A stretch of DNA of 64,000 nucleotides from Mya arenaria (lineage: Eukaryota; Mollusca; Bivalvia; Myida; Myidae). Each line of letters starts with the position of its first letter. The first letter of the stretch is position 1. The DNA lies in the NCBI RefSeq assembly GCF_026914265.1, contig NC_069122.1, positions 34,275,473-34,339,472 on the forward strand. Direction: 5' to 3'. A program made the position numbers and the translations under genes. The notes below the pieces were generated by a model. The model saw only the letters and a program-made list of their open reading frames with translations, made no database searches and had not been told where the DNA came from. This document shows, in pieces, positions 1 to 64,000 of the stretch.

Positions 1-2520
1 TTTCTCTGACAAACGAATCGGTTTTGCTGGAAATTAAATGAAATCTGTTTAAAAACAACAAGTAAAAATTGGATAGTAAATAAACTTATTAAGAGAAGTA
101 AAAACGTCATGAGTTATAGCATATATCTAGTTTAAACTCTAGTTGTAATTTAATTAATCATTTGAAACAAATACAAAAAGCTACAACAATAGTGGCCAGA
201 TTCTTGTTAGTTGGGCTTAAACCAGTATTCTTTCTTATGACACCTATCAATTCATTAGTTCTGAAATAAAAGGTTGTTGTCTATTGTATTTTAACTGAAG
301 TTTTGATCCAAACCTACGGTTAAGTATAATAAAGGTCAACAGTGTATAAATCCATAAAAGTGTCGTCCCATTATTTCCATAACTTCGTTAACCATTTTTG
401 GCCATTTGGTGGTGTTGGTGCCATTGGATTAGTCCCGGTGACACCTTTCAAATTTGTTTGTGTATAAAAGGTTGAACTTGAAAGTCCAAAACACTGTTAC
501 TCAACAATTTGAATTGAACACTAAAACTGTATATAGACTTGATTTTTCAAAACATGTACAAAATATTGATTTATGGAACTATGGCGACGATGCACGTGTA
601 TGTATGTTTATGGATACTTACCATAACTACGGTCTTTTGCAAGGAACAGCAAGCTAATGCACACAAACAGATGATGCATGGTCTGAAAACAGCAACATTA
701 TTTGTATCGATATATCATAATGAGCGTAGGTGCAATGAAATATAACTGTGCACAAAGGAGTGCGAAAGAGATATTGGTCTAGGGAAAATAATGAAATCAA
801 AACACAACATATTACCTGTCCCATATTCCTGTGAATTAGTCACCAAACCAAGATGATCTATAAACTGCATTGGAAACGTATGTTAGGCGTTGTTTTTTTT
901 ACATAGAACTGAAATTCCGAAAGCTAATGCAAAGTATCGCGTAGAATGCCCCCCTGCTGATTCTCCTAATGCCACAATCTGTGACCACAGTGTTACCGTA
1001 GAATCGAGGATTTTCGTTATAGTGTTTTTTTTTTGGCAGAAACGGTTATAGATTTATATCTGGGACCTGTTTTAATAAAGATTTTATTCGATTTAAGTCC
1101 ACATTGACAACAAATGACTCCCCACTATCGTGTCTGTAGGATAATGACCCCCACTGAACAAAACCGACTATTTTTACTGTGGTCTTTATAAATAAATATT
1201 AGGTCAACAAGGCTTTGTAGTAAAATTGGTTCCTCTGCAGCTATTGGTGTGGTTCTTATAAGATGGTAAATTAATGACTTTTTATTACAACGATCGCATA
1301 AATGTAACGTCAAATTGGCAGGCTAGCTCGAAAATCGTCCCCAAGAATTGTATAAAAATTCGCGTTTTCTTAATTTGCATTCTCTTTTCTTTTTTTTAAT
1401 TCAAAAGGTAATAAAACACGCACCCTCCAATGTATTTCAAAAACAATTGTGTTTAACGACCCTTTATTTACAATGTTTTAATAGACATTTTGAGAAGATG
1501 TCATATAAAATAAACATACGACGGAAAAGATAAAAAAAAAAAACGTTAAAATAAAGTAGTGCAACATTTCAGTTTAAAAATACGCCTGTAATCTCCGTAT
1601 ATGACGTAAACCATACGACATTTTCAACTGTTTTCGGTCATTAACAAACAACATGGAGGTAAATATAGAGAAAGAAAATGTTGCTGACGTGGAGTATTCT
1701 TTTTATATTAATTTTACTTTTAGAACCGAGAGCAACTCCGTTGTTGTTCTATTTGTAAAAAAAATATGTTTTTCTTATAGCTTAGTGTGTATATTTTTCA
1801 TATTATACGTATCTTGTAACGGGTTTTATTAAAAAAAAACACGTTGTGTCTTTAGATGTCCAATTTCACACCTTAATGTTGTTTTTAACTAAAGCGAGTG
1901 TTATGGTCTAAAATACCGAAGTTACAGCTTAATTTATTTCATTAAACCAACACGGCAAACAATATATAATTTTGATTGAAAAACATGAAATATATTAGAT
2001 TGTTTGCAAATGTTTACGTTAAGGGCTGGACACCAGTGATGTTCGACTGCTGACAAAGAATAAGGTCGCAGTTTTTTATATTTAACATTCAAAATTGTAC
2101 GTGTTATGACTTAAAGCGGAACTAACGCTTTAAGAAATTTATGTTTTTTTCTGCAGTTTTCCAAACAATCGTGATCTGTTCTATTGTGAATTATCATATA
2201 TTGCTAAATTGAACGCATCGATGCCAGCATTAGCTAATTCTAAGACGGAATTAAAAGAAATAGTAAAAACTGTCAATCTATAAAGGTGGTTCTTTAATTA
2301 AATGAAGTGGACGTTACGATATGATTGTAATGAGATTGCGTCATCACGGTCATTAAGACAAGAACAAAAAAAACGACCCGCATAAATCGAAATATGTCCT
2401 GGTAAATATCAAATCTCTTTTCTCGAAGGAGCATCATTATGTACAGCAGCTGCCGGTCATAAAACTTGACCTTTTAGATGAAAAAATAATGTTTGTTTCC
2501 GATTTCACTGCTAAAGACAA
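1..2520. other. Intergenic, no gene recognised
   Basis: AT-rich spacer. The open frames here are short (about 60 to 75 codons) and have no recognisable domain. An ATG at 1651 opens 59 codons and has a CRE-like TGACGTAA about 50 bases upstream, but nothing supports it as a gene. Confidence 0.6.
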
Positions 2521-2529
2521 CTAGCAATA

Positions 2530-2890
2530 AGTAGTGTATATAAGTTTGAAGTAGCATTTAGCAGTATTTATAAGTTATAAGTAGCATTTAGTAGTTTTTA
2601 TAAGTTTGAAGTAGCATTAAGTAGTATTTATAAGTTTGAAGTACACATGTAGTATTTAGTAGTATTTATATAAGTTTGCAGTAGCATTTATTAGTATTTG
2701 TAATTTAAGAAATAGTATTTAGCAGTATTTGTATTAATAGAAGTAGTATTTGTATTTTGAGAGGTAGTATTTAGTAGTATTTATATACGTTTGCAGTAGT
2801 ATTTATTAGTATTTGTAATTTAAGAAATAGTATTCAGCTGTATTTGTATTTTTAGAAGTAGTATTGGTATGTTTAGAAGTAGTATTTTTG
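2530..2890. repeat. Degenerate tandem repeat (GTAGTATTTA-type)
   Basis: Irregular tandem repeats built from the words AGTAGTATTTA and TATAAGTTTGA, with unit lengths of roughly 30 to 60 bases. The sequence is AT-rich and not coding. Confidence 0.8.
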
Positions 2891-3129
2891 GTTAGTTGGG
2901 ATTTTTTCTAGTAAAGTTTGGTCTTAAAATCTTTATCACACTTCAACCCGTCGCAAATTGGTCTGGGTACGTTTCCGAAAAATAAATTCCCAAACTTATA
3001 TTCCAAATGGATATATCAATTTAAGAAAAAAATGTCTGCTCGCCATGAAAACAATAGTGTTGTGTGCAAAAAGGGGGAGGACGGGAAACCGAAAACAAAC
3101 TCTTTTTTGTACGCCAAAAGGTGTTATTC

Positions 3130-3378
3130 AATGAGATTAATTTTATGACACAACGCAACAAGGATAGTATGTTTTATAGTATATAAACATCACAGGCAAG
3201 AAGTAATCCTGGCGAGAGCTTGATCTGTTACGTCAACACATTAATGCACCGAAAGTTCATTGTACATTTATATATATATATATGTACGTGTATTTCTATC
3301 GTGTAGTACGATGATCCGTCAGTGCGTTGACGTTGATAGCTCATTGTTGCGTTGCGTTGTGTCATAAAATAATCTCAT
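3130..3378. mobile_element. Short inverted-repeat element (MITE-like)
   Basis: The two ends are inverted copies of each other: ATGAGATTAATTTTATGACA at the left and its reverse complement near 3378, continuing through ACACAACGCAACAA, about 30 bases per end. There is no coding capacity. A partial relative of the left arm (TGACACAACACAAAAAGGAG) recurs at 3497-3530, just beyond the hammerhead motif. Confidence 0.7.
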
Positions 3379-3424
3379 ATATATTAAATAAAAAGTAACA
3401 CCACATCGGTATTATTTTTTTTAA

Positions 3425-3462
3425 TAAGCCGACCGGTTTCGCTTGTAGCTCATCAGGACTTA
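3425..3462 (-). ncRNA. Hammerhead ribozyme motif (minimal, retrozyme/Penelope type)
   Basis: On the minus strand the whole hammerhead core is present in order. Stem I UAAGUC pairs with GGCUUA (six pairs including one G-U). Then come CUGAUGA, a three-pair stem II (GCU, loop ACA, AGC), GAAA, and CCGGUC directly before the cleavage point. Self-cleavage would fall after GGUC, between positions 3431 and 3430. Stem III is only CCGG with no loop. Such minimal stems are known from hammerheads of animal retrozymes and Penelope-like elements, which are thought to act as dimers. No second copy lies close by, so this looks like a solitary remnant. The identification rests on motif order and base pairing seen directly; activity is inferred. 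Confidence 0.82.
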
Positions 3463-4400
3463 TAAACAAATTATATATAATTTACTCTATGTATATATGA
3501 CACAACACAAAAAGGAGGCTATGTTTAGGCAAGAAAAATATGAATTTATGCATGAAAACAAATACAAATCATCATTCGTCCACGCATTGTTGGAAAAATA
3601 ATATAAGCGTCTTCCACAATTCCAACGTGGGTGGGGAAAGGCCAAAAAAGAAGACGTTTTTAAATTTTCCTTATTTTTGAGGTTATATATATTTTCAAGA
3701 CTAAAAAATGCATCCTTTGCAACATTGGTGTTAATACAAGGGAATTAAGAAAATTAAGGAGACAAGATTTGTTTCACATCGTTGTTGAAAATCTGTTTGC
3801 AATCTTCCGGAATACTTTTTGTCAAAATTATAACTTTTCCAGACTATCTATTCAACAATCTTTTGTGGTCCCATGATAAAAACGTTTTCAAATAAGAAAG
3901 TTTCTTAATAAAATATTGACTTTAAAAAACAATTCACTTCTTGGATAATAAAATGCAAATATCCTTCTTCAAGTTGAATAAATCACCACAAAGTTACAAT
4001 ACATTGTTGAATTGACAGTGTCAAATAACTTGAAACTATAAAAATCCTAATATTGAAACGCTTTTATGTTAAAATGTTAATGCTTTTTGAGCTTGTATTC
4101 ATATCATGGGATAAAGTATGCATGAGGTCACAATAGGGTCCGTATTCAATAACTTCTGAATTTCAGACTCAGGGGTCGTTTCAAAAAGCTTCACTAAATA
4201 TTCAATATAACTTCAATAATCTTCAATCCGTGTAAACATCACATATGACAATATATTGATTCTTATTATTTACTCATCTATGTGTTCATTTTAAATACTG
4301 GTAAATGTTCAATTCACAAGAATAAAATAGAAAGCAATACAAATAAAGAAAATATGACACTAAGATAATTTCAATGTACGACTATAAGCGACTAAGACCT
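3463..4400. other. Intergenic, no gene recognised
   Basis: AT-rich spacer. A phrase at about 4138-4180 (GGTCCGTATTCAATAACTTC) resembles the ends of dispersed inverted-repeat elements seen elsewhere in the window, for example at 17709, but no paired end was found. Confidence 0.5.
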
Positions 4401-4767
4401 TTAAAGATGCACTCTTACTCTAAAATAAGATTTATCACATTTAATTACTTTGTTTTAATATACCAAAAGGGATGAATAAATGTAGAAAACAATGGTTCTT
4501 GCATGTGAAGGAAACGTGCTTAATTTGAAATGTGCAGAAAACACGGTATTTCTACCTTATGAGACGATAGTAGATCGCACTAAACTTGTTAGCACTCACC
4601 AATCATTTTGCGTTTTCAGCTATTAAATACACGGTTACAATTTCGTTATCAGTAATTAAAATTTTCCATAAATGCATTATTAAGTAAGTAGTTTAAGGTT
4701 TAGCACTCAAAGTTTATGTTTGTTATACATGTGTATGTGTTGATTTGGAATAAAAGTGTCACTTTAA
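4401..4767 (+). mobile_element. TTAA-ended MITE, family 1, copy 1
   Basis: A 367-bp non-coding element with imperfect inverted ends: TTAAAGATGCACTCTTACTC at the left, and TTAAAGTGACACTTTTATTC as the reverse complement of the right. It lies in the 3' flank of the MRH gene. Three relatives occur at 9431-9801 (opposite orientation), 9901-10267 and 14587-14980 (opposite). TTAA at both ends suggests a piggyBac-like target duplication, but the ends do not begin with the usual CCC, so the superfamily is uncertain. Confidence 0.8.
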
Positions 4768-5129
4768 TGAATCGACCCGAAGGCTCAGAAAACTGAGTTC
4801 TTAAATGTTTTAAAAGGTCTATACATTTGTATAACTGGTTTACAGGTCAGTGATAATATGGCTATTGTTTTACAAAAGATGTGTGCCTTTTGTAGTACGA
4901 ACGGATCGGGCTTGTTGAAACAAAAATGAATCGGTCAATGACAACAAAAATGAAAACTATTAGAATTCAAAGTAACATTTTATTCACAAAATAGGTAATG
5001 AAACTTTTCGAGTCCAAAGTCGATAAAAAAACTTTCTTAACATTTGCAAAGTTTTTTTAAACACTGAACGTGTCTGAAAGCATGTTTAAAACAATTTTAC
5101 CTGAAAAAGACAAATTTATCTAAATGTTT

Positions 5130-5135
5130 TTTATT
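5130..5135 (-). terminator. Polyadenylation signal AATAAA of the MRH gene
   Basis: AATAAA on the minus strand, about 50 bases downstream of the stop codon at 5186-5188. This is a typical place for the 3'-end processing signal of a short 3' UTR. Confidence 0.6.
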
Positions 5136-5185
5136 TATCCTTTAACTTCAATAATGTATCATGTCGATTCCTTAAATTATTTTTA

Positions 5186-8100
5186 CTAAATACTATCGTA
5201 GGTAGCGTCTTTCCTTCGAAGGACTGTGTTTGTAGCAAACTTTCCACCGTTCTGAAAAAGAAGGAAAAAAATAGTTTGTAAATATCAACCATTTAGCAAA
5301 AACTAACAACTGCATTTAAATATATTTTCTAGGTGCGCATCAATGCATACACAAAGATGGATTATAGTATGCACTGTTTGCCTGTATATGCACGGTAGAA
5401 TGTTCAACCTTGTTTAAAATCACCCTCCCTTTGTAAATTTCTTCTATGGGCCAGAATGTAATACCAATTGTCCATCTTTTTTTCAATGGCAGCCAATGGT
5501 TTATTCTTTCTCTCAAACCCAGAGAAACTATATATTTGAAGTTTGTTTCTGCGCATGTGCTCTGCCCTTGAAGTTCCGAGCAGAAGTAAAATGTAAATCA
5601 ACCTTTGGTTTTTAATTGAAAATAATCCCTGTCTTTTTGATAGTGTTTGTACCTACATAAATGTTTCAAGCACATGATGGCGTTTGATATGTAGCTCCAA
5701 AAATGAGGCGAATGTCTGTACGATAACTACGCTTGTCATACTCCCCTACTTGGACCACATATGGCTACCCAAAGGAAATACACAACGACAGGACGACCCA
5801 AGAAAATTAATTGTAATACACATGTATGTTGAAAACTAAGATGTACATTTCTGCTTTTGCTTCTTTTAAAATATGTTTAATTTGATCCTATTTACATTAG
5901 AAAAGCACATGCTCGTCGTTTAATACAACACACGTACAATAAGCAAAAACACAGTGCAATACAGTGTCTATAGATAGTAATGCGTGCGTCACTGTACTAT
6001 TACTAATACAGGTCATAAGAAGATGAGTTAGCGGCCATGTAGCTCAGGGATGATGTTTAATATTCATCTTAAGTTCATCTTATGGTCATACATCATTAAC
6101 TTCATTCACTCCATTGGTCAGTTATTAAAAACCAAAAATCCGATTAGCTACATAGTTCTTATTTCCCATTAAGACCAATATTGAATACCAGTCCAGTCGA
6201 TTGAACACTCGCCCTGTCAGCGGGCGGTTCGAGTCTAGCACTTTTTCTCATCCTGTGACATTTGGTGCCCAAAGTATGAGTACTCAATATCCTAGATTTG
6301 GTTTTGTCGATAAAATTCTGAACAATCATCTTGTTCTCTATCCTGGAAATTGGGGAGCGAGTTTCTGCATGGCAGGGAAGCACGTCACGGTACCGTTAAA
6401 ACAGATTGAGCTCTCGTTATGTCAGCGGAAGGTCTCCGGTTCAAGACTCGGTCTGGCTGCACATTTCCAGACCCTGTGTCACAAAGATTTGTTTACCTTT
6501 ACTAAAACCGGTACTGATCTCCAGAACGTCAGATTGGGAATGACCTCAGCACCTTCCTTTTTCTTCACAAACTTCATAAAGATGGCACCAACAACTAAGT
6601 AGAGTATCAGGAACGAGAAGAGCCTGAAGAAAAAAAAATGTAAGCGATAGCTTTGATTACTTCTGAGAAATTGAATGATGAATCTTGAAAAACGCCGTCA
6701 GGTAATTGAACAGCGTCTACGACAAGGACCAAGTGCTAATCTTCTGGGGTTTAGGTGGTAGACAACCCTGGTAAATCTCAATTTCGAAAAAATGCTGTAA
6801 TCTATGTGATACATCAGTAGGTAAGATTCGATGCGTTGTAAACAACGATGTCGATTTTATGTAAGTTTTTGACAAATTTCTTTCTTGCAATAGTATCAGT
6901 CCGTGTCTAGCCCTTTTAAGCAGTGTAAATGGAAATAGAACTGTTTATGGCAAGAGTCATATAGAAAGTGGAATACTTACGTTATGCAAATGGCAGATCC
7001 GATAGACAACCCTGACGCACCACCACCACTACCACCACCGCAATTTTTGGGACCTTTTGAAGTACATCCATCTGGGCATGCGCAAACAGATGTTAGTGTG
7101 TATTTCTGAAACACGTGTTACATGTTGATAGGTAAGGCAATTTCAAATCATATAGGGCTACCAACTGTAGCAGTCACACCGTAAGTCAGTCAAGATCTTG
7201 AGCGACTTAACTATTCTCATTGCAGCGTGCAAACAAGCCTTCACAAGGAATCACGGATTTCATCAATTATCAAAATATTTGTGAGCTAAAGAAGGCATAT
7301 TATATAGGATACCTTATTCTCGTTACAAATCAACATAATCAAATAAAAAAACAAAAACTATTGCGACAATCCTAACACTCAAGGCTAATATCCGAGCTTG
7401 CTGGAGATGGCCGGTTAGTTACGACTGCATTTTATTTATACGCCGCATTGACACTGTGAGTAAATTCACAGGTTTCTAACGTGAACACTTTTTTTAACTT
7501 ATCCCTTCAAAGACAGTAATTTGTACTTCGACCTTGATAAGTACATGTAATCCTTCAAGCCAAAGAAGCAATATAGTTAAATGTGTGGCTGTGAAAACCA
7601 AATTCCAAATGTTCTTAAAAAGAATACATACACTTAGTTTATGTAGAAATAACATATTATATTAACAAGTCATTTTATTTCAAAAGTCGCCTTTGCAGAT
7701 TCAGATATAAGCAAACATTATATTATTTTAGTATAAAAGGGATGCATACAAACTCGCCAGCATCCTGGGCGCCGTTGGCTACAACAGTAGGAGAACATGC
7801 GCTCTGGTCGCACTTCAGGATAACCTCGGACAACCTGCAGGGATTTTAAAAAAATGCCAAATTTAATATGATGAAACTTCGTGCATATATATACAAAACA
7901 TACTCCAGTGGCATAGCTAGACTAAATATATGTTAGTCCTGGGTATCTGGGCATATTCAACCTGAAAAAAAATCGATCAGGATTTCGATTTTGAGAGCGT
8001 TTTAAGGCAAAATTAAGACATAAAACTATTTTATTAGTTCAATATTTGCATGAACCTCAATATTTAGTGCTTTAACACATAGTTCTACTGCTCTAATTCA

Positions 8101-11100
8101 AAATGGTATACGTAAGTATTATACCTCACTAGACCTGCCCATGCTAACTTCTCATGTAACCATCATGTGCAATTTCATATTATGATAATACCTCACGTGA
8201 CCTGTTGACATGATACTGTCACATAACACGCGCGACAATTTTTTGTTTTCAAATTCTGAGGTGAAAAGCGCTTGATAAAATATGTTGTGAATCTGTAATT
8301 TTCGTTGTTACTTGTTATCAACTTTTCCAAACTTTTTCAATACAATTTGTTAATTTGTTTATCAATGCTGTCTTTGCTACATTTTTAGACTTTTATCAAT
8401 TGTTACAGAATAAAGTGATTACAAATGTACACTTGACAGTTGTGTGATGATGAAAGGACTATATCTTTTATTGTGCTCGTTATAATCAAATAATTGTGCA
8501 TGTCTGCCAGAAATGCTTCGCCTCGGGTAACAATATTTCCCAACTATTGACAATATGTACTGTAACACTGGAAGTAATGCGATATTTATATACTACCACA
8601 CTCTTGACAGTACAGTTTTGTCCAGTTGACATGATACTCCCACATAGCATGCACGTCTAATAATAAACCTTTTTTGTTTCCCCAAGTCTAAGGTGGAAAG
8701 CGCTTATTAAAATGTGATGTAAAACTGAAACTTCCGGTGTTTGCAACTTTTCCAAACTGTTCCAATAGCATTTTTTGTGTATCAATAATGTATTTATTAC
8801 ATTTTAGACTTGTATCATTTGTTAGAGAAATAATTACAAAATGAATTGATTAAATTTGAAAGTTGTGTAAGTGTGAAAGGACTACTTGTAATCACGGAAC
8901 TATAAACCATTGAACCGTGATATGTTACTGTGTTTTTATAGTTCAATAAATAGTGCATGTCAACTACCTCGGGTAACAGAATTTCCCTTTTGATGACAAT
9001 ATGAACTGTCACACTGGAACCCATGGGTATTTATATAATGTTTACCTAAGGTCTCGTATAGTTCCGGAAGTGTAGGCGACGACTACAGCGTCCTCCTCAG
9101 TGTTATATGCGAAGGCGGCATTGTTAGCGTCTCCGATCTGAATGGACTCTGACTTGTCGGAGTTGAGGATACATGTCTGAATTAAGTCGAATGTTAAAAA
9201 TATGCACATGATAAGCACACAATGGGCACTTAATAGACAAACTCAGTGTCCTACTATTTTCTTTGGCCATATGTACTGACTGCAAGAATAAAGAGTCCAT
9301 TTAATATCAAGTACTGTAGAGGAAATATAATTATATATACCTCCGTATGAATCAGAAAACATTGTGTATAACATAAATAGCATAAAGTACGTGTATTGCA
9401 TCATGATAATACAACTTTATCGCTGTAAGTTAGAGTGACGCTCTTATTCAAAATCGAAACATTCACATGTATATCCACCATACATTTCGACTGATAAACC
9501 TTTAACTACTTGCTGAATCATTTATGGAAAATATTTATTACTGATAACAAGATTGTAACCATGTATTTAACATCTGAAAATGCAAAAATATTAAATGATT
9601 GATGAATGCTAAAATATTAACTGTGATCTGTTATAGTTCCATAGTGTAGAAATACCGTGTTTTATGCACATTTCTTTTAAATTAAATTTGGTATCCTTCA
9701 TGAGAACCATTGTTTTCGACATTTACTCATCCTTTTCCGAATATTAAAACAATAGCTATAAAGGTGGTAAATCTTATGTGGGAGTAAGAGTGCATCTTTA
9801 TCGACCAATACCCTGACTTTTGATGTTTGCGGCATGCATGTACGATTGCATTTATGCAACAGGGATACACAACAAGACAGTGAGCTAATGTGTGCGACAA
9901 TTAAATATACACTCTTACTCCCAAATAAGATTTACCACAATTAATAATATTGTTTTAATATTCCAAAAAGGATGAATAAATGTCGAAAACAATTGTTCTT
10001 ATGAAGAATAATGTGCTTAAATTGAAGGAAATGTGCATAAAACATGGCATTTCTACCTTAAGAGACTATAGTAGACCACAGTAAATCTTTTAGCATTCAC
10101 CAACCATTTAATTTTTTTGCGCTTTCTTCTATTAAATTCACGGTTACAATCTTGTCAGTAGTTAATATTTTCCATAATTGCATTATTTAGAAAGTAGTTT
10201 TATCAGTCAAAATTTATGCTTGTTATACATGTGGATGTATTGATTTTGAATAAGAGTGTCACTTTAACGTTTACTACACTCATGGGTGGATACAATAAAT
10301 CGGCGCCAAACCATGGTATAAGGCCGTTGATAGAGTCAAACAATGCCACTGTGAGAAGGCATTTATGGACGACTTTCGATCGTATGTACAAACATGTAGA
10401 CACCAATGAATTTGAGTGAATAATTGTGTTGGCTTGACTTGATTTGACTTGACTTGCATTGGCAATTTGCAAACTTTACAGGAAATGCATATTAAGGTCA
10501 TGAATGCCCTAAGAAACATACTTGGCATATAACATTATTTGAAGTTATGCAGGCATATACTAATAATTTGTGATATATTTAGCATTAACAAACTTAAGGG
10601 GCTTGTTCACGATTTATAAGGCTTAACATGGAAACAAATCACCTGAAGTTTGAATATCATACTTGTTTCAATTATTAAAGATCATCAAGCGTTCCGATAT
10701 AGCTCTATTGTAAATAATGAAAGAAAACAAATTTGATAGAGCATGCTTCGTTTTACCGAAAAGCGTTAGTTACGCCATTTGAAATAAAATGATTTTAGAC
10801 GTGATGTTGTTTTTTGTTGTTTGTGTTTTGATGTTATTGAAACTTTATTTATTAAACAATTAACATACTCACATACATACGTTATATCTATTACTATGTT
10901 TAATTAAAAATCTGCCATTTGCTATTTGTTTATAAAAGTTAGTAAACAAAAAAATCTATATACTATAAAACAATTGTTGCCGCCATGAAAACAATGAACA
11001 AGTTCCCTTTAAAACTTACCGCAGCCGCGCTGCATGATTTCTCTGTGAAGCCTTTGCAGGGGTTGTATGAGTAATAGTTGCCTTCCTCACTTGAAAGGTC

Positions 11101-13818
11101 TTTAAACCTTAAACAGGAAAAAAATCTGGCTTTACACAACGATATGTCTATTATAAGTGTCTGCAAATGAACTTAGCATTCCAAGGTTTTGAAGCATTAA
11201 ATGATGTTTGTTTTAACTCGCACCATCCACAAAGCGAATTCTGGCAACGTCACACATTAAAGAAACCGCCTGTTATGCACCAATTAATTGTACCCCCCCC
11301 CCCCAGGTCCGGGGAATAGCAGGGACTTTGACTTTCGGTCCAGTCAACCCCGGCTAAAATTCCTGCCCTGCGGGAACGAGCACCCCAGGGACCCTAGGTA
11401 AGGCTTATTACCCGCTATATTTAAAGCGAAAACCACCATATTCACCCGGCACTGCGGGGCCACCTGAAAGGTAAAAACACGGACCATTTTTTTCCGGCTA
11501 TCCACGGTATACCCTCGGACCTTGGGGAGGGGGCGTGGTTACAATTGACTGGTGCATTACAAACAGCGATGAGTAGGCGTATATGGTGACGTATCATGTG
11601 GAACTAACTACCGAAAACTAACAACGTCTGAATTCATGAACATCTCTTGTGGCGTTCCTCAAGGAAGCATACTTGGACCGTTGCTGTTTTTATGCTATGT
11701 CAATGATATGAGTATAAGCATAAGTGAAAAATGTATATTAATATTATATGCAGATGATAGTGCTATCCTTTTCTCACACAAAGATCCGTCTGTTATTAGT
11801 AATGTACTCGGCAAGGAACTTGAAAACTGAAGTAAGTGGTTAGTTGACAACAAACTGTCTTTGCATCTTGGAAAAACAGAATGTCTAAATATTTGGGTCT
11901 AAAAGAAAACTAACAAAAGTTGATAGCTTTAATGTAAACTGCAATGGCCATTTCATAAAACAATCTGTTAAATATCTTGGAAATATACTGGACAATGATC
12001 TCAGTGCTGCATCTATTGATAACAATATTGTCAGTAAAGTTAATTCTAGGCTAAAAAATTTATATAGACAAAATCGTTTTTTAGATATGAATCTAAGAAG
12101 ATTGTTATGTAACTCCTTAATACAATGTCATTTTGACTATGCATCGACATCTTGGTACAGTGGTATATCTAAACAATTCAAGAACAGATTACAGGTCACT
12201 CGGAACAAAGTTGTCAGATTTATTTATGGCTATGATTGTAGAACTTCCCTGAAAGCCTCGGCTTTCAGTGATATTGGATGGCTTAATATAGAAAATATGA
12301 TAAAGCAACTACGACTAAACCATGTACATAAAATCTTTAATAGCAAATGCCCATCATACTTACATGAACATTTTACTTTAGTCTCATCCACACATTCTTA
12401 CAACATTAGACATAGTGCTGGAAATTTTAAAGTGCCATAGGCTGACAGTTTTATATTAAATACTTTCTTTTATCAAGCAATCCAGGACTGGAACAGTCTT
12501 CCAATAAAGTTAAAAGAATTGAAAAATAAGAATACTTTTAAAAAAGAAGTGAAATCACATCTCATTGTTGGTATGAAATGTGCAGAAATGGAAGAGTTCC
12601 TATTTTATTAACTGTTATTTATTTAATCTTGCATATCAGTCCAAAGATTTTTGTCATATTATGCTAAAGTGTCATATGGTTTTAACAGTCGGTTGCATTA
12701 AAACTGTAAAAGTTCGATATCAAACATTTAATCATTCTTTAACTGGTCAAGAGTACATGCATGTTATTTTTGTATAAGTAACCCTAATTTAAACAGCTTA
12801 CAACTGAGATCTTGGCAAATAATTATATTTGTCATAAGGACCCCATTGGAAATAAATTGAATAACTTTAATGGGTTATCCTGTGTTATATATTTGTCACA
12901 TTGAATTAAATCTTTGTGAACGCACGTATGTATCCAAAGCATTCTAATGATGTTGTGCTTTAGTATAGATATCATCACTAATACTTTGTTAAGCAGTCTG
13001 TGTTATAACTTTATGAGATATTTGGTTTGTTACTATGACATATATATGCACGAATAAATCTATCTATCTATCTATCTGTCTATCTACCGAAGCGGCGGTC
13101 TCATATCAGCTCAATGTATCCATACTTGGATAACGCTTGCAAGAACGGTTTCAATGGCAGACTCACTGTTCAAAGCCGCCATAGAGGCAGTACAAATTGA
13201 CCGCCAAAGGCATTGCGATCGTACTTTAATTCGCTGCTTGGCGACCAGTTTTCACTCAGTTTATTTGACAACAGTAGTAAACTATTGATTCAGTTTTAAA
13301 ATTGAATCAATTTCTAAATATATGGTACAATTTTAAGTAAAAACAAATAAAAGTTGGAAGCAGAATTCCAGTGTCAAAACGTAAACAATTTTGAGTTTGA
13401 GTTCCAAAACAAGCGAAATAACAATCGGAATAATATCGGCTATTATCCAATTGCCGTGCTTGCCGGAGATAGCCGAGTAGCTGCGATTGGTGAAATGAGG
13501 ATTTTTTTTCTTGAAATCTGCTTCACAAGTTCGTCCCCTGTTTTGGGACCTTTCTATGCATGTATAAACATACCACATAATCAACTGTTCCGTACATAGA
13601 TATAACGTCATTTAAGACAAGTAAAAAATAAAGAAAAAATAGCTTTACCTTGGTGTATTATCTGTATTTCCAAGACTGGTTAAATCCACGACCGTTCCAT
13701 CTTCAAATTTACACGAACATTGATCTACAGTGTCACAACGTTTAGTCTGACAAGAAACACGGTTTGTCAGAAGAAGAAAAACAAAAATTGCCAGAATTAT
13801 CCACCTTAAACCTTTCAT
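5186..13818 (-). CDS. MRH-domain type I membrane protein (CD-MPR/Atg27-like)
   Basis: Seven exons read on the minus strand: 13649-13818, 11020-11107, 9046-9176, 7750-7834, 6981-7105, 6497-6623, 5186-5251. Every junction is GT-AG, the phases agree throughout, and the product is 263 residues. Residues 1-23 form a signal peptide that ends VSC. Residues 24-180 are a lumenal domain rich in cysteine (CDTVDQCSC, YNPC, KSCSAAATC, LKCD, SVCACPDGC) that reads like the mannose-6-phosphate receptor homology fold. A Gly-rich linker leads to one membrane helix (about 191-216). The cytosolic tail has KFVKKKEGAEVIPNLTFW, close to the tail of the cation-dependent mannose-6-phosphate receptor and its invertebrate relatives, and it ends in YDSI, a YXX-hydrophobic sorting motif. 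Yeast Atg27 ends in a comparable signal. The role inferred is cargo sorting between Golgi, endosomes and lysosomes. I cannot say that it binds mannose-6-phosphate, because the binding residues are not clearly recognisable. Introns carry MITEs and, in intron 1, an antisense LINE. No frame break was seen. Confidence 0.9.
6180..6465 (+). repeat. Two tRNA-like half copies (SINE remnant?)
   Basis: Two similar stretches, 6201-6238 and 6404-6458, share GATTGAACACTCG-like and TGTCAGCGG words followed by a B-box-like GGTTCGAGTC or GGTTCAAGAC. They lie in the MRH gene intron next to exon 6. No full cloverleaf can be drawn, so these look like remnants of a tRNA-derived SINE. Confidence 0.35.
8120..9035 (-). 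repeat. Dispersed repeat (TCACGTGACCTG family)
   Basis: Non-coding, in the MRH gene intron between exons 3 and 4. Words such as CACGTGACCTGTTGACATGA, GACAGTACAGTTTTG and AAGCGCTTATTAAAATGTG recur, in the opposite sense, at 26700-27125 and 19325-19600. The left and right halves of this block resemble each other, so two copies may be nested or tandem. Its ends are not well defined. Confidence 0.6.
9431..9801 (-). mobile_element. TTAA-type MITE, family 1, copy 2
   Basis: Reverse-oriented copy of the element at 4401-4767. It begins TAGAGTGACGCTCTTATTC and ends GGAGTAAGAGTGCATCTTTA, and the outer TTAA has decayed. It lies in intron 2 of the MRH gene. Confidence 0.8.
9901..10267 (+). mobile_element. 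TTAA-ended MITE, family 1, copy 3
   Basis: Forward copy beginning TTAAATATACACTCTTACTC and ending AATAAGAGTGTCACTTTAA. It is only 100 bases from copy 2, in the opposite orientation and in the same intron. Confidence 0.8.
11276..11556. mobile_element. GC-rich MITE, family 2, copy 1
   Basis: A 281-bp element with inverted ends (TGCACCAATTAATTGTA at the left, ACAATTGACTGGTGCA at the right) and a GC-rich core with C- and G-runs and CCAGGTCCGGGG. It stands out from the AT-rich surroundings. Relatives are at 15056-15245 and 19045-19309. It lies in intron 1 of the MRH gene beside the LINE fragment. Confidence 0.8.
11575..13086 (+). mobile_element. 5'-truncated LINE (CR1/Jockey-like reverse transcriptase)
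   Basis: Antisense to the MRH gene in its first intron. Reverse transcriptase motifs are clear: SCGVPQGSILGPLLFL, then LYADDSAILF (the YADD catalytic box), then the thumb and C-terminal part (KYLGN, CHFDYASTSWY, RHSAGNFKVP, DWNSLP). There is no endonuclease part, so the copy is 5'-truncated. The frame is broken by at least one shift after the YADD box and by a stop at 12438-12440. The 3' end is GACATATATATGCACGAATAAAT followed by a TCTA microsatellite at about 13060-13086, a typical LINE tail. The same tail sequence occurs at about 44388-44440. Confidence 0.88.
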
Positions 13819-14586
13819 GTTGCTTTCTATTAGGTTTTAACGTTGGCGATCTTATACCATCGCTTAAACGTGAATAAAACCAAATTAGTTACACAGTTTC
13901 TTTAACAATGTACAAATTCATGTGACAAATGTTAGTATCATACTACCCACCCCTATCAGTTTAATCAAAACTTTGATTTCACCCATGTTGATAACAGTAA
14001 TGAAATTGTTATCGAGCGGAATATAGTTTAGGAACATATTTAGGATAATGCTGTGTTCGTGCACTACAGCAATTGAGACTGTTACGTTCTTTCTTTAAAT
14101 GTGTCTGCACACTATACCAAGTTGCGTATCGAAAATACGAAATACTAATCCGGCGTATTTTCGCTTTGCCACTTGGCGCTTTTTCGCCCCGATGGCAGAA
14201 ATCAGGCACCATAGCAAACCTGAAACGAAAGCGGTCGGACGACACCAATCGAATCTCGCTTGTTTATCGAAGGGGGTTGGGTGGGGATGGTTAGTGGCCT
14301 GCAGAGTTCAGTTGGTCACGTCTAATTTGTAATTGATGTCAATTTTTACCGAAAGAGGACAATGAATTTGATCAACTCAACTACGCTTGTACATAGCTCT
14401 GCATAATGTTATAAAACCGCATGATTATGTACATTTTAAAGTCACCTATATATAATTTAGGGTGTTTTTTTTATTTAGAACGAAAATAAAAAAAAACATT
14501 AAATTCACAGCTATCGCTAACAAGCAGTACGACAGAATAATTAGACGGTATTGACGGTTTTTCTCGGTATCAGGGGCCTTAAACAC
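13819..14586. other. 5' flank of the MRH gene
   Basis: Holds the presumed promoter and 5' UTR of the MRH gene on the minus strand. I see no clear TATA or initiator element. Small open frames at 14009-14332 lie in three overlapping frames and show no domain. Confidence 0.4.
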
Positions 14587-14980
14587 TTTAAGTGACACTC
14601 AAAATGAATACAAAAACATATACATGTACATAGATAACAAATATAAATTTTAAGTGATAAAACTTTAACTACATTCTAAGTAACGCATTTATGAAAATTA
14701 TTAATTCATGTACTGATATCATGTACTGGTATTATAACCGTGTAATTAATAGCTGAAAACCAAAACTATTAAATGATTGATAAATGCTAAAAGATTTACC
14801 GTGATCTATTATCGTCCCATAAGGTAGAAATACCGTGTTTTCTGCACATTACTTTCAAATTAAACTAGGAATCCTTCATAAGAACCATTGTTTTCTACAT
14901 TTATTCATCCTTTTTGGTATATTTAAACAAATGTATTAATTTTAGTCAATCGTATTTGGCAGTAATAGTGCATTTTTAAA
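14587..14980 (-). mobile_element. TTAA-type MITE, family 1, copy 4
   Basis: Reverse-oriented copy beginning TTTAAGTGACACTC and ending AGTAATAGTGCATTTTTAAA. The inner sequence (TAGAAATACCGTGTTTTCTG, CATTTATTCATCCTTTTTGG) matches copies 1 to 3. Confidence 0.8.
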
Positions 14981-15055
14981 TTTCAATGATTAATATTGAA
15001 TAATATCAACAAATTAAAATTTCATTCATTTCTACATCGATAAGTTTCAAAATAA

Positions 15056-15245
15056 TGCACCAGTCAATTTTTACCACGTCCACCCCCCCCCCCACCCCCC
15101 AGGTCCGGGGGTATACCAGGGATTGCCGGGGAAATGGGCCGTGTTTTTTACATTCCAGGTGGCCCCGCAGTGCCGGGTGAATGCGGTGGTTTTGTCTTTG
15201 CGCCAAGTACAGCGGGGAATGGCGTGGTTTCAATTGACTGGTGCA
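15056..15245. mobile_element. GC-rich MITE, family 2, copy 2
   Basis: A 190-bp shortened member with ends TGCACCAGTCAATTTTTACC and TTTCAATTGACTGGTGCA and the core CCAGGTCCGGGGGTATACC. It is not coding. Confidence 0.8.
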
Positions 15246-15264
15246 TAACATTTGACAAACCCAT

Positions 15265-15509
15265 TTAAGGCTGCACTTTCACAGATTGACATTACTGACA
15301 ATTTAAACAACAATGTCTCCGAGTCAGCTTATTTTGGCTATGCCTTCAATTCAGTCATGTAAGCAATCAAACATCATTTTTCGAACGTAAATATGTATAC
15401 GATCTGATCTTGAATCAACAGTCTTATATCACTGATTCACACACCTTTACGCAAAAAGGCTTATTCTAAGACAAAAAATAGATGTCAATCTCTGAGAGTG
15501 CAGCTTTAA
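15265..15509. mobile_element. TTAA-ended MITE, family 3
   Basis: A 245-bp element whose inverted ends match over about 29 bases: TTAAGGCTGCACTTTCACAG at the left, and TTAAAGCTGCACTCTCAGAG as the reverse complement of the right, both continuing ATTGACAT. A further left end of the same family (TTAAAGCTGCACTCTCACAG) starts at 16046. Confidence 0.85.
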
Positions 15510-16045
15510 CAGAAAGCATTTCCCTAATATATTAAAATATTTTTTCTAAGCAAATCAAGGTGTAAGGCGAAAAAAAATTGTTTGTTTCCACTAGCCCGAT
15601 CGATCCTATTTATTCACCCGACTCTACGCCTTTTTGTCGTTGTGTGTGGATCTTCATTCATTTGGTATTTTCTTTAAAAAAGTGGGCAATTATTTAAGTG
15701 AACATGTTAAATTTTTACCATTTCATAATGAAATTTCTCTACAAAAGTAATGATATCCAGATATAGGTCGGTTTGGTACACAATCCCTCGGTCCCAAAAA
15801 GGGAAAAAAGAAGTATTGCCTATATTTTTTGAAGATGTGTAAACATAGAAAATGGTTTGGCCTAATTTAAACAAATTCTTTCGCCAGAGTTATGGGACTT
15901 CATATGCATGTGCATTCGTTATTGAGTCAGTGTCAAGGTAAAATATGTTTGTCAACAACGCCGACGACGGGACCAATGTTAATTGATAATGTTTCTAGTA
16001 ATTTTAATTGAAATGGATATTTATGATCCGTGACACACCGAGTTA
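15510..16045. other. Spacer, no gene recognised
   Basis: AT-rich spacer between the two family-3 ends. Only short open frames were seen. Confidence 0.5.
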
Positions 16046-16680
16046 TTAAAGCTGCACTCTCACAGATATACCGTTTTTACAACTGTTTTTATTTTTGTCT
16101 TGAAAAGAGCATTTTTTTTATAAGAAACTAAACTCTCAATCAAAATTTGGTAAAAGACCGAAGGCGGAGCTCCGTAAGCTGCATAGACTGCTCTATGTTT
16201 CATTTAAAATGGTAAAAAATGAAAAGTTATCATTGTTTTAAGTGATAAATTACGTCATAAATGCTAGTCGGAAGGCAACATTATGAAGACTTTAAACAAA
16301 GATAACTTTCCTATTTCTTCACCATTTTAGATGAAACATAGCGCAGTCTACGCCTATTTCGGAGCCCCAGCTTCGGTCTTTTACCAGAGTTTGATTGAGA
16401 GTTTAGTTTCTTAAAACACTTCGACAAACCTTTTCACAAGACGGCCGTCTGACGGAGCACTGTCAAAACATTATTTTGGAAACAGGTTTGTCCAAGTGTT
16501 TGATGAAACTAACCACCTTATCAAACTCCGGTAATAAAACGAAGGCGTGGCTTTTTAAGCGGCTTAGACTGTCCCTTGTTTCATTTGAATTGGTGTAGTA
16601 AAAGGAATGTTATCTTTGATTTACGTCTTTATTAAAAGCAAAGTGTTGCCTTCTGATGTAGCATATATGACTAAATTTAT
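16046..16680. mobile_element. Composite inverted-repeat element
   Basis: Starts with a family-3 end (16046-16068). It contains a hairpin whose arms at about 16122-16225 and 16302-16412 are inverted copies of each other (AAGAAACTAAACTCTCAATC on the left, its reverse complement on the right, with a GACCGAAG motif in both). A third, diverged arm-like stretch follows at about 16490-16640 (CAAACTCCGGTAATAAAACG, GTTTCATTTGAATTGGTGTA). It is not coding. Confidence 0.65.
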
Positions 16681-17093
16681 CACGTGGTATACACACACTG
16701 ATAGCGGAGGTTGCAAAAAACACACTGGCCGAAATTTTACACATATAAAGACTTTCAAGATCTAAATGGTTTTAAATCATTTGTGGACAGTTTAAAGTTT
16801 TAAAATGGATTTCTCCGCCGCGTGATACTTCCTTTTCTGTAAGACAATGTACTTCCGAGCGAGAAAAGAATAACCAGATATATTTACTATTTCTTTTTTT
16901 TACCTTAAGAAATGTTAAACAAAATTACTATAAACATAATTATTAAAATATAATTGTTTTTTATGTGTGTGTTAACACGAATCACAGCAATGCTTGTAAA
17001 GAGCGTCCAAATGATATTGATCGACATCACAGACGCTTCATTCTAGTCGTCCGCACTTATGTCCGTACTAGCTCACGTATGACGTCATCAGGT

Positions 17094-17217
17094 TCAATAG
17101 TGGCGGTTGTTGTTGGCCGGTTGTTCGAAGTACATAAAGTCCTGTTATATAAAAAAATGTTTAATGAAAGTGCTTGGTTATGGCGAGTTGGGGTTGTTTT
17201 GGCGAGAGGGACAGGTT

Positions 17218-17255
<38 letters not shown>

Positions 17256-17311
17256 TAGATGGAGAGAGATGGAGAGAGTGAGAGAGAGAGAGAGAGAGAG
17301 ATGGAGAGAGC

Positions 17312-17369
<58 letters not shown>

Positions 17370-20300
17370 ATATATATATAGTCATAAACTCGTAATAAAA
17401 TGTGTGCATATTAAGTTTTATGATATATACTACTGGATCTTTTTATACTAAGTACAAAAATATTCATAATTTCTGACACAATAGGTTTACAAGAACATTT
17501 AAGTGTTTTGAGTGTTTTTCAAAAAACTGATTCTCATTTCAGCATCTATTTCAGAAGAAGTACACCATGTATTATTTTGAGGGACTCGAATCTTACTTTT
17601 AACTTGATCCGAAGAGAAACAACATCTCACTTTTAAAATATTTTTTTTATATTTCTAGATATCAGTCTTAGTGGCTGAGTGGCTACGCTATCGGTTTTTC
17701 TTAGAATACCAGGGGTCGTATTCATAAAGAATCTTAAAGGGGCTGTCTCACGTATGATTAATTAGCAAAAAAAAACATTGTCGAAAACTGACATAAACTT
17801 GTCATCGATGTGTACAATGCATTGAAACTTACTAACTGAAGTACCACATAGTTAACAATTTATTTAAGTTTAGCAGTTATTTCGTATTTTACAATTAAAA
17901 AAGATTACTGAGTATGTCTACCAGGTAGAATTCATTCCTTATGCGTGATTGGCTAGTCGGTGTTATCACGTGATATTACCGAGGTAGGTGTATAGCTTAA
18001 TTATGTCACCCGATTAGTATAAGCCTTTGTAGCTCAGTGAGTAAGACGCCGGACTTCAATTTGGCGACGCGGGTTCGAACCCGGTCTCCGACACAATTTT
18101 TTTTTACATTTTGGTACTTTTTTTACAATTACGATATCAAAGCGATTCTATTAGATAATTGTCCTGAGATTCGTTACAGAAAAAAACTTTTTTTTGGTGC
18201 CAATCTGTGACACAGTCCCTTTAAGTCATTTCTTAACCTAAGTCAATTTCTTAAAATGTTCATTGTCAAATTAAGAGATGGATAAGTGCTGTTAACAATT
18301 AAGTATGTTTTTTTCAGTAATGTCAATGAAAATGATGTCTTTTGGAAATTCTATAAAAAAAATATTTCATATGACTGAAGAGAGATACTAAAATTAGGAA
18401 AGTGACTTAAGTAAGGAAATGACTTAATAAGTTTGATGAATACCGTCCCAGAAGTTCTTTTTTTAAGCTTTGATTTTACTTACAATGAGGAAACATGTTC
18501 CAAGCATCGTCGCCTTCATCTTGACGTCAAGATCCATGGGAACTAAAACATATATTCAAATATTTTTGTAATTCAGATTCATGCAACCGGAACGCAAAGT
18601 ATACAACCCAAACATGTATTATACAGGTCTATATAAAAGTCATACTAAGTCATCTGGCCCCAATTTCTCGAACTTCTGAAGTCCCTTAAAACAGGATTAA
18701 GCTAATATCAATATTTTTGTTGTTCTATAAATTGTGTTTTATTTACTTCTTCAAGAACTTTTAGAAACTATGGAGGAATAATCTGTATGATTATCCAAAT
18801 AAACCATTTTTCATTTATCAAAACCCATTTTAAGTATGTATTTTGGCTAATTGAAATATGCGACTTAAGCCTGTAAAGCTTAAGAAGTTTCGAGAAATTG
18901 ATCGAACGTTTGTAAAATCTACCATGATGAAAAAAACTTCATGATTTTGTCAAAATAAAATATCATTGACTAAAAGCAAACTGAAGAAAAGCAACAATAG
19001 GCTGTCTAAACAATTTTAATGACGGAATTCTTCCCAGATCATTATGCACCAGTCAATTGTAACCACGGCCCCCGACCCCCAGGTCCGGGGGTATACCGGG
19101 ATAGCCGGGGAATTGGGCAGTGTTTTTACCTTCAAGGTGGCCTCGCAGTGCCATGTGAATGCGGTGGTTTTGGGGTGCAGGGGCATTTGGCGGTGATTTT
19201 ACCAGCGGTTCGTCCCCGCAGGGCGGGTATTTATCCGGGCTTGGCTGGACCGAAAGTCAAAGTCCCCGCTTTTCCCCGGTATTGGTCTTGGTTACAATTT
19301 ACTGGTTCAGTATTATATAAATCACATGGCTCCCAGTGTGACATTACATATTGACAACATGAGGGAAATACTGTTATACGAGGCGAGGATGAGCATATAT
19401 GTAAGTTACAGATTTACAACGCTTTACAACTCAAAACTTGGGAAACCGAAATTGTCTATTTTTAGACACACGTGCTATGCGACGGTATCATGTCAACTGG
19501 TCAAAACCGTACTGGCAGTGTGTGTTGTGGCAGTAGGAAATTGCCCATGATGGGTTAATGAGAATTCAACATGGGAAGTTCACGCGAGGTATAAAAATAT
19601 TAAATATCACGCCTCCATCATGAATGACGCAACCCCATTGGTCCAGGACTTGTCACGCGGTGACCCCAATTTTTTCCGTATTGGGTCACCAATTATATCG
19701 TACAAAATGGCGTCTATTTTCCGATTCCGATGAATATTCCGATGAATAACGCACCAGTTAAACATTTGAACAGGCTTCGCTCTCATCCGATATGATTTGC
19801 TTTGCCCCATATATCCCATATCGGGTCACCTTCTAAGATTGTATACAAGATCGCTACGAAAGAAACGGTAACGCTTGTGTTTTATTGTTTCAGTCAGTGC
19901 ATAATACAATATAATTCAATATACAATATGTATTACAATCTGATATATGGGAATTGCTAAACATGTGTGCATTTCCTTCAGCTTTAAAGAAATATTTGGC
20001 AAATACCTCTACTTTTCAAATTGTAAAGCCCCAGATTAGCTAATAAATGACAAAAAATGAGAAAATGGAGATTATCAAAACATACATGAGATGCCAAAGT
20101 TATCCGCCTGCGTGAACATTTCCTTCATCATTCCGGCCCACTGCTTGGTGACCTTTCCCACCTCCGACCCGTCTTTGGCGGAGATCACCTGCAAAATGGG
20201 AGACAATTCGATAAAGGGAAGTAACTCAGACACGTCTCTGGTCGAGGAGAGATGGTTTCAATACCATTTATGCAATGTCAAGGTCAGCAACTCCACTCAT

Positions 20301-23300
20301 ATTCGATCCAACTCAGGCGGATATCAATGAAATATTGTTGACGTATATCACCTGCAAAATGGGAGATAATTTGATAATAGGGACGTATCTCAGATTCGTG
20401 CCTGGTCGAGGAGGGATGGTTTCATTATAATACCATTTATAAATGCAATGTCAAGGATAGCAACTCCACTAATCTCTGATCCATCACAAGCGAATATCAA
20501 TGAATGATTAATTGTTGACGGATATTACCTTCAACGGGGGAGAACATTAATATTAAACGTCGTCAAGGGTGGTAACTCGTTCCAACGGGCGTGACCTGTT
20601 TTAATGGAGATTATTTGAAACCACGATGTCAATGACAGCTGATACGTTTTAACCCCCTCAATCAGACTATGATAAAATCTCTTTAAAGTGACTCGCTCAT
20701 TTTTGTTTGGACCTAAAATCAGTTTTTTCCGGTTATGCATCTGAAAACACTTACTTTATCATTATTTCACCTTTTGATATAGAAAGTGCAGAAAAATTAC
20801 AGTTATAGCATAAAAAAGTATTTTGGTTAAAGTGGTGTTCCCACGCCGGTAAAGTCAATATATTTTTTTAGAAAATAGCCGGCTAGTCCATACGGCCACA
20901 GGGATTTTATCAGTTGGATATGTTTACCTGTTAAGGTTACATTGATAACATCACGTGATAATGTCAATCAACCAAGCACGCAACACCACAGCCGTAATTA
21001 ATTTTCAATCGCGATATAAACGCCAATGAAAATTGTGGTCTTCAACGACGATATTTGAGCAAACATCAACATTTGCTGAAGGGTTCCAGCTTTTGGTATT
21101 TGTGTTTTAACACTCCTTATGATTTGCCACACTTTATTTTGTAATTAAAAAATGCGTTTTACAAACCATGAGTGAGTCACTTTTAACGTTGTAATGATGA
21201 ATAATATATGTTGTCGAGGACGATAACCCGATCATTACTCGGCGGATGAAACTAAAAACAGAAAACTGATGATACGAAAGAATTGTAAAAGACAGTAATT
21301 TGTGTGCGTAATAGAAAAAGCGTTACACATACTGAAATATCGTTAACAAAGTCCAAAAAGTTTAGAAGCAGGAAAGATAAATATAACAGTTTAGAATTTG
21401 AAAAAGCTGGTTTAATTACAAATGTTTGCCACAAAGTCGGTAGCGCTGTTACATGTATGTTTGTCAACGCGGCAAAGAGTATATATACAGTGGAGGCAAA
21501 CACTCACTTTGAATTCGATGTCCGTGCACGGGATCATGCAGAGGGTCCTTCTATAGAGAGAACCTCGTTCTGGTCGGCGTCCAGGATCCCAAACCGGGGA
21601 GGACAGGGGCTACATCTGGGGACACCAATGGGACTGTGATTATACAGGCTGAACGCAAATATATGTGATTATCTGTGTGTGATGAGGTATGCTGGCTGAT
21701 TGATGTCATTGCGTGTTTACGCGTGGCGAAAATACGTTATAATAATGCGGCATATATTCGCCACCTGATAATAACACGTAAAAGTGATAATGTTTTCAAA
21801 CCATTCATAGCAAACCCTTATCATACTTCTGCTTGACATATCCCACGGTGACCCCCACATGTGCCTCTATGGCGATCACGTGAGCGCAGCAGTCCATGCA
21901 TGCGAACCAGCAGCTATCACGCATACAACGGAACTCGCGCTGCAGGCGGACAACTTCCTGTTAAAAGAGAATTAAAATATGTAAATAAATGTGTTAAACT
22001 GAATAACATCAATTGCCATACAGCATTTAACGTGTTCGTATTATAATTTATCCAAAGATGACTTGACAGAAAATACTCCATGACATATATCAGTTTTTGA
22101 CGCTCCGTCAATCCTAGAACGTGACCCAACTGGCGCACTTAACAATGTTACTGTTGTACGTACATCGCCACATGGTCATAATGGGTAACACAAGTCTACA
22201 TGAAGGGTTTCATCTTGGTCTTTATTCACAATTTTAGGCATTGCATCCTTGCAAATTGATCTATGTACAAGTTGTAACGAAAGTTGTTAGACGACACAAT
22301 TAGCATGCATATATGTGTTAACCTTGTATCATTTAGATAATAAATAGAGCTAGGAATCTATAACTCAACAAGAATGCCATACCATTCCCGAATTGTCCGT
22401 AATGTGCATCGTGAATGATCGGTTTGCCTGGCAATACTGTCGCTCACACGCCCCGGACTCTACAATGAATGAACATGTTTGTGATCAAAAGTTCAAACAT
22501 GTATTCCAAATAAATTACATCGTCGGATATCTGCGATGAAGTACTGCGCTATGCTTCGTTGTGTACTCGTCTATGAAGGCAAATAACAATGCAGGCTTAT
22601 TAAAGAGTATTCAATTTAGCATGCGAGTTCATTGGAAGAAGAGTTTTGCCCTGCCTCATGCATATTCACGAGATTTGGTCGGTAAATGTCCACACGGTAT
22701 TTATAAAGGAGTGTAACGGAAGAAAATACCGTGGTTGCCGACGATGTCCAATTAATCGCACATTGTGAGACTAAAAATATGCTACAAAGAAGTACAGACT
22801 TATTTGGAATTAGCGTGTTAATACGGCCAATCTGGGTTGCTCTCCGCTTAGGTAATAGTGGTGTGTAACCGTTACACGTGTATAACTTTCTCATTCGGAA
22901 CTCCTCGGCCATTTTATCGAAAACAACCTTTGTTTTCGATAAAAATGGCCGAGGAGCTCCGAATGTAAATTTCTGAATTATAAATTCATGCCTCCCAAAA
23001 TAGATAAAGTAGAATGTCATCAGCCATAAACCATGATAGACGAGTCATTCCATTACAATTCATGACTGCGTACTGGTGTGGTAATATATTCTTGCAGGCC
23101 TATAATGCAAGATGGCAATCAGGCTTGAGAAAATGTTGTGTTGTACCATTCTTATGGCCATATTGAATAATATTAGCTGTGAAGCACGTTGGCTTTCAGA
23201 CCTAGACAAATACATTACTACTTTGTATGTACCATTCGGAACACCTCGGCCATTTATGCCGGTACATCAGAAAAGTAGTCCGTAAGATTTAAAATGATAG

Positions 23301-25371
23301 CATTGATTAATTGTAGTGTTTTGGCGTGTATTTTGTATCAATAAGTTTAAATTGGTTGCGAATGAAGTATATTATTGTATACATAATTGAGTTTCCCAAG
23401 AGTGAAGCCATTAATAAGTTTAACTGCTAAAGTGAAATTACTACGCAGTCTTCTTGCAACGTAGTAAAGATTTCTGACATTGTGAACCGTACATATCCAT
23501 CCGAGGTTGTTTTCGATAGAAAATGGCCGTTGTGTTCCGAAAGGGTGTGGACCAGTAGTTGCAGTTGTTTCCGATTTATAGACACTATCTTGGACAAGCT
23601 TCAACGATAAACCTAGACGTAACCGAGCCACCGGGGTCAAATACTAGTTAGCTTTATTGTTTGACCATGTTTTGGGTACAGACCTTCCTTAGCAAAGTAC
23701 ACCTTTTGCCCCATGCTGTTCATCAGGTGGTACTTGTTCTGATCTTCCCAAGGAGTAAACACTGAAATATATTTTATAAGAAACAGTTAACTACTGCTAA
23801 AAGTATATGCACAATTTTTAACAAATATAAAATAAACCACTGCTAACTGGAGTCAATGCCTAAAGTATGTCAGTGTTTAAACCACTGCTAACTGGAGTCA
23901 ATGCCTAAAGTATGTCAGTGTTTAAACCACTGCTAACTGGAGTCAATGCCTAAAGTATGTCAGTGTTTTATGCGAAGTACGGCAGGTTAATAGCCGTAAA
24001 ACGACAAACTTATTTTGTATTGCGCCTTCCGTTCCTTTGTGGTGATTTGTGCTACTCACATCCCAGCATGTCAATCTGTTGTTTGACCAGTATTTGGTCA
24101 ATCTCCGTCAAGTACTCAAGCCCTGGGGGACACCCAGGCACTGAGGGTTTGGGCATCCATACTACCGGTGCCTGATTCCCGCCCGGAATCCCTGAAAATA
24201 CACATTGTTTATGCTATACGAAATACATTATCAATTCGACGTATATTCTATGCAGTAAATTAATACCAAGACCATCAGTAAGATGAACATGATAATTAAT
24301 TTCTGCTCCTTGTGAGGTTAATTGTTGTTTTTACGTTTTGTATATTTATTGATGTTCTAAAGCTTTAAGCACAATAAATACGACATTTATTTTCATTGAT
24401 TTATGTCGTTTTAGAGTTGAACAAAAGAATACTTGGTACTATGTATTGCAATAGTAAATACCAATCCAAGTGTAAAATATGTGTTAGTATCATCGATGGT
24501 TTATGTTTATGTCAGTCCTTGACAGATATGTCCCTTGTCGCTAATTTTCTATATCACGAATCGTACATATTATCGAGTATGTTGTAAGTGTTACCGGTAC
24601 GTGGAATGCTAAAACGCACATACATATTGGTTTCAGATAGTTGTCATTCGGAACACATTTATCAAACATTTGTTTGTGAAAATGAAAAGAATAGAAAACT
24701 GTAAGATCAATGACAAAATGTATGTTTGCCTCGAAACGTGTCGACCAATTAACCTGCTTTGAGGAAGTTATTGCAATTATAATTTTAAGATTATTTGAAA
24801 AAGTGAACAAAAAAACTCTAAGATGAGATGTGTTATTCATTTCTTTAATAAAACCTTCAGTATTGTACAGCAGGGCACTCAGACCTGCAATCTGATAGAC
24901 AGCACAGGGTATTAAAGATTAAGATCAAAACACAGAAGTTGTGTATTATACACGGATTGGGGCACTTATAGAAGGCTTAAACTAAGCGATTAAATATTTA
25001 CAATGACTACCCCGACAACCTTGAGTACCAATCTAACAAATACATTAACAGAAAGAGCAATACCAATCAAATACTCTTTGCTACAAGCAACTACTAGGCA
25101 GAAGTATTTTTCGTTCTACCGTCTCCAAGTACAGTAAACTATTAATTTCTTGAGATGAATGTGCAAACAAAAGTTCGAAGAATTACCTAGTGTGTATTTT
25201 ATTGTAGTGAGAGCAGGTTAAGGGACATTTATAAATAGGTTTGTAGGTCTTTCATTCGTATTTGCTAGAAATAGTAGTATACTTAAGTTAACGAGCCTCG
25301 TATATAGGCCAATCAATAAGATGTATTCCATAGCTGGTACAACGCATACCTGTTGAGTCGGTAGTTGACAT
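17094..25371 (-). CDS. Phospholipid scramblase (PLSCR family)
   Basis: Nine coding exons on the minus strand: 25350-25371 (from the ATG), 24060-24191, 23684-23761, 22383-22459, 21827-21957, 21508-21615, 20086-20188, 18484-18542, 17094-17141. All have GT-AG borders and matching phases, and the product is about 252 residues. It carries the family landmarks: CPPGLEYLTEIDQILVKQQ near residue 28, NKYHLMNSMGQKVYFAKE, a Cys-rich stretch (FRCMRDSCWFACMDCC), VGYVKQKCSPCPPRFGI, DADQNEVLSIEGP, ADNFGISFPMDLDVKMKA, and the C-terminal helix GTCFLIDFMYFE. Scramblases bind calcium and move phospholipids between leaflets. The calcium loop here starts Q where human PLSCR1 has D. Exon 6 is one base short: a CCC run at 21543-21545 (plus-strand GGG) would need one more base, so the frame breaks there. 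That may be an assembly error, since everything else is intact. The first exon may be joined to the upstream B-box exon; see the findings. Confidence 0.93.
17221..17366. repeat. (GA)n microsatellite
   Basis: Long GA tract with a few ATGGAGA interruptions, ending in a G-run and (TA)n. It lies in the last intron of the scramblase gene. Frames through it only encode Arg-Glu or Ser-Leu repeats. Confidence 0.95.
17734..18224 (+). mobile_element. TTAA-ended element with internal tRNA-like promoter
   Basis: A 491-bp element with inverted ends TTAAAGGGGCTGTCTCACG at the left and TTAAAGGGACTGTGTCACAG as the reverse complement of the right. TTAA at both borders sits inside a host element, as expected for TTAA target duplication. 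The middle holds a tRNA-like sequence with A and B boxes at about 18027-18090. Terminal inverted repeats together with a pol III promoter make it a hybrid between MITE and SINE architecture. Confidence 0.8.
18024..18094 (+). other. tRNA-like sequence (pol III A and B boxes), not a functional tRNA
   Basis: A-box-like TAGCTCAGTGAGTA and B box GGGTTCGAACCC, the latter a perfect T-arm. The presumed acceptor strands (GCCTTTG and CTCCGAC) do not pair. The anticodon stem is weak with an eight-base loop. It is therefore read as the promoter part of the surrounding element rather than as a tRNA gene. Confidence 0.75.
18656..18904. mobile_element. Inverted-repeat element (CAATTTCTCGAA ends)
   Basis: A 249-bp non-coding element with ends CAATTTCTCGAACTTCTGAA and, as the reverse complement of the right, CAATTTCTCGAAACTTCTTA. 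It lies in scramblase intron 7. Confidence 0.75.
19045..19309. mobile_element. GC-rich MITE, family 2, copy 3
   Basis: A 265-bp member with ends TGCACCAGTCAATTGTAACC and ACAATTTACTGGTTCA and the GC-rich core CCAGGTCCGGGGGTATACC. The open frame through it (19019-19354) is only a by-product of its GC content. Confidence 0.85.
19325..19600 (+). repeat. Dispersed repeat (TCACGTGACCTG family)
   Basis: Matches 26700-27125 in words such as CACACGTGCTATGCGACGG, ATGTCAACTGGTCAAAACCG, AGGAAATTGCCCATGATGGG and ACATGGGAAGTTCACG. It is not coding. Confidence 0.65.
20184..20530. repeat. Tandem duplication of an intron-exon border
   Basis: Two copies of about 165 bases, starting ATCACCTGCAAAATGGGAGA at 20184 and again at 20350. 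The unit includes the splice acceptor and first bases of scramblase exon 7, so a second, decoy acceptor lies upstream of the real one. The copies diverge by scattered changes. Confidence 0.7.
20682..21186. mobile_element. TTAA-ended MITE, family 4
   Basis: A 505-bp element with inverted ends TTTAAAGTGACTCGCTCAT at the left and TTAAAAGTGACTCACTCATG as the reverse complement of the right. It lies in scramblase intron 6 and is not coding. Confidence 0.75.
22892..22965. repeat. Perfect-type hairpin (CATTCGGA arms)
   Basis: Arms CATTCGGAACTCCTCGGCC and GGCCGAGGAGCTCCGAATG, continuing ATTTTATCGAAAACAA and its complement, meet with almost no loop. Single-arm relatives occur at 23227-23255 and about 23498-23540, so this is part of a dispersed family in scramblase intron 3. 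Confidence 0.75.
23834..23968. repeat. 45-bp tandem repeat, three copies
   Basis: Three identical or nearly identical 45-bp units (AAACCACTGCTAACTGGAGT...) at 23834, 23879 and 23924, in scramblase intron 2. The near-identity points to a recent origin. Confidence 0.95.
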
Positions 25372-25427
25372 CGTTTTCCTCAGGGAACCCCTTTGTGCTG
25401 TTAGTGCAGGTTTGTCAAGGTAGCTTT
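25350..25427 (-). CDS. Linker exon shared by the TRIM-like copy A and the scramblase
   Basis: A 78-bp phase-1/phase-1 exon between acceptor AAAACAG and donor GTATGCG. It is open throughout: ESYLDKPALTAQRGSLRKT followed by MSTTDSTG. The last 32 bases match the linker exon of TRIM copy C at about 25 positions, including the internal ATG, and the translations align as TAQRGSLRKTMSTTDSTG and TVQGDGNRKTMATAECTG. In the TRIM-NHL genes this exon sits between the coiled-coil exon and the NHL exon; here the next exon is scramblase exon 2. It can either start the scramblase at its ATG (25369-25371) or be read through from the B-box exon. Confidence 0.8.
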
Positions 25428-25645
25428 CTGTTTTAAATACAGAACACAATTTACACGTTTTAGAATTTTTTTATCAAATCAATTATAAAATGTGTTGGTT
25501 GCATTCTTTGCAAATCGTTTTTTTTTAATTTCAGTATTTTTCTTTAATTGATAGTGTTGAATTTTGAAACACTCCACATGTATGCATTGACGTATTTAAG
25601 GTGTGTTCAAAGTTTTAACTTTTACTTTTAATACATCATACATAC

Positions 25646-26546
25646 CTAATGCTGTTCTATCTTCAGTATGTATCGTCTTTAATGTCCCAATGCCAGTCCC
25701 AGATGCAATCAGACGTTCTGTGACTGGATCCGTTATGAATTCGTAGTGGTGAATGACATTGTTCTTGTTTATGTTAGCAAAGTCATTCTGCAGACACTCT
25801 AATTTCTTCTTGGCTTTTTTGGTCGCTATGAACGACTGGATCGTGTTGATATTCTGTGCTTCAAGTGTGTCATTTATTTCTTCAAGCTTGGACTTAAGGT
25901 GTGTATATTTCAGTTTTAGAGCCCCTAGTTGTTTTTCATCTACATTTTTCATCTTTTCTATTAACGTTAACAGTGCTTGTTCTCTCTCATCAAAATACTT
26001 GTTAACTTCATCTCGATATTTTCTCAGCTTGTACACTTCATTCTCACCAAGCTTTGCTACAACGTCAACGTCCTTCTCCACATCAGACGCGCGTAAATTA
26101 ATTTCTTCAAATAACCTGGCAATTGCTTTTGTAATATTTCCATACTCTTTGCCATCTTTGAATGCCTGAGATATATCTGATATGACATCAGCATGACACG
26201 ACCGATGATCCTGCACTGCACAGTGTCCACAAATCAGGGTCTGGTGGTTGGGGCAGAAGTATTTGATAATCTCTTTGGGATGTATAACACAAGGCTCTGT
26301 GCATTCAACTTCATCTTCTTGGTCTATGATAGATGTAGGCATTGTGGACTTGTCAAGAAGGATATGGGATTTAGAAATCTTCTGTTTTCTATGGACACTT
26401 GCGCATTTAGAGCAGAAAAACTCATTGCAGACGGTACAATATGCCTCAGCAGGGAGGGTTTCGCCTTCACAGGGCTGGCAGTAGGCTGTTTTCTCTGTTT
26501 TCTCTGCATTTGGCCGTGATTGTAGTTTTTTCCCCGGAACCTCCAT
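25646..26546 (-). CDS. B-box/coiled-coil exon of TRIM-like copy A (no RING)
   Basis: One large exon of 300 codons plus one base, starting at the ATG after acceptor ACTTTAG (26558-26564) and ending at donor GTATGTATG. Residues about 22-60 form a B-box 1 zinc finger (CQPC, CTVC, CSKC, H, H). Residues about 87-122 form B-box 2 (CVIH, CPNH, CGHC, HRSCH). Residues about 140-270 are heptad-rich coiled coil. There is no RING finger, so direct E3 ligase activity is not expected. TRIM-like proteins of this make-up usually act as oligomeric scaffolds. No NHL exon follows on the same strand. The next exon with a matching phase is the linker at 25350-25427, which leads into the scramblase. If the donor is not used, translation stops at 25596. 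The exon is intact. Confidence 0.9.
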
Positions 26547-26699
26547 AGTCCGGTAATCTAAAGTTAGGAAAATGTAATATACTTTCTTATCGCTTGTCTT
26601 TGACAATCTGAAGTCCGTTTGTCAAACAATACAAGCATACAATACATTGTATGTATCCAGAAAGAGTATGATCCTGATAATATATAAATATTGTATTAT

Positions 26700-27125
26700 A
26701 TAAGTATTAACCCGAATGTTGACAATATGTACTGTCACACTGGAAGCCATGCAATATTTATTTTATTATACCGAACACAGTTACTTTTATATACATATTT
26801 AAAGATTGTTTACCATTACACAACCTTCAAGTGTAATCAATTTATTCTGTAATTATTGTTTGTTTACATTAGCTGTCATTTTGTTGCAAATGTCGCTTAG
26901 AAATAATGCAAACACCGGTTGTACCCATATTTACAACACATTTTAATAAGCGCTTACCACTTCAGACTTTGGAAACCAAAAAAATGCTATTTTAAGACAC
27001 GCGTGCTATGTGACAGTAATAATGTCAACCGGTCAAAACGGTACTGTCAGTGTGGCAGTAAGAAATTGCCCATGATGGGTATATGAGAAATTAACATGGG
27101 CAGGTCACGTGAGGTAAAATAATAT
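26700..27125 (+). repeat. Dispersed repeat (TCACGTGACCTG family)
   Basis: Related to 8120-9035 (opposite sense) and 19325-19600. It contains TGACAATATGTACTGTCACA, AAACGGTACTGTCAGTGTGG and TGGGCAGGTCACGTGAGG. It lies in the 5' UTR intron of TRIM copy A. Confidence 0.65.
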
Positions 27126-27774
27126 AAAATATTTAACAATTGAAAGGATGAAATAGTGCATGAATATAGCGGGAAAAAATCAAAAACACGCGAATTGGCT
27201 CATTTTCAAGATTAAAATAAAACACGCGTTCACTTGTAGTCCCATACATTATCGTATACTGTGCGATACATATATCGTGCACCGTCTTTGGTGGAAGGAA
27301 CAGACACATGCAGATGTAGATTTACCTTGTTATAAATATTGTGCGAGTTAGAACGCAATTATTTTATATGCACGCTTGTTATTTAAGGTCGCCCTTGACA
27401 ACACGGTACAAAACATTTACCTGTCCCACTGCTCTCTTGACCGTTCCTGTTGTGGGGGCAGTAACTATTTCATAATGTTGTGTTATAGATTTCAAGATTA
27501 TAATCTTATAGTTTTAATTTGTACTTAGTATAATATGTTAGCTCAAACAGTTAAAAACATAAACAATTTTACTTCAGATGTCATGTCATTGACGTAATCC
27601 AAAATCGAAACTAGAAAAAAATGTCTAAAAACAGTATATAGGTAATATCCCAGCTTTTAAACACTGATTACGTGACATGTAAATGATACAACACATACTC
27701 AGAAAACATGATTTTAATTGTATATAGAATAAATGAAATATAATTAAATGTTGTTATTAAAACTAAGTTCTTAC

Positions 27775-27842
27775 CTTTACTCCAAGATTAATTATAAAGA
27801 AGAAGTAATCAATAAATATCACATAGGGAGATAAACATAAGC
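27775..27842 (-). other. Putative non-coding first exon of TRIM copy A
   Basis: The minus strand reads GTTTATCTCCCTATGTGATA and ends CTTGGAGTAAAG at donor GTAAGAAC. The same block, ending at a splice-donor-like site, recurs about 1 kb upstream of the other B-box exons (44177, 53906, 54761, 58519). This places the transcription start upstream of here. The upper boundary is not determined. Confidence 0.6.
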
Positions 27843-27849
27843 AAAAACT

Positions 27850-28687
27850 GACGGAATTCCGTTCGGGCCATAGGCCTGTAAATGTATTGATCTGAAGCCC
27901 GATACTCGATAAAACAATGATGAAAACACAAAACACGAAACTACGAAAACGAAGGCGCTGTTATACGATAAAGATTACGCTACAATTCGATAACCAAAAC
28001 GCAAATATATGACAGTACGATGATAATAATGCGATAAATTTGTCGCGATCTCACCATCGTTATGTCGTAATATCGCTTTTTTGTTATCGTAGTATCATAC
28101 TGTCCTACTGTTATCGTACAGACGCGTCATCATTATCCTCCTGTCTAATATCATCATCGTCCGGCCGCATTATCACCATCGTACTATCGTGTAATCATCG
28201 CCGAACTATCGCCTTCCGGCGGGCATGCGCATAGAATAATTACCCTCCATGTGACAAAAAGTCGCATTTAGAGTCTGAAAATAAACATTAATTCGGATGC
28301 ATTTATCCGTATAACTTTGTATTAGTTATATAATACGGGAATAGTAATGCAACAGGACGATAACGATAGCGCGACAGTACGATGATGATATTAAATCGAT
28401 AAAGTTAACGCTAGAGTGCGATACTACGATATGGAAAACGCGATATCTGGATATCATGATAGAGGAAACGCGACAGTTCGACGGTGAAAACATTATAGTA
28501 TGATGTAGTTTTTTCATCGTACTGTCATATTATCGCGTTTTTGTTATCGTTGTGTCGCGTTAGCATGATGCTGCTGTCACGTTTTCGTAATTGAAGTTTC
28601 GTGATTTCGCGTTTTCAATATCGTACTTTCGATTATCTGCTTTTAGATCAAAACATCCACAGGCGATGGTTCTAACGGAATTCCGTA
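27850..28687. mobile_element. Foldback element with CG-rich degenerate arms
   Basis: An 838-bp inverted-repeat element bounded on both sides by ACGGAATTCCGT. The left arm and the reverse complement of the right arm align over about 190 bases (CCAT.GCCTGT..ATGT.TTGATCT, then GACAGTACGATGA). Inside, short words of the type TACGATA, ATCGCG and CGATAA recur in both senses, so many secondary hairpins are possible. It has a higher density of CG than its surroundings and no coding capacity. Class unknown; the foldback type is inferred from the structure. Confidence 0.75.
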
Positions 28688-29199
28688 GAAACTTGGTCAG
28701 GACTGAAGTCTTCCTCTCGATAATAACAATTCGTTTGTGTCTGAAGTAACTAGCAAGGGACGCACTTTAAATGGGAACAAATGAGGCGTATGGAATGTTA
28801 TCTTTCAGGTTTGTTTTTAATGTTTCAATATTTGTAAACATTGGTTGTATTTATCGTAAACTTTAATTTTTCGATCGATCTAATACTTGAACTTAATTTT
28901 TCAGTGTATTGATCTTAGATAAGATGGAGTCGAGGTGACAGTCTATGTCTTTAGTGATGTTACTATTTTGTTACGAATATTGAACTGATCAGAACAAGAG
29001 TGAAAAAGATGAAAATTTCTGAATTGTTTTGTTGATAAACTTAAAGATAAGTGTTTCATTTACATTTAACTTTCGCAGACAGTTTTCCGTAACTTTTGTT
29101 GTTGAAAGCAATGTTTAACTCTGTGAAATCGTGCGTTAAGTTCAAGTCCGAGTTTTCTCCCTTTTTCAATTATTTCTCTGACGTCAAACAGGCCGATTA
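28688..29199. other. Spacer, no gene recognised
   Basis: AT-rich spacer. No domain-bearing open frame and no clear repeat border was seen. Confidence 0.5.
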
Positions 29200-30484
29200 T
29201 TAGCAATATTTTTTATTAAAGATCTTATAGAAAATATAAAATCTGACCTGCTTTGCATAACCTCCCTGGAAGACATTAAACTGTTTCTCATATTGGTATC
29301 GACATGGTACTATTCGCAAAACCATATGAAAGTTTAAAAGTAATGTTGGAAAATGTTGAAACATATTGTAATACATGTGGGTTAAAAATAAATGTAGGCA
29401 AAACTAACGCAATGATATTTGAAAACGAAAAAAAATCAACGCACATTAATCTATCAATTTGTAATGCACCAATTGAAGTTGTTCATTCATTTAAGTATCT
29501 TGGTATACATTTATTAAATAAAAATTAACAAAAAAATTGTTCTGAGATATGGGGATATCGTCCAGCTACGGATTGCGAATTAATACACACTAGATTTCTA
29601 CGAAGTATGCTCGGTATAAAATAATCTACTAATCCAATAGCCCTTTACGGACAACTGGGGAGAGCCCATTTTTATCGTATAACATGATAAACTACTGGAT
29701 TTTTTTTATCTTTAAAAGAATCTTCGATAGTAAAAGAGGTGTACAATACGCTTTAAAAACGATGATATCAACAATTAAAAGTTGATCCCTCAAGTAAAAC
29801 TTATCCTAAATGAACATGGTTTAAGTTACGTATGGCTAGAGGACGAAATTTATAACTATCGTATTGAGTTGACCCGAAAATGAATGTTTGATAGTTACTA
29901 CCAAAAATGGTACTCTGAAGTTAACAACACCTTAAAATAACCAGTTATGCTCTATACAAACATACATTCGAAAAATAAATTATCTTGACACCATAACTGG
30001 AAAACATTAAAAATATACTTTAGCGAAGTTTTGAACATCATCACACCAATTGGCTATTGAAACTGGGAGATATACACCCCGCCCCCCTCCAATGAAAGAT
30101 TTTGTAAATCCTGCAAAATGATGTTAATCTAATTGGAATACCACTTTCTTCTCGTGTGCCCAAAATACAAAGAACTAATGAATAAATTACTTTTGCCATT
30201 GGCCAACAATAAACGAATTTAACATTCTTATGAGCTCAAAATCAAAGAAAACTATTTACAATATTTCAAAATTCTGATATTTTGCAAATAAAATTAGAAT
30301 AATTATAATAAAAACTTCTTTCAAATGATTAAACCTTGAAACCACTTTTGTATAACACCGTTGACACTGTATGCTCTTGAAAATGTCTTGATACTGTTCT
30401 ACTCTTCCCATTTGATTGAATCATTTTGTTTATTCCATAAACATTGCATTGTTTTATGCAATAAACTATGAAACTGAAACTGAA
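29200..30484 (+). mobile_element. Decayed LINE fragment
   Basis: The end of a reverse transcriptase palm and thumb is visible at 29290-29528 (MVLFAKPYESLKVMLENVET, CGLKINVGKTNAM, VVHSFKYLGIHL). A degraded C-terminal Cys/His region follows (RFCKSCKM, FLLVCPKYKELM, about 30095-30190). The copy has many stops and shifts and no endonuclease. It ends in AATAAACTATGAAACTGAAA, a LINE-like tail. The family differs from the other two LINEs in the window. Confidence 0.75.
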
Positions 30485-31806
30485 TACCATTCTAAATTGT
30501 TCCATTATCATTCATTAATTTTTAAAAGCTTCTCAATAAATGTATATGCAAAATGCGCATGTTTATAAAATAACAGTGACTGTTGTATCTTAGTTGAGTT
30601 AAAAACTATTTAAGGTGTCTCTGCTTTATTTTCATTAAATATATGACCATTGCAATCTTTGAACAAACTTAAATAAATGAACAATAATTGTTTTATTTTT
30701 AAAATTATTGTCAAACATTTATATGATTAAACAAGAGGATTTTAAGGGTCATATAGTATCACTGTGAGCTGATAATGGAAATCAATGTTAAGAATAACAA
30801 CAAAAACACAATGTCCAGTAAGGACCATTTGTAAAAACAACAAGCATTTTTTGTGCAAAGTAGCATCATATGTTATTATATTTATAAACATTAAATGTGT
30901 AATGACGAAAATACAGCCGTTTTATCTAATGCGGAGGAAGAGGCAATACAGCCGTTCTGATAGACTTATTTGATGCGACTAGAACTATGCTTTATTTCAC
31001 AACAGTTTTGTTAATGTAATGTATTTTTGTTCCTAAAAATAACAAAAATTTGGATCGGTGTGTTCGAGTAACGAAAAAGTAAAGAATACTCTCGCATAAT
31101 GGTATTGTACAGCAATGCAATTATCATAAATTAATTACAGTTCTAGATTAAATTATATGTTTGTATATTATAAGTCTTTTTCTTTACTTTACTCAAGTGC
31201 ACATGGACTTGCGGCGTCTTTCTATGAGTTATAGGTACTCAGACAAATTTCATTAATATGTTTAAGCTGCCTTTTGCATATGTATGGTCCCCCTAGCATG
31301 GTCTGTACCCTAAAGCCGGGATAAAACTGAATCAATATCAACTTTAGATATTTGGTAAGATCCAGCAAAAAAGTGGTTCTTTTCAGTCCAACTGATAATG
31401 GTATCTTTCTCTTTATCATATGAATATTATCAACTTAAACATGGAGTATAGCTATCAGCCGGAAATACCTTGTTGTTATTGTTACAAGGAACATGCTTTT
31501 GAAGACTCATTTATGAGAAAAAGTGTTATCCATTTGACTGCTTTTAACATCTAGTGGTTCACGTATCTTTCGCTTTCAAAAGGATATAATCATCATTTCA
31601 TCGGTGCTGTACAAAGCTCTAAGACACCTACGATGTTAAACAGAAAGTTTTATTTGAATGACAAAATATGAAGTGTTTTACCTTCAAATCACAGCTATCC
31701 AATATGACTGCATCATTTGCAGATACGAGCCATCATTGAACAAACAAAATACATATTGGTTGTGCTGTGATGTTATTTCCCGACTCATAATTTACTATTT
31801 CTTACT
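30485..31806. other. Spacer, no gene recognised
   Basis: AT-rich. The open frames at 30785-30973 and 31222-31419 (minus) show no recognisable domain. Confidence 0.5.
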
Positions 31807-32710
31807 AAACATCATCAGCGGATGTATGTACGAGCCACACAAAGTCACCACCTAATACATAATCATCGTCTCTGTCTGTATGAGCCATACATTGCCGACC
31901 ACAGTAAACATCATCAGCGTCTGTCTTAATGAGCCACACATCGCACCCGCCTTATACATCATCAGCGTCTGTCTGTAAGAGTTACACCCCCACAAACCTA
32001 AAACATATTCAGCGCCTGTCTGTGCGAGCCACACACCGCCACTACATTATACATCATCAACTTCTGTCTGTACGAGCCACACACGGCCACCACCTAATCA
32101 GTGTCTGTCTGAATGAGCCACACATCGCATCCGCCTTATACATCATCCGCGTATGTCTGTAAGTCTTACACCGCCACCACTACCACCTAAAACATCATCA
32201 GCGCCTGTCTGTACGAGCCACACACCGCCACTTCCTTATACATTATCAGCGTCTGTCTGTTAGAGAAACACCGCTATCACCACCTAAATATCATCAGCAT
32301 CGGTCTGTACGTGCCACACAACGTTATCATCTAATACATATTCAGTGTCTGTCTGTACGAGCAACACTGCCACTATAACCTTATCACCATCAGCGTATGT
32401 ATGTACGTGCCACATAACATTATCATCTAATACATCATCAGCGTATGTCTGTACGTGCCAGACACCATGATCATCTAATACATCATCAGCGTCTGTCTGT
32501 ACGTGCCACAAAACGTTATCATCTAATACATATTCAGCGTATGTCTGAACGAGCAACACCGCCACTATCGCTTTATCACCATCAGCGTCTGTCTGTACGT
32601 GCCAAAAAACATTATCATCTAATTCATCATCAGCGTATGTCTGTACGTGCCAGACACAATGATCATCTAATACATCATCAGCGTCTGTCTGTACGTGTCA
32701 AACATCAATA
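31807..32710 (+). repeat. 48-bp minisatellite, left block (diverged)
   Basis: About 18 degenerate units of the same repeat as 33809-36035 (CATCATCAGCGTCTGTCTGT, ACGTGCCACAC, ATTATCATCTAATA). This block is more diverged, with length variants. It has no gene function; open frames on both strands arise from the three-divisible unit. Confidence 0.9.
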
Positions 32711-33649
32711 TTTACATCCGTACTTGATTTTCTGTACGCTAAAAATTCATTTTGCATGAACCGGTCGACCTTTCGTGACCTTTGTAGGCGGAGTTTGGCA
32801 ACAAAGCAACGCTCTGATTGGGCGTAGTGATCTTACTACGATCTACTTTATTGCTAAATATAGCATGGCACATGTTCTGTTGAATGCCGGCTTGTTTACA
32901 TGTTTCTTTTGAGGTTTTACGAAGAATTTAAATGAAAGACATTATTTTCTAGAAATATCATTTGGAAAATGCTTCATTTTGCATTTGATAACCAAAGAAC
33001 AGTCATTGAACAAATAATAAAGGCAAATTAAAATTGACACGGTTTTTACTACGGTTTTTCTGTAACAACTGTAAAAACAAACATGGCTGATGATTCTAAG
33101 TTCGGCGATTTCTTTCTAGGACAGATGTTTTTGTTCGAACAAACGTCTTAATATTGACAATTCGAGAAGACTAGCACATCACAACACTTCAATACCTTTG
33201 CGAATGTTAAAAGACAACAAACTAATGAAATTATGACGCTATAATTACCTTGAACTGTAAGTTATTCATGAAATCACCATGACTTCATTTTTTATGCCCT
33301 CTCACATGGGTCATGCATATGTAAAACATGAGTTAAAATGTATCGAAAGTTCTCTTGATTAAAATGAATATATTACAACAAAAATCATTATTACCTCCAC
33401 ACATTTTACAAAAACTACCAAATGATTAAAATAGTCTTTGATTATTTATTTATTTCTGCAAATAACTTATGGACTATTTATTATGCGGAGGATAAAAAAT
33501 ACGCATAGCTTAAACACCAAGGGCAACAAGTGCTCTTACCATTTACATTCGCTCTTCACGTTTTGTTCCCCTTTGTTGTAATTAAAGGCTTATTCTCAAT
33601 CACTATATGGTCGAAAAAAAAAACAAATAAGAAGGAAAAAATGTAAATA
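32711..33649. other. Unique sequence between the satellite blocks
   Basis: Separates the two minisatellite blocks. A small open frame at 33083 (MADDSKFGDFFLGQ...) has 22 codons and no support. No domain was recognised. Confidence 0.45.
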
Positions 33650-33808
33650 TAAGGATTGATCCATATTTTTGTGCGTTCATGCAGTATGAACGCTCGGCCG
33701 CGATTTTGCATATTTTGAAAAAACCGCTAACGCGGTTTATGCATATGCAAAATCGCGGCCGAGCGTTCATACTGCATGAACGCACAAAAAATATGAATCA
33801 ATCCTTAA
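33650..33808. mobile_element. Long palindrome (foldback/MITE) at the satellite border
   Basis: Arms of about 64-68 bases (AAGGATTGATCCATATTTTT, GTGCGTTCATGCAGTATGAA, CGCTCGGCCGCGATTTTGCA) match almost perfectly as inverted copies. The short centre itself folds (AAACCGCTAACGCGGTTT). It abuts the right satellite block. Confidence 0.85.
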
Positions 33809-36035
33809 TTATCATCTAATACATCATCAGCGTGTGTCTGTACGTGCCACACAACATTATCACCTAATACACATCAGCATCTGTCTGTACGTGCCACTCA
33901 ACATTATCACCTAATACATCATCAGCATCTGTCTGTAAGTGCCACACAACATTATCACCTAATACATCATCAGTGTCTGTCTGTAAGTGCCACACAACAT
34001 TATCACCTAATACATCATCAGCATCTGTCTGTAAGTGCCACACAACATTATCACCTTATACATCATCAGCATCTGTCTGTAAATGCCACACAACATTATC
34101 ACCTTATACATCATCAGCATCTGTCTGTAAGTGCCACACAACATTATCACCTAATACATCATCAGCATCTGTCTGTAAGTGCCACACAACATTATCACCT
34201 AATACATCATCAGCATCTGTCTGTAAGTGCCACACAACATTATCACCTTATACATCATCAGCATCTGTCTGTAAGTGCCACACAACATTATCACCTAATA
34301 CATCATCAGTGTCTGTCTGTAAGTGCCACACAACATTATCACCTAATACATCATCAGCATCTGTCTGTAAGTGCCACACAACATTATCACCTAATACATC
34401 ATCAGCGACAGTCTGTAAGTGCCACACAACATTATCACCTAATACATCATCAGCATCTGTCTGTAAGTGCCACACAACATTATCACCTAATACATCATCA
34501 GTGTCTGTCTGTACATGCCACACAACATTAGCATCTAATACATCATCAGCGTCTGTTTGTACGTGCCAAACAACATTATCATCTAATACATCTCCAGCGT
34601 GTGTCTTGACGTGCCAAACAACATTATCATCTAATACATCATCAGCGTATGTATGTACGTGCCACACAACATTATCATCTAATACATCTCCAGCGTGTGT
34701 CTTGACGTGCCAAACAACATTATCATCTAATACATCATCAGCGTATGTATGTACGTGCCACACAACATAATCATCTTATACATCATCAGCGTATGTCTGT
34801 ACGTGCCACACACCATTATCACCTAATACATCATCAGCGTCTGTCTGTACGTGCTACACAACATCATCACTTTATTCATGATCAGCGTCTGTCTGTACGT
34901 GCCACACAACGTTATCATCTAATACATATTCAGCGTATGTCTGTACGAGCAACACCGCCACTATCACTTTATCACCATCAGCGTCTGTCTGTACGTGCCA
35001 AACAACATCATCATCTAATACATCATCAGAGTATGTCTGTACGTGCCAGACACAATGATCATCTAATACATCATCAGCGTCTGTCTGTACGTGTCAAACA
35101 ACATTATCATCTAATACATCATCAGCGTGTGTCTGTACGTGCAACAAAACATAATCATCGTATACATCATCAGCGTCTGTCTGTACATGCCACACAACAT
35201 TATCACCTATTACATCATCAGCGTCTGTCTGTAAGTGCCACACAACGTTATCACCTTATACATCATCAGCGACAGTCTGTACTTGCCACACAACGTTATC
35301 ACCTTATACATCATCAGCGTCTGTTTGTACGTGCCAAACAACATTATCATCTATTACATCGTCAGCGTCTGTCTGTAAGTGCCACACAACGTTATCACCT
35401 TATACATCATCAGCGACAGTCTGTACTTGCCACACAACGTTATCACCTTATACATCATCAGCGTCTGTCTGTACATGCCACACAACATTATCACCTATTA
35501 CATCATCAGCGTCTGTCTGTACATGCCACACAACATTATCACCTATTACATCATCAGCGTCTGTCTGTACGTGCCACACAACGTTATCACCTTATACATC
35601 ATCAGCGTCTGTTTGTACGTGCCAAACAACATTATCATCTATTACATCATCAGCGTCTGTTTGTAAGTGCCACACAACGTTATCACCTTATACATCATCA
35701 GCGACAGTCTGTACTTGCCACACAACGTTATCACCTTATACATCATCAGCGTCTGTTTGCACGTGCCACACAACATAATCATCTTATACATCATCAGCAT
35801 ATGTCTATACGTGCCACACACCATTATCACCTAATACATCATCAGCGTCTGTCTGTACGTGCCACTCAACATAATCACTTGATACATCATCAGCGTCTGT
35901 CTGTACGTTCCACACAACATAATCATCTTATGCATCATCAGCGTATGTATGTACGTGCCACACAACATCACCATCTAATACATCATCAGCGTCTGTCTGT
36001 ACGTGCCACTCAATATTAGCATCTAATACCTCATT
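33809..36035 (+). repeat. 48-bp minisatellite, right block
   Basis: About 46 units of 48 bases (CATCATCAGCATCTGTCTGT, AAGTGCCACACAACATTATC, ACCTAATA). The left third is nearly homogeneous. The rest has variant units, some alternating in pairs (34555-34760) or in higher-order groups (ACAGTCTGTACTTGCC units at 35268-35725). Because 48 is divisible by three and stops are rare, frames of 265 and 424 codons (plus) and 171 codons (minus) stay open. The same array is open in different frames and on both strands, which argues against a real protein. Confidence 0.93.
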
Positions 36036-36824
36036 AATATCTTGCGATGATACATTGTAAGTTTAACATAAACCTGTTTATCAGCGTAATTATATTGAGA
36101 AAAACGGGTCGTATTTCTTTTCTTATTTTCTTCTTTTAGTGAAGTTGTGTTTAAATATCATGTTAACACTAAAACCGTCGCCATTTTGTTTAGGCTTACC
36201 ATGCAAAAACTATCGAAAGCTGTAACAAAAGAAAAAAATATTTACAATAAAAAATATGACTGCCGGAATACAAAAAGTTGGATTGAGTGGAAAAAAAACA
36301 GTTAAAAACAATCCTTAACACTTATACGTTAATTTATACACAGGAGATAACTGTTTGTTTCAATGTAAGATTGTAATATATTTTAACCAAGTGAGCACCA
36401 AAGTCAATTTTCACGAGTGGCACATTGCGATCTTACACTGAACTAAACATTTGTTCTTCTTGTATCATATGCCTAAATACGATATAGAATGATAGTTAAT
36501 AGTTTCATTTCAGTCAAGTGCGTCAACTTGTATGCCAACGTAATGTCATTTTTGAGAAAAGGTTTATATTACACAATTAAACTAAGAAACCATTCATAGT
36601 AGTGTACTCTTTTCAGGACTTGCCCGAGATAGCCTCCAAGTGTCACAGGAGAACGAAATCTCAATTCTGCCGCGACGACACAAATGTGTTTACTGCCATA
36701 GATCACACGATGAGGTCATCACAAAAAGAAACTGTTTCGGATAGCATTTATTTCGGATGTTTTGATGTTAAAGTGACACATTGTTCAAAGAACGTTGTCT
36801 TTCGGACATATTGTCAATATTATA
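36036..36824. other. Spacer, no gene recognised
   Basis: AT-rich. The open frame at 36602-36898 runs into duplicated TRIM flank sequence and shows no domain. Confidence 0.5.
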
Positions 36825-37060
36825 ATTGTACCCTATCAAAGTATAAGTTTAAACTTCAGCATAAAGCAATACGTTTCTTTATCCCATTGTCATATTAATA
36901 AACATCATGCAATACATGTTTTATATTTCGCTACGATATTGAAACATACACTAGATTTAGAACAAGCAATATCGTGCCAAACTATCGTAGTTCTATTTTA
37001 GGGCAGGTAAATGCCATGTATCCAGAAATAAAACACAATACCCGGCCCTGTGCCCATTTT
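36825..37060 (-). repeat. Duplicated TRIM-unit flank (deletion scar)
   Basis: 36825-36935 matches the intron just upstream of the copy B NHL exon (38399-38510; ACCCTATCAAAGTATAAGTT). 36940-37060 matches the 3' flank of copy E (61930-62055; ACACTAGATTTAGAACAAGC). The two pieces touch, with the NHL exon missing between them. This looks like the remains of one more unit after a deletion. Confidence 0.65.
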
Positions 37061-37539
37061 ATTTTAACTCTTAATTTTAAAATAATGTACATTTAAACTC
37101 CAAAAAGACAATCAATATGTAAGTATCAGATTTTTTGCTACAGATTAAAGATATTTAAAATTACGACCAATATCAAAAGGGATGATAATGCCAATTGGTA
37201 ATAATAAGACAAGGAAAATACAAAAACGACAGCGAAAACATGGTTCAAAACACAATGCATTCCAACTTAATTAAGAATAAAACAATTATACTTATAATTA
37301 TTATTTCAGATAGGTAATTGCAGATAAAATAAAAAAACATACACTGTCCACAAAGTAACATCTTTCTGGCAGAAAATTTATGCTATTTTCTCGATAACAT
37401 TTTAATAGTTATTTTGGCTTGCACGCACTTTTCCTGAAGTGGTCCACGTAACATTCTCATAAGAATGCTACAACTGAATGGCGATTGGTAAGTGATCGTA
37501 AAGTTGATGTTTTGAACCATTTCATCCCAATGGCTGGCA

Positions 37540-40500
37540 TTATCCGATTGTATTGAACACTTTGACTGAACTCTTCGCATATTCCGTGACAAGAATCTTT
37601 CTCTGTTGCGGACAGTAGTAGGCATACATTGGATGTTGTATCCCCTCCTTCTCCCCCATCAGTTGTGTCATCTGACCAGTGGACGAATCAAGAATCATAA
37701 TGGTGTTACTTTCATAACTACAGGTTAAAAGATGGTCCCCAAGTGCCATAATACTTTCGATGCAGGGTCCTGGAACGTCTTAATGATGTTCAGGGCGATG
37801 TCAAGTTTTGAGATTGTGTACCTCCTCCTGTCTGATACGTAGATGAAAGCAGTCGAACCTTCACCCACCACTACTAAATAGGCAGGCCAATTGAACAGTT
37901 CCTTTCCACTGCCATCCCTTTCTATTTGCCTTATAACATGCCCGTTCATATTCAGTACCGCTAACTTTCCATTATAGAAGGACACTATCAGCGTATCTTC
38001 ATGATAAGCAATACCTCGACAGTCACCATCTACTTTGATAGGGTCACCAATAGCGAGTTGTCCTCGAGTCTTTAGGAACTGAATACCTTTATTGGCCATA
38101 GTAACAGCCACCTGGTCCACAGGTAAATGACATATGTCCCATGGCCGACCCGGTACACTGATCTGGGAGACCAGGCTGTTAGTCTGCATGTCCATCACTT
38201 TGACATTGTTGTTGGTAAAGTCAGCTATCAGTAGTCTTGACCCAGCAAGGTGGAGCATGCGAGACAGGTAGGAGTCCCGGTTGTCAGTTGACGTCGTCAT
38301 CGTGATGTCAATAGCTGGTGTAAAGCGTCTTTTGGTCAAATCAGCAATGCCCTGCCTCACTGTATTGATTGATTTGTAGTGAATGAAATATTTGTGTTAT
38401 AATTGCACCCTATCAAAGTATAAGTTTAAACTTCAGCATAAAGCAGTACGTTTCTTTATCCCATTGCCATATTAGGAAACGTCATGCAATACATGTTTTA
38501 ATTTAGGCTTATCAACACAACGCTACGTATTATAGCAATTTGAAATTAACATATATCATAAGACAAATTATACAAAGCACATAATAGGAATATAAAGGTC
38601 ATTAAACAATCCGGATCGGAGGGCGGATATGAACGCGAGGCAGTAGGCGGGACTGACTAGGATGCAGGTCAAGGACCCGTTAACATAAACACTATCACGT
38701 GGAATGTGTGCGGTTTAAGAAAATTAACTGATAATAAACATTTTACAAGCTATTTGCAATCGTTTGACATTATTGGTCTCTTTGAAACGTGGAGTGATTT
38801 TAGTAATGAATTTGAGAATTTGCTTGCTAATTTTACATATTTTGATTGTGTTAGATCAAAATCCTTAAATGCCTTGCGTAATAGTAGTGGAATAGCTGTT
38901 TACATTAAGAATAATTTGTTGAAAAATGATTTTATTACTAGAATATGCCATGAATATACAGATTGCGTAGTATTCTATATCAACAGTACTATATATTGTT
39001 CTATGCACGATATAATATTATATGTTGCTTATGTCTCACTCGAGGGCTCGAACATTTATAACAATAGAGATGACAAAAATGGAATTAAATCTATTGATAA
39101 TAATATTTCAATTTTACGAAATAAGTATCCCGGTTCATATTTTTATCTAGCTGGGGATTTTAATGCCCTTACGAAAGAAATGTTACATTCCAGATGATAA
39201 TCTGCAAAACATTTTTAATACTGATGTTGGATATAATTCAGACAATTTTGAGTTACCTCGCAATAACAAAGATAAAATAGGATATAATAACTTTGGGAAA
39301 TCTCTTATTGAGCTATGTTGTACTCATAACATACATATTTTAAATTGACGTATTTATGACGACATTGTTGGCAATTTTACATGTATAACATATAATGGTG
39401 CAAGTGTTGTTGATTATCATATATGTCTACTGAGCTTTTTTCTCCTATAAGTTCTTTCAGTGTCACAATGCGCGATGAGTCGGATCATTTACCAGTTTGT
39501 TCTAAATTGTCATTCTTCCTAGATAGAATAGAGCATACTGATGAAAACTTAGCGGGACCACCAAACGACGATGGTTTTGTACGTGTAGAAAAGTTTAAAT
39601 GGAATTCGCATGTTAAGATGAATTTTTAACGTTATTTGCAAATAAATGTAATACGCTCGTCGCTCAAATCGCACTTGAAATTAAAAAATATATAAATGAC
39701 GCGGTTGAGAAAATACTTGGACTTTATCGGGATTCTGCTTATATGATGCGCGTAAATAACCGTGATCCAACAAATCGCGATGTAATTTTAAACAATCAAC
39801 CCTGGTGGGATAGAGATTGTGCTTTAGCTAAACAATTAAAGTAGACATTTCAAAATTACGTGTTTCACTAAGAGGCAATTGTACCAGCTAAAAGGAATGA
39901 GCTAGTATTATCTAGTTGTAATCCAAAATCCTTTTGGAAATTGTTAAAAATGTCCCAACGTAATAGAAAACAAGAGCTTCTGCGCGTAGGCCCTGCTACA
40001 TGGCGGAACTATTTTCGAGGATTATTGTTTCATGAAGATCAACCAAACCTGAACGATATAGCTTTTGACACGAATAGATTTAATGAAGAATATGATTCCA
40101 TTTAATTGTGATATCACTGACGGGGAGGTTATTGCAAGCATTTCAAAATTGAAAAAGAAAACATCTCAGGGACCTGATGGATTTGGGGCTGAATTTTACC
40201 AAAGTACAAAACAAACCATAACTCCAGTGTTGCGTCAATTATTTAATAGGGTTTTAAATACGGGTGTATTTCCGGATATTTGGAGAGATAGTATTATTGT
40301 CCCAGTGCACAAGTCGGGCTCTAAAGAAGACCCGTCAAATTACAGGGGTATTATTCTTATAAACTTTATGTATAAAATATTTTCAAATATAATACATGAC
40401 AGTTTATGTGCATGGTCGGAACAGTTTAACAAAAATTGATGAGGCACAAGCTGGATTTCGGACTGGTTATTCGACAACAGATAATATATTTACTTTGCAA

Positions 40501-43305
40501 AGTATGGTTCAGAAATATACCAGTAAGCCCGGGGGGAGATTGTATGTATTAAACGTCGATTGTAAAAAGGCGTTTGATGGATTGATACACCGTAACTTGT
40601 TCACCAGTTTGCATAAAATAGGAGTTCAGGGAAAGCTCCTCCGTATATTAACGTCTATGTATTCAAATCTGAGCGGGTGTGTCCGAGTTGGCGGCGGCAC
40701 AGTTACGCACCCTTTATTTGTAACGTTGGCACGCGACAAGGGGACGTAACCAGTACAATAATTTTTAATCTATATATTAATGAGTTATCTTCCTTCCTAC
40801 AATGAAAGGGACATACGGGTATTTTTCATAACTGAGCAAATCGCGGATATAATATGCATACTTTTTGCAGATGACGTTGCGAACTGCGCTGACACTGCTA
40901 TTGAATTACAATTACAACTAAATTTTATTTCGGAATTCTGCGAAAATACTGGTATGACTATTAATCAGAGGAAAACAGAAATAATCGTGTTTAGAAATGG
41001 CGGGCATCTGCGGTCATACGAGCATTGGTATTTAAATGGCACCCCGGTAAATGTTACATCGGTATACAAGTACATGGAACAAATATTCACGCCAAAATTA
41101 TCCTGGACAAAGGCAAAATCAAAATTAGCTGCGCAAGCCCGGAAGTCAATTTAAGCTATAAAGGCCTACCAGAGGGCTTTTGGAAACTTTTCTCACACTG
41201 AATATTTTAAAATATTTGATTCAATGGTTAAGCCTATAATCATTTACGGTGTTGAAATATATGGTACGGAAATATCTGATATTCTTGAACAGGTACAAAT
41301 GCAATATTGTAAGGAATTCCTTGGGTAAATAATTATGTTAACGATTGTGTTGCATTGGGGGAATGCGGGAGGTTTCCTCTATGTATTGATCATCATGTAA
41401 AATGTAAAAGTACTGGTGCAAACTGCTATACAGGTCTAATGAACGTTATCCAAGAAACTGCTATATAAACGACATTGGGTTATATCTGTAAAGAATTTAT
41501 TATTCAAATATGGTTTTGGTTTTGTTTGGCTAAGTCAGGAAGTTGGAAATGTTGGCGATTTTTTAATATCATTTAAGCAAAGGTTAGTTGATTGTAAACG
41601 ACAAAACTGGTTCGAAAATGTGGGAGACTCAACACTATGTGAAGCATTTTAAAACTTTGTTAAATCCAGAAAAAATATTTATGTATTAATCTACCATTTT
41701 ATGTGAGGAAATCGTTAGCGAGATTCCGATGTTCTAGCCCTAAATTGTTTATTGAGACTGGTCGACATTTGGGTATCGAAAGGGAAAAAAGACTGTGTAG
41801 ATATTGCTTAATTAATTTTGATATCAGATGTGTAGAAGATGAATTTCATGTATTCTTTCAATTTAACAAATTCAGACAAGAAAGGCAATTTTATATCTAT
41901 AAATGCTACACGGGTAGGCAAGACTTTTAAAACTTCATAAATCTTATGCAAATTCTAAACGAGGACCGAATAATAAATATAGCATTCTTTGTAAATGTAA
42001 TAATGAAACAAAAAGATAAGGAAAAATGAATGTCATTAAGAATCACAACTCTAAAGATTTTAGGCTTTGTATTGTATGTGTTGTATTATGGGCCGGAGGC
42101 CTTTCGTTACAAATAATATTTGAATTGAATTGAATTGAATTGTCAGTACATGTAGGTTTGGAAGACGCCGGGGTTTGCCTTGGGCCATCTCCCTGAACTG
42201 TAAGTCCTACTGTGCCATGGTGACTCTCTGCAGTGATTAAACATAGCTGTCATAACCTTTTGGTAGGGCCGTTGTTTGCAGTTTGTAGGAATCGTACTTC
42301 TTGTTATCCATTCATAATGTTTAAATGTTCAATGCGCAATCAATGTAATATATATATATATAAATATAATTTTAATTTAATAAAAAATCAGATATAAATA
42401 TATACCTGATGCGGATGCGATCTTGTGTGGTTCAGTCATTATGTGTTCTAAAGTCCCAGGGCCAGTGTCAGATGCAATACGCCGCTCTGTGGCTGGATCC
42501 TTTCTGAATTCGTAGTGATGAATAACGTTTGCCTTTTGCATGTCAGCAAGGTCATTCTGGAGACCCTCTAATAGCTTCTTAGCTTTTTTGGTCTCAATGA
42601 ACAACTGTATCATGTTGTTTTCTTGTGCTTTAAGTGTAACATTTATTTCTTTTAGCTTGGCCCTAATGTTTGTATATTTCGGTTTCAGTGACCCTAGAAG
42701 TTTTTCATCGATGTCTCTCATCTTTTCTATTAGCTTTACCAGTGCTTGTTCTCTTTCTTCAAAATACTTGTTAACTCCCTCTCGATATGTTCTCAGCTTG
42801 TGTATCTCATTTTGAACTAGTTCTGCTACAACTTTAACGTTTTTCTCCGCATAAATCTTGCCTGAATCAATGTCTTCAAATAAACTGACTATTGTTTTTA
42901 TCATATGTTCATACTCTTGGCCTTCTTTGAAGGCCTTCGATATATCTGATATAATATGAACATGACACGAGCGATGATTCTTCACTAAACAGTTTCCCAA
43001 TTCAGGGCTTGGTGGCTGAAGCAAAATTATTTGATAAACTCACTCGGATCGACCTCACACGGCTCTGTGCATTCATATTAAACTTCCACTGATAGATGTA
43101 GGCAAATTGGACTTGTTAAGAAGGTATGAGATCTGGACATTTTCTGTTTTCTATGGAGACTTGCGCAGTTATAGCAGAAGAACTCTTTGCAGACGGTACA
43201 GTAAGCCTCAGCAGGGAGGAATTCGTCACCTTGTTCACAAGGCTGGCAGTATGTTGTGTCCTCTACATATGGCCGTGCCTGCAGTTTCATTCCTTGAACC
43301 TCCAT
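37540..43305 (-). pseudogene. TRIM-NHL-like copy B (broken)
   Basis: Exons on the minus strand: B-box/coiled coil 42406-43305, linker 42150-42227, NHL 37540-38359. The B-box 1 part (TTYCQPCEQGDEFLPAEAYC) reads well. A one-base loss then shifts the frame after HRKQKMSRSHT, and stops fall in the B-box 2 region. The coiled coil is open again (KNHRSCHVHIISDISKAFKE...). The NHL exon starts VRQGIADLTKRRFTPAID and lacks ten bases near 37756 compared with copy C, which shifts its last quarter. A 3.5-kb LINE sits in the intron directly after the linker exon. Host gene family as in copy C. Some changes could be assembly errors, but there are too many for a working gene to be likely. Confidence 0.8.
38608..42141 (+). 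mobile_element. LINE with endonuclease and reverse transcriptase, decayed
   Basis: About 3.5 kb, antisense to TRIM copy B and inserted in its intron between the linker and NHL exons. The endonuclease domain is at 38697-39190 (WNVCGLRKLTDN, LFETWSDF, FYLAGDFNALT) and continues in other frames to about 39630. Reverse transcriptase runs from about 40065 to 41154 (SQGPDGFGAEFY, NYRGIILINFMYKI, AQAGFRTGYSTTDN, VDCKKAFDGL, FADDVANCADT). A C-terminal Cys/His motif is near 41790-41860. The frame is interrupted at several places. The tail is (GAATT)n at 42118-42141. No separate ORF1 was seen. CR1/Jockey-like by motif style, clade not resolved. Confidence 0.88.
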
Positions 43306-44176
43306 TGCCCGGGTATCTAACGCGATCAAACGTATAGTTATAGAATATAGTGTATGCATTTCCGAACATAATTCCTCTATAATAATTTCATTTCTTTCAT
43401 TTGAATGGATGTTACATTGCATTATTGGCGTTAATTAAGTGCGAATGTCAGTGTTAAAATGTTATAACTTCCGTTCATTCAAAATCACACGAAAAGAACC
43501 TCATCACTAAAATATAATGGATCTAAAGCCCTTATCAGTATGGTATATTGTACGATATAAGTATATATTAGGATACGTTAGGATTTCGTGCCAGATACAC
43601 AGTAACTACTAGCATATAGCAGTTCTTTGCCAACACTGAAAGCATTGCAATTATGTGTGAGAGTTTGTTTTTGTGTTCCTTTATACATATACATAATCTC
43701 CTATATCAGAACATAAAGAAGAAGGCGAAGGCTTAACCGTGCTATAAGTATCGAGGCGATAAATTACAGCATAACTTAAATATAATCAGGCTAGTTATTG
43801 AATCAGTCCTTTATAACATGAAAAATGACCAATCAATTCGTCTAATACTCTCGTAATTGTTTGAATAACACAAGTGCAGACCTTATAACAAATGAAAGCC
43901 TATAGTTTTCAAGATTATAATCTTAAAGTTTATTATTGCGCGGATATGTAAGTTAAATCAGTTAAATAAACTAATAGTCTACTTTAGAATACATGCGGTT
44001 TTTTAAATGTCACTAAATCGAAACTAGATAAAATCATTTTTAAAAAAGTATATATAATAAAACAAATAATATCCCAGGTTTTAAAAAAATGAAATGTACA
44101 TGCTACAACAACCCTCAGAAAACATTATAATACTTTGAAATAATGTTACGAATATAAGAATGACATAAATTATAAC

Positions 44177-44240
44177 CTTTAATCCAAGATGTGAGGAGAA
44201 AGTAAATAATCAATACCACAAAGGGAGATAAACATAACCA
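44177..44240 (-). other. Putative non-coding first exon of TRIM copy B
   Basis: Homologous to 27775-27842 (TATCTCCCTTTGTGGTATTG, CATCTTGGATTAAAG), with donor GTTATA. The intron up to the B-box exon also matches those of other copies (AGATTATAATCTTA near 43913). Confidence 0.55.
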
Positions 44241-44387
44241 GTTCTGGTAAAGTTACACTTAACTGATATATTTACCCATACTGATATTACCTGTGTTAAG
44301 GTAAAGTAGAACACTTTTCAATACAAACTAAACTATTTAATAAGCCTCGTTGATTGATGTTTATGCATATGAAGAAAGATGGAAAGG

Positions 44388-44445
44388 AAGATTTTGATAG
44401 ATATATTTATTCGTGCATATATATGTCATCGTTACAACCCAAATT
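44388..44445 (-). mobile_element. Short LINE 3' end (same family as 11575-13086)
   Basis: The minus strand reads GACATATATATGCACGAATA followed by a TATCTAT remnant. This is the same tail as the LINE in the MRH gene intron, so it is probably a very short 5'-truncated insertion. Confidence 0.6.
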
Positions 44446-45315
44446 TCACATGTTTAACAAATAATTAGGGAATGATACTTATACTAAATGACAACGTAAA
44501 TAAATATTTTGGCATGCACATTACTGAATATATCAGAATAATGTGGAAACAAATCATAATGTTTTTTCTTCACTGGGACACATTTCATGTTTGGGATTAA
44601 AGATATATATTGCTTTAGTTTGTGTTTGTTATCCTCGGAAACAAAGAAGCAATTACATGTCTTAACTTTTCGTTCAAGTGAAAGCTTGCTAAATGCATAA
44701 TTGTAAATTTATGGGAGTGTTTATCTTTTTTCTTCAAAGGCCATATTAGCCATAGAAACAAAGAAACTATCGATAGAGAAAACAATGAAGAAGTTAGACG
44801 TTAAAAACACCACTGAGAACTTGTGCTCTGTAAGACAGCATACATCTAATTCCGCAAAAAGCTTACATGTGAGCTATATGTGTTGCTCGTGAGCAATATC
44901 CACGAACCAGGTGAGTTAAATACGGCGAAAAGGCATGCTCATAACTGCATATAGCTAATGTCATCACATCAACTTAAACAATAACAAATAAAAAAATTGC
45001 ATTTTATTATACACATATGGTTGAACCAGACGTTGCGCACAAAGTAGTTATCATCAACACTAACATACCTTTTATGGCGCTAAATCCACTGCGTATAAAC
45101 GTCCGAATACCACTCCCAACGTGGATATCGCATGGTACACATTAACTTGCAGTTCAAGGAAGGGAATGAAAAGGATTTTAACTTAACTGCCTTTCGCTTT
45201 CTTGGAAAACCGCAAATTTATAAGCGCGAGATCTGGCGAGTATGTGACCGTTTTTCGTGTCTAACAAGCCAGGTCGATGCAGCAGTGTCTGTTGGGGGCG
45301 TTGTAATAATAATAA
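44446..45315. other. Duplicated promoter-side flank of TRIM copy B
   Basis: 44640-44930 resembles 55150-55440 (AACACCACTGAGAACTTGTG, AAAGCTTACATGTGAGCTAT). It belongs to the duplicated TRIM unit. No gene was recognised. Confidence 0.5.
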
Positions 45316-45317
45316 TG

Positions 45318-47309
<1,992 letters not shown>

Positions 47310-47513
47310 CGGATTTGTGACTGTAAGCAGCATCTAACGCATTAATGTTTAAGATAACAACACAAGAAGCGGATTTGTGACTGAGATGCACATTGTAAGC
47401 AAGCATCTAACACAATAAAGTTTCAGATAACAACACAAGAAGCGGATTTGTGACTGAGATGCAAATTGTAAGCAAGCATCTAACGCATTAAAGTTTAAGA
47501 TAACAACACAAGA
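47310..47513. repeat. Tandem repeat of about 58-74 bp, three copies
   Basis: Three units starting GCGGATTTGTGACTG and ending AGATAACAACACAAGAA. The first unit is shorter because it lacks an AGATGCACATTG insert. Confidence 0.9.
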
Positions 47514-47639
47514 AAACTAGGAATTTGACACTTATGTATGATGCATTTGTCCTTACTTTACAATACTATTGTTGCCCATACTCTATTCACATTTGTTGTA
47601 CATGTATAACAAATTGTCACTTTGCCCATAATAACCTCT

Positions 47640-48110
47640 AGAAGTGTGCGAGAAGCCGTCCTGAGTGCTTGAAGCCGCCCTGAGTGTAGAAACCGTAATG
47701 TGTGTTTGAAGCCGTCATGTGAACTAGCAGCCGTCCCGTGTGCTAGGAGCCGACCTGTGTGCTAGAAGCCATTCTGAGTGCTAGAAGCTATCTTGAGTGC
47801 TTGTAGCCGACCTGTGTGCTAGAAGCCGACCTGTGTGCTCGACGTCGACTTGTGTGCTCGAAGCCGTCCTTAGTGTTAGAAACCGCCGAGTGTGTTTGAA
47901 GCCGTCATGTGTGCTAGAAGCCGACCTGTGTTGGAGAAACCGACCTGTGGTCTTGAAGCGGACCTGAGTGATAGAAGCCGTCCTGAGAGCTAGAAGCCGA
48001 CCTGTTTGCTAGAAGCCGCCCTGAGTGTAAGAAACCGTCATGTGTATTGGAAGCCGACATGTGCGCTAGAACCCGTCCTGAGTGTTAGAAGACGAACTGC
48101 GCCCTCCCGA
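47640..48110. repeat. 19-bp minisatellite (AGAAGCCGACCTGTGTGCT)
   Basis: About 24 degenerate units built on AGAAGCCGACCTGTGTGCT, mostly 19 bases with some of 18-22. It is GC-rich compared with its flanks and not coding. Confidence 0.88.
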
Positions 48111-48282
48111 ACTGTTTTTGGTTAAAGTATAATATGGTGGGTTTGGAAGTCCTGCCAATAAATGTCTGCCTATTTCAAGTCTTAAATGGTGTATTTTGGA
48201 GTATTTGTTTATCTCGGATATTGACATTTAAAAAATGCTTGAACACTTTTAAGTGGGGGATGGACAAATCCCCTATTTATAA

Positions 48283-48739
48283 CTATACATATGCGTATTC
48301 ATCCTTGTCGTTGTTGTAGCTATAACTGTAGTTAAAGTTGCCATTGTCAATACTCCATGCAGCGTGACTATGATTACTTTTTTCCATACAGTGCGGTACT
48401 TGTAAAGGGAGATCACTGGGTATGAGACTGCGCAGTGTGGTGGTTATCGGCATCGCCGATAACATAATCATCAATGTCGTCGGCATCTTCGTTTCTGTCA
48501 TTGATTCATCGCTGAAATTATTGTTTTCCAAGCTCCTCGGTGCTCAAAACAACAGCAACAGCATCATGGCCATGATAGTCCTCATTTTCATTTCTAAACA
48601 TCTCTTCGTCGTCATGGTATGTATTGTTATAATCCTTTTTATCTATAAAATAATCAAACGGTAATTGCATTATTTTCAACCCATTGTTGCCGTTTTGTTT
48701 TTCGTTGCAAATGACTTGAATTAATTTGAATAATATCAC
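48283..48739 (-). other. Acidic, coding-like stretch of unknown nature
   Basis: Minus-strand frames hold acidic low-complexity sequence (KKDYNNTYHDDEEMFRNENE, DYHGHDAVAVVLSTEELGKQ). After two stops, NDRNEDADDIDDYVIGDADN continues in the same frame. Not recognised. It could be a remnant of a protein tail or a decayed ATC-type microsatellite, because the equivalent place in copy D (55970-56070) is an ATC/AAC microsatellite. Confidence 0.25.
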
Positions 48740-49520
48740 TCAACATTAGTGTTGTTTTATTTACGATGGTCACAGTGACCTTTCTTCCAAAAGAATAGAA
48801 CAGCTATATTTTTTAAACAGTTTTATGATTATGTACAACACTACTTACTAAACATCTCAAGAACTTTTCTAGTTAGTATTTTAGCCTAAACTCATTCAAT
48901 TTTTGAAAGGGTTATTAATGCTGTTTTGACAAATTAGAGTATTTAGGGCGCATGTTTTAATATATGTTACCCAGTGCCACATAGCTCTTGTTTTAGCTTA
49001 TGGTGATGATTGTGTTTATTGTTAGCATTTGATGCATGAATGACCCTCGAAAACGTGATTGGGTCACCTTTATCACAGGCCAGTCCTTCAAACTGAAGTA
49101 TTTCAGTCTTGAACGTTTTAAATGTGCAAAATGATATAAAAACTTAAAACGTATCTGGCAAAGAACAAAGTTACAGTGTAATATATTGCGCTATTCTTCC
49201 TGAAATTTCACAGATTTACATGCTTATGTTTGTATTAAACACGTTCTGATATTAAATAAACTGATGAAATAGGGAAAAAACAATGGCCAAAATACATCTC
49301 AACTGATATCAAAAGCTTTTGCCATAATAAGCGAGTCAGGGCGGTCACAGATCGAGTTGCATGACATCATACACATGTTACATCGATTCAGTAAAGATCC
49401 AAGTCGATCTTAGTCGTTAACTAGAATGATCGTATCTTTAGTTTGCAACATATCAGTGTGCGTTGAAATGCCAGTATTTAATGAGAATAACCGAGAAAAA
49501 AAACTAAACTTATCACCACA
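48690..49520. repeat. Duplicated 3' flank of the TRIM-NHL unit (copy C)
   Basis: 48690-49240 matches 56100-56760 (CTTCAAACTGAAGTATTTCA and TTTAAATGTGCAAAATGAT). 49330-49520 matches 61690-61860 (GACGGTCACAGA-like, CAGTAAAGATC, TTTGCAACATATC). No coding capacity is apparent. Confidence 0.65.
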
Positions 49521-49646
49521 TTTATACTGACTTAAGAATATTTATGTCACTACTAACTATTTAAAGTTACGACGAATATAAAAAAAATATGATGGCGCTT
49601 GATAATAATAAGACAATGAAAATACAAAAAAGCAAAGAAATGATGT

Positions 49647-49712
49647 CCAAAATTGAACCATTCACATTCAATATACGTTAACGTATATTGAATGTGAATG
49701 GTTCAGTTTTGG
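49647..49712. repeat. Zero-spacer palindrome, 33-base arms
   Basis: The arms (CCATTCACATTCAATATACG then CGTATATTGAATGTGAATGG, with flanks) are inverted copies with one mismatch in 33 and no spacer. The equivalent flank of copy E (62190-62220) carries only a single arm. Confidence 0.9.
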
Positions 49713-50129
49713 ATAATTGATAACAGATTCAACGCAATGGCTTCCAACCCAATTAAGAATAATAAAAAAATACTGATAACTATTATTTAAGATACGTAAC
49801 GACATCTAAAAGAAATAAACATACATTGCACATCAAGTAACATTTCTTTATGGCAGAATATGTATGCAATATTTTCGATGACATTTTAAATTCAAACATT
49901 TTGGATTTGTACGCTCTTTGAATGTAAAAAAGCAAAATCATCAAATTGAATGGAGTGCGTGTTCTTTGCTAAGAACTATTACGATCCAATATTCTTTACA
50001 AATAACATTATTCAAATCAGTTCCTGAACTTAGTTCACGTATCATTCTCATTAGAATGTAACAACTGAATGACGAAGGGTTAGTAAACGGTAAGTTGATG
50101 TTTCGGACCATTTTACCCCATTGGCTGCA

Positions 50130-53100
50130 TTATTCGATTGTATTGAAAACCTTTATTTTATTTGGCAAGTGTTCCGTGACAAGAAGTTTGCACTGTTGCG
50201 GACAGTATAAGGCAAACATTGGATCTCGTATCCCCTCTTTTTCCCCCATCAGTTGTGTCATCTGACCAGTGGACAAATTCAGTGTCATAATGGTGTTACT
50301 TCCATAACCACAGATTAACAGTTGGTCACCGAGTGCCGTGATACTTCTTGGTTCTTTCAATGCAGGGTCCTGGAACGTCTTGATGATGTGCAGGTTCATG
50401 TCAAGTTTTGTTATTTTGTTCCTGCGCATGTCTGATACGTAGATGGAAGCAGTCGAACCTTCACCCACGACTGTTAAGGAGAAAGGACGTTCGAACAGTT
50501 TTTTTTCCATTGCCATCCTTTTGCATTTGTCTTAAAACATGCCCGTTGATATTCAGTACCGTTACCTTTCCACTGAAATAGGACACAATCAACCTATCTT
50601 CATGGTAAGCAATACCGCGACAGTCACCATCCAATTCGATACGGTCACCAAGAGCGAGTTGTCCTCCAGTCTCCAGGAACTGAATACCATTTCTGGCCAT
50701 AGTAACAGCCACCCTTTCCCCTGGAAGATGGCACATGTCCCATGGCGGACCTTGTACACTGATATTGGAGACCAGATACCTTGTCTGCATGTCCACCAAC
50801 TTAACTGTTTGGTTGTTTAAGTCAGCTAGCAGCAATCTGGACCCGGCAATGTGAAGCATGCTTGACAGGTTACACTTCCTCTCGTCAGTTGGAGAATTGA
50901 CTGGGATATCGACAGCTGGTGTAAAGCGTAGTCTTGTCAAATCTGCATTGGCCTGCCTCACTGTATTGAATTATTTGCAGTAAATGTAGTACTTGTGTTA
51001 CACTTGCACCCTATCAAAGTTTAAGTCTAATCTTAAGCATAACGCAATACGTTTTTTATCACAACGTAATATTAATAAACGTCATGCAATACATTATCTA
51101 TAATTCTCTTTGATATTGAAAATATTTAAACAAATATTTGTTTTAATTTATACTTATAACCTGTTGAAAGAAATCAAGTATCACAGCAATTTGTTGTAAA
51201 CATATCTCATAAGACATACCATTATTATATGAATATGTAGGTCATTAAATAAGGATGTTCATTTACACATATGGTGTATAACTGTCAGTACCTGTACATT
51301 CGGCAGTTGCCATGGTTTTCCTATTGCCATCTCCCTGAACTGTAAGTCCTATTATGCGATGGTCGGTCTTTGCTGTGATAAAAACAAAACTGTCATAACG
51401 TTTTGGTGGTATGCGTTGTTTGCAGTTTGTAGGAATTGTTCTTCTTACTTTTCATAAAAAATGTTTAAAAATTCAGCAAATATGCACTGACGAAAGTGTT
51501 TAAGATATCCGCTGTACAAATAAGCTTTCACCAAGAAATTAGGACTAAAAGAGTTTTTTCTGCCTCCTGACCCTGCAATGTTGGTACAATTTGAATGGGC
51601 ATTGCTAGTTGATACGTATATATAAAATAAATCACTTGAAATGAAATTAAGATGAATATTCTCATCTTTTAAAAAAGTCCGGCTTGAGTTGACCTATTTG
51701 ACAATCTTACAAGGTCAAATAACTTGTTTGTTATAATTGATTCATTTATAATATACATATTCTTGCTCCTCTCATTGAGCCTTTCAATTTATACCAAAAT
51801 AATATGGGATAACTGGTCATTAAACATCAACATAATAATTGTACATTGGCTACCTTGAAAGCTATAGGTTTTAATATGTCTACGGAAACTTAATACTTTG
51901 TAAATTTATGCACTTGTAGTTTTTCAGATAGAATCGGAATTGTGATTATTATGAAAACAAACATTTTTATAATGCAATTTAATTATAAAACATTCAGCGT
52001 AATTTTATGTGAAGGATTGTTGATTTTGCTCATCGCCTTTGTTAACAAACTTATAATAATCATATAACGTATCTATAGTAAATAGTATTATGTCACGCCT
52101 TTTTTCTATATAAATCACTTCACAATTATTTGATCTGTTTAGACACGCGCTATGAATGTATATATACAATTAAATGTATTAAGACGATGTACTCTTAGAC
52201 AAGTCTTAATAAACTGTCTGTTATGTTCTGTTTCACAAAAGGTGTTTACAATATCGTTATTAAATACATATTCATATATACCTAGTGCGGTTGTTTGTTC
52301 AGTCAAAATGTTTTCTAATGTCCCAAGGCCAGTGTCAGATGCAATAAGACGCTCAGTGGCTGGGTCCTTTCTGAATTCGTAGTTGTGAATTACATTGTCC
52401 TTGTTAATGCCAGCAAGTTCAATCTGCAGACCCTCTAATTCCTTCTTGGCTCTTTTGGTCTCAATGAACAACTGTATCATGTTGTTTCCTTGTGCTTCAA
52501 GTGTGACATTTATTTCTTCTAGCTTGGACTTGAGGTTTTTATATTTCGGTTTTAGAGACCCAAGTAGTTCTTCATCCATGTGTTTCATCTTCTCTATAAG
52601 CTTCAACAGTGCTTGTTCTCTTTCTTCAAAATACTTGTTTACTTCCTCTTGATATTTTCTCAGCTTGGAAACCTCATTTTTACCTAGCTTTGCTACAACG
52701 TCAACGTTTTTCCCCACATTGGACGAGCATAAATCAATATCTTCAAATAACCTGGCAATTGCTTTCATGATATCTCCATACTCTTTGCCATCTTTAAAGG
52801 CCTTTGATATATCTGATATGACATTAACATGACACGATCTATGGTTCTGCACAGCACAGTGTCCACATATCAGGGTTTGGTGGGTGGTGCAGAAGTACTT
52901 GACAAACTCCTCGGGATGGATCCAACAAGACTCTGTGAATTCGTGTTTACTTTCTGGACCACTGATAGCTGTCGGCATATTGGACTTGTCAAGAAGGGTA
53001 TGAGATCTTGAAACCTTTTGTTTTCTATGGACTCTTGCACAGTTAGAGCAGAAAAACTCTTTGCAGGCGGTACAGTAAACCTCGGCAGGGAGGATTTCGT

Positions 53101-53179
53101 CATCTTGTTTACAGGGCTGGCAGAAGGTTGTGTCCGCTGTAGATGGTCCTGGTTGTAATTTCTTCCCCGGAACCTCCAT
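50130..53179 (-). CDS. TRIM-NHL-like protein, copy C (B-box, coiled coil, NHL)
   Basis: Three coding exons on the minus strand: 52282-53179, 51292-51372, 50130-50960, joined by phase-1 introns with GT-AG borders, about 602 residues. Exon 1 (from acceptor TGTACCAG) gives B-box 1 (FCQPC, CTAC, CSNC, H), B-box 2 (CWIH, CTTH, CGHC, HRSCH) and a coiled coil. There is no RING. The linker exon encodes TDHRIIGLTVQGDGNRKT plus MATAECT. The last exon is an NHL-type beta-propeller with repeating units (AGSRLLLADLNNQTVKLVD, PWDMCHLPGERVAVTM, CRGIAYHEDRLIVSY, ASIYVSDMRRNKITKLD, GDQLLICGYGSN) ending KVFNTIE. A run of eight T at 50499-50506 (A on the coding strand) is one longer than the frame allows; with seven, the propeller reads through. 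This may be an assembly error. Function inferred: oligomeric scaffold of the bivalve TRIM-like expansion. Confidence 0.88.
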
Positions 53180-53905
53180 TGTCCTGGTACAAGAACAAAC
53201 ATCAAAATATATGCATTTGTAAACGCTTAACATATTATAAAAGGAACGATATACATGTTGTATTCTGTTTTTTGATGAATACATTTAAGGATACATGTAA
53301 TATTGTGCGCTAGTAACACTGTCACAACTGCCTTATCTCTCGGCCTTCACTAACATTTAAACGAAATTCATTTTTTATCAATATGAGTAGAATCATGTTT
53401 TTCAGTATAAACACTATAAAGGAACGAATCAAGAAGGCTGAGCTTACCCGTGCCATAACCATGGCAGGATTTAAAAATGTTCACGCTATTGTTTTTGAAT
53501 TCTGTCCCACACAACATGGAATAAAGCAATTACTCCTCCTAAATCCCTAGATATTGTTTCATAACTCCGGTTGTGAGAGTAAAAACTATTACGACATTAT
53601 TAGTAAAATAGTTTCAGAACTTTAAATTTATAAATTTATAGTTTAAGATTGTACTTACATGCTTTCATATAAGAAAACTTCACATTTTACTTCAGGATAT
53701 ATGTTGTTTTTAAATGTCAAAGACTAAATTCAAAATCGAAACTAGATCAACGCATTTTCAAAAAAGTCTTTCTAGAGTAATCAAAGATAGTTAAATATCC
53801 AAGCTTTTGAACTGTAGAATGTAAATGATACAAACAATCATAATCATACTTCAACAAAATAAAATAAATATAAAAATGATTGTTATGATTCAAAATAAAT
53901 TCAAC

Positions 53906-53980
53906 CTTTAATCCAAGTTAAAGGGTGAACAGAAAGTAGATAATACATGTCATAAAAGGAGATAAATATCATTAGAAATT
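53906..53980 (-). other. Putative non-coding first exon of TRIM copy C
   Basis: Homologous to the blocks at 27775 and 44177 (ends AACTTGGATTAAAG, donor GTTGAATT). It lies about 720 bases upstream of the copy C coding exon. Confidence 0.55.
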
Positions 53981-54760
53981 AGGTCAAGCTTTGAAAGGTT
54001 ACACATAACTGTACGGATATTGCATTTGCTCAAATTGAATGTAGGACACTTTTCAATAGAACCGATAATATTTTATAAGTTTGGTTGATGGATGTTTAGG
54101 CATTCATTTAAATATCCAAAGACAGGTTGGAATACCAAATTCTATTCATTCTAACCACTGGTACACACTTGAAAGATGTTTGCTAAAAAGGGGAATCTTT
54201 CTTTATTTTGTTTTTATTATCTATGAAAACATAATAGCAACCACATGACTTTACATCTAAATGTTTATGTGTATCCTTTCTAAAGCTATTCGTGATTGCA
54301 AAGATGCGGTAGTGATTGTACGGTGACCAGAAGGCTTAGCTTTACCGTGCTATTCCTATTGTGGTGGTTGAAATATTCATTTATTCATACGCTAGTTATT
54401 AAATTCTGTACAAGACAACATTTGTAAAGAAACATTCACATACTATTACATAATATAACTATTACATGATAGTTTTATTGTTTTCAAAGTTATAATCTTA
54501 CAGTGTGAATTGTACTCATTTGTTAGTTCTATCATTTATTTATACTAAACATATACCTGTTTTGAAACGTTGAAATTTAAAATCGAAACTAGATCAAAAC
54601 ATTTTGAGAAAAGTAAGTTTATTTACATCGATAATATCCAGGCCTTTGAAATACTTACGTAAATTATACAACCAAACTAAAGAAGAATTATTATACTTTA
54701 ATGTAATGTATAATGTATATCATGTCAAATTTGAATGTAATGATAAAAATAATTTCTGGC

Positions 54761-54835
54761 CTTCACTCCAAGATTTACTACAGGAGGTAAACAATAAATA
54801 TCACAAAGGGAGATAAACATTGCCAGAAATTAGGT
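54761..54835 (-). other. Extra first-exon-like block without its own B-box exon
   Basis: Another copy of the non-coding first exon (TTTATCTCCCTTTGTGATAT, CTTGGAGTGAAG), but the donor position reads GC rather than GT. No B-box exon lies between it and the 53906 block. It is an orphaned duplicate or an alternative distal first exon of copy C. Confidence 0.5.
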
Positions 54836-55969
54836 CCGGCTCAGTAAGGTTACACTAAACTGATATATTTATCTATATATCGGATATCACCTGTGTTAAA
54901 ATTGGAAGTAGATCATTGTTCAATAGAAACCGAACGATGACATGTTATAAGTTTATATATACAGTCATTTTGATGAATCTGGCATATATTTTAAACATAA
55001 TACAGTTTAAAACATTTATACATATCATATCTGATCCATCAATTAGACACATGCTGAAATATCGAAAGCAAGTTTTGGAAACCAAATTATGTTTTTTCAC
55101 ACACGCTTGATGTTTGGTCCATAAAGGAATATTTCTTTACTTTGTTTATATCATCCTTGGACACAAAAAAGGCAGCCATATGACTTGATGTGTGACTGTA
55201 GAAGTGTATGCTTGCTAAATAAAAGCGCGGTCGCAATGTTTCGGTGGTGTTTATAAGATATCTGCAAATGGCAGAGTTAGATAATGTTAGTGATAGATAC
55301 GAACTAACTTTCGATAGAGAAAAAATGTGTACGTTATAAACACCACTGAGAACATGATCTCTGTTAGACCGCATAACGCCTATTCCGCACGAAGCTTACG
55401 CGTGAGCTATATGCTTTACCCGTGAGCATTATGCTTGTGACAAGGTAACGTATATGCGAAGAAAATGTATTAAAAACTATTAAATCCACACTTAATGATG
55501 ATATTAGCCGTATTATATTCTTTTCTGTGGTTTATAGAGATTAAGCAGTGGAATAAAATATTTCACTGTTTCAAACATTAAAAAAATCAATTTGATATTT
55601 TTCATTGCTGTATCGCTTGTTCCAATCAAACAACGTCATATTCGAAATGACGTTACGTGCGCATGTTAATTTGAGCGTTTTTCTAAAAAAAGTGTTAATA
55701 ATTTCAATCTAAGGCATATAATAAAATCAAATCAATATTTGTTTCTGTGTAAGATAGCAATATGTTTGACCTCGTGAACACCAAAAGTGAATATTTCACT
55801 CGTAGCTTTACCACTCGTGAAATACAAATTTTGGTGCTCACTCGGTGAAATATATTTTAATCTTATATTGAAACAAATAATTATCCTATATGCATTACCT
55901 AGTTGAAAGGTACTTATCCCAAACTTATTCAGGAAACCAACCCCTTTCAAACGATACAATTATTGTGTG
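54836..55969. other. Duplicated promoter-side flank, no gene
   Basis: Contains the match to 44640-44930 at 55150-55440. Short open frames only. Confidence 0.5.
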
Positions 55970-56075
55970 GGATCATCATTATTATCATCATCACCGTCGT
56001 CGATGACGTTGTTATCATTATCATCATCATCATTATCAACAACAACAATAATAATAATAACAACAACAACAACAT
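55970..56075. repeat. ATC/AAC microsatellite
   Basis: Runs of ATC-type and AAC/AAT-type triplets. Not coding. Confidence 0.85.
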
Positions 56076-56099
56076 TATTTGCATATGCTTTACTCATTA

Positions 56100-56687
56100 T
56101 TGCTTTTTTGTTTTATTTAGCAAATGATTTGTACTAAACTTAATATAGTCACTCAAATTCAGTGTTGTTTTATTTGCGAAGGTTACATTCACCTTTTTTT
56201 CAAAATAATAAAACAGTAATATATGTAAGTAGTTTTATGATTATGTACAACACTTCTTACTGAACATCTTAATATTTGTCACTTTCATAAGTTGACTCAC
56301 ACATTAATTTTATAGATACGTTCTTAAATAAGTATTAGAGAAGGCAAGTACTCTACTTTATTGTTTGAATATATATCAAAAAGCTACTTGTATATACTCC
56401 TTATAACAGAATGCTGTTGTTTTTTTTAGATTAAAACCATTTTATTTTTGAAAGCGTTATAAACGCTTTCGGCAAAGCTGATCATTTGAGGCGCATGTTT
56501 TTTACTAACAGAGCTCTTGTTTGAACTTGTGATGATTATTGTGTTTATTGTCACAATAATTTGATCGATGTATGATCCACTAAAACGTGATAGGGTACCT
56601 TTATCTTATGTCAGTCCTTCAAATAGAAGTATTTCAATATTGGACCCTTTAAATGTGCAAAATGATTGACAGACTTAATACGTTTTC
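56100..56687. repeat. Duplicated 3' flank of the TRIM unit (copy D)
   Basis: Counterpart of 48690-49240 (GTGTTGTTTTATTTGCGAAG, TCAGTCCTTCAAATAGAAGT, TTTAAATGTGCAAAATGATT). It leads directly into the 55-bp tandem repeat. Confidence 0.65.
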
Positions 56688-56950
56688 GGCGAAGAGCAAT
56701 TACAGTGTTATATTTTAGGGCTATTCTACCTGAAATTAACCTGGCGAAGAGCAATTACAGTGTTATATTTTAGGGCTATTCTACCTGAAATTAACCTGGC
56801 GAAGAGCAGTTACAGTGTTATATTTTAGGGCTATTCTACCTGAAATTAACCTGGCGAAGAGCAATTACAGTGTTATATTTAAGGGCTATTCTACCTGAAA
56901 TTAACCTGGCGAAGAGCAGTTACAGTGTTATATTTTAGGGCTATTCTACC
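56688..56950. repeat. 55-bp tandem repeat, about five copies
   Basis: Units start GGCGAAGAGCAATTACAGTG at 56688, 56743, 56798, 56853 and 56908. They are nearly identical. The unit is derived from the duplicated 3' flank; a single version is at about 49157 in copy C. The array abuts the truncated B-box exon of copy D. Confidence 0.95.
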
Positions 56951-56955
56951 TATTG

Positions 56956-57410
56956 TCAATTTCATTTTCAGATAACGCGCATAAATCAATGTTTTCAAAT
57001 AACTTGGCAATTGTTTTAATGACATCTCTCTCGGTCATCTTTGAAGGCCTTGGATTTATCTGATATTACCTCTGCATGGCACGATCTATGGTTCTACACA
57101 GCACAGTGTCCACAAATCAGGGTCTGGTGGGTGCTGCAAAAGTATTAAATAGACTTTTCGGATTGATATCACAAGGTACTGTGCATTCATATTCACCTTT
57201 ATGGCCACCGATTGATGTAGGCATATTTGATTTGTCAAGAAAGGAATGAGATCTAGACATCTTCTGTTTCCTATGAAAACTTGCGCAGTGAGAGCAAACT
57301 GTACAGTAGAACTCAACAGAGAGGAATTCATCATCTTGTTTACAATGCTGGCAGTAGGTTGTGTCCTCTGCATTTGGCCCTGCTTGCAGTTTCTTCCCAC
57401 GAACCTCCAT
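56956..57410 (-). pseudogene. TRIM-like copy D, truncated B-box remnant
   Basis: Starts with MEVRGKKLQAGPNAEDTTYC and the B-box 1 region, but about seven residues around the second Cys pair are missing (CTVCSHCASFH against CTVCNEFFCSKCASVH in copy A). The frame then shifts within B-box 2 (CDINPKSLFNTF). Homology can be followed to about 56956, near the start of the coiled coil, where the 55-bp tandem array begins. Linker and NHL exons are absent. Not expected to make a working protein. Confidence 0.8.
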
Positions 57411-58518
57411 AATCCGGGTATCTAATGAGAACAAAGGTCTTATATTATAATGTCTTGTATTTATTTCTTAACATTTCACTCATGTAAAAACCGGATGCAA
57501 TGATGAAACCTTGCATCAATGGCGTAAATTTGGTGCATATCCTTATTGCATTTTAAGAGAATAACACGTAAATTGTGGATTGAATGCCTAATATAGTATT
57601 GTGTAAAGCACTAGCGGATCCGGCGCCCTCCTAAATCGTCAAAGTTTACTTTTAATTTCAATGTAAGAGAGGAAAAGTAATTAGAACGCCTGAAATGCAC
57701 CATTTTGAAATAGAAATTGTTAAAAGTTTCTTTGGGGAAAACCCCAAAACACTGTTAACAGTTTAAACCAAATAAAATTTGGTTCTGAGAGGGGCGCAAG
57801 TCAAAGGGTTACGTTTCTAAGTTACGTCCCCTCTAACCTTGAATCCTTACCCCGCCGCTGTAACGTACGATATGCCTTCAGTGTACCGTTGTTGATGAAT
57901 TAATATAAGGATACGTTAAAAAATGTGCACCAGAAACTCGGTAACAACTAAGATATCCAACGACCTTCCCCAAAATTTAAAACGTTACATTTATTATCAC
58001 AAGCCGTTGATTAACAAGATATGTATCATATCGGAAAGTGTTTTCTTTGTTTTTATCTATAAATTAGCTCATATATATATACACGGTAAGAAGAAGTTAG
58101 ATGCTTAACTTATACGCACGCTAGTTTTTGAATATTGTTCTTGACAACATTGAACAAAAAAATACAGTTGTGGTTTCTTTCAGTCATTACAATATTTAGT
58201 TTATGTTGAAATAATTTATCATTCATGAACACAATTTTGATATTTAAATCTAGTAAAGCACTTATATGCTAGTTCAATCAATATTTAGTAAATGAATTCA
58301 AAATCGAAAGTATATCAACTCATTTTCAGGAAAATATATATAGCGAGATAGATAATGACCCACTATAAGTAGAAACAAGAAATAAAATTAAGAACTAGAA
58401 AGTATGGTTCAGTTCACCTTTAAACACGGATATGTACAAGATACAACACGAACATACTTTAGAACAATATGAATAAAAAAATATAGAATTGAACGTTTGA
58501 TTAAAAATGAATTCTTAC

Positions 58519-58600
58519 CTTTCCTCCAAGTTTAAGGGTTAAGAGGAAGTGAACGAACAATATCACGCAGGGAGATAAACATTATCAGAAATTATCGCAG
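58519..58600 (-). other. Putative non-coding first exon of TRIM copy D
   Basis: Homologous to the other first-exon blocks (TTTATCTCCCTGCGTGATAT, AACTTGGAGGAAAG) with a good donor GTAAGAATT. It lies about 1.1 kb upstream of the truncated B-box exon. Confidence 0.55.
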
Positions 58601-60659
58601 GTAGTTAAGGTTATTCTAAACTTATATAGACCAGATATATAACTGTTATGATATAACCTGTGTAAAAAGGGCAAACTACACCGATCTGTAAGAGCCTTTT
58701 CATTGTTATATGCCTTATTTCTTTTAATGAACACAAGCCAATGATTCAAGGCATGGTTTTAAATTTTCACACCAGTGGCTACCTTCAATAGAAATAGGTT
58801 TTTAAGCTGAATGGTTCTTTCTTTAAAAACAACAGGATTTACTCGATCTACTGTTTTGTTTACATTAGCATCGCATTGTTTGTACTCCTACAGAGGATTT
58901 GGTCGCTTTATCAAATACATAATGGCTACGTTCAACCATTTTTCTTTTTTTTCTGATAAGAAATGTTACTTTTTTCTAACTTAGTTAATTGTTTAGTACA
59001 CATGGGAACTTTCTCAAAAATTATGGTGATGTCGTAAAGGAGTGCTATTTTGCATGTAAAGTGGTCAATAGAATATAAAGGAAATTGGTATAGAATTAAG
59101 CGACCTAAAACGAAAGTAGAACACATTTTAATAGAAACGTTTTATTGTTTTCTTATAGGTCGATAGAACGTTAGACATATAAATGAAAAATACAATGGAA
59201 ACCAAGATCTATTTATTAGTTGGATAAAGTTCAAATGACTCCATATAAAATATTTGAACACAATTTTACATCAAAAGTTTCATGAAATAAAGGTACTATT
59301 TAAAAATGGGGGAAACAGTCTTGCTATGTTAATGTTTTGACTATTATTATGTAAAATGCCAAATGTGTTGTACAATTGCCTATTTTAATGTTTACATTAA
59401 ATTACTTTGGTGTCTGTGTATCATACTGCAAAAACGAACAATATGATGTTAACAGATATTTGTCTTGTCTTACCTCATTATGCAGATTTAACGATCACTT
59501 AAACCTTTCTACTTATGTATATAGATAAATTTACTTTTAGCATTCTAAAAAAACCTTAATTATTTGCCTACATGAGCATCATACTTATGTTTTGGATAAC
59601 AAGTTGGCAACGTGTGCACATTTGATTACATATAATGTAATTATTGGGCCTGAGGTGAGATAAAACAACTAATCTGGTTTAATTGTTTTATTTCTTCCCG
59701 TCAAATAATCGTGTTAACCCCTTCAGTTTTATTATTACTATTTAGAATTTAGCCATGTTTACCATGGCCTTTATACACTCAGTCTGTATGATACATGCCG
59801 AGTACTTAATATTCAGACGTTAAATTGTCTGGTCATATTTTTCCTCAGCACTACCACTCAGGTCGTCAACTTTTACAAGATATGTTATAACTTATATAAT
59901 ATTCGAATATCACTTTTGCCATTCGTTTGCATCCCTAGTCATAAGGTCATAGTGTTATTGCTCGTGACAAAAGCGTCAGAAACAACTCCATACTCATTTT
60001 CGGCATACCTCTTTGAAATAATATAAGGATAACATGGTAACACAGTTATTTGTGGTGAAAGTGCGAGTTGTGTTTTTAAAATGGAGTTTCTATGATCTGC
60101 TTTGTCGGCCTGTATTGGTCGATGATTCAATCACAAATATAACATTTATTTCAGTGCCCTTCGTTCATATAGTGGCATAAAGGTCATAGTAAATTTGCGT
60201 AAATTTCCTACGATTGAGTTCTCATTCAAGCATATTAGATGATAATGAAAAAAAATATAAAACCGCAATTGTAGAATTTTAGCCGACGATTACCACGCCG
60301 TGAACTGTTCGCTTTTAACAACAATATTTAAGTCCATCATTTATTTTACAGCAATTGCGTACTTTGTTATGCAAGGTCACTCTCGTTTGCACGATGTTGC
60401 GCTGGCGCTGTGTGTGGGAACGAATAAACCACTACCTTATACGTGCATTCAAAGACACATGCGCTTTTAAAGCCGGGAACAGAACCGGCAAAAATACATT
60501 TCAACTGACATTAAAAACTATTGCCATAATAATTGAGAGAGCCAACTATCGCGAAAAGACAGCCTTCATCTTTTTAAGACACATAGTTTGTTGATAAGTG
60601 GTTGTATGTTAAGCCATATATATGTTAACTGCTTATACAGGTTTTGATAATTCAATGGA
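58601..60659. other. Spacer, no gene recognised
   Basis: AT-rich. About 60480-60560 resembles 49270-49340 of the duplicated unit (AAAATACATTTCAACTGACA). The open frames at 58932, 59939 and 60355 lack domains. Confidence 0.5.
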
Positions 60660-61310
60660 CATTTCTCAACAGTAACAGAGGCAAGACAGCTTGTTATCGA
60701 ACCTCATCGAGAAAATTTGTCAATACATTCTATGACCAAATTTGGTGATGATTAGACAAAGGCATCTAAAGTTATTGACCGGACAATAAAAAGTTCAGGT
60801 TACTTTGTTAATTAAAGGGTGATAACACTCAAGTGACAAAGCGATATTACTGATTATCAAATTTGTCCAAAGGTATAATGCCAATACATATTTTGACCAA
60901 ATGTGGTTATGATTGGACTAAGAATAATGATGACATTGGTCGGGCAATACAGACTTTAGGTAATATCTTTAATAAAGGGGCGATAACTCTTGAGTGTCCC
61001 AAGCAATATGGCTGTGTATCGCTATTGTCCATGTTGTCGTCCCCATGCACTTTCTGAATAAAAATGGTAATGATTAGACAAAGACTTTGAAAGTTATTGA
61101 TAAGTAAAGGCCGCTTTAAGGCGATTTCATTAATTTAAAGGCAATATATAACTGTTGAGTGACTTAAACGATATGGCTGGTAATCCAACTTGTCCGAGAT
61201 ATTATGCCAATTTTGACCAAATTCGGTAATGCTTGGACAATGGCTTCGGAAGTTATTGATGGGACATGGTATTGGACGCCAATACCCGCCCGCCCGCCAA
61301 TAACATTCGC
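60660..61310 (+). repeat. Degenerate tandem repeat, about 180-bp unit
   Basis: Three to four diverged units with the same word order: CAAATTTGGTGATGATTAGA, AAAGTTATTGA.CGGACA, AAAGGGTGATAACACTCAAG, CGATAT.GCTG.TATC, TTGTCC.A..TAT.ATGCCA. It ends in a CCCGCCCGCCCGCC tract. This wording is familiar as a widespread bivalve dispersed repeat; no coding capacity was seen. Confidence 0.7.
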
Positions 61311-61659
61311 CGTTAAATTTATGACTCAACATGTATTTTGAAATCCATAACTAATAAATTTATTTTTGGCGCCATTTCTCTATTATTACTTAATGTGTAT
61401 TAAACTATTTAAATTAACCATAATGTACACTGGTAATTAATAATTCCTCCGGCGAACAATTGCATTGCAGCAGATGAAGGTGCTTACTTAGTCATTATTT
61501 TAGTCATTACCATGCTATTTTCTATTACAACTGAACTTCGATTTCAGCTAGTAACTTGGAAACGTAGCGTATTGCAAATAATTAAAACATGAATACAGTC
61601 AACTCAGTTAGGCGGAGACGTGGTCAAACAAATTGACAACATAATTATTTAACTCCGTC

Positions 61660-62060
61660 ATGCCGTTAAAACCTATTAAACAAAACGGGTCATGACGGTC
61701 ACAGAACGCTCACCTGAGTTGTATGGCATCAGACAAATGTAACAACGGTTCAGTAGATCTTAGTTTATCTGAGTCGTAAACCGAAATGGTCTTATATTTA
61801 TTTTGCAACATATCTGTTTGCGTTCAACTGTAGCCAGTATTTAAACAAAACAGCCTAGGAAATACAAAAGAAACACTAAAATTGTTTTTAAACTTACTCT
61901 TGAATATCTATGTCACGACCTAGTTTCTCTAATGATACATACACTAGATTTAGAACAAGCAATAGCGTGCCAAACTATCGCAGTTCTATTTTAAGGCAGG
62001 TAGATGCCATACATCCATAAATAATAAAACAATACCCGGTCCTGTGCCCTTGTTCTTTTA
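61660..62060 (-). repeat. Duplicated 3' flank of TRIM copy E
   Basis: 61690-61860 matches 49330-49520, and 61930-62055 matches 36940-37060. Marks the distal end of a duplicated unit. Confidence 0.6.
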
Positions 62061-62625
62061 AGTTTTATTTATAATATAATGTTCATTTTAACTCAAAAAA
62101 ATAAATCAAGTAAGTATCAGAGTTTACACTGTTTTAAGATATTTACAGTTAAAACCAAGAACATACAAAAAAGACAGCGAAAACATGATACAATATCATA
62201 TATTGAATGTGAATTGTTCATTTTGCGATCATTGCTAAAACACAACGCAATGACTTACAAACCAATTAATAATAAAAACAAATATATAGATAATTACAAT
62301 TTCAGATAGTTAATTGCAGCTTAAAGAAATAATAATGCATTCATTTTCGGTAAAATGTTTATGATTTATTTTCGATGACATTTCAAATAAAATTTGGATT
62401 TGTACGCACTTCAAATGCAAATATAAAAACTCATCAAATCATAGTGCGTCTTCTTTGCTAAGAATTATTACGGTCCGGTATTCAATACAAAAATAACATC
62501 ATTAAATCAAAATGGTTTCATGAAATGGTTCACGTAACATTCTCATTAGAATGAAACAACTGAATGGCGAACGGTAAATGAACGTTATGTTGATGTTTCG
62601 AACCATTTCATCCCATTTGCTGGCA

Positions 62626-63871
62626 TTATTCGATTGTATTGTACACCTTCAAAACATTGTTCCCTTCCTCCGTGACAAGAAGTTTGTTCTGTTGTGGACA
62701 GTAGAAGGCACATAGTGGATTTCGTATCCCTTCCTTCTTCCCCATTAGTTGTGTCATCTGACCAGTGGACAAGTCAAGTATCATATTGGTGTTGCTTCCA
62801 TTACAACAGATTAACAGATGGTCCCCAAATGCAGTGATGCTTGTTGGGCGTTTTAATGCAGGGTCCTGGAACGTCTTGATGATGTTTAGGTTCATGTCAA
62901 GTTTTGTGATAGTGTTCCTGCTCATGTCTGATGAAAGCAGTCCAACCTTCACATACCACTGTTAAGTATAAAGGACCTTCAAACAGTTGTAACCCCTTTC
63001 TATTTCTCTTATAACATACCCGTACATATTCAGTACCGCTACCTTTCCATAGAAATCGGACACTATCAACCTATCTTCATGGTAAGCAATACCTCGGCTG
63101 TTACCATCCACTTTAATATGGTCACTTATAGCGAGTTGTCCTCGAGTCTCAAGAAGATGAATGCCCTTATTGGCTATAGAAACAGCTACTCTGTCCCCGG
63201 GAAGATGACACATGTCCCACGGGTGACCTGGTACACTGATCTGGGAAAGCAGGTTGTTGGTCTGCAGGTCCACCAACTTAACTGTGCAGTTGTGCCAGTC
63301 AGCCATTATCAATCTGGACCCGGCTAGGTGGAGCATGCTAGACAGGTAGCAGTCCCTATTATCAGTTGGAGATTTCATTGTCATGTCCAATGCTGGTGTA
63401 AACCGTAAAATAGTCAAGTCCACAGTGGCGTTACCCACTGAAAATAATTGGTTAAAGTAAATTGAATGTCTGTGATACAATAACTTAATATAGGGCAACG
63501 TATCAAAGTATACATTTCAACGTAAGCATATAGCATTATGGCTTTTACTCACTATGCCATATACTAATAAACATCATGTCATACAATTTGCATATTTCGT
63601 TACAATTTTAAAAATATTTCAACTAAATTTTGTTTTAATATATGCTTATTGAAAAAATACAGCGCTAAGTAATGCAAAAATTTAAAGTAAACATATCTCA
63701 TAAGACACAATATATATTACACATAATAGGAATACGTAAATTATAATACAAGGATGTTCATTTAGTCAGATGGTTTATGACTATAAGTACCTGTAGGCTC
63801 GACAGTTGCCATGGTATTCCTTGGGACATCTCCTTGAACTGTTAGTCCTAATATGCCATGGTTACTGTCTG
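62626..63871 (-). pseudogene. TRIM-NHL-like copy E, linker and NHL exons (partial)
   Basis: The 81-bp linker exon (63791-63871) is intact and encodes DSNHGILGLTVQGDVPRNT plus MATVEPT. The NHL exon (62626-63437) starts VGNATVDLTILRFTPALD and ends KVYNTIE. Against copy C it has lost ten and then eight bases about 60 bases apart, which together restore the frame. A stop (62962-62964) falls between them, so the propeller is cut after its middle. The B-box exon would lie beyond the right edge, so whether the gene is dead or makes a shorter product cannot be judged here. Confidence 0.75.
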
Positions 63872-64000
63872 CTGTAATTAAAAACATAGCTGTCATACCT
63901 TTTTGGTATTAGGGGCGTTGTTTACAGTTTGTAGGAATTGTACTTCTTGTTTTCCATAAATTAAGTTTATAAGTTCAGCGAAAAAAGCATTGACGAATGA

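Follow-up and report, generated by a model that had tools for sequence, protein, structure and literature searches.

Swaps of the C-terminal domain in the TRIM family can give new immune effectors, the example being primate TRIM5-cyclophilin (TRIMCyp), in which a retrotransposed, intronless cyclophilin was gained and the fusion works. Among bivalve gene families a B-box orthogroup has been tabulated, and a TRIM-scramblase architecture does not appear in that tabulation as far as the available portion of the paper extends (PMC8382680); no paper among the matches listed from the open-licence PMC literature has a TRIM-scramblase fusion as its subject by title. The Mya arenaria locus described here lies in a window of 64,000 nucleotides (the whole stretch of DNA that was analysed) and is, judging from its sequence, a real chimera, in which a TRIM-like 5' half is joined in phase to a copy of a phospholipid scramblase gene, and one that is probably decaying. 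Exons of the two families lie on one strand, with matching phases, as follows.

25646 to 26546, minus strand: TRIM-like exon for B-box 1, B-box 2 and coiled coil, without a RING, with an ATG at 26546 and a phase-1 donor (Pfam, homology, AlphaFold/Foldseek)
25428 to 25645, minus strand: intron 1, 218 bp, which fails to align with its counterparts in copies C and E
25350 to 25427, minus strand: TRIM-family linker exon, 78 bp, phase 1 to 1 (similarity to copies C and D; gene model P0046)
24192 to 25349, minus strand: intron 2, 1158 bp, presumed site of the breakpoint, in which neither an NHL exon nor a proline-rich scramblase exon is seen
24060 to 24191, minus strand: scramblase exon 2 (tblastn with P0001, 98%; splice sites)
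23684 to 23761, minus strand: scramblase exon 3 (tblastn; splice sites)
22383 to 22459, minus strand: scramblase exon 4 (tblastn; splice sites)
21827 to 21957, minus strand: scramblase exon 5, with its donor at 21827, phase 2 (tblastn; splice sites)
21508 to 21615, minus strand: scramblase exon 6, site of the frame lesion (tblastn; splice sites; translation of the joined frame)
20086 to 20188, minus strand: scramblase exon 7 (tblastn; splice sites)
18484 to 18542, minus strand: scramblase exon 8 (tblastn with Dreissena P0002, 95%; splice sites)
17094 to 17141, minus strand: scramblase exon 9, with the stop (tblastn; splice sites)

The first exon is open over 300 codons and ends at its phase-1 donor, intact as the earlier note on this DNA had read it. 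Both PF00643 and PF22586 exceed the Pfam cut-off, giving two B-box zinc fingers, and the adjoining coiled coil is predicted by an AlphaFold model with a long helix at residues 133-230 (mean pLDDT 77.5, pTM 0.41). No RING is found in this exon by a Pfam scan at E 0.001, and the first part is thus that of a TRIM-like B-box/coiled-coil protein rather than a canonical TRIM E3. The B-box/coiled-coil part has a profile match to TRIM28 (E 6.4e-18), and Foldseek returns TRIM28 (E 1.7e-06, with low TM-scores), the B-box/coiled coil of TRIM5alpha (E 1e-03) and, among its other matches, the TRIM-cyclophilin chimera structure 5va4. All ten Cys/His columns that are invariant across a 28-row alignment (A2, made without P0121, P0137, P0142, P0146 and P0148) are present, and the starting sequence MEVPGKK is common to many of the 30 B-box proteins listed. 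The exon is 69% identical to P0128, the exons of which lie at 53179-50464 in the window, and no record among the matches listed in two database searches is more than 73% identical to it. Compared with copy C it has a pairwise dN/dS of 0.39, and on its own branch 10 codon changes are silent and 20 replacing, similar to the 8 and 20 of broken copy E.

The frame closes soon past this exon (ORF 26621-25596), four other Mya B-box proteins (P0133, P0139, P0165, P0166) appear, by their tails, to run past the exon into the intron, and tblastn shows a further two B-box copies of the window to be broken. These observations favour a reading in which the two halves would be adjoining relics that were never co-spliced, one a TRIM-like gene without its NHL exon, with the B-box exon ending in its own intron to give 316 residues, and the other a scramblase without its first exon. 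A linker exon with good splice sites remains between the halves, and the deposited Mya gene model P0046 joins that linker to scramblase exon 2, both of which argue against such relics and leave them an unlikely explanation.

The linker exon is open from phase 1 to phase 1, as was claimed, and scramblase exon 2 accepts phase 1; the splice borders are AG/GT. Phase and openness alone are weak evidence, because the interval has 27 AG..GT pairs 45-200 bases apart, the linker exon among them, that make open exons of phase 1-1. That the linker is a chance open stretch is ruled out by comparison across the whole window, where its homology to TRIM linkers stands above chance: 31 of 48 bases match intact copies C and D, and the best other position among approximately 127,900 reaches 26 and 25, respectively. 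The linker is a diverged TRIM-NHL linker exon. Over its last 32 bases, for which about 25 matches to copy C had been estimated, the count is exactly 25; the corresponding count with degraded copy E is 18 of 32, a value reached at 25 positions, and no local DNA similarity of the linker to copy E is detected (p 0.61). With a 27-column protein profile built from 14 Mya protein linkers, of which two belong to genes of the window, the linker ranks fourth in the window after three other linkers, with an E of 0.39 that is below threshold.

P0046 uses the junction of the linker with scramblase exon 2 and starts at the Met at 25371 within the linker (MSTTDSTG). This model fits the second possibility raised in the earlier note, a scramblase whose first coding exon is a captured TRIM linker and which would have a promoter of its own, in intron 1 or in the linker; the start coincides exactly, and P0046 is probably a product of the MAKER annotation of Mya arenaria that, according to the available part of its description, was supplied with a six-tissue transcriptome (PMC10663159). 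Three points weigh on the other side, which together make such a capture quite improbable: the start Met is the counterpart of an internal Met of TRIM linkers, the frame lesion in exon 6 applies equally, and P0046 leaves out exons 4 and 6, which is how a gene predictor would steer around the lesion. P0046 also omits parts of exons 3, 5 and 8, and since the shortening of exon 8 is common to P0001, not every piece skipped reflects the lesion.

The absence of an NHL exon between the linker and scramblase exon 2, also reported by the earlier note, holds in a tblastn search at E up to 20, which is empty there; the strong NHL matches of the window are confined to three stretches, 37.5-38.4, 50.1-51.0 and 62.6-63.4 kb. 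A further, weak NHL match overlaps scramblase exon 6 in antisense, at 21444-21656 on the opposite strand; it has an E of 0.011 at 27% and contains a stop. A proline-rich N-terminus is usual, not universal, in scramblases: by eye, the N-terminus is proline-rich and long in P0001 and in six of the nine other rows of the scramblase alignment A1, and short in P0002, P0042 and P0045. None is found for this locus: the first exon encoding it (the P0001 N-terminus, about 48 residues) has no credible minus-strand match in the window among the best 40 matches. A candidate upstream first exon, the best match with an E of 0.026, was rejected as lying on the plus strand at 15 kb. No RNA families or tRNAs are found in the window. 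Intron 1 fails to align with that of copies C and E, and intron 2 with that of copies C, D and E, whereas introns of the other copies do align with each other (C-E for intron 1; C-D, C-E and D-E for intron 2), so that intron alignment does not place the breakpoint. Assembly is difficult in tandem families and at high heterozygosity, and the window comes from one assembly only, so two unlinked loci might have been misassembled into one. Against this very remote explanation, no run of N occurs in 16800-27200, and no part of the 1158 bp of intron 2 is repeated elsewhere in the window at E 1e-3.

Scramblase exons 2-9 have canonical splice sites and phases that agree both before and beyond exon 6, and their homology to the scramblase domain is strong (PF03803, 254.6 bits, E 8.1e-76, from a query with X at the lesion). 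The Pfam and database queries and the first row of A1 are wrong at a few residues where exons 5 and 6 meet, and the core counts skip gap columns and X. The exons are identical to the Mya paralogue P0001 in 203 of 214 core columns (95%; 88% identity in the database listing), and P0001 lies on a contig with the same listed length (63,369,314) as the contig of this locus. Seven of the 11 differences can be polarised by Dreissena P0002, and all seven are changes in the window copy, four of them at columns that are invariant in P0001 and nine other scramblases. These ten aligned sequences were picked from the best 45 of 120 listed database matches; P0046 was excluded from the counts, as it is this locus. 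No PDB sequence matches the scramblase at E 0.001. What looked like another frame lesion, between exons 5 and 6, disappears with the phase-2 donor at 21827. The one-base gap in exon 6 that had been described is present in the assembly, and the predicted length of 571 residues stands only if that gap is discounted, the joined frame stopping after residue 492, inside exon 6. The stop precedes exons 7-9, which are taken here to be the carriers of the calcium motif and the membrane helix, and a complete in-frame scramblase domain with those C-terminal elements is not found.

The bolder proposal of the earlier note, a calcium-responsive scramblase working on a TRIM scaffold, is not supported. It would require that transcription from the TRIM-like promoter yield a 571-residue protein with both B-boxes, the coiled coil, the linker and the whole scramblase, a young functional fusion in which the NHL propeller of a RING-less B-box/coiled-coil scaffold has given way to a scramblase domain and the lesion in exon 6 reflects either an error of the assembly or an allele that segregates. 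The agreement of splice sites and phases on both sides of exon 6, the open frame and both splice sites retained by the linker exon, and the open B-box exon with its full set of invariant residues are consistent with this proposal. The frame lesion and the loss of conserved residues at four invariant scramblase positions count against it, the nearest record to the B-box exon is at most 73% identical among the matches listed, and no protein with both B-box and scramblase domains is found among the matches listed in database searches, including 59 matches to the fused query for which domains are precomputed (scoring covered the 7,994 candidates with the most words in common); a working fusion is distinctly unlikely.

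The best explanation of the whole, with a probability of roughly 0.55, is a duplication chimera at the DNA level, the scramblase half of which is most likely decaying. The join itself looks genuine, and the overall interpretation of the earlier note is borne out to this extent: a TRIM-scramblase chimera in the DNA, with a linker of TRIM origin. The simplest origin would be a single duplication breakpoint in an intron, by which a TRIM-like gene exchanged its NHL exon for a scramblase copy without the first exon. One donor would be the 5' half of a B-box/coiled-coil-NHL gene, its first exon and linker ending in phase 1; the other, a duplicated scramblase gene, would contribute exons 2-9, which begin in phase 1. 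The scramblase copy would have lost its first exon and presumably its promoter, and transcripts reaching its exons would start most naturally at the TRIM-like promoter, with in-frame splicing via the linker. Such a transcript as assembled would encode two B-boxes, a coiled coil and, because the frame of exon 6 is broken, an incomplete scramblase domain that lacks exons 7-9; a short protein from the B-box/coiled-coil exon may still be made. Against decay, an old pseudogene would be expected to show more than a single lesion across eight scramblase exons that keep their splice sites, and the B-box exon is open, with the dN/dS relative to copy C given above, though the changes on its branch resemble those of broken copy E. 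The lesion could be an assembly error; the Mya arenaria assembly from which the window probably derives is described, in the part of the paper available, as PacBio FALCON-Unzip with 10x-read polishing (PMC10663159).

A TRIM-like 5' half that runs in phase into a different gene is the raw material of C-terminal swaps in a tandem family, and its value as such holds regardless of the success of this swap; if the fusion were expressed, its domain architecture would be one absent among the proteins listed in database searches. In the chimeric genes of Drosophila yakuba, as far as the available part of their description goes, tandem duplication joins parts of genes into new genes, as is proposed for the clam locus, which is known here from sequence alone (PMC5460883). 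The PLSCR family (PF03803; Mya P0001, Dreissena P0002) has exons 2-9 in common with the locus, in which no N-terminal exon of its own is found, exon 6 is broken and invariant residues are changed. The Mya B-box/coiled-coil-NHL family, represented in the window by LOC128238862 (P0128), has the same first exon, linker and phases, and the locus has scramblase exons at the place of the NHL exon. The likeness to TRIMCyp is that a TRIM-type B-box/coiled-coil 5' half is joined to an unrelated C-terminal domain by genomic rearrangement; unlike TRIMCyp, the clam locus has no RING, and its partner is an intron-bearing scramblase copy with a frame that is broken as assembled.

The TRIM-scramblase chimera that the earlier note had put forward as possible is, as assembled, real at the level of DNA, and comprises the following exons, listed with the linker exons of three other B-box/coiled-coil-NHL family members (copies C, D and E) in the window:

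26546-25646, minus strand, B-box/coiled-coil exon
25427-25350, minus strand, linker exon
24191-24060, minus strand, scramblase exon 2
23761-23684, minus strand, scramblase exon 3
22459-22383, minus strand, scramblase exon 4
21957-21827, minus strand, scramblase exon 5
21615-21508, minus strand, scramblase exon 6, which holds a frame lesion
20188-20086, minus strand, scramblase exon 7
18542-18484, minus strand, scramblase exon 8
17141-17094, minus strand, scramblase exon 9, with the stop
51373-51293, TRIM linker exon, copy C
63872-63792, TRIM linker exon, copy D
42231-42151, TRIM linker exon, copy E

The introns of the chimeric locus have GT-AG borders, and the phases along it (1, 1, 1, 1, 0, 2) are consistent up to exon 6, where the one-base gap claimed earlier is borne out, one base being missing relative to the frame of the paralogue. 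The joined frame has 492 open residues, or 173 if counted from the linker methionine, and exons 7-9 are open through to the stop in a frame of their own.

Taken together, its location, its phase, how it aligns at the donor and its DNA similarity identify the locus linker as a diverged TRIM linker exon. In an ungapped comparison anchored at the donor, with approximately 127,900 window positions as the background, it agrees with the copy C linker at 25 of the last 32 bases and 31 of the last 48, and with the copy D linker at 23 and 31; the highest unrelated scores over 48 bases are 26 for C and 25 for D, and Smith-Waterman scores against both copies exceed those of all 1,000 shuffles. The match to degraded copy E is 25 of 48 bases, barely over the next-best 24, with a non-discriminating 18 of 32 (equalled at 25 positions) and no excess over 1,000 shuffles by Smith-Waterman (p 0.61). 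A profile of 14 Mya linkers ranks the locus linker fourth in the window (E 0.39), behind the other three linkers there.

A single breakpoint between the linker and scramblase exon 2 would account for both the missing NHL exon and the missing scramblase first exon. Intron alignment, in which copies C, D and E align mutually where compared and the chimeric locus aligns with none of them, gave no position for the breakpoint. The closest protein to the scramblase part among the matches listed (P0001, a Mya paralogue, 88% identity) has a proline-rich N-terminus of approximately 48 residues that has no credible counterpart on the minus strand of the window. Since the start region that belonged to the scramblase copy is probably gone, the TRIM-like and scramblase parts may plausibly be co-transcribed. 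The evidence so far makes a functional TRIM-scramblase protein unlikely. The joined-sequence search, in which 7,994 candidates sharing most words were scored, returned 59 proteins, none with both a B-box and a scramblase domain in the precomputed domain column, and a top B-box-protein identity of 73%; the B-box exon plus linker returned 12 proteins, none over 70% identity. Given these low best identities, the B-box exon of the locus is without a close database record in the size ranges searched. With the scramblase query, a B-box is absent from the best 120 of 1,019 proteins.

Matches to the window come from three database proteins of the soft-shell clam, Mya arenaria, the species to which we assign the window. 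In P0128 (LOC128238862), the B-box exon (at 53179), the linker (51373-51293) and the NHL part (from 50964) are all identical to the window. In P0132, the linker (63872-63792) is identical and the NHL pieces at 62.6-63.4 kb are 99% identical, or 93% where a model edge is included; its B-box exon would fall beyond the window. P0046, a 'PLS2-like protein' of 159 amino acids, has 100% identity to the scramblase translation over the aligned parts; its annotation uses the junction 25350-24191 and omits exons 4 and 6 plus parts of exons 3, 5 and 8, as a gene predictor steering clear of the lesion might do, and the skipped part of exon 8 is also missing from P0001. PMC10663159 describes a Mya arenaria MAKER annotation built with RNA-seq, and we infer that P0046 originates from that annotation.

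The scramblase part matches PF03803 with 254.6 bits when an X is placed at the lesion. At the 11 differences from P0001 in 214 comparable core columns, the Dreissena scramblase P0002 sides with P0001 in seven and never with the window copy (one-sided binomial 0.008), and a count over nine other proteins favours P0001 by 9 to 1, one column being tied (one-sided binomial 0.011); four of the 11 fall in columns where P0001 and all nine of those proteins share one residue (glutamate, glutamine, cysteine or proline). This is how substitutions distribute under relaxed constraint. P0001 terminates in a shifted frame of the corresponding last exon (compared with window 17141-17060); the window copy retains the FEQPAN ending common to another database protein, P0003, which suggests a small change at the end of P0001 itself.

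The scramblase introns contain a 91% palindrome (22892-22965), two identical 46-bp direct repeats (23833-23968) and, in intron 8, a tRNA-like stretch with GGTTCGAACCC (18020-18090), by eye a tRNA-derived SINE, with no ARAGORN or Rfam match. A dispersed repeat lies between exons 7 and 8 (19293-19607) and, in the same orientation, immediately upstream of the B-box exon (26697-27132), with further copies in both orientations near 8-9 kb (8117-9049). An NHL-like tblastn match on the plus strand, antisense to exon 6 (21444-21656; E 0.011, 27%, containing a stop), is probably due to chance. Two more B-box/coiled-coil copies with frame breaks (42377-43434 and 56955-57467) belong to this tandem family and are decaying; between the copy E linker (42231) and NHL exon (38363) are endonuclease- and reverse-transcriptase-like ORFs (38661-41154), by eye a LINE-type element. 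A long array of HYHLIHHQRLSVRAT-type repeats (32284-36019), with several frames open on both strands, is not likely to be a gene.

The product of the first exon has two B-boxes and a coiled coil, with no RING found, according to Pfam. Its identity to the 27 aligned database proteins is 47-75% for 26 of them and 21% for the remaining one, and pairwise dN/dS of the exon against copy C is 0.39 (297 codons). Unique silent/replacing codon changes among three copies (183 codons) number 10/20 in the chimeric-locus copy, 7/8 in copy C and 8/20 in broken copy E, small counts that do not demonstrate preservation of the exon. The AlphaFold model (28 sequences; mean pLDDT 77.5, pTM 0.41) has a single long helix at residues 133-230. 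The best Foldseek row by E-value is a chain from a Toxoplasma ring complex; structures of TRIM28 and TRIM5alpha are also matched, with modest TM-scores, and TRIM28 is matched by the profile of the 28-row B-box-exon alignment with an E value of 6.4e-18.
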